The translations under genes were made by a program, and so were the position numbers. A stretch of 64,000 bases of DNA from Selaginella tamariscina (Eukaryota; Streptophyta; Lycopodiopsida; Selaginellales; Selaginellaceae): contig PUQB01000035.1 in the NCBI GenBank assembly GCA_003024785.1, forward strand, positions 372,001-436,000. Direction: 5' to 3'. The notes beneath the pieces were generated by a model that was given only the letters and a program-made list of their open reading frames with translations, did no database searches and had not been told where the DNA came from. Position 1 is the first letter of the stretch. Each line of letters starts with the position of its first letter. Positions 1 through 64,000 of the stretch are shown here, piece by piece.

Positions 1-735
1 AGTCCCCTCCATTGGTATGTTGTAAACCTTCTACGTCTCAGACAAAGAAGTTTGGGATTGGTTCGATTCACCAATGGAGGAAAAAAAGGAGGGTGGCGGA
101 TTCATCCCTCCACCATGCATAGAAGGGTTGGCGGGATTAATCCCGCCACCCAGGCCCTTCCCGCAGGCCATCGGCGGCGGGATTAATTTCGCCGCACGCC
201 CATGCCATGCGCAGAATCTGGCGAGATTAATCCTGCCGCCTAGGCCCTTCAAACAAGCCATTGGTAGCGGGATAAATCCCACCGGATTCTGCGTAGGGCA
301 TGCGTAGGCGGCGGGCCATGGGCAGCGGGATAAATCCCACCGCCCTCCACGCAAGCTATGGACGGCGGGATTAATCCCGCCGCTTTTCGGTTAGCCTCAT
401 GGGCGGCGGGATTAATCCTACTGCTCATGAGGATAACCGAATAGCCTGCCTGAAGGGCGGCGGGATTAATCTCGCCGTTCATGACCTGCATGAAGGCCCT
501 CGGCGGCGGAATTAATCCCGCTGCTCATGAGGGTAACGAATGAGCGGCGGGATTAATCCCACCGCTCATGACCTGCATGAAGGGCCTTAGCGGCGAGATT
601 AATCCCGCCGCTGAGGCTCTAACAATATAGCAGCTGGATTAATCCCGCCGCCCATGAGGCTAACCATATAGTGGCGGGATTAATCCCATCGCTCGCGGGG
701 CTAACCAAAGAGCGGCGGGATTAATCCCGCCGCTA
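1..735. repeat. Palindrome array R1 (P-side type), part of element copy E0
   Basis: Roughly 15 copies of the 18-bp perfect palindrome GGCGGGATTAATCCCGCC and close variants, about 40-60 bp apart. Spacers belong to the P-side family, with pieces such as CATGAGGCTAACC and GGCCCTTCACGCAGGCC. The opening block around 10-80 (ccattggtatgttgtaaacc...) recurs at 39,070-39,140 within array R3, so this is the P-side half of another copy of the same element, with gene P expected beyond the left edge of the window. The array is cut by the window start, so its full length is unknown. Confidence 0.9.
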
Positions 736-755
736 CACACATATATATATGTATA

Positions 756-798
<43 letters not shown>

Positions 799-1390
799 TG
801 TGTGTGTGCCAGAGATAAACAAATCAGATAAAATTATTGTGATACACACACACATATGTATATGTATATATATATCGTGCTAAATAAATTAAATTATACA
901 GACACACACACACACACACACACACATATATGTATATGTATATACAGGAGTGTGCGTGTGTGTGCGAGAGATAGATAAATAAATAAAATTATATAGATAC
1001 TGGTACACATAATATATGTATGTATATATGTACATAGGTATATATATATGTATATATGTATATAGTGTGTATGCATGTGTGAACGAAACAAATAAAATCA
1101 TACAGATAAACATACACACACACACATACATATATACAGGAGTGTGCGTGTGTGTGCGAGAGATAAAATTAATAAATCAATAAAATTATACAGATACACA
1201 TACACACATATATATATACTAGTACACATAATATAGATACTGGTACACATAATATATAGATACTGGTACACATAATATATGTATGTATATAGGTATATAT
1301 ATATATATATGTGTGTGTGTATATGTATATTGTGTGTATGCGTGTGTGAGCGAAACAAATAAAATCATACAGAACAGGAGTGTGCGTGTA
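736..1390. repeat. TG/CA-TA microsatellite block of E0
   Basis: Long (TG)n/(CA)n and (TA)n runs interleaved with a recurring non-simple block (gagtgtgcgtgtgtgtgcg, then agataaataaataaaatta, then atactggtacacataatat). The same block follows the P-side arrays at 39,721, 56,911 and, shorter, near 49,860. At about 1,389 the element sequence stops abruptly and unrelated AT-rich DNA begins. Confidence 0.85.
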
Positions 1391-1827
1391 TTTGAAATAT
1401 ATATACATTATTTTGTATAACTTTGTCCCAGTCAAGTCCTGTAAGAAACTTTGAAATATATTCATCCTCCAATCGACATTTTTAATTTTTAAAATAACAC
1501 AAGGCATTTTTCATTCATAATATATTAATTTTAAATATTATATAAATATTGAATCTAGAACATTAATGTGTTATTTATACTTTAACATCTATGTAACGGT
1601 AGTTGTAAACTCCTTAAAGTGGCTCATAGAAGAAAGAAAAGCTAAATCTGTTTAAAATTACCTCAAGTGAATAGAATATCCACTTTAATACAGATGAAAT
1701 TTGAATGCATATATTTAAATTAATATACGAATTTGAACTATATAAAAAAATGCAATATTTAATCTTACTGTACTTAAGATACACTCTAATTGTAGATTGT
1801 AAATTTTGTATATATATATGGAATTTA
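1391..1827. other. AT-rich spacer, no gene seen
   Basis: AT-rich sequence between the truncated element E0 and the start of the inverted duplication. It has no partner in the right arm that I can see, and its open frames are short and of low complexity. Confidence 0.6.
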
Positions 1828-3188
1828 CATGAATGTGGTGCCACCGGCACCCATTATTAAAAACCTTGTCTCTGAATTATTTTTAATGTGTGTAATATGT
1901 ATGTTTTTGATAAACTGATAGTGTTAAATTTTATAAAGGATATATACAGGTAGAACTTTGTTGATGAATGTCATTGAGTTTTTTTCCTGTTCAGGAATAA
2001 TCTTAAAAATATTAATACTTAACAATATTGGAAGATATTTAAGATTTTTTTAACTAAAGAAAAGTTTTTCAAATATGTAAAACTGGTATATTTGAAGTGT
2101 AAGTAATTAATTTAACTCTCTGACACCAACATTTTTAATAACTTCATAGTTTACGGTTGAATGGCTTCACAGCGCAAGATTAAAAGTTCACGTTCATGAT
2201 AGAAATGTTATTTATTTCTTAATATTTTATTAATGTTTTTATGTATTATTTTATTTCAAGTTTAATAAATAATTATTTACATTCGTACAGTTTTATGCTG
2301 TGTGTGTGAGAATTATAAATAGCACAATGATTTAAAAAAATTAAAAACCTTTTGGCATGCACCCAATTTGTGCGAGGACAAAATTATGAATAAATATGTA
2401 TTATCAAATCAATATTTTATTTTTCAATATACATTCAAAGATAAGGTTTGAAAACCCGTGTCCAAGATTATATATAATATATAGAATACATCCCCACAAA
2501 TCAAAGCTAAATTTATTTATAAACAGGACTATTTTCAATCAAATATATGTATTTTCTAATGAAAAAATTATTTAAATTTGAATGGCATTTTATAAAACAA
2601 TCTAAATATTATTTCCTCATTTAACTCAAAAGAATGATGAAATATAGTAAACTGTAATAGTAAAAGATTTAATCTCAAATATAACTAACATGATTATATT
2701 ACATCTACACACAAATAAACATTAATAAACATTACTACACAATGCTAACAAACACGAGGTGTACAAAAACATATCTCTCTCAGGTTTCTTTGTCTAACGT
2801 TTTGCATAAATTTGCTCTAAGGACGCATCAATATAAATAAATTACATTATAAAATGGCTATTGTTTGGATTTGCTTAAATAAACAAAGTTATTTAACATT
2901 GTTAAAAATATTATATAAAGTTTTTACAATTAGTTATGTTTCATTTAATTACTTACACACACACACACACATGTATATCATATATAATAAATATGAATGA
3001 GAATTTCATGGGTAAATTCTTTTTAATAAAAGTTTTATTTATTTATAAAATGGAATAGAAAAATAAAATTAATTAAATATACAGAATTTAACTTATTATA
3101 TATATATATATCAAATTTATGGTTAATTGAATTGAAATAAAATGAAATAAATATATGTAAAAAACTTGAAAGAAATAAATCAAATATT

Positions 3189-3290
3189 TGTGGGAAGAAG
3201 CACCGAGTTGCTACTCTGCTGGACCGGTTTTCTGGTAACCCAAATAGGGGAGGATATAACCATAAAATAATGCTCTTAATGAAAATTTAA
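3189..3290 (+). pseudogene. Neprosin last-exon fragment
   Basis: About 90 bases closely match the end of the neprosin last exon (agcaccgagttgctactctg, ggaccggttttctgg, then an ataatgct tail like that of the full genes). No upstream exons adjoin it. It is the left-arm partner of the longer fragment at 25,000-25,655, most of which is missing here. A relic. Confidence 0.7.
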
Positions 3291-4196
3291 CATTAAACAT
3301 CATGTGTATGTTTACTAACCGTAACGTTTATATATGCGAATATGTAAGTATAAACGTGTATTTGTCAGTTATTGAATACAAAATCGCTTCATTACAGAAT
3401 ATGTTTTAAATATGCTAAATACGTATTTTATTTTAATAATATTCATATACTAAAGAATCTAAATCAGTAGTTATTATTTATATTTTAATTAAATAAATTA
3501 ATACTAAATTTATGATATATTAAGAAGTACAAACATATATATATGTATTAACTATATGTATACAAATGTAAACATCATTATTTAATAATGCATAGTATTT
3601 GTTTTTTAAGTAACCAAAAGATAAAACACAATAAACATCTTTTAAAAATTTAAATCATAAAGCACCTTTGAATAAACATGATTTCTTCTTAATATGTTGA
3701 AGAAACTTTATAGTTGATACAAATATTATATGTATATACAATATATATATGCATAATATAAAAAGTATAAAATAGTAAATTAAAATATTAATTTATAAGT
3801 TAATTATAAATATAAAAAATTATGAATAACACATATGTTATTAGATTCACATGCGTACACATATATCAAAAATTTAAATTTTTTCTTAAGAACTATGTGC
3901 GAATCTTGTATTATTTATAATTAATTAAATTAATAATTAAACTAATTGAGGTAGTTTATGCATTAGGAAAATGTAATATGTACATATCAATATGGATTTC
4001 CTACCAAAGTTTAAAGTTTAATTATACATTCATCCTTTTCATTTATAAATGAAATGCTTAACAACTCGGTCATATTGTATAAGCACATTTGTGTTGAACA
4101 AAATAATGGCGGTTGTAAGCTCTAGTTTCTAATTAAATATTTTAAATGTTTGTAAAAATATTTATTAAAATGTGAAACTAAGTTCATGTTTATACG

Positions 4197-5420
4197 TTGA
4201 TATAGATTCAAAATATATTAATATATGATAATTTTATATGATAAATATTGAAGATGAAAATAAAATATTATAAAATCTAAATCATTATTAATATAAAAAG
4301 ATCTACTTAATAAATTCATGATGTAGTAATGAATTAGGTCTTACAAAAGGTACATATAGTGAAGCTATTATCTTTTTACGGTTGTTTTTTAAACACGAGT
4401 GAAGTGAAATAAATAACATGCTAAACAAGTAAAATAAATAGATTTTTAATTAATGAAGGTGTATGTGAATATAGTTTTTGGTTTTTAAATTTAATTTTGA
4501 TAAATTCGTGGTCACCATTCAAGGTCAAACCAAATAAATTAAAACAAAACAGAAGAATAAAAGAATTAACAAATAAGTTTTAAAAATATAAAGTTAAAAA
4601 AAAAATAGAATTTTTTTTTTAATAAAAAATTAAACTACAATTATTGAGGATGACACAAACAAGTTTAAAAATTGTATAGTTAAAATAAATGATTGGAAAT
4701 AATTTTATTATAATAAAAAAATAAGCTATCATTGTTAAAGATGGTAAAAAGGTACTTAAAGAACCATTAACAAAATGTTACACAGGAATATTAAATGTTG
4801 ATATAGATTCAAAATATATCAATATATAACAATTTTATATGATAAATATTGATGATGAAAAGTAAAATATCATAAAATCTAAATCATTATTAATATATAA
4901 AAAATTATTTAACAAATTCATGATGTAGTAATGAATGAGGTCTTACAAAAAGTTTTAAAGTATGTTAAAATAAGTGTATACATATGATGAAGCTATTATC
5001 TTTTTATAATTGTTTTTTAAACATGGGTGAAGTGAAATAAATAATAGGTTAAATAAGTAAAATATAGATTTTTAATTTTTGAAGGTGTATGTTAATATAG
5101 TTTTTGGTTTTTAAATTTAATTTTGATAAATTTGTGGTCACCATTAAAGGTCAAGCCAAATAAATTAAAAAAACAAAATAAAAGAATTAACAAATAAGTT
5201 TTAAAATTATAAAGTTAAAATAAAAAATTAAATTTTTTTTTATAATAAAAAATTAAACTACAATTATTGAGGATGACACAAACAAGTTTAAAAATTGTAT
5301 AGTTAAAATAAATGATTGAAAATAATTTTATTATATAAAAAAATAAGTTATCATAGTTAAGGATGGCAATAAATGTACTTAAGAACCGTCAACAAAATGT
5401 TACACAGGAATATTAATTTT
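4197..5420. repeat. Direct duplication of about 600 bp in the left arm
   Basis: The block beginning ttgatatagattcaaaatat at about 4,197 recurs at about 4,797, and the two copies stay alignable through the shared stretches 'gtggtcaccatt' (4,510; 5,137) and 'gaggatgacacaaac' (4,647; 5,269). The right arm seems to hold only one equivalent (about 24,180-24,700), so the duplication arose after, or was lost from one arm after, the inverted duplication. Confidence 0.75.
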
Positions 5421-6222
5421 TTTAAAATTCATCATTATCTTATTATAACATGGTATAAAGATGGTGAGAAAGCAAGTACTAATGTTAATTAAGTTATAGA
5501 GTGGTTAAATAAGGTTCATACAACCCTTTATTTGAAGTAATAAAAAAGACTAATAAAGAAATTTAATAGATTGTTAGTTATTTATATTAATAAAAATTAA
5601 ATTTCTCTTACCATATTTCGTTGGTGTTATAACTGATAGTAATAACTTCCAACAAGTGGCTACTAAGACTTCTTTTGAAATGTAGCACATTTTGAATGTT
5701 TAACATGTACTCGCACGTGAGTTGTACGTAATATTCTTATATACACTCTACTTAGAAAAAATATATTCATATAGATGATCTTTTTAAGAGATATTAATTA
5801 AAGGTTAATAAATTATAATTAAATTACATACATTTAAGGATTCTTATGGAAAATTTTAATTTTTTTATACATGCCTATGCATGTAAATCTAAATCTAAAT
5901 ATATATTATATTTATAATTAAAATGTTAATTTACTGTACTTATACTTTTAACACATACAAGTATGTATGCATGTATATGTTTATAATGCTTTACTTTTCG
6001 ATTACTTCAAAAGCAAATACTATGCATTATTAAATAATTATGTTTATATATTCTTTATATATGTATGCATATGTGTACATAAATATATTATGTTTTTTAT
6101 TAGTTAAGTATTTATTACTATATAATTTATTTAGTTAAAATTTAAAAATTATTGTTATTATATAGATTTAAATTCTTTATTTAAAACATAATATTCAATA
6201 AGTAGCTTTTATAAGTGGCCAC

Positions 6223-8190
6223 TTAGTTCATTAATAGCATTATTTTATGGACAGCTTGGATTCTTTCCCGGGCCTCCAAAGAAGAAGTAAGTCCCCATTT
6301 GGAATCCCCATAGAAAGCCGGTCCAACAGAGTAGCAACTCGGTGCTTCTACCCCTTTACTGAATTCACTTGCATCTTGCAGCTTGAAACTTCTATCAACA
6401 ACTTGAATATTCCTGTGATACGCAACACGTCCGACGTCGTTAGCTCCTGTGTCTGATGGGAATATACCACTTCCCATGTCGGTCTCGGTGTGTGGAGCTC
6501 CACCAACTTTCTAAACAATGCAAAATAGCTATTTAATTACATGTTTATATTTTAATAAAATATAAGATTTTATCTTTTTACTTATATTAATAAAAAAAAC
6601 TCACATTATAAGCTACTTCACCCCCACATTCTACTTCCTTTGCTCCTCCTCGGAAATCAGGGACTAATGAAGCAGGCCAGTACCCAACGTTAGTGTTTTC
6701 TATCGTCAACCACCAGTTGTTTGTTGTTTGGTCCTGTTTAAGAACATTAAGTTAAACATGTATTAAATACTACTTAAGCTAATTTACCTGATACACTAAG
6801 AATTGAACAGAATCTGAAGTGGAAATGATCCCTCCCAACACATACGAGTTACTGACTTGGACAAACCCCGTGCACTCTAAGTTGTAGCAACCAGTTTTCC
6901 TGTAACCATCAGCCTACAAGGTCGAATGATTAGCTTAACTATTACATTCATATAACATGTATAGTACCGTCCAAAACACAAATAATCTAGGACCATCTCC
7001 TTTGTATAAGTCTGGATAAACCTGTAAGTAATAAGTTAAATTACAGTTAAGTTTATATTAAGGCTTTTAAACTCACTTGCCAGCCAGCTTCAATGGTATT
7101 TATAGGCTCGCTCCCTGATATGAGCCAGAGCTGGGACAAACTGAACTCACTACTCTTTCGCAACATTTGGATTCCGTACATTCATAGTTGTTTGAAACCC
7201 TAGGAAATCTCCTCTCGTGTAGTAAGTAGCATGCTAAAAAATAAATAAAAATTTACTTTGGTGTGTATACATTCTAATGCATATCAACTCAGGATGTCAA
7301 ATATAAGTCCGGTACATTCTTCTACATTTACGGATAAAATATTTTGGGTGGTAAGTACGTGCAAAGAACTTTGGTACGGCCTTAATGATAATTATATGAA
7401 TATAAAGTTAATTAAAGTAAATTTATGAAATTTTAAAAAGTAAAATAATGAAATGCCGTATTATTATAGATTAAAAAAATTCATTAATATTTGTATATAA
7501 GTGAAGTGATATAAATTAAAAAATATATATAACTGTATGGAAGGGACCCTTATAGATGGGTTCTTTATAATATCTGTTCTGGAATTACTTACCTCGTGTG
7601 TAGCCCCATCTGCTGGAGGTTGAAGTTTATTTAGTTTCTTTGTGAAGCTTGCCACTCTTCCAGGTATCCCTTTGCCATGTCCAGTTTGAACGGGAATATG
7701 CCCTTCATCACAAGCGCCAACTTCCTCCCAAAAGAGTTGCTTGAAAGGGGAATGATTAAATGTGTCTTTTAAGGGTCCTGTTTCAGTTGGAATAAGCTGC
7801 AAGAAGATTGAATATACCATGAGAATTGCTGCAGTATGCAAATATTTGGTGAATATAATCACTAATTAATTATAATTGATTTGCTCATAATATTAAAGTT
7901 AGTTAGATACATCTATACACATGAAAAAGAACACACTTAAACAGTACCTGAATGTTTCCTTTGTTTCCATTTAAAGAGGGTTGGTCTTCAATTTTGATGC
8001 ACAGTATTACATCTCCATTTGAAAGCTAAGGGAAAAAAGCTTTATAGTCATGTATATATGAATGGTTATTAAAACTTACTGTATGGTTTTTGGTGGATTT
8101 TGAGAACATGTCCTGATGCCAATCGTGAGCGTTGTTTACACTCATACTAGTTATTTGCACGATCAGTAACATATATAAACCGAAAGCCAT
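6223..8190 (-). pseudogene. Neprosin-domain (DUF239) peptidase-like gene, left arm, slightly broken
   Basis: Plant neprosin family (secreted G3 glutamic peptidase fold). Starting at the ATG at 8,188-8,190 there are eight exons with GT-AG introns of roughly 60-120 bases. Exon 1 encodes a signal peptide (MAFGLYMLLIVQITSM) and HDWHQDMFSKS. Then come LSNGDVILCIKIEDQPSLNG, FWEEVGACDEGHIPV, HATYYTRGDFLGFQ followed by FSLSQLWLISGS and IEAGWQ, VYPDLYKGDGPRLFVFWT, TGCYNLECTGFVQVSN with LGGIIS, NNWWLTIENTNVGYWPASL, and TDMGSGIFPSD. These match the order of the neprosin domain (CYNL.C.GFVQ, GYWP, MGSG). The canonical ending YFFFGGPGKNPSCP is present but one frame off, stopping at 6,245. Defects: one extra A in exon 4 (GCGAAAGAGTAG) and a frame slip in exon 8 after SCYSVG. 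Probably a recent pseudogene. Confidence 0.85.
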
Positions 8191-8740
8191 GTTGAAGAAG
8201 AAGAGCTGCTTGAATGTATATTGATGTTATCCACTTTGAAATGTATGAACCTGAACGTAATATCAAGTAAAACCTGCTTAAAGGAATAAGAGTCTCAAAA
8301 TCCGGGTTCAGATACCATTGATAAATCAATATATACTTCCACCTCCTTCTCTTATTCATCTGACTGCATGCTGTAATCCTACACAGCAGAAATGTTTCAA
8401 ACCTTAGGGCTCATCTCTTTCCATTTCTCTACGTTCTTGAACTCCCGCCTGAAATCAGCCCCTGAAGAACAGCGAGAGCAGCTCTTGCTCGTCAGAAACG
8501 ATGAACAACTGTGCTCCGGTGCCCTAGCTGATAAACCTTGTTTAGCATAATGGTTTATTATTTTAGGGTTGAAAAAATTAAAGATAAATTTGTAAGTTTG
8601 AGCTTATTTTAAAAACAAATAAAAAACAAAATAATTAATATATTTATGCAGAACAAACAATAAACATATTTTATAATGAAATTTTTAATTTTTCAATAAG
8701 ACACAATTTATTAACAAAACGCCATCCGTCTTACCGTGGA
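8191..8740. other. 5' flank of the left neprosin gene
   Basis: Non-coding flank conserved in the right arm (19,280-19,740 and 21,300-21,400). It includes a C/G-richer patch (8,440-8,540: gaagaacagcgagagcagct, gcaccg/cggtgccc) with possible short upstream exons, but I cannot define a frame. The right arm is interrupted here by a 1.56-kb insertion. Confidence 0.5.
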
Positions 8741-8749
8741 CTGTTATAA

Positions 8750-9065
8750 TATATGAATTTGACTGTTCTTGGATCTGAGGCATTGAATTACAAACAAAAG
8801 ATGGAGAAATTAGTAATCTTACAGTCTTTTTGAGACAGATGAGCATCAAATGTTTACACTTTATAGAAACTTACTTGATTGGAGTCATATACAAAGACCA
8901 TATTTTGATGGTGAAGGGTTACAATTTAATAAAGAATGTCCTCACCACAAACAACACAAAGACGGTTGGTATAATAGTAAGGAAGTGCTACTCACAAAGT
9001 GTGCCCCCTTATTAAAAGTCACCATTCTAGACCTTACGAGCGTCGTGCAGAGTGCAAAACACTAG
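8750..9065 (+). other. Conserved block with a short ORF, left arm
   Basis: An ATG frame at 8,850-9,065 encodes about 71 residues (includes YFDGEGLQFNKECPHHKQHK and ends LTSVVQSAKH). The inverted counterpart at 18,955-19,255 keeps the block, but its longest open frame is a different one. I recognise no family. It may be an untranslated leader or a decayed exon rather than a gene. Confidence 0.25.
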
Positions 9066-9179
9066 AGAAGATATATAGGTTTTTTCATCCGTAAAGTTTG
9101 TTGGAAACTATTAGTGGGAAAGTTTATGTTGCTAGCTATCATTATTAACGTTGTTGACAATGATAAATACTTAATAAGT

Positions 9180-10815
9180 TATGAGTATTTTCTCGATTAT
9201 TGTTCATGTCCGTACCATGAGTAAAACATTGATTGATGTGGACATCATTAACAATCGTCTAATGACATTTACTACGTAAAGTATTTAGTTTTAAATTTTA
9301 AGAATAAATTTAAATATCATGACATAAAAGATGGAGAGGTACATTCAACAAATTAGTTAATTAAGAAAATAGAAAAGTTAAGTTAGGTGAAATATGAACT
9401 TTAAATTGAGTATTCATAATATATTTTTGCTTTGGAATTGATTTTGTCTTCATCCTTTAACTTATTATAATTGTCTTTATTATTAGAGTTTAAATTCAAA
9501 GGACTAACATGTGACAACATATAGTTGCCAAGTGGCCATTCAATATTAATATCTTATGTGAGTCTTATAAAACAACATTTAAAAGTTTAATTCAAATATT
9601 TAAATAAGTAAAAAATTTAAGGTTCTACCTTAAGTCCTCCTAAAATGATTACTTTTTGATTCTCAAAGGATAACTTGAGTAAACTACCTCATGAGACTTA
9701 TACAAGCTCATGTCTTAACCCCATCCATGAGACCTATATAAGCTTATGCCCTAATGTTTATGAGTATAACCCTTTTTAATTAAGCAATAAGGGATACCTT
9801 GGACCATGACTAACCCCTAAGAATTTAGGTAGCCAAGTCATACTTTAGACTTAGGATTCATACTTAATAAGGACATGATTGTGCACCATAAGCAAACACG
9901 AGTATTCTGCTAAGTAAACTCTCTAAGGTTAGGTTTAAATAATCTTAAGTATTCAACTTTGCGAGTGCCTACAAATGGGCTCTTGCTAACTAACTTAGTT
10001 CAACTCTTGGATCCCAAGGACCCCCCTCCCCCCAAGTTGAGTGTGTCAATAACACACCCAATTAGGACACTTAGCCTCCTTTGAGTAAATGCATAAGGCT
10101 TAGCATCGAGCACAAGTGTGCTTGCTTGTTAAAGTATCCAACCCCTCAATGTTGAATTCATGAACCAACCCCAAAGGGCGTGTCTCGGACGTTGTGTCAT
10201 TTATCATTTAGCCTAGTGTTACATCTTCATGTACCAAAATGTGGATTATTATGCCATAGCCCCTTAAATTCAAGAGCTACACAAGGTGCTAACTTTCAAA
10301 TATCAACTTTAGAACCCCTTTGTAAACCCTCAAGAACTTGATAAAGAAAATATGTTAGTTAAGATCCCACACACACAATTGAACAAGGACACGGATATGT
10401 CCTACTTAGATGTGAGTGTTACTCCTAGTTTGACGTGGAGGAGAAGGTTGTAGATATGTTTTAACCTTTAACCTTTGGAATGTGTAGTTTGACGAAACCT
10501 CCCAAGCACGGATTTGCCAACGTTAAAGGTAATGCCTTAATTACATCAGTTAAAGCTTGCACTAGTAGAAGAATAACGAGTTCAATTATGAACCTAATAA
10601 CTCTCATTACATATACTTTTTATAGAGCCCCCCTTTTTTCTTGTTTTGTAAAGTGGGCTAACACAAAATCTCATCCCAATAAGAATATACTTGGTGAGCA
10701 ACCTATCAATTGCGAAACCCTTTAGGGCATGGGGTTAGGACAACCCTAGGGTTAGGTCAACCCTAGCCCCATGTCTAGCATGTCTAACCGGGACACAAAA
10801 AATTAGGAAATTTTT
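9180..10815. repeat. Repeat A, copy 1 (left arm, forward)
   Basis: A 1.5-kb block present three times: here, and in reverse at 13,990-15,505 and 17,066-18,715. Shared landmarks: acatgtgacaacatatagtt near 9,510, a C-run (gacccccctcccccc) near 10,020, ttgaacaaggacacgga near 10,380, and gggttaggtcaaccctagcc near 10,750. The ORF inside it (10,480-10,725) is not conserved between copies. An LTR origin is possible, because a weakly primer-site-like attggtgttagaac follows at about 10,855, but I see no retroelement proteins, so I leave it as an unclassified old repeat. Confidence 0.75.
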
Positions 10816-13304
10816 GTTAGAGTTGTGTTAGCCCTTCGGGTTAAACTTTGACAATTGGTGTTAGAACTTATTCTTTGTGGTAAATAGAATTATTTAAAAT
10901 GATATTGTGTTTCTAGGTTTAGCTAATTCTAAGTTTTAGAAGTACTTTATTACTTTCAACTAACATGTTTGAATTTTACATGGAGAGTTAGTCTTGAAAT
11001 TTATGGGTTATAGACTATAATATTGAGGTAACACTCAAAATGCAACTTCCAAGTTGCATACCATATTATTTTACCTTACAGTTATCCAAGTTACTTTACC
11101 TTAACTTTGTATAGGTTAACATATTATACACTTCCACAAGACATAACAAGCTAGTTTATTATAAAATACAACTAAGTTTTGTGAAGTGAATCATGTGATA
11201 TATTAAGTCTGCACATTATTAAAAAAAAATTCATTTTCTTTATGATTAAGAATGTGATATTGTCTATTGAGTTTTGACTTATATCAAAATTCAATATTGG
11301 TTTCAACAATAATGTTCAAACAGGGAAAGGTTTGTGTTCAAATGTGTGTTTTTGACTTCGGATAGGGGCATATTTAAACAGAAGAATGAACACTACATTT
11401 TTATAGAAAGCACATAAAGAGTTCTTACTTTAATGTATGTTTCAAAAGTGTAATTCAAGAAGCAAATTATTATGTTAAACTTTTAGTACAATAAAAAAAT
11501 TGAGTATTAACTATGAGGAATATATTAAAGTAGCTGGTTCAAATATCTAATGTAATCAAAGTAAGTTGTCTAATATTCTCAATATTTTGATGACACCAAT
11601 TGTAAGTAACATTGGGTGGAATAATTTATTAAGTTCAAATCACTTAATTTGACATGTATAACTTGAAACCTTAATTAATTATAAATGTGCACTTTGTATT
11701 TAAGTTAGATAGGTCAACTAACTTGATTATGAAGTTGTTTCATGTGAGATTATGAAGAGGAAATAGAATGATAACTTTTGGCAGTAGAGGGATTTAATAA
11801 TGCATTCCTATTAGTGCAATTTTGGTATAGATGGCGTGATTTACCAGAAACAAAAGAAATATTGAAAACATATGTTTACATTTTTAATTTATTGAGTATA
11901 AGAGGACTTGCGTAGTGAAGGCATTCAACCCACACTTGTGCATTTTATTCTTATTCTTTAAGTTTATAACGTTGTTTACATTATGAGAATAAGCTCTTGA
12001 ACAAGGGTGATTTCTTAACTAACAAGAGCATCAGTTCATAATAACTTTAGTGTCATAATAACATTAGTGTGAAAATTGATATCTTATTAAATCAATTTGA
12101 TGAACCAAACACTCATTCATGATCTTAGTCCATGAATAGTTCCTCAAAATACTAAAAGTAACATTATGTTCCATCTCAAAATTAAAGTTCGGTCATATTA
12201 ATTAAGTCCATATTCATATTACAGTTCTTGCATTTAAATAAATTAATACATTTGCTAATGTAATAACTTGTTGATAAACTCGGGATTTGAGTGTTAGACA
12301 ATCATTATTAGTTTGAGAATATTAATTTCAAAATTTAATTATTTATGGAATAAGGATTAGTTTAAAATGTGCTTTTCACTTGAATTAGTGAAGAAGTTAT
12401 ATTTCGATATAAACTTAGGAATGTTTACATAATTAATTTGAGAATTAAAAATGGATATAATGTTACTAAGGTGTGCAGTATTATGAGTTCGTGGAAACTT
12501 TTATCATGGGAATTACAATATTTAAACTTAGTGAGATAAAGAGTTAAGAATTATTTAATGGACCTAGTTGTTGTGTTATTTAGGGAATGAGTACAATAGG
12601 AATGAACCAGTTGAGACACATGATAATTAAAGATTGCCAATTGAGGAATTATATATACTTTGAGTTTCTTGGTTTCACATCGGTTTATTAAAAAATTATG
12701 TTAGATTATATATGCAAACTAGTCGATGTTATGAAAGAGTACAAAGTCGGTCATGAATTAACTTTTTTGGCTTAGACCATGATTTTTACTATTTATAAAT
12801 AGTAAACCCTAATTTCTTAAGAAAATATACTAATAATTTATATAATGAATCCTTTGAGAAAGTATTCATAAAATTAGAAAATATAAGATTAAATTTATAT
12901 ATTTGATTTAATTTAAAATCATTAAAAGTTAATATATAAATTGGTTTGAAATTTATTTATTTAAATAATTATGGTTTATTTGGTAATTTAAACCATAGCT
13001 TGAGTAAAATTGTTAATCCATAAAGTCCATTGCAAAAGGCGAATGATAATGCTATGACACTTGCTTATTAATTTAACTTAAATTTGATTTTCATCAAGAA
13101 TGAATTTATGTCAATGACACATCAAGTGAATGAACTACTTTTAGGTTGGCATAACTATGTTATATATATGTGTACAACCATGTGCCTCTAGGATCGCGTC
13201 TGGCCAAATTGATATGTCTATAAGGAATAAGGTTTCAAAAATAGTAATCACGTATCGAAAAAGAACTTGATTTTGATAAACATCTCATACCTAGTCTAGT
13301 GTTG
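10816..13304. other. Unpaired AT-rich centre of the inverted duplication
   Basis: About 2.5 kb with no partner elsewhere in the window. Open frames are short and there is no recognisable protein, tRNA or rRNA. It could be the interior of a decayed repeat whose edges are the A copies, but nothing in the sequence proves that. Confidence 0.55.
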
Positions 13305-13985
13305 TTATACACTAATAAGTGATAAGTATAGTAGCAGACCCTTATGTAAAGGAGTATGAGAATCACTATGGGAGATATAAATGTGAAACTATAATATTGT
13401 AATGTGTGAAGATGTAGAACCATTAAAAAATTAAAGAAATGTGTAGTTATTGAGTTAAACATTTGAGATGGACTCAAATTACTTATTGTGCGCTTGACAT
13501 TAAGTGTCTTAAAAAGTTAAGGAATAAAGTAAGGTTTTATTTCTTATTAACCTAGGGGCCGACAATCAACATTAACTATAAACTTCCAATATAAATTTTA
13601 GTTAAGTAAAGAAATTAACCATTATATTATTTATGTTGGGTGACAAACTTTGTAGATGTGCAATAGTTTCCAAGTGACTTCATGTCATAGGTGGTGCCTT
13701 CGGCAGTTGAGTTTATGACTCGGTGAATAATGGTTCTAAAATACTTGGTTTCGCATAATGCAAGGTGGATAATGACAATTAGGTGCTTGGAATTACACGT
13801 CAACGAGAACATTGACATTTTCAAAAAAGAGATAGTGTGTTATAGTTTTTATTATGACTCTTCTTTACTTTAAACATTGATTGTTGTTACATACTAAACT
13901 ATATTGATAAGCTTTAAATGTAATAGAAACAAACTTGCTTAATACACTTAGGTATTTGATGATGGTTCGGCTAGGTGTCATTAAG
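13305..13985. repeat. Repeat B, copy 1
   Basis: From ataagtatagtagcagaccc at about 13,319 to the start of repeat A. It recurs directly at 16,303-17,065 with small differences (for example a 60-base segment near 16,770-16,850 is present only in copy 2). B and the following A form a 2.2-kb unit repeated directly in the centre of the window's first half. Confidence 0.8.
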
Positions 13986-15505
13986 TACTTTAGGAGAAGC
14001 TCTAACAAAAATTTTCCTAATTTTTTGTGTCCTGGTTAGACATGCTAGACATGGGTTTAGGGTTGACCTAACCCCATGCCCTAAAGGGTTTCGCAATTGA
14101 TATGTTGCTCACCAAGTATATTCTTATTGGGATGAGATTTTGTGTTAGCCCACTTTATAAAACAAGAAAAAAGGGGCTCTGTAAAAAGTATATGTAGTGA
14201 GAGTTCTTAGGTTAATTGAACTCGTTATTCTTCTACTAGTTAACGTTGGCAAATCCGTGCTTGGGAGGTTTCGTCAAACTACACATTCCAAAGGTTAAAG
14301 GTTAAAACATATCTCCAACCTTCTCCTTCACGTCAAACTAGGAGTAACACTCACATCTAAGTAGGACATATCCGTGTCCTAGTTCAATTGTGTGTGTGTG
14401 ATCTTAACTAACATATTTTCTTTATCAAGTTCTTGAGGGTTTACAAAGGGGTTCTAAAGTTGATATTTGAAAGTTACATTTGTGACACCTGGTGTAGCTC
14501 TTGAATTTAAGGGGATATGGCATAATAACCCACATTTTGGTACATGAAGATGTAACACTAAGCTAAATGATAAATGGCACAACGTCCGAGGCACGCCCTT
14601 TGAGATTGGCTCATGGACTCAACATCGAGGGGTTGGATACTTTAACAAGCAGGCACACTTGTGCTCGATGCTAAGCCTTAGGCATTTACTCAAGGGAGGC
14701 TAGGTCTCCTAATTGGGTGTGTTATTGACACACTCGACTTTGGGGGAGGGGGGTCCTTGGGATCCAAGAGTTGAACTAAGTTAGTTAGCAAGAGCCCATT
14801 TGTAAGGCACTCACAAAGTCGAATACTTAGGATTATTCAAACCTAGCCTTAGAGAGTTTACTTAGCAGAATACTCATGTTTGCTTATGGTGCACAATCAT
14901 GTCCTTATTAAGTATGAATCCTAAGTCTAAGGTATGACTTGGCTACCTAATTCTTAGGGTTAGTCATGGTCCAAGGTATCCCTTATTGCTTAATTAAAAA
15001 GGGTTATACTCATAAACATTAGGGCATAAGCCTATATAGGTCTCATGGATGGGGTTAAGGCATGAGTTTGTATAGGTCTCATGAAGTAAGATCTTAAAGT
15101 TTACTCAAGTTATCCTTTAAGAATCAAAAGGTAATCATTTTAGGAGGACTTAAGGACCTTAAATTTTTTACTTATTTAAATATTTGAATTAAACTTTTAA
15201 ATGTTGTTTTATAAGACTCACATAGGATATTAATATTGAATGGCCACTTGGCAACTATATGTTGTCACATGTTAGTCCTTTGAATTTAAACTTTAACAAT
15301 AAAGACAATTATAATAAGTTAAAGGATGAAGACAAAATCAATTCCAAAGCAAAAATATATTATGAATACTCAATTTAAAGTTCATATTTCACCTAATTTA
15401 ACTTTCCCATTTCTTAATTGACTAATTTGTTGAATGTACCTCTCCATCTTTTATGTCATGATATTTAAATTTATTCTTAAATTTAAAACTAAATACTTTA
15501 CTTCA
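13986..15505. repeat. Repeat A, copy 2 (reverse)
   Basis: Reverse-complement copy of 9,180-10,815, linked to B copy 1. It starts near the aattttttgtgtcctggtta and acatgggtttagggttgacc motifs, passes the G-run near 14,745, and ends at aaatactttacttcac, where the minisatellite at 15,506 begins. In copy 3 the same position continues into the outer arm, so the minisatellite side marks the breakpoint. Confidence 0.8.
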
Positions 15506-15905
15506 CAGTTGGTGACCTCCAACGTCATTGGTGACGAAGTGTGACGCCAAAGGAGCCACACTTGGTCACCTCGGGATTTGGTGACCAAGTGTGATCGTTC
15601 CCGTTCCTCAAAACTAAATACTTTACTTCATAGTTGGTGACCTCCGGCGTCATTGGTGACGAAGTGTGACGCCGAAGGAGCCACACTTGGTCACCTCGGG
15701 ATTTGGTGACCACCGGCGTCATTGGTGACGAAGTGTGACGCCGAAGAGCCACACTTGGTCACCTCGGGATTTGGTGACCAAGTGTGATCGTTCCCGTTCC
15801 TCTTCTCCAGGATTCACAGTTGGTGACCAAGTGTGACACCGGAGGAGCCACACTTGGTCACCTCTGGCGTCATTGGCCAACCACGATAGTGTAAGGCGTC
15901 ATTGA
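15506..15905. repeat. GGTGACC minisatellite with inverted subunits
   Basis: About 400 bp of tandem, internally inverted units built from ttggtgaccaagtgtga, gtgacgccgaaggagccaca and cttggtcacctcgggatttg. The unit core TTGGTGACCAAG is itself a palindrome. Several units are separated by a copy of the repeat-A end (ctcaaaactaaatactttac at about 15,606). ORFs across it are artefacts of the repeat. Confidence 0.8.
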
Positions 15906-16302
15906 CCAACCAGGATAGTGTAAGGATCATGGATTACTTTTTGCCTTTCATAAGACTTGAACCCGAAACCTTTTCGCTAAGGCATATATATATGTTAGCC
16001 AACTTATCCGTCTGATCCTGAATGCTGAATTACACCATCAACACCAAGGTGTATATTCATACGCATGTTCTAGACCAGTTGTGGACTACACATTCCAGAC
16101 TAGTTGTGGACCACACAATTTTAAGGACCTCAGATATATAAACAGAGTTCCAGTTCCAAGTTTCTCAGAATCATTCAGCATCAGTCTTCAGCCTTGTGTT
16201 TCATTTTGTATTCATTTCTCTCTTAAATACAATCTCCTCCTTTTAGCTCAAAGGTTCCGCCCTTGTTCTAAAGGTTTTGCCCTTTGCACAAGGTCGTGAC
16301 AA
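15906..16302 (-). repeat. SINE-like head next to an LTR- or promoter-like fragment
   Basis: On the minus strand about 15,940-16,030 reads ataagttggctaac, about 30 bases, then ggtttcgggttcaagtc. These resemble the A and B boxes of a tRNA-derived pol III promoter (B-box consensus GGTTCRANYCY), so a tRNA-related SINE head is possible. The adjoining 16,060-16,300 (plus strand) has a TATA-like atatataaacagag and a following CT-rich stretch, like the promoter part of an LTR. It is flanked on the right by B copy 2. No coding part is attached; an old fragment at best. Confidence 0.35.
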
Positions 16303-17065
16303 TAAGTATAGTAGCAGACCCTTATGTAAAGGAGTATGAGAATCACTGTGGGAGATAGAAATGTGAAACTATAATACTATAATGTGTGAAGATGTGGAAC
16401 CTAAAAAAATTAAAGAAACGTGTAGTTATTGAGTTAAGCATTTGAGATGGACTCAAATTACTTATTGTGCGCTTAATGATAGGGTCATTAAGTGTGTTTA
16501 AAAAGTTAAGGAATAAAGTAAAGTTTTATTTCTTATTAACCTAGGGGCCGGCAATCAACATTAACTATAAACTTCCAATATAAATTTTAATTAAGTAAAG
16601 AAATTAACCATTATATTGTCTATGTTGGGTGACAACCTTTGTAGATGTGCAATAGTTTCCAAGTGACTTCATGTCATAGGTGGTGCCTTCGGCAATTGAG
16701 TTTATGACTCGATGAATAATGGTTCTAAAATACTTGGTTTCGCATAATGCAAGGGGGATAATGACAATTATGTGAACTTTTTCTTACTCTGTATCGAGTG
16801 ATATGTTAATTTTGATTAATTTTGATTAATATTATTTAGTCTTTGAAATAAACGTCAACGAGAACATTGACATTTTCAAAAAGAAATAGTGTGTTATAAT
16901 TTTTAATATGACTCTTCTTTACTTTTAAATATTGATTGTTGTTACATACTAAACTATATTGACAAGCTTTAAATGTAGTAGAAATAGGCTTGCTTAATAC
17001 ACTTGGGTATTTAATGATGGTTCGGCTGGGTGTCATTAAGTACTCTAGGAGAAGCTTTAACAAAA
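16303..17065. repeat. Repeat B, copy 2
   Basis: Direct repeat of 13,305-13,985, opening with the same ataagtatagtagcagaccc and leading into repeat A copy 3. The 84-codon minus frame at 16,836-17,090 lies in the repeat and is not conserved in copy 1. Confidence 0.8.
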
Positions 17066-18715
17066 TTTTCCCTAATTTTTTGTGTCTCAATTAGGTACTT
17101 GGTTGGTTTCGGTGAGTTCAACATGTTGGACATGGGTCTAAGGTTGACCTAACCCTAGAGTTGTTCTAACCCCATGCCCTAAAGGGTTTCGCAATTGATA
17201 GGTTGCTCACCAAGTATATTCTTATTGGGATGAGATTTTATGCTAGCCCACTTTACAAAACAAGAAAAAGGGGGGCTCTATAAAAAGTATATGTAGTGAT
17301 AGTTCTTAGGTTCATAATTGAACTCGTTATTCTTTTACTAGTGCAAGCTTTAACTTATGTAGTTAAGGCACTACCCTTAACGTTGGCAATACCGTGCTTA
17401 GGAGGTTTCGTCAAACTGCACATTCCAAAGGTTAAAGGTTAAAACATATCTCCAACCTTCTCCTCCACGTGAAACTAGGAGTAACACTCACATTTAAATA
17501 GGACATATCTGTGTCCTAGTTCAATTGTGTGTGTGTGATCTTAACTAACATGTTTTCTTTATCAAGTTCTTGAGGGTTTATAAAGGGGTTCCAGAGTTGA
17601 CATTTGAAAGTTACATTCATGGCACCTGATGTAGTTCTTGAATTTAAGGGGCTATGACATAATAACTCACATTTTGGTATATGAAAATGTAACACTAGGC
17701 TAAATGACAAATGGCACAACGTCCGAGGCATGCCCTTTGGGATTGGCTCATGGACTCAACATCGAGGGGTTGGATACTTTAACAAGCAGGCACACTTATG
17801 CTCGATGCTAAGCCTTGGGCATTACTCAAGGGAGGTTAGGTCTCTTAATTGGGTGTATTATTGGCACACTCGGCTTTGGGGGAGGGGGTCTTCTCCTTGG
17901 GATCCAAGAGTTAAACTAAGTTAGTTAGCAAGAGTCCATTTGTAAGGCACTCCCAAAATCGAATATTTAGGATTATCCAAACCTAGCCTTAGAGAGTTTA
18001 TTTAGTAGAATACTCATGTTCGCTTATGGTGCACAATCATGTCCTTATTAAGTACGAATCCTAGGTCTAGGGTATGACTTGGCTACCCAATTAAGGGTTA
18101 GTCATGGTCCAAGGTATCCCTTATTGCTTAAAAAGGGTTATATTCATAAACAAGGATGATTTCTCAAGGGATAAGTGATAATGCTTTATCTTTATCACAT
18201 AAGTATGTTTGGGACACATCTCCTTAGTTATGTTAGGGCATAAGCCTATATAAGTCTCATGGATGAGGTTAATGCATGAGCTTGTATAGGTCTCATGAGG
18301 TAAGATCTTAAAGTTTACTCAAGTTATCTTCTAAGAATCAAAGGGTAATCATTTTAGGACTTAAAAAATAGGACCTTAAATTTTTATTTATTTTGAATAA
18401 TTGAATTAGACTTTTAAATGTTTTTATAATATATGGTATTAATATTGAATGGCCACTTGACAGCCACATTTTGTCATATGTTAGTCTTTGGATTTAAATT
18501 CTAACAATAAAGACAATTATAATAAGTTGAAGAATGAAGACAAAACCAATTCAAAGCAAAAATATATTATGAATACTCAATTTAAAGTTCACACTTCACC
18601 TAACTTAATTTTTCCATTTTCTTAATTGCCTAATTTGTTGAATGTACCTCTCCATCTTTTATGTCATGAAATTTAAATTTATTCTTAAAATTTAAAATTA
18701 AATACTTTACATAGT
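17066..18715. repeat. Repeat A, copy 3 (reverse), joined to the right arm
   Basis: Third copy of repeat A, in the same orientation as copy 2. It continues without a break into right-arm DNA (cattaggcgattgttaatga at about 18,722), the mirror image of copy 1 and its left-arm flank. This copy therefore belongs to the ancestral inverted duplication and copy 2 is the added one. Confidence 0.8.
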
Positions 18716-18954
18716 AAATGTCATTAGGCGATTGTTAATGATGTCCACATCAATCAATGTTTTACCCATGGTACGGACATGAACAACAGTGAGAAAATAC
18801 TCATAACTTATTAAGTATTTCTAATTGTCAACAAGGTTAATAATGGTAACTAACAACATAGACTTTCCCGCTAATAATTTTTTAACAAACTTTACAGATG
18901 AAAAAACCTATATATCTTCTCTAGTGTTTTGCACTCTGCACAACGCTCGTAAGG

Positions 18955-19255
18955 TCTAGAATGGTGACTTTTAATAAGGGGGGCACACCTTGTGAGTAGC
19001 ACCTTCCTTACTCTTATACGAACCGTCTTTGTGTTGTTTTGTGGTGAGGACATTCTTTATTAAATTGTAACTCTTCACCATCAAAATATGGTCTTTGTAT
19101 ATGACTCCAATCAAGTAAGTTTCTATAAAGTGTAAACATTTGATGCTCGTATGTCTCAAAAAGACTGTAAGATTACTAATTTCTCCATCTTTTGTTTCGT
19201 AATTCAATGCCTCAGATCCAAGAACAGTCAAATTCATATATTATAACAGTCCACG
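18955..19255 (-). other. Conserved block with a short ORF, right arm
   Basis: Inverted partner of 8,750-9,065. The minus frame 18,971-19,237 encodes 88 residues (starts MNLTVLGSEALNYETKDGE; contains FIETYLIGVIYKDHILMV). The left copy has a frame change after LNYK. No family recognised; the DNA is conserved rather than one reading frame, which argues against a functional protein. Confidence 0.25.
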
Positions 19256-19741
19256 GTAAGACGGATGGCGTTTTGTTAATAAATTGTTCTTATTGAAAAT
19301 TAAAAATTTCATTATAAAATATGTTTATTGTTTGTTCTGCATAAATATATTAATTATTTTGCATTTTTATTATTTGTTTTTAAAATAAGCTCAAACTTAC
19401 AAATTTATCTTTAATTTTTTCAACCCTAAAATAATAAACCATTGTAACAAAATGATGCTAAACCAGCTAGGGCACCGGAGCACAGTTGTTCATCGCTTCT
19501 GACGAGCAAGAGCTGCTCTCGCTGTTCTTCAGGGGCTGATTTCAGGCAGGAGTTCAAGAAAGCAAAAGGGCGTAGAGAAATGGAAAGAGATGAGCCCTAA
19601 GGTTTGAAACATTTCTGCTGTGTAGGATTACAACATGCAGTCAGCTGAATAAGAGAAGGAGGTGGAAGTATATATTGATACATGGTTAGGAAGAAAACAA
19701 TAATGATTTATCAATGGTATCTGAACCCGGATTTTGAGACT

Positions 19742-21299
19742 ACGGGGGAAAGATACATTGGAAGAGAATTCATGTTATGTTCTGCCGTATTAGATATATA
19801 GATATACTTTTTTTCACACAATTATTTCATGTATGTTGGGTATGCCTATCAATGATCATCATTAATTAGGATATAAATAAATCTTATTTATAATTAGGTA
19901 AAACATTTCTTCTTCTCCTTGTAGTGATTACAGTTTGTTCTCATGTCTCCTGATCTACATCACAAAGACGATATATCAGACATACGTTTTAATGACTTTG
20001 AACTTATCTAATATCAAGAAATTATGGCGTTCTAGTTTTCAACACTACAGAGAGTTGTAGCTTCATTCTTTCACTATATACAAAGAATCTCATTTAATCA
20101 CTAGAAAAATGTTATTATAGTCATTAAAATGCATTCTTAAAACTAAAATCTTCAAACCTGCTTCATTCAATTCTTATTTCCCATTAACTAATGAAGTTCA
20201 GAAATATTCAGCTCAAAGGAAATGGACAATCCAGCCCCTTCATGGTAATTAATTAAAGCTTAATTAATTAACAAATATTAAAAACTTTAATTTAAAGAAA
20301 AGAAATTTATCTATTCCAACTCATGTATACAAATGAAATACATTAATCATCGAGATCCTTTTAATTTATATTTTCTAAATACATACAAAATCATTAAAAA
20401 ATTAACTTAATTAACTATGACTAAGGGAGGACTGAATTGTGAAAACTAGTCAAAAAGATTCTACCGTATCTTGAACGCAAACCTATATCGTTTGACTGAC
20501 TTGGGCGCGTGGAGGAAGTGTCAACATTACTGTTCCTAGCTGTATTAGATATATAGATATACTTTTTTTCACACAATTATTTCATGTATGTTGGGTATGC
20601 CTATCAATGATCATCATTAATTAGGATATAAATAAGATTATTGGAAATTTGAAATCTTATTTATAATTAGGTAAAACATTTCTTCTTCTCCTTGTAGTGA
20701 TTACAGTTTGTTCTCATGTCTCCTGATCTACATCACAAAGACGATATATCAGACATACGTTTTAATGACTTGAACTTATCTAATATCAAGAAATGATGGT
20801 GTTCTAGTTTTCAACACTACAGAGAGTTGTAGCTTCATTCTTTCACTATATACAAAAATCTCATTTAATCACTAGAAAATGTTATTATAGTCATTAAAAT
20901 CCATTCTTAAAACTAAAATCTTCAAACCTGCTTCATTCAATTCTTATTTCCCATTAACTAATGAAGTTCAGAAATATTCAGCTCAAAGGAAATGGACAAT
21001 CCAGTCCCTTAATGGTAATTAATTAAAGCTTAATTAATTAACAAATAATAAAAACTTTAATTTAAAGAAAAGAAATTTATCTATTCCAACTCATGTATAC
21101 AAATGAAATAACATTAATCATCAAGATCCTTTTTAATTATATTTTCTAAATACATATAATTATTAAAATAATTAACTTAATTAATTATGATTAAGTGTGA
21201 AACTAGTCAAAAAAATTCTACCGTATCTTGAACGCAAACCTATATCGTTTGACTGATTTGGGCATGTGCAGGAAGTGTCAACATTACTGTTCCTATACG
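19742..21299. repeat. 1.56-kb right-arm insertion made of two tandem copies of about 750 bp
   Basis: The left arm runs uninterrupted from the attttgagact motif to cttattcc (8,285-8,310), while the right arm opens at 19,742 and resumes at about 21,300. Inside, the unit from tagatatatagatatacttt at 19,791 recurs at 20,546. Both units end with gaggaagtgtcaacattact-type sequence just before ttcc. Copies are over 90 percent alike by eye. No ORF, no clear terminal inverted repeats. It sits between upstream flank and neprosin exon 1. Confidence 0.75.
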
Positions 21300-21399
21300 G
21301 CTTATTCCTTAAGCAGGTTTTACTTGATATTACGTTCAGGTTCATACATTTCAAAGTGGATAACATCAATATACGTTCAAGCTGCTCCTCTTCTTCAAC

Positions 21400-23294
21400 A
21401 TGGCTTTCGGTTTATATATGTTACTGATCGTGCAAATAACTAGTATGAGTGTAAACAACGCTCACGATTGGCATCAGGACATGTTCTCAAAATCCACCAA
21501 AACCATACAGTAAGTTTTATAACAATTCATATGCAGACTATAAAGCTTTTTTTCCTTAGCTTTCAAATGGAGATGTAATACTGTGCATCAAAATTGAAGA
21601 CCAACCCTCTTTAAATGGAAACAAAGAAACATTCAGGTAATGTTTAAGTGTGTTCTTTTTCATGTGTATAGATGTATCTAACTAACTTTAGGATCTTATG
21701 AGAAGATCAATTATAATTATATTCACCAAATCTCGTGATATATTTGCATACTGCGGCAATTCTCATGGTATATGCAATCTTCTTGCAGCTTATTCCAACT
21801 GAAACAGGACCCTTAAAAGACATCTTTAATGATTCCCCTTTCAAGCAACTCTTTTGGGAGGAAGTTGGCGCTTGTGATGAAGGGCATATTCCCGTTCAAA
21901 CTGGACATGGCAAAGGGATACCTGGAAGAGTGGCAAGCTTCACAAAGAAACTTCAACCTGGGGAAACACACGAGGTAAGTAATTCCAGAACAGATATTAT
22001 AAAGAACCCATCTATAAGGGTAAATCATAACCCTTCTACAGTTATATATATTTTTTAATTTATATCACTTCACATATATACAAATATTAATGAATCTTAT
22101 AATACGGCATTTCATTATTTTACTTTTTTAAAAATTTACTTTAATTAACTTTATATTCTTATAATTATCATTAAGGCCGTACCAAAGTTCTTGCATGCAT
22201 CCGTACTACTTACCCCAAAATATGTTATCCGTAATGTAGAAGAATGCTATGTACCGGATTTATATTTGACATCCTGGTTGATATGCATCAGAATGTATAC
22301 ACACCAAAGTAAATTTTATTTTTTTAGCATGCTAGTTACTCAAGAGGAGATTTCCTAGGGTTTCAAACAACTATGAATGTACGGAATACATGTTGCGAAG
22401 AGTAGTGAGTTCAGTTTGTCCAGCTCTGGCTCATATCAGGGAGCAATCCTATAAATACCATTGAAGCTGGCTGGCAAGTGAGTTTAAAAGCCTTAATATA
22501 AACTTAACTGTAATTAACTTATTACTTACAGGTTTATCCAGACTATACAAAGGAGATGGTCCTAGATTATTTGTGTTTGGACGGTACTATACATGTTATA
22601 TGAATGTAATAGTTAAGCTAATCGTTCACCTTGTAGGCTGATGGTTACGGAAAACTGGTTGTTACAACTTAGGAGCAAGGGGTTTGTCCAAGTCAGTAAC
22701 TCGTATGTGTTGGGAGGGATCATTTCCACTTCAGATTCTGTTCAATTCTTAGTGTATCAGGTAAATTAGCTTAAGCAGTATTTAATACATGTTTAACTCA
22801 ATGTTCTTAAACAGGACCAAACAACAAACAACTGGTGGTTGACGATAGAAAACACTAACGTTGGGTACTGGCCTGCTTCATTAGTCCCTGATTTCCAGGA
22901 GGAGCAAAGGAAGTAGAATGTGGGGGTGAAATATATTACGAAGTGAGTTTATTAATATAATTTATTAAAATATAAACATGTAATTAAATAGCTATTTTGC
23001 ATTGTTTAGAAAGTTGCTGGAGCTCCACACACCGAGACCGACATGGGAAGTGGTATATTCCCATCAGCACAGGAGCTAACGACGTCGACGTGTTGCGTAT
23101 CACAGGAATATTCAAGTTGTTGATAGAAGTTTCAACTGCAAGCTGCAAGTAATTCACTGGTAGGGGTAGAAGCACCGAGTTGCTACTCTGTTGGACCGGC
23201 TTTCTATGGGATTCCAAATGGGGGACTTACTTCTTCTTTGGAGGCCCGGGAAAGAATCCAAGCTGTCCATAAAATAATGCTATTAATGAACTAA
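21400..23294 (+). pseudogene. Neprosin-domain (DUF239) gene, right arm, broken
   Basis: Inverted copy of the left neprosin gene with the same eight exons. The ATG at 21,400 gives the same signal peptide. Exon 3 reads LIPTETGPLKDIFNDSPF and FWEEVGACDEGHIPVQTG, and the end in the canonical frame is YFFFGGPGKNPSCP. It is more decayed than the left copy: an A is missing in exon 1 (AAAACC against AAAAACC), exon 3 has lost several codons (KKLQPGETHE), exon 4 has several indels, and exons 6-8 have frame slips. The slip after SCYSVG is shared with the left copy, so the parent was probably already damaged before duplication. Confidence 0.8.
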
Positions 23295-24999
23295 GTGGCC
23301 ACTTATAAAAGCTACTTATTGAATATTTATTTAAATAAAGAATTTAAATCTATAATAATAACAATAATTTTTAAATTTTAACTAAATAAATTATATAGTA
23401 ATAAATACTTAACTAATAAAAACATTATATTTATGTACACATATGCATACATATATAAAGAATATATAAACATAATTATTTAATAATGCATAGTATTTGC
23501 TTTTGAAGTAATCGAAAAGTAAAGCATTATAAACATATACATGCATACATACATATGTATGTGTTAAAAGTATAAGTACAGTAAATTAACATTTTAATTA
23601 TAAATATAATATATATTTAGATTTAGATTTACATGCATAGGCATGTATAAAAAAAATTAAAATTTTCCATAAGAATCCTTAAATGTATGTAATTTAATTA
23701 TAATTTATTAACCTTTAATTAATATCTCTTAAAAAGATCATCTATATGAATATATTTTTCTAAGTAGAGTGTATATAAGAATATTACGTACAACTCACGT
23801 GCGAGTACATGTTAAAATTCAAAATGTGCTACATTTCAAAAGAAGTCTTAGAGCCACTTGTTGAAGTTATTACTATCAGTTATAACACCAATGAAATATG
23901 GTATGAGAAATTTAATTTTTATTAAATAAATAACTAAATCTATTAAATTTCTTTATTAGTCTTTTTTATTACTTCAAATAAAGGGTTGTATGAACCTTAT
24001 TTAACCACTCTAAACTTAATTAACATTAGTACTTCTTTCTCACCATCTTTATACCATGTTATAATAAGATAATGATGAATTTTAAAAAAAAATAATATTC
24101 CTGTGTAACATTTTGTTACGGTTCTTAAGTACATTTTGCCATCCTTAACATGATAACTTATTTTTTTAATAATAAAATTATTTTCAATCATTTATTTTAA
24201 CTATACAATTTTTAAACTTGTTTGTGTCATCCTCAATAATTGTAGTTTAATTTTTTATTATAAAAAAAAATTTAATTTTTTTTTAACTTTATAATTTTAA
24301 AACTTATTTGTTAATTCTTTTATTTGTTTTTTTAATTTATTTGGCTTGACCTTTAATGGTGACCACAATTTATCAAAATTAAATTTAAAAACCAAAAACT
24401 ATATTAACATACACCTTCATTAATTAAAAATCTATTTATTTACTTATTTAGCCTGTTATTTATTTCACTTCACCCACGTTTAAAAAACAACTATAAAAAG
24501 ATAATAGCTTCATCATATGTATACACTTATTTTAACATACTTCAAAACTTTTTGTAAAACCTCATTCATTACTACATCATGAATTTGTTAAATAAATTTC
24601 TTTATATTAATGATTTAGATTTTATAATATTCTACTTTTCATCATCAATATTTATCATATAAAATTGTCATATATCGATATATTTTGAATCTATATCAAC
24701 ATATAAACGTGAACTTAATCTCACATTTTAATACAAAATTATTATAAACACTTGAAAGAAACCAAAGTTTATAAATGCCATATACACATTACATATTAAC
24801 TTTAAAATTTACTAGTATTCTATTAAAATTACTAGTATTAAATCTAGTATTCTTTTGTAATAATTTATTTAATTAAAATATAAAAAATAATAATGATAAC
24901 TACTGATTTAGATTCTTTAGTATATTATTTTCCATGAATATTATTAAGATAAAATACGTATTTACCATATTTAAAACATATTCTGTAATGAAGCGATTT
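23295..24999. other. AT-rich right arm, mirror of 4,200-6,222
   Basis: Matches the left arm in reverse (for example the cttgttgaagttattactat motif near 23,857). No gene. A minus-strand frame at 23,997-24,191 is AT-rich, with no family resemblance and no counterpart frame in the left arm. Confidence 0.65.
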
Positions 25000-25655
25000 T
25001 GTATTCAGTCACCAGAAAACCGGTCCAGCAGAGTAGCAACTCGGTGCTTCTTCTCACAAACTAGTAAAATTATATGCATCTTGCAGCTTGAAACTTCTAT
25101 TCACAACTTGAATATTCCTGTGATATGTAATAATGTATTAATTTATTTTAATATTTTGTTTAATAAGTATAGACAAATATATAAGTTAATACTGACATGT
25201 AACTTGAATTTATGTTTATATTTTAATAAAATATAAGATTTTATGTTTATAATTAAAAAATAGCTCACATTGTAATATATTCACCCCTACACGCTACTTC
25301 GCTTGCTCCTCTTAGAAAATCAGGCCCAACGCTAGTGTTTTCTATCATCAACACCAGTTGTTTGTTGTTTGGTCCTGTTTAAGAACATTAAGCTAAACAT
25401 GTATTAAATGTAAAATTAATACTAAAACCACTGAACAGAATCTAAAGTGGAAATGGTTAAATGTTTAACTGTTACATTCATATAATATGTATATTACCGT
25501 CCAATAGACAAATAATCGAGGACCATCTCCTTCATATAAGTTTGGATAAACCTGTAAGTAATAAGTTAAATTATAATTAAGCTTATATTAAGGCTTTTAA
25601 ACTCGATACTAGTTATTTGCACGATTAGTAACATATATAAACGAAAGCCAAGAAG
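25000..25655 (-). pseudogene. Second neprosin relic, right arm
   Basis: Minus-strand remains of another neprosin gene. The last exon survives near 25,010-25,125 (gagtagcaactcggtgcttc; caacttgaatattcctgtga), then part of exon 7 (about 25,265-25,380, N-N-W-W-like region ending in the tttggtcctgtttaag intron edge), part of exon 5 (25,498-25,555) and the start of exon 1 (25,607-25,650). Exons 2-4 are gone. More diverged than the main copies, so an older paralog; the left arm keeps only its tail at 3,189-3,290. Confidence 0.75.
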
Positions 25656-26537
25656 AGAGCCTTACTATAGCTTGAATTTATATTGATGTTATCCACTTTG
25701 AATGTTCAGCATGAACTTGAATATAATATCAAGTAAAATCCGTTTAGTGGAATAAGATTAAATGAGAGATAATGGCCTCATCCCGATATACTTAAGCGTT
25801 TAAGAATTAAAAAACAATATATATTAGAGACTATGTTATATATACATTTCATATGAACATGTATGTGTTTATGTAAAAGAGATTTATATTTATTACATAT
25901 TTATAAACATTATTATTTTTGTATGTTTATTTTTTATAAATAATATCTTAAAATTTTAGTTTGCGCTTCATGTTTCAGACTTAAATATGTATTGTTAGCT
26001 TGTACATTAATTTTTTAATTACATTTAAATTAAATTTGGACATATAAAACAATAATATAAATACTTTAATAAAGTACATTTATAAATTTAATAGAAGAAG
26101 ATATAAACACCGAAAAGAAAAACTAGTGTACAGTGGTAACATACTATCTTCTTTAAAGCCTTGTTGATGATTACATATTATAAAGTATACATCAAAATAT
26201 ACATACACACACGATGAGTCATAAATTTCTCTTTTTAACACCTATTTAAATCCAAAATAAAAACCAATAAACCACCACACATATATTGCAATAATTTATA
26301 ATTATTTAAAAGATTATACTAAAATTTGCTTATTTGATTTTTTCTTTCAAATCTGTTACATATATTTATTTATTTTATTTTATTTCACATAAATTTAGAT
26401 ATATTTTAACTAATTTTATTATCCTATTCCATTTCATAAATAAATAATTCTTTATTTAAAAAAATTTGCCCAAAATTTTATAAATTATATTTTACTCTCA
26501 TTCATATTTATTATATATTATATACATCTCTCTCTCC

Positions 26538-26587
<50 letters not shown>

Positions 26588-27957
26588 ATATGTATATCTA
26601 AAAAATAATTAAATGAAACGTAACCAATTGTAAAAACTTTATATAATATTTTTAACAATGTTTAATAACTTTGTTTATTTAAGCAAATCCAAACATTAGC
26701 CTTGAGTGAATTTTTATTCAAAACTTCAGACAAAAGAAACCTGAGAGAAATATGTTCTTTTACACCTTATCACTGTGTAGTAATGTTTTAGACATGATGT
26801 GTATTTGTGTGTAGACATAATATAATCATGTTAGTTATATTTATGCATGAGATTAAATCTTTGATTATTACAGTGTACTACATATTTACTATATTTCATT
26901 ATTCTTTAAGTTAAATACAAAATAATATTTAGATTGTTTTATAAAATTTCATTCAAATTTAAATAATTTTTTAATTAAAAAGTAAAATTTAGATTTGATT
27001 TATAATTTGGTCGTATAATATAAGGCGATGTTTTCTATATATTATATGTAATCTTGGAGACGTGAGGTCGATGGTTAGACTTTGACGCGGGTTTTCAAAC
27101 CCTACATTCGAAAGTATACACTCTCACATATATTAAATAAATAAATATATTTATTTGATAATACATATTTATACATAATTTTGTCCTCGCACATACCAAA
27201 AGGTTGTTAATTTTTCAAATCATTGTGCTATTTATAATTCTCACACACACAGCATAAAACTATAATTAATGTAAATAATTATTTATTAAACTTAAAATAA
27301 AATAATAACATAAAAACATTAATAAAGTATTAAGAAATTAATAACATTTCTATCATGAACGTGAATTTTTAATCTTGCCCTGTGAAGCAATTCTCACAAC
27401 CATAAACTATGAAGTTATTAAAAATCTTGGTGTTGTTTGTTTCATCCGTTTAACTTCTTTGATACTACATCTAATATACATTCATAATTGTAATAAAAGT
27501 TAACCACACTAAAAAATAGAGAGTTAAACTAACCACTTACACTTTAAATATACAAGTTTACATATTTGAAAAACTTTTCTTTAGTTCCTAATTACCTTCC
27601 AACTGTTAAATATTAATATTTTTAAGATTATTCATGAACATGAAGGAATAAAAAAAGTTACAATCATAATTCTTAAGAGAAAAAAAGAATAGCACTTTCC
27701 CATTTAGTTCTACTTTTATAAAAATTTAACCCTATATTACACAAATTAAAAATTCAGAAACATTCTAAAATAATATTCTCTAAATTATATTTATTCAATG
27801 CTTACATATTTATTATATGTGATTTTTATGACTAGATTCACAGAGAGAAGGTTTTTAATAATGCATATGACTTGGTGTCCATGGCACCACATTCATGTAA
27901 AAACGATATATATAATTATTATATACATAGTATTACCCTATTAAGTAATACATTAAT
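25656..27957. other. AT-rich outer right arm
   Basis: No coding sequence seen. Contains a (CT)n/(TA)n microsatellite at about 26,527-26,600 and matches the left arm in reverse until 27,897. The last 60 bases before the element end at 27,958 have no partner in the left arm. Confidence 0.65.
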
Positions 27958-28582
27958 ATGTAAGTTGTAACTAAAATGGGCATGGCTATAGTATCATTTC
28001 ATAATAATTAACAATTTTAGCTATTTAATTAGCATTTTCTAATATTAAAGGAATATTCTTTAGAATATATATTTGAAAAGAGAAATATTCTTTAGCATAT
28101 TTTATTTTATAATCAACTCTTTAATAAATTATAGCATTCATTGAACAAAAATTAATAACATATAAAAGTAGAAGGTATTAAATTATAAAATATATTATAT
28201 TTAAGATTGTATGGGCCTAATATAAAAATTAATGAAGAGCATAAAAGGTACATTATATAAATATTGATGTTGTTATTAAAATATTAATATTTAAATATAA
28301 CATTATTAATTAAAAATGTGTACTAGTAATAATATATATAATATACAAAATCTTATAATAATATAGTCAATCTTCCATATCTTTTTATAAATTTATATAA
28401 TTAAATAAACAATTTGGTACTATTATTAAAGAGTTTATAATAATTATGAATATTAAATATATGATATTTTATAATTTTGTAATTGCTTTAAGCTTTAGAA
28501 AACATACATTTTTTTACAGTTTTGTTAATCGTGACTTTATCAACGCTTCTTGACATCCACCCATATTGAATGAATTTAACAT

Positions 28583-31393
28583 TTATAAAACATGTTGGGT
28601 CTTTTTGATTGGGAGACCATGTTTTTTCTGGGCATCCATTATATTTTTCGCTCTCCTTCTTGTGTCGCCTTTTTTGTGGTTTAAACTATGCAACCTTAAC
28701 CATATTATTTTTTGTGATTACTTCAGGTGTATCAATAATTTGACCCATCCAAATAGGCTAATTATATGACACATCTAAAGTAATGAGGACCATCATTAAT
28801 TTTTGAAGATCCTTGTAGATGCTTTAGGTTTTTGGTTCCTTTGTTCAACAAAGTGTGGGGTTTGCACTTCCACATCACTACTGGCTTTTATGTCGTCTGT
28901 GCTCAGTGATGTCATTTCAATCTCCTCTCACCACCTTGTTTTAGGCCAAAAAGGGTGTTGCAATTCTGTACTTATGACAGTAGGCCCTTCTAACTTTTGA
29001 ACAACAGTCTCCCAATAGTCGACCATATGCTTATATAGTTCTGAGTAACAAATTGCTTTATCAGAATTCTTTGGCATTGATTTTTAAACCCATGCCACAT
29101 ATTTTTGATGCCATCAATAATAACCTCTTATTCCTTGAGCTGGGCACTTAATGGAATAGGGTTTGGTTGTCCTTCTGGGAGAAGTGGCTTTCCATCCTCT
29201 CCACTTTTGAAGAGCATTAAGCCCACTTTTGGTAACCACTCCTGCTCTAATGGCCGTAACTTGTACTGCATAATAGGTATACCATCTCGTATGGAGAAAA
29301 AGAATTGTAACAGCACAAAGTGACCAACTAAAGAATCACTCCCCTTTTTTATATATTCCTTGAGAAATTTTTTGAAGTCTAGCACCTCAGTCACAAGCAA
29401 AGCACAATTTTTTTTGGAGATGCAATTTTCAAAAAGATTCAATAAGGTAAGTATAAAATGATTTACCTATTTTTATTCTCGCCTGCACAATTATCCATCT
29501 ATAAAAGCAAATGACAAGGAAGCTTATTTGATGTTAAGGACACATGTACACTATTTGAGTTAGATCCCTCCACTAAACTAGAACTTTCAACAGGGCCATC
29601 TGTTTTTTGTGCAGGCTGCGGACAATGCCTCTTATATTTTTAAGTAGCCTCAAGTGCAGACATATTCATGAGAGCATTATGTAAAGGTTGAATGTGTTGT
29701 TTCTTCATTTTGAGATCACTAATAGGACTTGTTTGTGAGTGGGCTTCAAGGTTTCTGAAACACATAGCCAACGACCCAATAGTGAAATTGGAGTCGCTAG
29801 ACCAATGTGGAAGTGAAAAGTGTCCATATGACTCACAATCGTGTCCATGTGTTAGCACACTTGTCAATGAAATCGGAAGTTTCATGACATTTCCAAGGCA
29901 CTTTGGTGTTGCAACGAGCTTTGGAATGCTGGTCTTTGAATGATCCATTTTGTCATAGATCAGGCACATGTACTCTAATGGGCGTGACACAAAAAGCATG
30001 TGGTGTGCATAGTACTGAGACCGACAAGTTTGTTGTGCAATTATGTGGGCCTCCATCTTCTTTTGAATGGCAGTGATCTCCACCAAGGTTTTTGCACAAG
30101 CCTCTGCAGCCTTCAATGATGTACAAGTGTCACACTTGGAAAAGCTAGAGTGTTTTGCAATCTCCACATCCTTAAAATGAGTATTTCATATGTTGTTGAA
30201 GGTACTAGTGCAGATTGTTTGGAGCCCCATTAAATTGAGGCACTTATTCACATGTTCACACAGCTTCAATTGAGTGTAGATTGAAGGCAAAACCTTGAGA
30301 TTTTCCCTGACCCCTACATTTGTGGTTTGGCATTTGTGAGGCATCCTGTCTGCATTTGCTTCCACAAAAGCCTTGAGTATCTCTATGGCTACCATAATGT
30401 GAGAGCGGGTTTTGACCAAGCGAGTGTTCCCATGTACTGAGGTTCGCGCTCCATCTAGCCACTCATCCTCCGACGGTAGAATGTGATCTTTGGAATTCCG
30501 TATATACTGTACCAAGCTTTGAAGCAAATGGCCACCTTATTAAATACCATGGATGTACTCTAATAACCTGTGTCCGAGGCCATTCCATCAATACACCTAA
30601 TTAGTGTAGCATATACAAACTTATGCCTTTGTTTTTGGGTGAGCGTATGAAAAACATATCTACATTGGGTAATTTCATTCTAGTTTGCCATCTGACAACA
30701 CTTCTTCTTGCAACAGTCGATCGTGGAAATGCTTGTAACACTTTCGGAAAATATAGGATCCATCTTGACCCTCTTGCTGAAACTTACAAGGGAAGATTTG
30801 GAACCCATGAATCGCCTTTTTCTTACAATAAGACCAATGCAAGGAACCTCTTCAAATATGGGTTGTTCTTCCGGGTTGTTATTATTGAAATTCAACCCAG
30901 AATATGTAGAACTATCTTGCCGTCTTAATTCAGATATTTGCCACCTCACGAGGGATTTAGGATGCAATGTGCCATTAGGTGAAACCTCTGTCACAACTAC
31001 ACCCACGAAGTTGGCCCTTAGTTTCTCTTCTGACATTGCTTCCATTGGATTTATAACTGTGATGATGCCTCTCCCAACCTCAATCTCATGAAGAAAGAGA
31101 ATCACCTCATCCATCATTTGGTGAACTTGTGCTACTATTTGTTTGTGACTTTGTATATTCTATGTCAACCTTGACTTTATCCAAATTGCACAATACAAGA
31201 GAACCCTCATCAAATTCCATTCCCGGAACCTCAACATGTTTGTAAATGGTGTTCACCCATATGTACACACAAGATCCATGGGCAATATTGTAATATGATG
31301 CATTATCATCTCAAACTTCCACAATTCCAGTGCCAACTATCTCGTTGTTTCGAAGAAGACATACTTTATCTCCAGTATTAAATATATTGTCAT
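28583..31393 (-). pseudogene. Gene T of E1: DUF7869-type transposase-like, broken
   Basis: Reads leftward. Successive frames hold the same protein as in E2 and E3: EVILFLHEIEVGRGIIT, DCCKKKCCQMA zinc-knuckle-like cluster, DEWLDGARTSVHGNTRLVKT, FSKCDTCTSLKAAEAC, LIYDKMDHSKTSIPKL, HGHDCESYGHFSLPHW, and DNCAGEN near 29,480. A deletion between short actta repeats removes the segment that in E3 encodes YVLAYLSMLVAKGVFE to VGHTHEDID; the sequence jumps from just after the intron donor to the NLFENCIS region. The start codon position is ATA and the upstream splice acceptor is gcat instead of gcag. Without VGHTHEDID this copy cannot be catalytically active. Confidence 0.8.
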
Positions 31394-31529
31394 GCACATA
31401 AATAATTATGTTATTTATGATATTTGTTTATGAAATATTTTTAAGAAATCTGAACTGTGGTTGCTTAATAATATGCATGTGCAATAATACATAATTATGT
31501 ATAGGGATAATATCTGATGCTTGATTAAT

Positions 31530-32215
31530 ACAACTGATGGGCGGGATTAATCCCGCCCACGACTCCTTCCGATGAGGAAGAGGCGGTAGGATTAATCCCG
31601 CTGTTGGATCTTCCTTGTCGGCGAGAGGCGGCGGGATTAATCCTGCCGCGGACTCTCTCCGACGAGGAAGAGGTGGCGGGATTAATCCCGTCGCAACTCC
31701 CTCTGACGAGGAAGAGTCGATGGGATTAATCCTGCCGCAACACCCTTCCATGAGGAAGAGTCGGCGGGATTAATCCCGCTCACAACTCTCACGACGGGGA
31801 ATAGGTGGCGGGATTAATCCCGTTCACAACTCTCTTCGAAGCTATGATTTCAAAGAGATTTTGAGGAGGTGGCAGGATTAATCCCGCTAATGCTTTTCTG
31901 CGTCCGAAACTGATTGGCAGGATAAATCCTGCCCACAAATCTTGGTGGTGAGATTAATCCTGCCACCCCTTCTCTGCCTTCTAGAATGGTTGGCAGGATT
32001 AATTTCGCCGACAACTCTTTCTAATAAATTCAGGTAACTCTTTATTAGTTAAGAGAGTTATCGACGGGATTAATTCCGCCGCTCTTTTTTAGAGGCGGAG
32101 AAGCATTGCCCAGACTAATTCTACCATGGCTATTAAAGAGATGGTGGCGGGATTAATCCCGCCACCTCTTCTAATAAGTGAAAAAGAAATGGCCGGATTA
32201 ATCCCGCTGCCCGGC
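31530..32215. repeat. Palindrome array R2 (T-side type)
   Basis: About 15 copies of the 18-bp palindrome and variants at roughly 45-bp steps. Spacers are of the T-side family (ctcttcctcgtcggagggag and its reverse complement), different from those in R1, R3, R5 and R6. Some units carry paired changes that keep the dyad, such as GGCAGG...CCTGCC near 31,917. It lies just upstream of gene T, between it and the leader exon at 32,378. Confidence 0.9.
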
Positions 32216-32801
32216 TAACCGAGAATATTAAGTTAGAAGGATATTTAAACGAGATAAATCCCTAACGGAATATAATGTAATCCTAATGCATTCATAAACC
32301 CCTAGATTCTAATTTTAAGAGAGAATGTAAGAAAGTGAATCTTTACAAGTATATCTAAATTTATTTATAATACTTACTTGTAAACAGCACTGAAGGCGCC
32401 ATGCTTTCCTATAAACAATAACATCCAATTTAATATCGCTCCTAAGCTAATCACTATCAAGAAAAAAAAAAGATCTGAAAAGTGAAAATTACAAAAATGA
32501 AGAAACCTTTGCCAAAGGAAGAACCAGATCTGAATTTAAGTGGGAAATTAAATGCATTTTCAAATTTACATGTCAGACCGACAATACTTATGTCAGAAAT
32601 TCAAATTTTTTGAAAAGAACAGAAAATAAAATTTAAGATGAGTTGACACAAATAACCGACATTTTAACATATATACTCTCTAATTCCAATGAGTTTAATA
32701 AAATTACATTTAATATGATTCAAGTGATTTAAGTTGTTTAATATTATGAAATTCTAGTAATTATTCTACATTCTTAATATTCAAGTATATATTATTAAGT
32801 T

Positions 32802-32838
<37 letters not shown>

Positions 32839-33655
32839 CTTATACAATAAATAAATTGATATATTATTATGTATCATTTAAAATATATTCATAGTCTGTT
32901 TATTAATATTATTTTCTTAATTACTCGAGTAATTAATTTACATTTCCTACTATTAATGGGATATTCTTTATTATTTTCTTAATATTTGAAGAATATTTCA
33001 ATATTAAACCTGATTATCATAATTAAATTAATCTTATTCTTAATTATTTCAGTAATTATTCTACATTTATATATATTAATGGGATTTTCTCAATTAATTT
33101 CTTATTATTTCTAGAATATTCCTATGTTAAACCTTATTATCAATATTAAATTAATATATATTATTAAAACTATATATGACTATATATTAGATAAAATGAT
33201 ATATTATTATGTATAATTTAAAATATGTTCATAGTGTGTATATTAATATCATTTTCTTAATTACTTGAGTAATTAATCTTCTTTATATTAATGGGATATT
33301 CTTTATTATTTTCTTATTATTCCAAGAATATTCCAATATTAAACATGATTATCATAATTAATTTAGTTAATTATTTCAGTACTTGATCTACATTTGTATA
33401 TATTAATGAGATTTTCTCAATTAATTTCTTATTATTTCAAAAATATTCTAATGTTAAATCTTATTATCAATATTAAATTAATATATATTATTAAAACTAT
33501 ATATGGCTATATATTAGATAAAATCATATATTATTATGTATAATTTAAAATATATTCATAGTGTGTTTATTAATATTATTTTCTTAATTATTCGATGTTT
33601 GTTTTGCACACATATATAAACAAAATCATAAATTTATATATACATGTGCACACGC
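32216..33655. other. AT-rich T-side centre of E1 with leader exon and a 337-bp tandem repeat
   Basis: Counterpart of 41,840-42,900 (E2) and 59,190-60,540 (E3). It contains a conserved mini-exon at 32,378-32,408 on the minus strand (acceptor tttatag before, donor gtaagt after). Two adjacent units of about 337 bp start near 32,953 and 33,290 (attaatgggatattctttat). No ORF. The right edge is the E2 insertion point. Confidence 0.7.
32378..32408 (-). other. Putative leader mini-exon of gene T (E1)
   Basis: 31 bases bounded by an AG acceptor and a GTAAGT donor, conserved in E2 (42,730-42,760) and E3 (60,364-60,394). If read with the next G it would translate as GKHGAFSAVYK, which resembles the glycine-loop of a protein kinase, but only this short piece is present. 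Most simply it is the 5' untranslated exon of gene T, whose next acceptor is tgtgcag just before the start codon. Confidence 0.45.
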
Positions 33656-33659
33656 ATTA
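33656..33659. repeat. Left target-site duplication of E2 (ATTA)
   Basis: The flank reads cacacgcATTA here and ATTAgaagcac at 48,364. The uninterrupted site cgcattagaagc can be read (reverse strand) at about 41,822-41,836 inside E2 and as gcattagaagc near 59,190-59,205 in E3. That fixes both the insertion point and a 4-bp duplication. Confidence 0.85.
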
Positions 33660-33687
33660 ATACACGTTGTAATTAAAAGTGGGCATG
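33660..33687 (+). repeat. E2 left terminal inverted repeat
   Basis: Matches the reverse complement of 48,337-48,363 at about 23 of 27 positions, allowing one gap, with shared core gttgtaa-taaaa and tgggcatg. Also matches the E1 left end at 27,958-27,985. Confidence 0.85.
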
Positions 33688-34145
33688 ATACGTGAAAATG
33701 GGAATATAAAATAAATTACTAATTAATACTTAAGTTTTAATTATTAATTAATCATTTAATTAATATGTAATTAAGCCTTAAATATTAATTAATTAATTAA
33801 TTAATCCTTCAATAACCTTACTTAGTAAGGAATATTCCTAAAATATCTTAGAATATTCATATTATTCTAAAAATAGTTTACAATAATGAAGAAATACTAT
33901 CAAACATAATTACAAATGAAATCATTTTCTTATCAACATGTTAATTTTTTATAAATACTTTCTTTCCTAATCATACAAGAAATCTCCTCATTTTGTCTAA
34001 ATCATCACTCTCCGGATTAATCAAATCATTTTGGTCAATATCTTGATGTTGTTGCCACCACTAACACTCTCACGAATGCAATTGGGAGTTGCCATCCTTG
34101 TTAATACATAAGATGTAATAAGACCAGGTCTGCATAAAGGCTCAT

Positions 34146-35134
34146 CTAAAAATGACGTTCCTTAAGAATAATATTATAAAGCGCCCGGTTGCTATCCTTC
34201 ATTTTATAAAATTCAAAATCACGAGAAAGAAAAGCTTCAGGAAATGTATGATACGGTGGATACTGCTCACAAAAATTTTCGAGATTCTTCTTTCTGAGGC
34301 ACGTATCCAAGTAGTTCACTAGCTCATCCATGATATCGTATCAGAATATGGATCGAAAGTGATTGGATGAATACAAGCAATGTTTTGGTTGAGCATAGCC
34401 TTCTGAGGAGAGTCGTCTACTACTAAGATATGTGCATTCTTCATTATCCTTAAGCGACTGATCTCCCCATGAGTCCCAATTATTCTTTCATTCTTGAAGA
34501 AGTATGGCTTGCTTTCCTTTCTTATATTGTGAAATTCGAGAGGTTTATAACACATTCGCTGGTCAAAAATCCAATCTTTACGAATCACCTCTTCTGCAAC
34601 ACTACAATGTTTCTTAAGCAATTCAACAGCGGTGTTAAGTTATGAATCTGCATGCATGACCAAATCCCCACAAGCGCACCCATCTCCTTAAGCTTTTGAA
34701 AGAGACGATCCAACCCTGGACGAAAAATAATATCATATCGAAATTTACCATGACAAGGAATGAAATCTCCTTGTTTGATTTCTTTTTTTATCCTCGGGCC
34801 TTTGTCGATGAAGCAGAACACCATTGACATCCAACAACACAATATGGCCATGAGTAACATGAGATAGCGTTGCCTCTTGAATACTTTGCAAATCACTTGT
34901 TTGCTCCCTTTCACATTTATCCGTTGCCACTATCTCGTTGCCTATCCCTTCATCATTTAATTGTACATCATCCTTACAAGATTCAGATATTGCATGCGCT
35001 GAAGAAATTGATTTCGGAACTGAAGCCAATAAAAATGATGATGAAAAAACTGAAGTGGCCCCCATGGTAACGATGTTTTGAGCTGCATTATTATCCATTT
35101 CCTGCATGAACTCTGTCATTCTGACATGTGGCAC
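34146..35134 (-). pseudogene. FCP1/NIF-type HAD phosphatase-like gene (cargo of E2), frameshifted
   Basis: Three overlapping frames hold one HAD-superfamily protein of roughly 320 residues. An N-terminal low-similarity segment (contains SVFSSSFLLASVPKS) is followed by motif I HIVLLDVNGVLL, then FRYDIIFRPGLDRLFQKLKE, GALVGIWSCM (motif II region), and further on AHILVVDDSPQKAMLNQ (motif III/IV, DD) and HPITFDPYSD. This is the layout of FCP1-homology phosphatases (R-P-G-L then WSS, then DDS). Motif I is DVN rather than the usual DxD, so activity is doubtful even if the frames were whole. Frame changes occur near 34,800, 34,600 and 34,340. It lies 250 bases beyond the end of gene P, same strand. 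E1 and E3 are truncated before this point, so whether it belongs to the family core or is captured host cargo is unknown. Confidence 0.65.
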
Positions 35135-35380
35135 AAGAAATTGTCGCCAAACCCCTCTCTTACCTCATGCAATGCTGAAAATCCATGTTCTCAATTGTTT
35201 CATGCAAAATGATAATTAGCTGACCTTAAAATTATCAAGGTATATTATTTACCTTGTTAATGTGTGACCCATGTTTGAACTAAAAGCTTCATTAATCCTT
35301 GAGAATTTATTTTCTGTACAAATATAAACGAAATATACAAAAATGCCTTATGTTACACTCATTTACAACTATTCGTCACT

Positions 35381-38300
35381 CTAAAACTCATTAACAATTC
35401 TTCTTCGCTATTACCTTCTGAGTGAGGCGAAGAAGGTCTAAGCCGCTTGTGAGATGGTTCAAGATCTTCTCATCTTCTATTGATGTTTCCATGGGTAATG
35501 GAGTGTGCGAATGTTCTGTACTCCTCGAGATAACTTCCGGTCTAATATCTGATTGAAGTTCGTCTCAGACTCCGACATTGAACCAGATTCTTCAGAGCTA
35601 TCGCACTTATCGGAGGGAACTTTCTCAAATACTCCTTTATGGATTCGTTGGGGTATCAGTTGAGAACCTATCTATCCACTTGTTCAGGTCCTCAACCATG
35701 GTCTTATCCTTTTCAACGGCAAAACACATGTATGCCGAAGGTAACACTCCTTCAAGACGGACCCCCTAGTGCAGTAGTCAAAAACCCACGCATCACTGTG
35801 AGGACCCCTGATCAAGTTGACGATGCTCCGTGCCGCTTGACTTGTGATGTTTGGATAACGTACATTGCCGAATACGTCACTCTCACCTATCGGTGTATCG
35901 GATGGAGGTTCAGGGCCGTTGGAGTGCAAACAGATGCCTGGCCAGTCATTTGGAAGTTTGAAATGTTTGGCGCATTCCTAACAACCAAGTGAACAACCGA
36001 ATCAATGCACTTCGGATCAGCATCATTCATATAAAATCCTGTCCAACGATGTTTATTCCTCTTGGCAAAGGAGAAGGCAAAGGTATCGGTGACATGAGCA
36101 AGAATCAAGAAATAAATACCTGAAAACGTAGATATCAGTCAAGAGTGCAAGTATGAATTCAATAATAAATACCTTCTTTGTACATGCTTGCACGGCTAAG
36201 TTTCTCCACCAAATCCTCTAGTGTCTGTCTGTCGAAAGGATTTTTTGACACCCGCCGATCCATCACGAACAATTGAAACGGTTTCCTACAAGCAGTGATG
36301 GTACCCCATAAAGTCTCCGAATCCAACAACAAACATCTGTAGGGCTTGTCGTGATTCGTAGCATCCTCCTTTATAAGGTTCAACTCGGTTCTCCGCTGCT
36401 GAAGGACTGCCATAAGAGAAGGCGTCATCGCAATGTTCTCCTTTTTGGCGTTGGCGTGCAATAGATTCTTGCCAGATCTTAGATCTTCCGATTGATTCAC
36501 CCATTCGACAAGCATATCATCATTTGTCACATGCAAATATTTGCTGACCTCTTCGTATGTTGAAGCCGAAATCCAACCCAGTTTGTGGCAGTGTATTCCC
36601 AACCACTCCTTGAAGTGCCTGACCGTCTTCAACTCCATTGCCTTGAGATGAAAAGGAGAGGTGGGGCTGCTGTTGTTAATCTGTAATTTGCCATCAATCA
36701 CCAAATCAGCCAAGACTTCCATCTCCTCCATCGTTGTTCCATTTAAAGGCTTCAACCATGTGAGCTTGAAATCGTTGTCTACATCCTTTATAGATTGAAC
36801 AGACTTAGCCTTCGGCGTCTTACTGGGTTTCTTTGCAGACTTCTCTGAGGGCTCCACCTTCACTTGTCTGCTTCTTCTTCAGTGTTCCTTTTAGCAAAGG
36901 ATTCCATAATCCCCAACCATTTGGCAAAGATCCTATCCTCGGGACAAGAAATCAACATCATCAAAAAGGATGTTTCCTTCCCGCCCACCTGGGCAAAATC
37001 AACTGCTACAATTTCTTCAACTCTCTGAGAAAAAGACAGATTAATATACCGGCGAGATAAATCCCGCCCAAACAATTTGCTTACCCGGTAGTCCGCAGAT
37101 TGTGTATTCCCTGCGGTAGCTCTTTGTGGTCGCTGAAGAGATTCCCACACGGCTCGCGTGTGTTTGAACTTCTCCCATATTTTGCTGTTGTAGTGGTTGG
37201 TGTCTGCAGCGTCCCATTCCGCCGATAACTTATGGTACTGCTCGATTGTGAGATTCGGCTTCGCTAAAAACGCCGATCTTTTCGTCAGCTTCTCACGGGT
37301 ATGCTCGGAAAGTTTTGTTGCCATCGTTCCTTTGTTGTGTTCGTCGAGAAGTCGTTGGGCTGCCGTTATTGTGTGCTGGCCACTAATGATGTAGTACTTA
37401 ACTGATTTTCTATTCTCCGTCTGAACCTTCCTCATTTGTTCCGGTGTTGTGATCCACACTTTGCGCCTTTGTTTCTCTCGTAGTATGCGCACAAAACAGC
37501 ATTATGTGGAACGGTGTAAGAATTGTCGTCCTTCATCTTCTCCATGAGCTCAGCTACACGTTCCTGATTCAGTGGCCTGTAATTGAAGTTTGGGTTGACG
37601 CTGCAATACTTAACCCTACACTCGTAAATCCTATCATCCAACATCATTTCCTTGTGGCTTATTGCAGCATGGGACGCCACAGGTGCAGCTGACAAAACGA
37701 CTAATGATTTTCTTTACGATCCGAATCAACATGTGTGATCCCGATTGATGCTGTTCTAATGTTCTCGGCACACTCTTCCAGCTCCCGAAATTTGCTAAGC
37801 AAATTGAACGTGATCTGTAAAGAACCTGAGACCAAGCCACCCTCTCAATCTCCTTTATGATGTCGCTGTGTTCTTCTTCAATGTGAAGAGGGACGATTGC
37901 TCCACTTGTGGATTTTCTGTATTGTGAAGCAATATCTCCTGAGAATACACCTACTCGATGAGTCTGAAGATCTTCGAAGTAGACATCCAGTTGGATCCCC
38001 TCCATAGATGGGCTTTCGTTGAGTTGAAGAAGAACTCCACGGTCAACATCATTAGTGAACACGTGAACGTCATTATCCACAAGTCGACAAAACCACCCGA
38101 AATTAATGTTGTAACTGGCGACCTCTGGATCCGAGAACGTGACATTGGATGGAACAAGGCATATGTGTCGAGCATCGTTCAATCTGGGTTCACAGCATGC
38201 TTTCGGATGCTTGACTAGCACACCCACTTTCCATTGTTTTGCTTGTCCATGCGATGTGACAGAGGTTAGTTTGACAGCAACCATGGTTGTTCCAATGCGC

Positions 38301-38483
38301 TTCCCGTTTAGTTTGAAATATGGCCAAGTTGATTCCAGAATCCCCCTGCCCATCTCTTCTCCTGCTCTGTCTTTAATGTCACCTCAATTCCACATCTGAA
38401 TACAAAAATGATTAGTTCAAGCACATATCCGAGTATAACAGATTTTATTTTAATTCTTACCCAGAATTTGACGACGACTCCAT
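35381..38483 (-). pseudogene. Gene P of E2: ParB-like plus amino-methyltransferase-like protein
   Basis: Start at ATG 38,483 (MESSSN), with a short first intron. The N-terminal ~230 residues are unrecognised (GRGILESTWPYFKLNGKRIG; VFTNDVDRGVLLQLNESPS). A ParB/sulfiredoxin-like domain follows: VKYCSVNPNFNYRPLNQERV, AELMEKMKDDNSY, then YYIISGQHTITAAQRLLDE, which matches the ParB nucleotide-binding G-x-H-R..A motif region. After a 60-base intron (37,025-37,084) come a basic linker (SEKSAKKPSKTPKAKS) and a beta-class-like methyltransferase order: FQLFVMDRRVSKNPF (motif IV position, usually DPPY), IYFLILAHVTD, DSVVHLVVRN, then VFDYCTRGSVLKECYLR (FxGxG-like motif I). The tail is acidic/basic (KRLRPSSPHSEGNSEEE). 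Several indels split it into frames, so this copy is inactive. About 950 residues when whole. Confidence 0.75.
37025..37084 (-). other. Intron of gene P containing one copy of the array palindrome
   Basis: A 60-base GT-AG intron whose interior, 37,051-37,068, is a variant of the array unit (ggcgagataaatcccgcc). E2's partner gene in E1 keeps it at 52,730-52,747 (ggcagaatttatctcgcc). In E3 the segment is deleted. A single unit inside an intron of the element's own gene is not explained by array slippage. Confidence 0.7.
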
Positions 38484-38627
38484 ACTAATGACTCGATCTC
38501 CTTGTTTAATTAAATCGTCCTTCTGCAAAATAATACACTATGAATACAAATCATATAAAAACGCACACACACTTGTATAAACCCGAATATACAAAAATAA
38601 TACACAGAGAGAAGTGGACGGAATTAA

Positions 38628-38709
38628 CTGTCCAAAGCTCACCTTTGTGCTAGTGCAAAAGAAAGATAACATTTCGTTTTAAACCACCACAAATGTGAGC
38701 TCTGGACAG
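38628..38709. promoter_or_regulatory. 82-bp imperfect hairpin upstream of gene P (E2)
   Basis: Left stem ctgtccaaagctcacctttg at 38,628, right stem caaatgtgagctctggacag ending 38,709, with a loop of about 38 bases. It is present at the same place upstream of gene P in E1 (51,054-51,136) and E3 (55,756-55,838). Could be an operator-like structure or a very small inserted inverted-repeat element; no target duplication is clear. Confidence 0.7.
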
Positions 38710-38819
38710 TTTTACATAGTTTCCTAGCTTTTACTCGAAATATTATGATAAGATGATAAAAGTAAATAAAATGAGATATGCAACTTATATATACTAATAC
38801 ACATATATATTCACATGGA

Positions 38820-39720
38820 AGGTGCGGCGGGATTAATCTCGCCACCCCTTCAATGCCTCCTGAAAGAGTGGGCGGGATTAATCTCGCCACCTTTCTGGAG
38901 GCCTTGAACGGGAGTGCGGAATTAATCTTGCCACCCTTCTCGGTCTCAGAGAGAACTGGCAGGATTTATTTGGCACACCCCTTCAGTGACTCCAGAAAGG
39001 AGGCGGGATTAATCTCGCCCACCATGTAAGGGATGGTTAAATGAATTTCGCCACCCTTCCCAGTTCTCTCCATTGGTATGTTGTAAACCTTCTACGTCTC
39101 AGACAGAAACGTTTGGGATTGGTCCGACTCACCAATGAAGAAAAAGGAAGGGTGGCGGGATTCATTCCTCCAACAGGCATTGAAGGCTCGGCGGGATTAA
39201 TCCCGCCGAGGGCTTCACTCGGTCCCTATGCGCGGGATTAATCCCGCCGGACGCCAATTCCCTGCGAAATCGGGCGGGATTAATCCCGCCTAGGCCTTCA
39301 GGCAGGCCTTGGCGGCGGATTAACCGCCCAATTCGTGTAGGCAGCGGGATTAATCCCGCGGACGCCAATGCCCTGCGCGGAATCGGGCGGGATTAATCCC
39401 CCGCCTAGGCCCTTCAGGCAGGCCTTTGGCGGCGGGATTAATCCCGCCCGATTCCGTGCAGGGCAGCGGGATTAATCCCGCTGCCCAGGCCCTTTACTCG
39501 GGCCCTAGGCGGCGGGATTAATCCGCCGGACGCCAATGCCCTGCGCAGAATCGAGCGGGATTAATCCCGCCGCCTAAGCCCTTCAGGCAGGCCTTTGGCG
39601 GTGGGATAAATCCCGCCCGATTCTGCGTAGGGCATGCGTACGCGGCGGGATTAATCCCGCCGCTCATGAGGCTAACGGAATAGCTTGCCTAGAGCGGCGG
39701 GATTAATCCCGCCGCTACGC
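38820..39720. repeat. Palindrome array R3 (P-side type)
   Basis: About 20 palindrome units, evenly spaced at roughly 42-46 bp in the part from 39,190 to 39,715. Spacers are of the P-side family (gacgccaatgccctgcgcag, cttcaggcaggcctttggc). Lies about 340 bases upstream of the gene P start codon. Reading frames across it spell repeating AGLIPP/GGINPA peptides, which are only the palindrome translated. Confidence 0.9.
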
Positions 39721-40720
39721 ACATATATATTTATATATATGTATGTGTGTAGGAGAGTGCGTGTGTGTGCCAGAGATAGACAAATCAGATAAAATTATAC
39801 TGATACACAAATTATACACAAATTATACTGATACACAAATTGTGTGTATGCGTGTGTGAAATAAATAAAATCATACAGATAAACAAACAAATCAATAAAA
39901 TTATATATATATATGTGTGTGTGTATATATATATAGGAGTGTGCGTGTGTGTGCGAGAAATAGATAAATAAATAAAATTATACAGATACTGGTACACATA
40001 ATATATGTATGTATATATGTACATAGGTAATATATATGTGTGTATATGTATATCGTGTGTATGTGTCTGTGAAACAAATAAAATCATACAGATAAACAAA
40101 CACACACACATACATATATATACAGGAGTGTGCGTGTGTGTGCGATACATAGATAAATAAATAGAATTATACAAATACTGGTACACATAATATATGTATG
40201 TATATTATATGTATATAGGTTATATATATGTGTGTGTGTGTGTGTGTATGTATATCGTGAGTATGCGTGTGTGAGCGAAACAAATAAAATCATACAGATA
40301 AACAGGAGTGTGCGTGCATGTGCAAGAGATAAAATTAATAAATTAATAAAATTATACAGATACACAAACACAAACACAAACACACACAGATATATATATA
40401 TATCTGTGTGTGTATATGTATACAAGTGTGCGTGTGTGTGCGAGAGATAGAGATCTATAGAGAAGAGAGAGAGAGAAGGATATATATATATATATATGTG
40501 TGTGTCACACAGATATATATATATCTGTGTGTGTGTATTATATATTATGTGTGTGTGTGTGTGTGTATATGTATACGAGTGTGCGTGTGTGCGAGAGATA
40601 GAGATCTAAATTATATTATTAAGATACACACACATATAAATATATAAATAAATAAATAAACTCAGAGGAGTGTGCGTGTGAGAGAGAGAGAGAGATCTCA
40701 CATGTGTGTGAGAGAGAAGG
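39721..40720. repeat. TG/CA-TA microsatellite with higher-order repeat (E2)
   Basis: Repeats of a unit of about 150-190 bases made of (TG)n, (TA)n and the blocks gagtgtgcgtgtgtgtgcga and atactggtacacataatata, ending with (GAGA)n near 40,690. Same position as in E0, E1 and E3. Open frames here are low-complexity artefacts. Confidence 0.85.
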
Positions 40721-40925
40721 AGATTTCACCGCTGCCGCCGCCGCCTTACAAACCCTAGGAATATACTTAAACCCTAAAAGGAATAGAATATATATTAACC
40801 CTAATCGAATATTCCTTCTAAGAATATATAAACTAGTGATTCGCCCTAAACGAATATTCTTTCATTATATTATCAGCGTGTGCGTGTGCGTGGGTGTATC
40901 ACATACACCCCAAGAATAAATATCA
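40721..40925. promoter_or_regulatory. GCC-rich and telo-box region at the element centre
   Basis: A (GCC)n stretch (40,729-40,743) is followed by several telo-box-like motifs (aaaccctagg, aaaccctaaa, taaccctaat, gccctaaacg) between 40,748 and 40,852. Conserved in E3 (58,160-58,330) and in reverse in E1 (49,680-49,850). Telo boxes (AAACCCTA) are known plant promoter motifs, and this block lies between the two divergent genes, so a promoter role is plausible. Confidence 0.45.
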
Positions 40926-41840
40926 TGCAGGGGTTAACACGTGTGTGTCCATGAGAGTGTTAAAGTTTCACGTGCAGCGATACATATATACACACATAGT
41001 ATTATATATATAGACATACATACATATTAATACATATTAATATTAGAGAGACAGAGTACAGGATCATGTATGGTGTGTATGTATGAGAGAAGAGTGACAA
41101 TACATATTATGGATCATGCATGGTGTGTATGTTTGAGAGAAGAGAGACAGTACATATTTACATGGATCATGCATGGTGTGTATGTATGAGAGAAGAGTGA
41201 GAGTGTTAACAAATTAAATTTATACACATTGGATATATTAGTACACACATATACATACACACGTGTATACACACAGACATACATACATATTACATGTGTA
41301 AATTCAATGTGTTACATAGGGTTTAGGGTTTAGGGTTAGGGTTAGGATGGATCATGCATGGTGTTTATGTATGAGAGGAGTGAGTGTTATACACAGATAT
41401 ACATTATACATATTACATAATATTGTAACATCAGTACATATTATGGATCATGCATGGTGTGTATGTATGAGAGAAGAGACAGGCTACATATTATGGATCA
41501 TGATCATGCATGGTGTGTATGTATGAGAGAAGGGATTATGCATGGTGACATTGTGTATGTATGAGAGAAGAGATAGAGTGTTAACAAATGAAAATCGTAC
41601 ACATTGATATATTATATTAGTACACATATTACATACACACATGTATACACACAGACATACATATATATTACATGTGTAAATTCAATGTGTTACATACACA
41701 CACTGAGTACATATAGATCATACATGCGTTGAACATGATGTTTTTCAATAAAGAAGCAACATATAATTTCTCAAGTTTGGTTTAGGGCAATGTGCATGTG
41801 TGTGCATATGTGTCTCTGTAAGTGCTTCTAATGCGTGTGC
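40926..41840. repeat. Dispersed ggatcatgcatggtgtgtat repeats with a telomere-like tract (E2)
   Basis: Five to seven copies of a unit of about 50-60 bases (atggatcatgcatggtgtgt, atgtatgagagaagag) mixed with AC/TA runs. At 41,318-41,347 there are four TTTAGGG-type telomere repeats, two of them six-base TTAGGG. Matching tracts: 49,182-49,220 (E1, reversed, best preserved) and weaker in E3 near 58,905. The flanks are element sequence, so this is an internal tract and not a chromosome end. Confidence 0.8.
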
Positions 41841-42914
41841 ACATGTATATATAAATTTATGATTGTGTTTATATATAATATGTGCAAAACAAACATCGAA
41901 TAATTAAGAAAATAATATTAATATACACACTATGAACATATTTTAAATTATACATAATAATATATGATTTTATCTAATATATAGCCATATATAATTTTAA
42001 TAATATATATTAATTTAATATTGATAATAAGGTTACACTAGAAATATTCTTGAAATAATAACAAATTAATTGAGAAAATCCCATTAATATATACGAATAA
42101 TTACTGAGATAATTAATAATAAGAACTAATTTAATTATGATAATCAGGTTTAATATTGGAATATTCTTCGAATATTAAGAAAATAATAAAGAATATCCCA
42201 TTAATAGTAGGAAATGTAAATTAATTACTCGAGTAATTAAGAAATAAATATAATAAACAGACTATGAATAATTTTAAATGATACATAATAATATATCAAT
42301 TTATTTATTGTATTAGTGTATATATATATAATATTAAAACTTAATAATATATACTTGAATATTAAGAATGTAGAATAATTACAAAAATTTCGTAATATTA
42401 AACAACTTGAAGCACTTGAATGACATTAAATGCAATTTTAAAACACTCATTGGAATTGGAGAGTATATATGTCAGACTGTCGGTTATTTGTTTCAAGTCA
42501 TCTTAAATTTCTTTTCTGTTATTTCAAAAATTTCGAATTTCTGACATAAGTATTGTCGGTCTGACATGTAAATTTGAAAATGCATTTAATTTCCCACTCA
42601 AATTCAGATCTGGTTCTTTCTCCGGCAAGGGTTTCTTTATTTCTTTATTTTTCACTCTTCAGATTTTCTTTTTTCTTCTTAGTGATCAGCTCAGGAGCGA
42701 CATTAAATTGGGTGCGCTATTGTTTATAGGAAAGCACGGCACCTTCAGTGCTGTTTACAAGTAAGTATTATAAACAAATTTAAATATATTATAAAGATTC
42801 ACTCTCTTACATTCTCTATTAAATTTTAGAATTTAGGGATTTAGGAATGCATTAGGATTACAATATATTCTGTTAGGGATTTATCCCGTTTAAATATACT
42901 TTTAACTTAATATT
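41841..42914. other. AT-rich T-side centre of E2 with leader mini-exon
   Basis: Matches 32,230-33,650 in reverse and 59,190-60,540 directly. Includes the conserved acgacatgta-like patch and the mini-exon 42,730-42,760 (AG before, GTAAGT after). The inferred intron runs from 42,761 to the tgtgcag acceptor at 43,921, enclosing array R4. No ORF. Confidence 0.6.
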
Positions 42915-43775
42915 CTCGTTAGCCGGGGCGGCGGGATTAATTCGGCCATTTTTTTTCGCCTCTTCGAAGAGGTGGCGGGATTAATCCCGCCACCATCTCT
43001 TTGATAGCTATGACAAAATTAGTCCGGGCAATGCTTCTCTGCTTTTTAAGAAGAGCGGCGGGATTTCCCGCCGATAACTCTCTCAACTGATAAAGAGATA
43101 CTTGAATTTATTGAAAAGAGTTATCTACGGGATTAATCTTGCCATTCATTTTAGGAGGCAGAGAAGTGTGGCGGGATTAATCTCGCCATCACATTCCTTT
43201 TTTAAATATTTGTGGGCAGGATTCATCCCGAATTTCTTTAAAATCATAATTTCGGAGAGAATTGTGGGCGGGATTAATCCCGCCGCTTATTCCCTGTCGT
43301 CAGAGTTGTGGGCGGGATTAATCCCGCCGCCTATTCTCCTTCGTCAGTGTTGTGGGCGGGATTAATCCTGCCCCCTCTTCCTCGTCAGAGGGATTTGCGG
43401 CGGGATTAATCCCGCCACCGATTCCCTCCTACGAGGAAGAAGCAGCGAGATTAATCCCGTCGGTACTTCCTCGTCGGAGGGAGTCCGCGGCGGGATTAAT
43501 CCCACCGCAAATCCCTCCGACGAGGAAGAGGGGGCGGGATTAATCCCGCCGATTCTTCCTCGCGGGAGGGAATCGGCGGCGGGATTAATCCCGCCTCCGA
43601 TTCCCAAGGGGAAGAGTCGACGACGGGATTAATCCTGTCGACGATTCCCTCCTGCGAGGAAGAATCGGCGGGATTAATCCGCCGACGATTCCCTCCCGCG
43701 AGGAAGAATCGGCGGGATTAATCCCGCCCATCGTTCCTCGTCGGATGGAGTCGTGGGCGGGATTAATCCCGCCCA
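42915..43775. repeat. Palindrome array R4 (T-side type)
   Basis: Eighteen units counted, with centres near 42,929, 42,973, 43,129, 43,170, 43,268, 43,311, 43,357, 43,400 and on to 43,757: a period of about 43-47 bp. Spacers are themselves near-palindromic (cttcctcgtcggagggag against ctccctccgacgaggaag), so the whole array is a chain of dyads. Lies immediately upstream of gene T and inside its inferred leader intron. Confidence 0.9.
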
Positions 43776-43927
43776 TCAGTTGTATTAATAAAGCATGAGA
43801 TATTATCTTTATACATAATTATGTATTATTGCACATGCATATTATTAAGCAACCGCAGTTATGATTTCTTAGAAATATTGCATAAATATATATCATAAAT
43901 AACACAATTATTTATGTGCAGGACAAT

Positions 43928-46900
43928 ATGTATAATACTGGAGATAAAATATGTCTTTTCGGAACAACGAGATAGTTGGCACTGGAACTGTGGAAGTTCG
44001 AGATGATAATGCATCATGTCACAATATGCCCAAGGATCTTGTGTGTACGTATAGGTGAACACCATTTTCAAGCATGTTGAGGTTCCGGGAATGGAATTTG
44101 AGGAGGGTTCTCCTGTATTGTGGAATTTAGATGAAGTCAAGGCTGACATAGAATATACAGAGTCACAAACAAACAGTAGCACGAGTTTTTTAGATGATGG
44201 CTTGCCTGCTGTGATGGATGAGGTGATTCTCTTTCTTCATGAGATTGAGGTTGGGAGAGGCATCATCACAGCTATAAATCCAATGGAAGCAGTGTTAGAA
44301 GAGAAACTAGGTCCGACTTCGTGGGTGTAGTTGTGACAGAGGTTTCACCTAATGGCACTTTGCATCCTGGATCCCTCGTGAGGTGGCGAACATCTGAATT
44401 AAGACGGGAAGATGGTTCAACATATTCTAGGTTGAATTTCAATAATAACAACCCGGAAGAACAACTCATATTTGAAGAGGTTCCTTGCATTGGTCCTATT
44501 GTAAGAAAAAAGCGATTCATGGTTGCAGATCTTCCCTTGCAAGTTTCAGCAAGAGGGTTAAGATGGATCCTACATCTTCCGAAAGTGTTATGAGCATTTC
44601 CATGATTGACTGCTGCAAAAAGAAGTGTTGTTAGATGGCAGATCGGAATGAAATTACCCAATGTAGACATGTCTTTCGTACGCTCACTCAAAAGCAAAGG
44701 CATGAGTTTGTATATGCAGCACTAACTGGGTGTATTGATGGAATGACCTCAGACACATGTTATTAGAGTACATCCATGGTATTTAATAAGGTGGCCGTCT
44801 GCTTCAAAGCTTGATACAGTATATATGGGATCCCAAAGACCACGTTCTACCGTCGGAGGGATGAGTGGCTAGATGGAGCGCGAACCTCAGTACATGGGAA
44901 CACTCGCTTGGTCAAAACCTGCTCTCACATTATGGCAGCCATAGAGATACTCAAGGTTTTGTGGAAGCAAATGCAGACAGGATGCCTCACAAATGCCGAA
45001 CCACAAATGCAGGGATCAGGGAAAATCTCAAGGTTTTGCCTTCAATCTACACTCAATTGAAGCTGTGTGAACATGTGAACAAGTGCCTCAATTTGATGGG
45101 TCTGCAAGCAATCTGCACTGGTACCTTCAACAACATATGGAAATACTCATTTTAAGGATGTGGAGATTGCAAAACACTCTAGCTTTTCCAAGTGTGACAC
45201 TTGTACATCATTGAAGGCTGCAGAGGCTTGTGCAAAAACCTTAGTGAAGATCACTACCATTCAAAAGAAGATGGAGGCCCACATGATTGCACAACAAACT
45301 TGCCGGTCTCAGTACTATGCACACCGCATGCTTTTTGTGTCACGCCCATCAGAGTACCTGTGCTTGATCCATGACAAGATGGATCATTCAAAGACCAGCA
45401 TTCCAAAGCTCGTTACAACACCAAAGTGCCTTGGAAATGTCATGAAACTTCCGATTTCATTGACATGTGTGCTAACACATGGACACGGTTGTGAGTCATA
45501 TGGACACTTTTCACTTCCACATTGGTCTAGTGACTCGAATTTCACTATTGGGTCGTTGGCCATGTGTTTCAGAAACCTTGAAGCCCACTCACAGACACGT
45601 CCATCAGTGATCTCAAAGTGAAGAAAACAACATCTTCAACCTTTACATAATGCTTTCATGAACACGTTTGCACTGAGGCTACTTGGGAATATGAGAGGCA
45701 TTGTCAGCAGCCTGCATAAAAACAGATGGCCCTGTTGAGAGTTCAGGTTCAGTGGAGGGATCTAGCTCAAATAGTGTACATGTGTCCTCAACATCAAATA
45801 GCTTCCTGTCATTTGCTTTTACAGATGGATAATTGTGCATGCGAGAACAAAAATAAGTAAATCATTTTACTTAAAGGTTTCTCAAGCTCATACTTACTTT
45901 TATTATTTTCTAGATATGTGCTAGCATACTTGTCAATGCTTTGCCAAAGGTGTGTTTGAGACATAGTTACGAACACGAACACGGAACACTTACACGAGCC
46001 TCAAATTTCAGGAACCCGGCCACGGAACACAATCACGGCTCACGATGGCTCACAAATATTCTAGTGAATATTAATGAATATTCTAGTGAAATTCTAGCTC
46101 TCACACGATCACTTTTATATTAACCATAATAAAATAAACCTTAATTAATTAATAAATTAAAACTCAAAGAAATAATATGCATTTAAAGAAACATCATACA
46201 TGCCAAATTATGTAACATTAACCTTAAAAATGTGTTTTTGATCATATACAAGCTGGTTGCCAAAACCTCTCTTATAATATGCCGCATTCTTCAAAAAAAA
46301 AAATATAAAAAAAATAAAATAAATCATATACGTGTCTAGCTATATAAGAATATAATATTTGGATATGTTATACATATTATCTAAAACTCACATTTTACAT
46401 GTTGTAGTTTAAATTTTATATAAATATATATATGTGTGTGTGTGTTTATAAGTATTCTCATACATATATATGCAAATGTACATGATTATATATACAAAAT
46501 ACCACTATCGCAAAGAAGGATGCTTCACAGTGTTGGATTGTTGCGCCATGCTTGTTGTGCCTTGGATTGCTGTGTGATGCCGTGCGCCCTAGAAAGAATA
46601 TTCCATAAGTATATTCAGCCAAGAATATTCTAAACAGTGTTTCATGTTATGAACACGTGCCGTGATCCCGGCGTGGTCGCCGGATCACGGCCCGTGTTCG
46701 TAACATGAAACACTGTTCACGTAGGAACACGAATCATGGCCGTGTTCGTGAAACACGATGAACATGGCCGGGATCCCGGCCGTGTTCGTAACTATGGTTT
46801 GAGACAATCACGCTCAGTTTTCTTATGGTTGGTCACACTCATGAAGATATTGATGCGTCTTCAGCAAGGTCTCCAACTCTACAAAAAGACAAGTGCACTT

Positions 46901-47768
46901 ACTTTACCGCATATGATGAATCTTTTTGAAAACTGCATCTCCAAAAAAGTTGTGCTTGCTTGTGACTGAGGTGCCAGACTTCAAAAAATTTCTCAAGGAT
47001 ATATCAAAGAGGGGAGTGATTCTTTATTGGTCACTTTGCCGCTATAATTCTTTTTCTCTATACAAGATGGTATACCTATTATGCAGTACAAGTTACGGCC
47101 ATCAGAGCATGAGTGGTTACAAAAGAGGGGTTAATGCTCTTCAAAAGTGGAGAGAATGGAAAGCCACTTCTCCCAGAAGGACAACCAGAACCTATTCCAT
47201 TAAGTGCCCTAGCTCAAGAACAAGAGTTATTATTGATGACATCAAAAAAATATGTGGCATGGTTCAAAAATCGATGCCAAAGAATTCTGATAAGGCAACT
47301 GTTACTCAGAACTATATAAGCATGTGATTGACTATTGGGAGACTGTTGTTCGAGAGTTGGAAGGGCCTATTGTCACAAGTACAGAATTGCAACACCCTTT
47401 TTGGCCTAAAACAAGGTGGCGAGAGGAGATTGAAATGACATCACTGAGCACAGGACGAATAGAAGCCAGTAGTGATGTGGAAGTGCAAACCCCACATTTG
47501 TTGAACAAAGGAACCAAAACTTAAAGCATACTTTGATTGCTGCCAGATTTCAAAAACTAATGATGGTTCTCATTACTCAGATGCGTCATATAATCAGCCT
47601 ATTTGGGGTCAAATTATCGACACACCTGAAGTAATCAAAAAAATAGTTGTTAAGGTTGCATGGTTCAAACAACAAAAAAGGCGACATGAGAAGGAGAGCG
47701 AAAGATATAATGGATGCCTAGAGAAAAACATGGTCTCCCAATCAAAAAGACCCAGCATGTTTTTATAA
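43928..47768 (+). pseudogene. Gene T of E2: DUF7869-type transposase-like, broken and interrupted
   Basis: Start ATG at 43,928 follows the acceptor tgtgcag. The N-terminus (YNTGDKICL; EIVGTGTVEVRDDNASCHN) resembles the Tnp1/En/Spm-like or DUF8039 module of plant transposon proteins. Then follow DEVILFLHEIEVGRG, GVVVTEVSPNGTLHPGSL, the CCKKKCC cluster, DEWLDGARTSVHGNTRLV, FSKCDTCTSLKAAEAC, IHDKMDHSKTSIPKL (first acidic position), HGHGCESYGHFSLPHW, DNCACENKN, an intron, then THEDIDA and a C-terminal region ending AYFDCCQISKTNDGSHYSDA...KRPSMFL at 47,768. An 834-bp Mutator-like insertion splits it at 45,963 and several indels shift the frame, for example within the THEDID stretch. DNCAGEN is altered to DNCACEN. 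Confidence 0.8.
45963..46796. mobile_element. Non-autonomous Mutator-like element inserted in gene T of E2
   Basis: Terminal inverted repeats atagttacgaacacg at 45,963 and, reverse complemented, ending about 46,795. Flanked by the 9-bp duplication gtttgagac (45,954-45,962 and 46,797-46,805), the Mutator-type length. The uninterrupted site is seen in E3 (ggtgtgtttgaaacaatcac near 63,383). Subterminal regions are rich in cgtgttcg/cgaacacg repeats and contain gatcccgg palindromes near 46,660-46,790. The interior is AT-rich with no transposase, so it depends on a partner elsewhere. Confidence 0.88.
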
Positions 47769-48363
47769 ATGTTAAATCCATTCGATATGGGTAGATGTCA
47801 AGAAGCGTTGATAAAGTCACGATTAACAAAACTGCAAGGGAATGTATGTTTTCTGAAGCTTAAAGCAATTACAAAATTATAAAATATCATATATTTAATA
47901 TTCATAATTATTTTATAAACTCTTTAATAATAGTACAAACTGTTTACTTAACTATATAAATTTAAAAAATGATATGGAAGATTGACTATATTATATATAG
48001 GATTTATATATATATTATTACTACTACAAATTTTAATTAATAATGTTATATTTAAATATAATATTTAATAACAACATTAATTTATATAATGTACCTCTTA
48101 GCTCTTCCTTAATTGTTATATTAGGCAATATATTATATAATTAATACCTTCTACTTTTATAATGTTATTAATTTTGTTCAATGAATGCTATAATTTATTA
48201 AAGGGTCGAATACAAAATAGAATATTCTAAAGAATATTCTGTTTTCAAACATATATTCTAAAGAATATTCCTTTAATATTAGAAAATGCTAATTAAATAG
48301 CTAAAATTGCTAATTATTAAGAAATGGGACTATAGCCATGCCCATTTTAGTTACAACATGCAT
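47769..48363. other. 3' flank of gene T and right end of E2
   Basis: AT-rich non-coding DNA matching 27,958-28,582 in reverse, up to the terminal repeat at 48,337-48,363. It contains several gaatattc-type short palindromes. No gene. Confidence 0.7.
48337..48363 (-). repeat. E2 right terminal inverted repeat
   Basis: catgcccattttagttacaa and the following catgcat, reverse complement of the left end at 33,660. Followed directly by ATTA (48,364-48,367), then the resumed E1 sequence gaagcacttacagagacaca. Confidence 0.85.
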
Positions 48364-48367
48364 ATTA

Positions 48368-49858
48368 GAAGCACTTACAGAGACACATATGCACACACAT
48401 GCACAAGCTGATGAGTGGATCACGATATAAATAAAGCATCTAGCTTTATATTTATGATATAGAGTTTAAAACCAAAACCAAATATTTATAGTTACACACA
48501 CTCTACACTGGGACTTACATATGTTTAAATAATTTGAAAAATGTGCATGCATTTAGTTTATATTAGTATAAAGATTTATATTAATATATATATTATGTAC
48601 CATATAAAATTTTATAATAAAACACTTGCATTGGGTTTAAACCCTAAACCAAACTGGACAGAGGGAAGTTTAGAAGTTTATTCATGGGGCTAAATACAAG
48701 TGTACATCAAAACATCCCAAGGACAGATATGTTGCTTCGTTATTGAAACATCATGTTCAACGCATGTATGATCTATATGTACTCAGTCTGTGTGTATGTA
48801 ACACATTGAATTTACACATGTAATATGTATGTATGTCTGTGTGTATGTATATAGTGTACTAATATATGCAATGTGTACGATTTTAATTTGTTAACACTCT
48901 CTCTCTTCTCTCATACATACAGTGACACCATGCATGATCCCTTCTCTCATACATACACACCATGCATGATCCATAATATGTACTGTCTCCTTCTCTCATA
49001 CATACACACCATGCATGATCTATAATATGTATTGATGTTACAATATTATGTACTATGTATGTATGTTTGTGTATAAGATGTGTATATATATATATGTGTA
49101 TTAATATATGCAATGTGTACAAAATTAATTTTTTAACACTCTCTCTTCTCTCATACATACACACCATGCATGCATGATCCATCCTAAATCCTAAACCTAA
49201 ACCCTAAACCCTAAACCCTATGTAATACATTGAATTTACACATGTAATATGTATGTATGTTTGTGTGTATACACGTGTATGTATATATGTGTACTAATAT
49301 ATGCAATGTGTATGAATTTAATTTGTTAACACTATCTTGCTTCTCTCGTACATACACACCATGCATGATCCATATTAATATGTACTGTCCTCTTCTCTCA
49401 AACATACACACCATGCATGATCCATAATATGTAATCTATCTCTCTTCTCTCAACATACACATCATACATAATATTACAATATTATGTACTAATATGTATG
49501 TATATCTATGTGTATAATATTATGTGTGTATATAAGTATTGCTACACGTGAAAATTTAACACTCTCATGGACACACACATGTTAAACCCCTGCATGATTT
49601 TATATTTTTGGGGTGTATGTGATACACCCACGCCCACGCACACGCACACGCACACAAATTTAAAATTATGATAATATAATGAAAGAATATTCGTTTAGGG
49701 TGAATCTATATTTTATTCTTTTTAGGGTTTAAGTATATTCTTAAAAAGAATATTCGATTAGGGTTAATATATATTTTATTTCTTTTAGGGTTTAGGTATA
49801 TTCTTAGGGTTTCAAGAAGAAAGGTGGCGAAGGCGGAAGCTGTGAAATCTCCCTCTCT
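48368..49858. repeat. E1 centre resumes: catgcatg repeats and best telomere-like tract (reversed)
   Basis: Reverse complement of the block at 40,720-41,840 and 58,120-59,190. Contains several accatgcatgatccataata units, the CCCTAAA tract at 49,182-49,220, and telo-box motifs near 49,720-49,815. No gene. Confidence 0.8.
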
Positions 49859-50044
49859 CTCACACATAGGTGAGATCTCTCTCTCTCACATGCACACTCA
49901 TGTGTTTATTTATTTATTTTTATTCACATATACATTTATATGTGTGTGTATCTTAATAATAAAATTGATTTATCTATCTCTCGCACACACACGCACACTC
50001 CTATACATATATAGATACATATATATATATATATGTGGCCAAAG
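49859..50044. repeat. Shortened microsatellite of E1
   Basis: Only about 190 bases of (CT)n, (CA)n and (TA)n remain here, against about 1 kb at the same place in E2 and E3. Contraction by slippage is the simplest explanation. Confidence 0.8.
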
Positions 50045-50972
50045 GCGGCAGGATTAATCCCGCTGCTCATCCGTTACCCTCATGAGCGGTGGGATTAATC
50101 CCGCCGCCCTTCACGTAGGCTATTTGGTTAGCCTCATGAGCGGCAGGATTAATCCCGTCGCTCATGAGGCTAACCAAAGAGCGGCAGGATTAATCCCGCC
50201 GCACACCCATGCCCAGCGTAGAAGACGGCGGGATTAATCCCGCCACACGCCCATGCCCTGCGTGGATAGCGGCAGGATTAATCCCGCCGCCCATGGCTTG
50301 CGTGAAGGGCCTAGTTGGCGGGATTAATCCCCCCTTCCGTGCAGGACATGGGCGTGCAGTGGGATTAATCCCGCCGGCTAGACCTTCACGCAGGCCATGG
50401 GCGACGGGATTAATCCCGCCGCCTCCGTGCAGGGCATGGGCGTGCGGCAGGATTAATCTCGCCACCCATATATGTGTGTGTGCACATGATTTACAAGAGG
50501 GCAGCGGGATTAATCCCCTGCCGTCCGCACAAGCCATGGGCGGTGGGATTAATCTGGCCGACCCTTCTATGCCTGGTGGCGGGATTAATCCCGTCAACCG
50601 CCTTAATCCATATGAGTGTTGTGGGCGGGATTAATCCCACCACCCTTCTCTTTTTCCTCCATTGGTGAGTCGAATCAATCTCGATCACCTCTATCTAAGA
50701 CGGAGAAAGGTTATTGCATACCAATTGAGGGGACTGAGAAGGGTGGCGAAATTAATTTCACCATTCCTTCTATGGTGGGCGAGATTAATCCCGCCACCCT
50801 TTTCTTTCTTCTGAATGGATGTGCCAAATAAATCCCGACTAGTTCTCTATGAGACCAATGGCAGGATTAATCCCGCACACCCATTTAGGGGATCATGAAG
50901 GGTGGCGAGATTAATCTCGCCCACTTTTTCAAGAGGTATAAAAGGTGTGGCGAGATAAATCCCGCCCACCTT
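50045..50972. repeat. Palindrome array R5 (P-side type)
   Basis: About 18-20 units. Spacers are of the P-side family (cccatggcttgcgtgaaggg, cttcacgcaggccatgggc, catgaggctaaccaaagagc). A dyad-preserving variant GGCGAGATTAATCTCGCC lies at 50,904-50,921. About 340 bases separate it from the gene P start. Confidence 0.9.
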
Positions 50973-51053
50973 TCATGTGAATATATATGTGTATTAGTAT
51001 ATATAAGTTGCATATCTCATTTTATTACTTCTATCATTTTATCATATGTGAAA

Positions 51054-51136
51054 TTGTCCAAAGCTCACGTTTGTGGTGGTTCTAAAACCAAATGTTATCT
51101 ATCTTTTGCACTATCACAAACGTGAGCTTTAGACAA
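51054..51136. promoter_or_regulatory. Hairpin upstream of gene P (E1)
   Basis: Stem ttgtccaaagctcacgtttg at 51,054 pairs with caaacgtgagctttagacaa ending about 51,136, loop of about 43 bases. Same position and sequence family as 38,628-38,709. Confidence 0.7.
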
Positions 51137-51310
51137 TTAATCCCGTTCACTTCTCTCTGAGACAAAGCAGGGTGTATGTGAATTTATCAGTGTATTATTT
51201 TTGTATATTCGGGTTTATACAAGTGTGTGTGCTTTTTATATGATTTGTATTCATAATGTATTATTGTGTAAAAGGACGATTTGATCAAACAAGGAGATTC
51301 AGTCATTAGT

Positions 51311-53551
51311 ATGGAGTCGTCGTCAAATTTTGGGTAAGAATTATAATAAAATCTGTTATACTCGGATATGTGCTTGAAGAACTAATCATTTTTGTATTCA
51401 AATGTGAAATTAAGGTGACATTGAAGACGAGAGTAGGAGAAGAGATGGGCAGGGGGATTCTGGAATTAACTTGGCCATATTTCAAAATAAACGTGAAGCG
51501 CATTGGAGCAACCATGGTTGCTGTCAAATTAACCTTTGTCACATTGCATGGACAAGCAAAACAATGGAAAGTAGATTTATTAGTCAAACACCCGAAAGTA
51601 GTTTGCGAACCAAATTGGACGATGCTCGACACGTATGCCTTGTTCCATGCAATGTCACGTTCTTGAATCCAAAGGTCACCAGTTACAACATTAATCTCGG
51701 GTGGTCTTGTCGACTTATGGATAATGATGTTCACGTGTTCACTAATGATGTTGACCGTGGAGTTCTTCTTCAACTCAACGAAAGCCCATCTATGGAGGGG
51801 ATCCAATTAAATGTCTACTTCGAAGATCTTCAGACTCATCGAGTAGGTGTATTATCAGTAGAGATTGCTTCACAATATAGAACATCCACAAGTGGAGGAA
51901 TTGTCCCTCTTCACATTGAAGAAGAACACAGCGACATCATTAGTGAGATTGAGAGGGTGGCTCGGTCCCAGGTTCTTTATAGATCATGTTCAATTTGCTT
52001 AGGAATTTTCAGAAACTAGAAGAGTGTTGAGAACATTAGAATAGCTGCAGTCAAGGATCACACATGTTGATTTGGATCGTAAAAGAAAATCATTAATCAT
52101 TTTGTTAGCTGGACTTGTGGCATCCCATGCGGCAATAAGCCACAAGAAAATGATGTTGGATGATAGGATTTATGGGTGTAGGGTTAAATATTGCAGCGTC
52201 AACCCAAACTTCAATTACAGGCCACTTAACCAGGAACGTGTAGCTGAGCTCATGGAGAAGATGAAGGACGATAATTCTTACACCGTTCCACATAATGTTG
52301 TTTTGTGCCCATACTACGAAAGAAAGAAAGGCGCTAAAAAAGTGTGGGTGACAACACCAGAACAAATCACAAAGATTCAGACGGAGAATAGAAAATCAAT
52401 CAAGTATTACATTTAATGGCCAACACACAATAACGGCAGCTCAATGACTTCTCGATGAATACAACAAAGGAATGATGGCAACAAAACTTTTTGAGCATAC
52501 CCATGAGAAGCTGACAAAAAGATCGGCGTTTTAAACTAAGCTAAATCTCACAATTGAGCAGTATCATATGTTATCGACGGAATGGGACGCTGCCGACACC
52601 AACCACTATAATAGCAAAATATGGAGAAGTTCAAACACACGCGATCTGTGTGGGAACATCTTGGGCGACCACAAAGAGCTACTGCAGGGAATACACAATG
52701 TGCGATGTACTGGGTAAGTAGATTGTTTGGGCAGAATTTATCTCGCCGGTATATTAATCTGTCTCTTTATTTCAGATAGTTGAAGAAATTGTAGCAGTTG
52801 ATTTTGCCCAAGTGGGCAAGAAGAAAATATCCTTTTTAATGATGTTAATTTCTTGCCCCGAGGATAAGATCTTTGCCAAATGGTTGAGGATTATGGAATC
52901 CTTTGCAAAAGGAACACTAAAGAAGAAACAGATAAGTGAAGGGGAGCCCTCAGAGAAGTCTGCAAAGAAACCCAGTAAAACGCCGAAAGCTAAGTCTGTT
53001 CAATCTACAAAGGATGTAGACAATAATTTCAAGCTTACATGGTTGAAGCCTTTAAATGGAACAACGATGGAGAAGATGGAAGTCTTGGCTGATTTGGTGA
53101 TTGATGGCAAACTACAGATTAACAACAGCAACCCCACCTCTCCTTTTCATGTTAAGGCAATGGAGTTAAAGACGGTCAGGCACTTCAAGGAGTGGTTGGG
53201 AACACACTGCCACAAACTGAGTTGGACCTCGGCCTCAACATACGAAGAGGTCAGCAAATATTTGCATGTAATCTATTGCATGCCAATGCCAAAAAGGAGA
53301 ACATTGTGATGACGCCTTCTCTTATGGTAGTCCTTCAGTAGTGGAGAACCGAGTTTAACCTTATAAAGGAGGATGCTACGAATCACGACAAGCCCTACAG
53401 ATGTTTGTTGCTAGATTCAGAGACTTTATGGGGTAACATCATTGCTTGTAGGAAACTGTTTCAATTGTTCGTGATGGATTGGTGGGTGTCAAGAAATCCT
53501 TCGACAGATAAGACACTAGAGGATTTGGTGGAGAAACTTAGCCATGCAAGC
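51311..53551 (+). pseudogene. Gene P of E1, truncated in the methyltransferase part
   Basis: Exon 1 ATG at 51,311 (MESSSNFG), donor gtaagaat at 51,334. Exon 2 gives GRGILELTWPYFKINVKRIG, then QTHRVGVLSVEIASQYRTS in another frame, the ParB-like part (VNPNFNYRPLNQERVAEL; ENRKSIKYYI then a stop where E2 has ISGQHTI), an intron with the palindrome variant, PSEKSAKKPSKTPKAKS, and FVMDWWVSRNPSTDKTLEDL at the motif-IV position. It stops at the junction with E3 at about 53,551, so motif I is missing. About 60 bases present in E2 around the ND..LVEW segment are absent, and E3 shares that exact deletion. Confidence 0.75.
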
Positions 53552-55581
53552 ATATCCTCTAGTGTCCTATTTGTTGAAGGATTTTTTGATACCTGCCGAT
53601 CCATCACGAACAATTGAAACGGTTTCCTACAAGCAGTGATGTTACCCCATAAAGTCTCCGAATCCAACAACAAACATCTGTAGGGCTTGTCGAGATTCGT
53701 AGCATCCACCATAAGAGAAGGCGTCATCGCAATGTTCTCCTTTTTGGCATTGGCGTGCAATAGATTACATGCAAATATTTGCTGACCTCTTCGTATGTTG
53801 AAGCCGAAGTCCAACCCAGTTTGTGGCAATGTATTCCCAACCACTCCTTGAAGTGCCTGACCGTCTTTAACTCCATTGCCTTAACATGAAAAGGAGAGGT
53901 GGGGTTGCTGTTGTTAATCTATAGTTTGTCATCAATCACCAAATCAGCCAAGACTTCCATCTTCTCAATCGTTGTTCCATTTAAAGGCTTCAACCATGTA
54001 AGCTTGAAATTATTGTCTACATCCTTTGTAGATTGAATAGACTTAGCTTTCGGCGTTTTACTGGGTTTCTTTGCAAACTTCTCTGAGGGCTCCTCTTCAC
54101 TTGTCTGTTTCTTCTTTAGTGTTCCTTTTGCAAATGATTCCATAATCCTCAACCATTTGGCAAAGATCTTATCCTCGGGGCAAGAAATTAACATCATTAA
54201 AAAGGATATTTTCTTCCTGCCCACCTGGGCAAAATCAACTGCTACAATTTCTTCAACTATCTGAAATAAATCGCGTGTGTTTTGCTATTGTAGTGGTTGG
54301 TGTCGACAGCGTCCCATTTCGTTGATAACTTATGGTACTGCTCAATTGTGAGATTCAGCTTAGCTAAAAATGCCAATCTTTTTGTTAGCTTGCTCGGAAA
54401 GTTTTGTTGCCATCGTTTCTTTGTTGTATTCATCGAGAAGTCACTGGGTTGTCGTTATTGTGTGTTGGCCATTAATGATATAGTACTTGATTGATTTTTT
54501 ATTTTTTGTCTGAATCTTCGTGATTTGTTTTGATGTTGTCACCCACACTTTCTCAGCGCCTTTCTTTCTTTCGTAGTATGGGCACAAAACCACATTATGT
54601 GGAACGGTGTAAGAATTATCGTCCTTTATCTTCTCCATGAGCTCAGCTACACGTTCCTGGTTAAGTGGCATGTAATTGAAGTTTGGGTTGATGCTGTAAT
54701 ACTTAACCCTACACTCATAAATCTTATCATCCAACATCATTTCCTTGTGGCTTATTGCCGCATGGGATGCCACAAGTGCAGCTGACAAAACGATTAATGA
54801 TTTTTTCTACGATCCAAATCAACATGTGTGATCCTCGACTGCAGCTATTCTAATGTTCTCCACACACTCTTCTAGTTTCCGAAAATTCCTAAGCAAATTG
54901 AACGTGATCTATAAAGAACCTGGGACCGAGCCACCCTCTTAATCTCACTAATGATGTCGCTGTGTTCTTCTTCAATGTGAAGAGGGACGATTGCTCCACT
55001 TGTGGATGTTCTGTATTGTGAAGCAATCTCTACTGAGAATACACCTACTCGATGAGTCTGAAGATCTTCGAAGTAAACATTTAATTGGATCCCCTCCATA
55101 GATGGGCTTTCGTTGAGTTGAAGAAGAATTCCACGGTCAACATCATTAGTGAACACGTGAACATCATTATCCACAAGTCGACAAGACCACCTGAGATTAA
55201 TGTCGTAACTGGTGACCTTTGGATTCGAGAATGTGACATTGCATGGAACAAGGTATACGTGTCGAGCATCGTCCAATCTGGGTTCGCAAACTACTTTTGG
55301 GTGCTTGACTAATAAATCTACTTTCCATTGTTTTGCTTGTCCATGCAATGTGATAGAGGTTAAGTTGACAGCAACCATGGTTGCTCCAATGCGCTTCTTG
55401 TTTATTTTAAAGTATGGCCAAGTTGATTCCAGAATCCCCTTTCCCATCTCTTCTCTTGCTTTCGTCTTCAATGTCACCTCAATTCCACATTTGAATACAA
55501 AAATGATTAATTCTTCAAGCACATATCCGAGTATAACAGATTTTATTATAATTCTTACCCAGAATTTGACAACAATTCCAT
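53552..55581 (-). pseudogene. Gene P of E3, truncated; best-preserved N-terminal half
   Basis: Start at about 55,581 (MELLSNSG; splice to CGIEVTLKTKAREE). One open frame, 54,872-55,522, covers most of the N-terminal domain (GKGILESTWPYFKINKKRIG, DVHVFTNDVDRGILLQLNES, YFEDLQTHRVGVFSVEIASQ). The ParB-like part (INPNFNYMPLNQERVAELME; YYIINGQHTITTTQ) is open at 54,441-54,788. The next segment has a deletion that includes the palindrome intron, then ISFLMMLISCPEDKIFAKWL and FVMDRQVSKNPSTNRTLED before the junction. The change between the N-terminal frame and the ParB frame near 54,800-54,870 occurs in all copies, so an intron there is possible. Confidence 0.75.
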
Positions 55582-55755
55582 ACTAATGACTGAATGTCCT
55601 TGTTTGATCAAATTGTTCTTCTGCACAATAATACATTATGAATACAAATCATATAAAAACGCACATACACTTGTATAAACCCGAATATACAAAATAATAC
55701 ACTGATAAATTCACATACACCTTGCTTTGTCTCAGAGAGAAGTGAACGAGATTAA

Positions 55756-55838
55756 CTGTCCAAAGCTCACGTTTGTGATAGTGCAAAAGATAAATAACAT
55801 TTGGTTTTAGAATCACTACAAACGTGAGCTTTGAACAG
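55756..55838. promoter_or_regulatory. Hairpin upstream of gene P (E3)
   Basis: ctgtccaaagctcacgtttg at 55,756 pairs with caaacgtgagctttgaacag ending 55,838. Near-perfect 20-base stem, the cleanest of the three copies. Confidence 0.75.
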
Positions 55839-55919
55839 TTTCACATATGATAAAATGATATAAGTAAATAAAATGAGATATGCAACTTATATATATTAAT
55901 ACACATATATATTCACATG

Positions 55920-56910
55920 GAAGGTCGGGATTTATCTCGCCACACCTTTTATACCTCTTGAAAGAGTGGACGGGATTAATCTTGCCACCTTTCTCGATCC
56001 CCTGAATGGGTGTGTGGGATTAATCCCGCCATTGGTCTCAGAGAGAACTAGTTAGGATTTAATTGGCACATCCATTCAGGGGAAAGAGAAGGGTGGCGGG
56101 ATTAATCTCGCCCACCATGGAAGAGATGGTGGAATTAATCTTGCCACCCTTCTCAGTCCCCTCAATTGGTATATAGTAATCCTTCTCCGTCTCAGACAGA
56201 GGTGGTCAAGATTAATTCGGCTCACCAATTAAGAAAAAAGAGCAGGGTGGCGGGATTAATCCCGCCACCCCTTCCATGCCTAGTGGGCGGGATTAATCCC
56301 ACCCATGACACTCTCATATGGATTAAGGCGGTTGGCGGGATTAATCCCGCCACTAGGCATAGAAGGGTCAGCGAGATTAATCTCGCCGCCCATGGCCTGT
56401 GTGGAGGGCGGCTGGATTAAGCTAGCCGCCCTCTCGTAAATCATGCACACACACACATATATATGGATGGCGGGATTAATCCCCTCGCCCTCCGAAAAGG
56501 GATGGGTGTGGGGCGGGATTAATCTCGCTGCCTAGGCCCTTTTACGCAGGTCATGGGCGGCAAAATTAATCCTGCTGCCCTCCGCGTAGGGCATGGGCGT
56601 GCGGCGGGATTAATTCTGCCACTTAGGCCCTTCACGCAGGCCATGGGCGACGGGATTAATCCCACCGCCTTCCGCGTAAGGCATGGGTGTGCGGCGGGAT
56701 TAATCCCGCCAGCTAGGCCCTTCACGTAGGCCATGGGCGACGAGATTAATCCTGCAGCTCTTTGGTTAGCCATAAGCGGCGGGATTAATCTTACTGCTCA
56801 TGAGGCTAACCAAATAGCCTGCGTAAAGGGCGACGGGATTAATCCGATCGCTCATGACCTGTATGAAGGGCCAAATAGTGGCAAGATTAATCCCGCCGCT
56901 CTTTGGTCAC
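55920..56910. repeat. Palindrome array R6 (P-side type)
   Basis: About 20 units, with spacers such as cccttcacgcaggccatggg and tccgcgtaaggcatgggtgt. A paired variant GCGAGATTAATCTCGC lies at 56,371-56,386. Its left end shares the ctctgagacaaagcaggg-like motif with E1. Position relative to gene P as in E2. Confidence 0.9.
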
Positions 56911-58115
56911 ATATATATATGTATATGTATATACGGGAGTGTGCGGGTGTGCCAGAGACAGAAAAATCAATAAGATTATATAGATACAAACACAGATATA
57001 TATATTTATATGTATATATATATATATGGATATGTATATGTATATCATGTGTGTGCGTGTGTGTGCTAAATAAATTAAATTATACAGATACACACACACA
57101 TATATATATATGTATATGTATGTGTGTGTAGGAGAGTGCGTGTGTGTGCCAGAGATAGATAAATCAAATAAAAATTATAGTGATATACACACACATATGT
57201 ATATGTATATGTATATCGTGTGTGTTGCGCTAAATAAATTAAATTATACACACACACACACACAGATATATATATGTATATATGTATATGTATATGTATA
57301 TACATAAGTGTGCGTGTGTGTGCGAGAGATAGATAAAAAATAAATAAATTATACAGATACTGGTACACATAATATATGTATGTATATATGTATATATATA
57401 TGTGTGTATATGTATATCGTGTGTATGAGTGTGTGAGCAAAACAATAAAATCATACAGATAAACAACACACACACACAACACACATATATATATACAGAA
57501 GTGTGCGTGTGTGTGCGAGAGATAGATAATAAATAATTATACAGATACTGGTACACATAATAATATATGTATATATGTACATATATATGTGTGTATATGT
57601 ATATCGTGTGTATGAGTGTGTGAGCAAAACAAATAAAATCACACAGATAAACAAACACACACACACACACTATATATATACAGAAGTGTGCGTGTGTGTG
57701 CGAGAGATAAATAAATAAATAAAATTATACAGATACTGGTACACATAATATATGTATGTATATATGTATATATGTATTATATATGTGTATATATATATCG
57801 TGTGTATGCGTGTGTGAGTGAAACAAATAAAATCATACAGATAAACAAACACACACACACACACACACATATATATACAGAAGTGCGTGTGTGTGCGAGA
57901 GATAAAATTAATAAATTAATAAAAATTATACAAATACACACACACACACACACACATATATATGTGTATATGTGTGTGTGTGTGGTGTGTGTGTGTGTGT
58001 GTGTATAGGAGTGTGTGTGTGTGTGCGAGAGATATATAAATAAATTTTATTATTAAGATACACACATATAAATGTATATGTAAAAAAGAATAAATAAACA
58101 CAGGAGTGTGCATGT
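56911..58115. repeat. TG/CA-TA microsatellite with higher-order repeat (E3)
   Basis: At least four successive units of about 180-200 bases, each with gagtgtgcgtgtgtgtgcga, atactggtacacataatata, a TATA/TGTG run and gtatgcgtgtgtgagcgaaa-type sequence. Low-complexity frames only. Confidence 0.85.
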
Positions 58116-59190
58116 GTGAGAGAGAGAGATCTTACCTTGTGTGAGAAAGAGGGAGATTTCACATGCCGCCACCCTCCGCTGCCTTTCTTCTTGAAACCCT
58201 AAGAATATACCTGAACCCTAAAAAGAATAAAATATATATTAACCCTAATTAAATATTCCTTCTAAGAATATACTTAAACCCTAAAAAGAATAAAATATAG
58301 ATTCACCCTAAACAAATATTCTTTCATTATATTATCATAAATTTAAACTTTGTGTGCGTGTGCATGTGCGTGGGTGTATCACATACACCCCAAAAATATA
58401 AATCATGCAGGGGTTTAATATGTGTATGTTCATGAGAGTGTTAAATTTTCACGTGTAACAATACATATATACACACATAGTATTATTACACATAGACATA
58501 CATACATATTAGTACATAATATTGTAATATTATGTATGATGTGTATGTCTGAGAGAAGAGAGACAGACTACATATTATGGATCATGCATGGTGTGTATGT
58601 ATGAGAGAAAAGAGACAGTACATATTATGGATCATGCATGGTGTGTATGTTTGAGAGAAAAGAGACATTACATATTAATATGGATTATGCATGGTGTGTA
58701 TGTATGAGAGAAGAGAGAGAGTGTTAACAAATTAAAATCGTACACATTGCATATATTAGTACACATATATACATACACATAGACATACGTACATATTGTA
58801 AATTCAATGTGTTACATACACACATATTAAGTACATATAGATCATACATGCGTTAAACATAATGTTTTTTAATAAAGAAGCAACATATTTGTCTAGTTTG
58901 GTTTAGGGTTTAAACCTAATGCAAGTATTTTATTATAAAATTTTATATGGTACATAATATATATATTAGTATAAAATCTTTATATTAATATAAACTAAAT
59001 GCATGCACATTTTTTTAATTATTTACTCTAAACACTAAACATATGTAAGTCCCAGTGTAGAGTGTGTGTAACTATAAATATTTGGTTTTAGTTTTAAACT
59101 CTATATCATAAATACAAAGCTAGATGCTTTATTTATATCATGATCCACTCATCGGCTTGTGCATGTGTGTGCATATGTGTCTCTGTAAGT
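58116..59190. repeat. E3 centre: telo boxes and catgcatg repeats
   Basis: Direct counterpart of 40,720-41,840. Telo-box motifs at 58,195-58,320 and ggatcatgcatggtgtgtat units at 58,577-58,690, with only a remnant of the TTTAGGG tract (ggtttagggtttaaacc near 58,902). Ends at the intact E2 target site near 59,195. Confidence 0.75.
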
Positions 59191-60549
59191 GCTTCTAATG
59201 CATGTGCACGTATATATAAATTTATGATTGTGTTTATATATGTGTGCAAAACAAACATCGAATAATTAAGAAAATAATATTAATAAACACACTATGAACA
59301 TATTTTAAATTATACATAATAATATATGATTTTATCTAATATATAGCCATATATAGTTTTAATAATATATATTAATTTAATATTGATAATAAGAAATTAA
59401 TATACACAAATGTAGATCAAGTACTGAAATAATTAATTAAATTAATTATGATAATCATGTTTAATATTGGAATATTCTTGGAATAATAAGAAAATAATAA
59501 AGAATATCTCATTAATATAAAGAAGATTAATTACTCAAGTAATTAAGAAAATGATATTAATATACAAACTATGAACATATTTTAAATTATACATAATAAT
59601 ATATCACTTTATCTACTATATAGTCATATATAGTTATACTAATATATATTAATTTAATATTGATAATAAGGTTTAACATAGGAATATTCTTGAAATAATA
59701 AGAAATTAATTGAGAAAATCCTATACAAATGTAGAATAATTACTGAAATAATTAAGAATAAGACTAATTTAATTATGATAATCAGGTTTAATATGGGAAT
59801 ATTCTTTGAATATTAAGAAAATAATAAAGAATATCCCATTAATAGTAGGAAATGTAAATTAATTACTCGAGTAATTAAGAAAATAATATTAATAAACAGA
59901 CTATAAATATATTTTAAATGATACATAATAATATATCAATTTATTTATTGTATAAGTATATATATATATATAATATAAACTTAATAATATATACTTGAAT
60001 ATTAAGAATGTAGAATAATTACTAAAATTTTATAATATTAAACAGCTTGAATCACTTAAATCACATTAAATACAATTTTATTAAACTCATTAGAATTGGA
60101 GAATATATATGTTAGAGTGTCGGTTATTTATGTCAACTCATCTTAAATTTTATTTTCTATTCTTTTCAAAAAAAATTTGATATATGTATTGTCGGTCTGA
60201 CATGTAAATTTGAAAATGCATTTAATTTCCCACTCAAATTTAAATCTGATTCTTTCTTCGGCAAAGGTTTCTTCATTTCTGTAATTTTCACTCTTTAGAT
60301 CTTTTTTTTTCTCGATAATGATCAACTCAGGAGCGACATTAAATTGGGTGTTATTGTTTATAGGAAAGCATAGCGCCTTCAGTGCTGTTTACAAGTAAGT
60401 ATTATAAACAAATTTAGATATACTTATAAAGATTCACTCTCTTACATTCTCTCTTAAAATTAGAATTTAGGGGTTTAGGAATGCATTAGGATTATATTAT
60501 ATTCTGTTAGAGATTTATCCCATTTAAACATCCTTCTAACTTAATATTC
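59191..60549. other. AT-rich T-side centre of E3 with leader mini-exon
   Basis: Matches E1 and E2 centres. Mini-exon 60,364-60,394 between gtttatag and gtaagtatt; inferred intron 60,395-61,357 holds array R7. Contains tandem copies of the attctttattattttcttaa-type unit in reverse. No ORF of interest. Confidence 0.6.
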
Positions 60550-61218
60550 TTGGTTAGCTGGGGCGACGGGATTAATCAAGCCATTTCTTTTTCGCTTATT
60601 AGAAGAGGTGGGGGATTAATCCTGCCACCATCTGTTTAATAACTATGGCAGAATTAGTTCGGGCAATGCTTCTCTGCCTAGCAGCAGAATTAATCTCGTA
60701 GATAACTCTCTCAATTGATAAAGAGTTACTTGAATTTATTAGAAAGAGGATTAATCCCGCCAACCATTCTAAGAGGCAGAGAAGGGGTGGCGGGATTAAT
60801 CTTGCCACCACTTTTTTGTTTTAAAGATTTGTGGGCAAGATTTATCCTGCCGATCAGTTTCGGATGCAGAAAAGCATTGGCGGGATTAATCCTACCCCCC
60901 TCGAGATCTCTTTGAAATCATAGCTTCGGAAAGAGTTGTGGGTGAGATTAATCCGCCACCTATTCCCTATCGTGAGAGTTGTGAGTGGGATTAATCCCGC
61001 CGACTCTTCCTCGTGAAGGGTGTTGCGGCGGGATTAATCCCGTCTTCTCTCGACAAGGAAGATCTGGGCGGGATTAATCCCGCTTCTTCCTCGCCGGAGG
61101 GAATCGGCGGCGGATTAATCCCGCCGACTCTCTCCGAAGGGGTAGAGTCGGCGGCGGGATTAATCCCGCCACCGTTCCTCGTCGGAAGGGATCGTGGGCG
61201 GGATTAATCCCGCCCATC
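60550..61218. repeat. Palindrome array R7 (T-side type)
   Basis: About 14 units with T-side spacers (tcctcgtcggaagggatcgt, cgactctctccgaaggggta). The last unit GGCGGGATTAATCCCGCC ends near 61,215, followed by the same catcagttgtattaataa that flanks R2 and R4. Confidence 0.9.
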
Positions 61219-61363
61219 AGTTGTATTAATAAGCATGAGATATTATCTATACATAATTATGTATTATTGCACATGCATATTATTAAGTAACGCAGTTCAG
61301 ATTTCTTAAAATATTGCATAAACAGATATCATAAATAACACAATTATTTATGTGCAGGACAAT

Positions 61364-64000
61364 ATGTTTAATACTGGAGATAAAGTATGTCTTCTTCGGA
61401 ACAACGAGATAGTTGGCACTGGAACTGTGGAAGTTCGAGATGATAATGCATCATGTCACAATATTGCCCAAGGATCTTGTGTGTACGTATGGGTGAACAC
61501 CATTTCAAGCATGTTGAGGTTCGGAATGGAATTTGAGGAGGGTTCTCCTGTATTGTGGAATTTGGATGAAGTCAAGGCTGACACAGAATATGCAGAGTCA
61601 AAAAAATAGTAGCACGAGTTTACCAGATGATGGCTTGCCTGCTGTGATGGATGAGGTGATTCTCTTTCTTCATGAGATTGAGGTGGGAGAGGCATCATCA
61701 CAGCTATAAATCCAATGGAAGCAGTGTCAGAAGAGAAACTAGGGTCCGACTTCGTGGGTGTAGTTGTGACAGAGGTTTCACCTAATGGCACATTGCATCC
61801 TGGATCCCTCGTGAGGTGGCGAACATCTGAATTAAGACGGCAAGATGGTTCAACATATTCTGGGTTGGATTTCAATAATAACAACCCGGAAGAACAACTC
61901 ATATTTGAAGAGGTTCCTTGCATTGGTCCTATTGTAAAAAAAGGCGATTCATGGGTTGTAGATCTTCCCCTGCAAGTTTCAGCAAGAGGGTAAGATGGAT
62001 CCTACATCTTCCGAAAGTGTTACGAGCATTTCCACGATTGACTGCTGCAAGAAGAAGTGTTGTCAGATGGCAGACCGGAATGAAATTACCCAATGTAGAC
62101 ATGTCTTTCGTATGCTCACCCAAAAGCAAAGGCATGAGTTTGTATATGCTGCACTAACTGGGTGTATTGATGGAATGGCCTCGGACACAGGTTATCAGAG
62201 TACATCCATGGTATTTAATAAGGTGGCCATCTGCTTCAAAGCTTGGTACAGTATATACGGGATCCCAAAGACCACGTTCTACCGTCGGAGGGATGAGTGG
62301 CTAGATGGAGCGCGAACCTCAGTACATGGGAACACTCGCTTGGTCAAAACCCGCTCTCACATTATGGCAGCCATAGAGATACTCAAGGCTTTTGTGGAAG
62401 CAAATGCAGACAGGATGCCTCACAAATGCCGAACCACAAATGCAGGGGTCAGGGAAAATCTCAAGGTTTTGCCTTCAATCTACACTCAATTGAAGCTGTG
62501 TGAACATGTGAACAAGTGCCTCATTTGATGGGGCTCCAAGCAATCTGCACTGGTACCTTCAACAACATATGGAATACTCATTTTAAGGATGTGGAGATTG
62601 CAAAACACTCTAGCTTTTCCAAGTGTGACACTTGTACATCATTGAAGGCTGCAGAGGCTTGTGCAAAAACCTTGGTGGAGATCACTGCCATTCAAAAGAA
62701 GATGGAGGCCCACATGATTGCACAACAAACTTGCCGGTCTCAGTACTATGCACACCGCATGCTTTCTGTGTCACACCCATCAGAGTACCTGTGCTTGATC
62801 CATGACAAGATGGATCATTCAAAGACCAGCATTCCAAAGCTCGTTGCAACACCAAAGTGCCTTGGAAATGTCATGAAACTTCCGATTTCATTGACAGGTG
62901 TGCTAACACATGGACACGGTTGTGAGTCATATGGACACTTTTCACTTCCACATTGGTCTAGCGACTCCAATTTCACTATTGGGTCGTTGGCCATGTGTTT
63001 CAGAAACCTTGAAGCCCACTCAAACAAGTCCTATCAGTGATCTCAAAGTGAAGAAACAACACCTTCAACCTTTACATAATGCTCTCATGAACACGTCTGC
63101 ACTTGAGGCTACTTGGGAATATGAGAGGCATTGTCAGCAGCCTGCACAAAAAACAGATGGCCCTGTTGAGAGTTCATTCAGTGGAGGGATCTAGCTCAAA
63201 TAGTGTACATGTGTCCTCAACATCAAATAAGCTTCCTCGTCATTTGCTTTTACAGATGGATAATTGTGCAGGCGAGAACAAAAATAGGTAAATCATTTTA
63301 CTTAAGGGTTTCTCAAGCTCATACTTACTTTTATTTTCTAGATATGTGCTAGCATACTTGTCAATGCTTGTTGCCAAAGGTGTGTTTGAAACAATCACGC
63401 TCAGTTTCCTTATGGTTGGTCACACTCATGAAGATATTGATGCGTTCTTCAGCAAGGTCTCCAACTCTACAAAAAGGACAAGTGCACTTACTTACCGCAT
63501 ATGATGAATCTTTTTGAAAATTGCATCTCCAAAAAAAGTTGTGCTTTGCTTGTGACTGAGGTGCCAGACTTCAAAAAATTTCTCAAGGAGTATATAAAAA
63601 GGGAGTGATTCTTTAGTTGGTCACCTTGTGCCGCTACAATTTTTTTCTCCATACGAGATGGTATACCTATTATGCAGTACAATTACGGCCATCAGAGCAG
63701 GAGTGGTTACCGAAAGAGGGCTTAATGCTCTTCAAAAGTGGAGAGGATGGAAAGCCACTTCTCCCAGAAGGACAACCAGACCCTATTCCATTGAGTGCCC
63801 AGCTCAAGGAACAAGAGGTTATTATTGATGGCATCAAAAAATATGTGGCATGGGTTCAAAAATCGATGCCAAAGAATTCTGATAAGGCAACTGGTTACTC
63901 AGAACTATATAAGCATGTGGTTGACTATTGGGAGACTGTTGTTCGAGAGTTGGAAGGGCCTACTGTCACAAGTACAGAATTGCAACACCCTTTTTGGCCT
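61364..64000 (+). pseudogene. Gene T of E3: DUF7869-type transposase-like, best preserved, cut by the window end
   Basis: Start ATG 61,364 after the acceptor tgtgcag. Order: MFNTGDKVCLLRNNEIVGTG (Tnp1/DUF8039-like), EFEEGSPVLWNLDEVKAD, DEVILFLHEIEV, GVVVTEVSPNGTLHPGSL, DCCKKKCCQMADRN, FNKVAICFKAWYSIYGIPKT, DEWLDGARTSVHGNTRLV, FSKCDTCTSLKAAEAC, LIHDKMDHSKTSIPKLVATP near 62,800, CESYGHFSLPHW, LLLQMDNCAGENKNR near 63,260, a 54-base intron (63,288-63,341), YVLAYLSMLVAKGVFETITL, VGHTHEDIDAFFSKVSNS near 63,414. D, D and D/E in these blocks fit an RNase H-like nuclease. Breaks: a stop at about 61,608 and frame changes near 61,690, 62,525 and 63,035. Only the last ~120 codons lie outside the window. 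Confidence 0.8.
63288..63341 (+). other. 54-base intron in gene T
   Basis: Splits AGG/A of the R codon after DNCAGENKN: donor ag|gtaaatc at 63,288, acceptor ttttctag at 63,341. Equivalent introns in E2 (about 45,857-45,914) and, cut short by deletion, in E1. Such short introns support a plant-type gene structure expressed in a eukaryotic nucleus. Confidence 0.75.

Follow-up and report, generated by a model that had tools for sequence, protein, structure and literature searches.

A transposon gene with ParB-like and methyltransferase-like parts and adjoining palindrome arrays in Selaginella tamariscina

The window, that is, the whole stretch of 64,000 nucleotides of Selaginella tamariscina DNA analysed here, contains a large transposon that we call element X. 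Its ends were located by alignments: it is 14,704 bp long (33660..48363) and is nested in another copy of the same family. A target duplication, ATTA, borders it on the left (33656..33659) and on the right (48364..48367), and its inverted terminal repeats are imperfect, one at the P-side end (33660..33695, plus strand) and the other at the transposase-side end (48330..48363, minus strand), the inner limits of both being approximate. The unfilled target of element X is preserved in a third copy near 59197. An older copy of the element, split by the insertion of element X, occupies ~27960-33659 and 48364-53600. Full copies align along 14.4-14.9 kb, and in most copies the ends start with ATGCAAGTTGTAACTAAAATGGGCATGG and ATGCACGTTGTAACTAAAGTGGGCATGA. 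When both element ends were set at ATGC, 4-bp duplications (AAAC, ATAT, CTAT and TACA) could be read by eye in all four other copies with both ends seen; with element X included, a 4-bp target duplication is present in five of five such insertions.

The transposase gene region (43800..47407, plus strand, approximate limits drawn from ORFs and alignment) is of the DUF7869 type and diverges from the gene that we call P. The DUF7869 matches were found on homologous copies of the element; in the copy on contig C1100, one ORF, of 618 aa, stayed under the cut-off (E 3.3e-5) and another clearly exceeded it (E 1.7e-24). A literature search on DUF7869 found no paper. Downstream of gene P, on the minus strand, lies a NIF/FCP1-type HAD phosphatase-like gene (34319..35164) that is broken here: the joined reading matched the NIF/FCP1 family with an E value of 2.5e-10, and the single window ORF gave 0.13. 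It occupies two overlapping frames in the copies on C529 and C704, and it reads DVNGV at the usual catalytic motif.

Gene P itself had been described in a first-pass annotation as joining a ParB-like domain to a permuted DNA amino-methyltransferase-like domain. All the strings quoted in its favour were found on the minus strand of the window, namely NPNFNYRPLNQERVAEL (~37599) and SGQHTITAAQ (~37381) at the box I and box II positions of the ParB-like region, FVMD, as part of FVMDRRV (~36269), at the motif-IV-like position and VFDYCTRGSVLKE (~35788) at the motif-I-like position. The upper end given for the gene, 38483, is exactly the start codon (ATG) of our gene model. Alignment to the C1100 copy resolved the copy in element X (copy A) into four exons on the minus strand. 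Exon 1 (38461..38483) is followed by exon 2 (37085..38395), which is frameshifted and carries the N-terminal and ParB-like parts, the ParB-like region with its two boxes lying at 37228..37650 (residues ~258-400). Exon 3 (36173..37024) contains the linker and the motif-IV-like half with FVMDRRV, and exon 4 (35385..36119, lower end approximate) the motif-I-like half, with the landmarks WVFDYCTRGSV at ~35788 and the acidic VEKD at ~35713. Several small frameshifts and three inferred introns put the pieces of copy A in different frames, and thus the window alone shows no single open gene. Copy A as a working gene is ruled out by its frameshifts. Copy B (~51300..53620, plus strand) and copy C (~53460..55600, minus strand), whose limits are approximate, are without the motif-I part, and all three copies in the window are broken.

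The genome (300.7 Mb, G000) was then searched with the ParB region of gene P as the query. Among 4848 first-look candidates, 150 matches were scored; they were 94-95% identical, and none of the 150 matched segments contained an internal stop. Thirty loci were fetched, and five with a 478-aa exon-2 frame were chosen and taken with 20 kb around each. Three GT-AG intron positions are common to all five copies examined in full. One of these (G000:C1100:89852-92957) reads uninterrupted for 976 aa over four exons, with splicing deduced from the frames; the other products were of 889 aa (two copies) and 808 aa (two copies). Judged again from the frames, the splice sites preserve the reading frame, so the ParB-like and methyltransferase-like parts appear to belong to one gene and not to two separate ones. 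The gene noticed in the first-pass annotation is real, and the plan given for it there is plausible.

Gene P shows signs of protein-level constraint. Comparison of copy A with the C1100 reading over 961 codons gave a dN of 0.034, a dS of 0.122 and a dN/dS of 0.28. By part, the ratio was 0.34 for the N-terminal part, 0.15 for the ParB part, 0.10 for the linker, and 0.63 and 0.42 for halves 1 and 2 of the methyltransferase part, the tail showing 0 synonymous changes. For copies B and C, with 10 and 5 in-frame stop codons excluded, the ratio was 0.45 and 0.40; over their short overlaps with methyltransferase half 1 (30 and 35 codons) it came to 0.12 and 0.24. Few changes underlie these ratios, which are also pushed up by neutral drift once a copy has inserted, so that the methyltransferase part need not be less constrained than the rest, though it may be.

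Between gene P and the transposase gene lie arrays of GCGGGATTAATCCCGC, a perfect 16-bp palindrome, which are new in this analysis. Each of four elements carries 37-39 sites (<=2 mismatches), nearly all of them between the two genes; the window contains 92 such sites, 30 of them exact, and five shuffled windows contained 0 each. In element X, one array of 15 sites (<=2 mismatches) lies upstream of gene P (38827..39712) and another of 14 sites (<=2 mismatches) upstream of the transposase gene (42931..43772). Further arrays upstream of the P and transposase genes of the window copies are found at 50048-50965, 56014-56896, 60610-61213 and 31541-32207, and one at 131-730 belongs to an element copy cut by the window end. 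Of the sites in the C1100 element, 13 precede the transposase ORF, 25 lie upstream of P and 1 is in a P intron; by hand count, 28 of the 36 neighbouring gaps within its two arrays measure 39-51 bp. ParB of bacteria loads at palindromic parS sites, and the GCGGGATTAATCCCGC array is, by analogy, a candidate binding array for the ParB-like protein. Alternatively, the arrays could stem from tandem duplication of the minisatellite kind or could be bound by the transposase or by a host factor.

We then considered how far the ParB-like part resembles known ParB proteins. In the Pfam and NCBIfam searches no curated family model reached its cut-off with P, PF02195 (ParB N-terminal) included; strictly taken, this outcome counts against the proposed ParB and methyltransferase assignments. 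An annotated phage fusion (L043) likewise misses PF02195. PHROGs returned one ParB-like partition family over residues 33-122 of a 152-aa piece with an E value of 0.096, similar to the stray matches of P to unrelated families (E 0.04-0.16). Searching the plant's own genome with PF02195 gave no match, the same model matching in 11 of 14 control genomes. No relatives of P were found by word-based searches of 5.8 billion proteins, by tblastn in phages with the frameshifted reading, or in viral contigs or PDB sequences. As P had no sequence relatives in these searches, we turned to profiles made from 12 phage fusions of ParB and methyltransferase, of which one carried that annotation and the others were taken by similarity to it or by PF02195, and from 7 lone methyltransferases; the reference loci L049 and L050 were left out of the profile work.

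Against the ParB profile, residues 240-420 of P gave a local score of 20.4, which was reached by 1 of 200 shuffles, in an alignment of 15 columns in which the two box II segments coincide. The global score was reached by none of 200 shuffles, with box I unaligned; for two control comparisons the counts were 86 and 95 of 200. The hhalign probabilities for the ParB comparison were 3.7% and 1.4% only. P lacks the arginine that is conserved in the box II P motif and reads GQHT there; the arginine is missing too from the phage fusion L052, which matches PF02195 below cut-off and whose GNHTLMAA resembles the GQHTITAA of P, with the same HT form of box II. Residues ~258-400 of P are a modestly supported, putative ParB-like domain.

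For the methyltransferase-like part, PF01555 (N6_N4_Mtase) did not match P, and [DNS]PP[YFWH] occurs nowhere in the 976-aa protein; DPPY is present in 12 of the 12 phage fusions used. Among 37 tblastn stretches (the 30 loci plus the window), from copies that are near-identical and not independent, the motif-IV position read DRR in 29, DWW in one and DRQ in one, the remaining six being without the block. DRRV as damage of the window copy only is ruled out by these 29 near-identical stretches. Of 54 stretches, 29 read VFDYCTRGSV at motif I and 25 are pieces without the block; the glycine loop of this motif is altered. By eye, the order HP-like, VFD, VEKD fits the motif-I end of beta-class enzymes; the sole match of the whole of P to the fusion profile is the motif-I block (residues 841-881, E 0.18). 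A scan of all 976 residues with the motif-I block, using 16 of 19 templates, gave a best placement at most 3 residues from the predicted motif, the left block being 3 residues off and the loop differing from the template; the score was reached by 8 of 500 shuffles and by 0 of 82 P1 six-frame ORFs.

In the remaining profile comparisons, the score of the motif-I half was reached by 3 of 200 shuffles globally and by 27 of 200 locally; for the methyltransferase region compared locally, 36 of 200 scored as high with the methyltransferase profile and 18 of 200 with the fusion profile. The motif-IV half showed no signal in the local comparison (91 of 200 shuffles as high), the global alignment of the whole methyltransferase region failed (167 of 200), and the hhalign probabilities were below 1%. 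The likeness to a methyltransferase is weak and comes from the motif-I end, and the descent of residues ~661-905 from a permuted amino-methyltransferase of beta-class order is a weakly supported possibility. The ParB-like part and the order in which a IV-like motif precedes a I-like motif, both pointed out in the first-pass annotation, hold as resemblances, with modest statistics for the former and weak ones for the methyltransferase. The DNA-modification step that it also suggested is unsupported, given DRR instead of [DNS]PP[YFW] in 29 of 37 stretches and the altered glycine loop. In the bdelloid N4CMT enzyme, as described in the part of PMC8885841 consulted, changing SPPY to APPA abolishes activity; with its own catalytic tetrad replaced by DRRV, P is expected not to methylate, and we infer that its methyltransferase part has probably lost this activity.

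A gene of this kind in a nuclear transposon of a eukaryote might seem unusual, as was first thought, but a precedent exists in a brown alga. Dinatale et al. (2025; PMC12477816, sections consulted) describe in Ectocarpus a gene for a 1104-aa protein, ParB plus N4/N6-methyltransferase, on the strand opposite the transposase in the 21.5-kb element Sola1-1_Ec32, and green and red algal cases of such genes are cited there. As similar genes are reported from algae, P is a striking variant and not a first; among the literature matches listed, with partial coverage and few subscription journals, no land-plant ParB-methyltransferase transposon gene was recognised. Compared by description, P shares with the Ectocarpus gene its ParB-like and methyltransferase-like parts, its place in a giant DNA transposon (14.7 kb here, 21.5 kb there) and its position on the strand opposite the transposase, for a product of 976 aa against 1104. 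As points of difference, P is without the canonical catalytic motif, and its element has a phosphatase-like gene and palindrome arrays of which the sections of PMC12477816 consulted make no mention. Sola elements, which produce 4-bp duplications, have been reported from a moss, Physcomitrella patens (PMC10741241 and PMC9033089, consulted in part). Element X has in common with this superfamily its 4-bp target duplications, large size and inverted ends; its transposase, however, was identified as DUF7869 only, and the Sola likeness is one of build and duplications.

The ParB-CTPase fold was surveyed in 2025 (PMC12704722, parts consulted); that survey reports N6_N4 methyltransferase fusions in phages and gives sulfiredoxin as the commonest eukaryotic form. 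Phage fusions such as those of Morganella phage Mecenats66 (L043) and Mycobacterium prophage prophiT49-1 (L052) resemble P by eye in their ParB boxes, motif IV, HP..KP block, motif I and acidic residue, and L052 also in the HT form of box II. However, the 12 fusions used are 404-460 aa long and carry DPPY, whereas P has long N-terminal and linker parts and DRRV, and no sequence match between them and P was detectable. Since several of the defining features tested were lacking, we did not place P in the ParB_N or N6_N4_Mtase families. With bacterial ParB-parS, the P element shares a ParB-like protein beside a repeated 16-bp palindrome, but the palindrome is a different one, no ParA was noticed and the canonical arginine of box II is absent.

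The analysis shows a four-exon, 976-aa gene model with signs of constraint at the protein level, located in a transposon with 4-bp duplications and palindrome arrays and divergent from a DUF7869 transposase gene. The reading we favour, with a probability of roughly 0.45, is that P is a clamp-like self-recognition accessory protein of a Sola-like giant transposon and carries a degenerate methyltransferase domain. P would bind the arrays of the 16-bp palindrome that lie between the gene encoding it and that of the transposase, as ParB does at parS; once bound, it could mark the element as self, and it could control the two promoters of the element or shield them from silencing. The methyltransferase-like part might then serve as a structural, SAM-sensing or DNA-holding module. 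That the transposon possesses a ParB/parS-like system of its own, in which a dead-methyltransferase ParB on ~38 spaced palindromes marks self and controls expression or silencing, is a bolder proposal that we hold to be rather improbable as it stands.

The ParB and methyltransferase resemblances could instead be due to chance, P being an unrelated DNA-binding accessory protein comparable to TnpA of CACTA elements. TnpA-type proteins of CACTA elements bind repeats, and the many palindromes of the P element would offer possible binding sites; no family match above cut-off was obtained and the methyltransferase statistics are weak. We gave this explanation more weight, and the favoured one somewhat less, because the motif-IV half is without profile signal, and it nevertheless appears unlikely to us: only 0-1 of 200 shuffles matched the ParB score, which was obtained with the correct box in register, the best motif-I placement sits where the order predicts, and a gene of the same plan is published from a similar element (PMC12477816, in the sections consulted).

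Less probable still is that P is an active DNA amino-methyltransferase that marks the transposon carrying it, a role suggested for the protein of Ectocarpus, with DRRV as a divergent working catalytic loop or with the true motif IV elsewhere. The constraint on gene P, the motif-I-like block followed by an acidic residue and the gene plan shared with the published ParB plus N4/N6-methyltransferase gene (PMC12477816, sections consulted) would suit an enzyme, but there is no [DNS]PP[YFWH] anywhere in the 976 aa, the glycine loop is altered, and replacement of Ser and Tyr of SPPY by Ala abolishes the activity of the bdelloid enzyme (PMC8885841, part consulted). Finally, a captured passenger with no role in the element would account for the many broken copies (A, B and C in the window; four of the five full copies shortened), but is very improbable given a dN/dS of 0.28 overall and of 0.10-0.15 in the linker and ParB parts, and the existence of a similarly planned gene in an alga (PMC12477816, sections consulted).

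If P does act as a clamp on the palindrome arrays, a DNA clamp of the bacterial segregation type would have become the self-recognition device of a multicopy eukaryotic transposon, and at least one lineage would be able to do without the modification step that has been proposed for proteins of this kind. The element occurs in many copies, one gene copy is uninterrupted and the candidate sites are defined, which makes the clamp idea directly testable in vitro.

Three further features of the window were recorded. A tail-to-tail junction of two element copies at 52766-54270 forms an inverted repeat within gene P. Another pair of inverted repeats, 3.5 kb long and 93% identical, lies at 4791-8290 and 21301-24706. 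Long TA/CA-rich microsatellite-like tracts, recognised from the translations, occur in element copies at 39812-40647 and 56887-58198.
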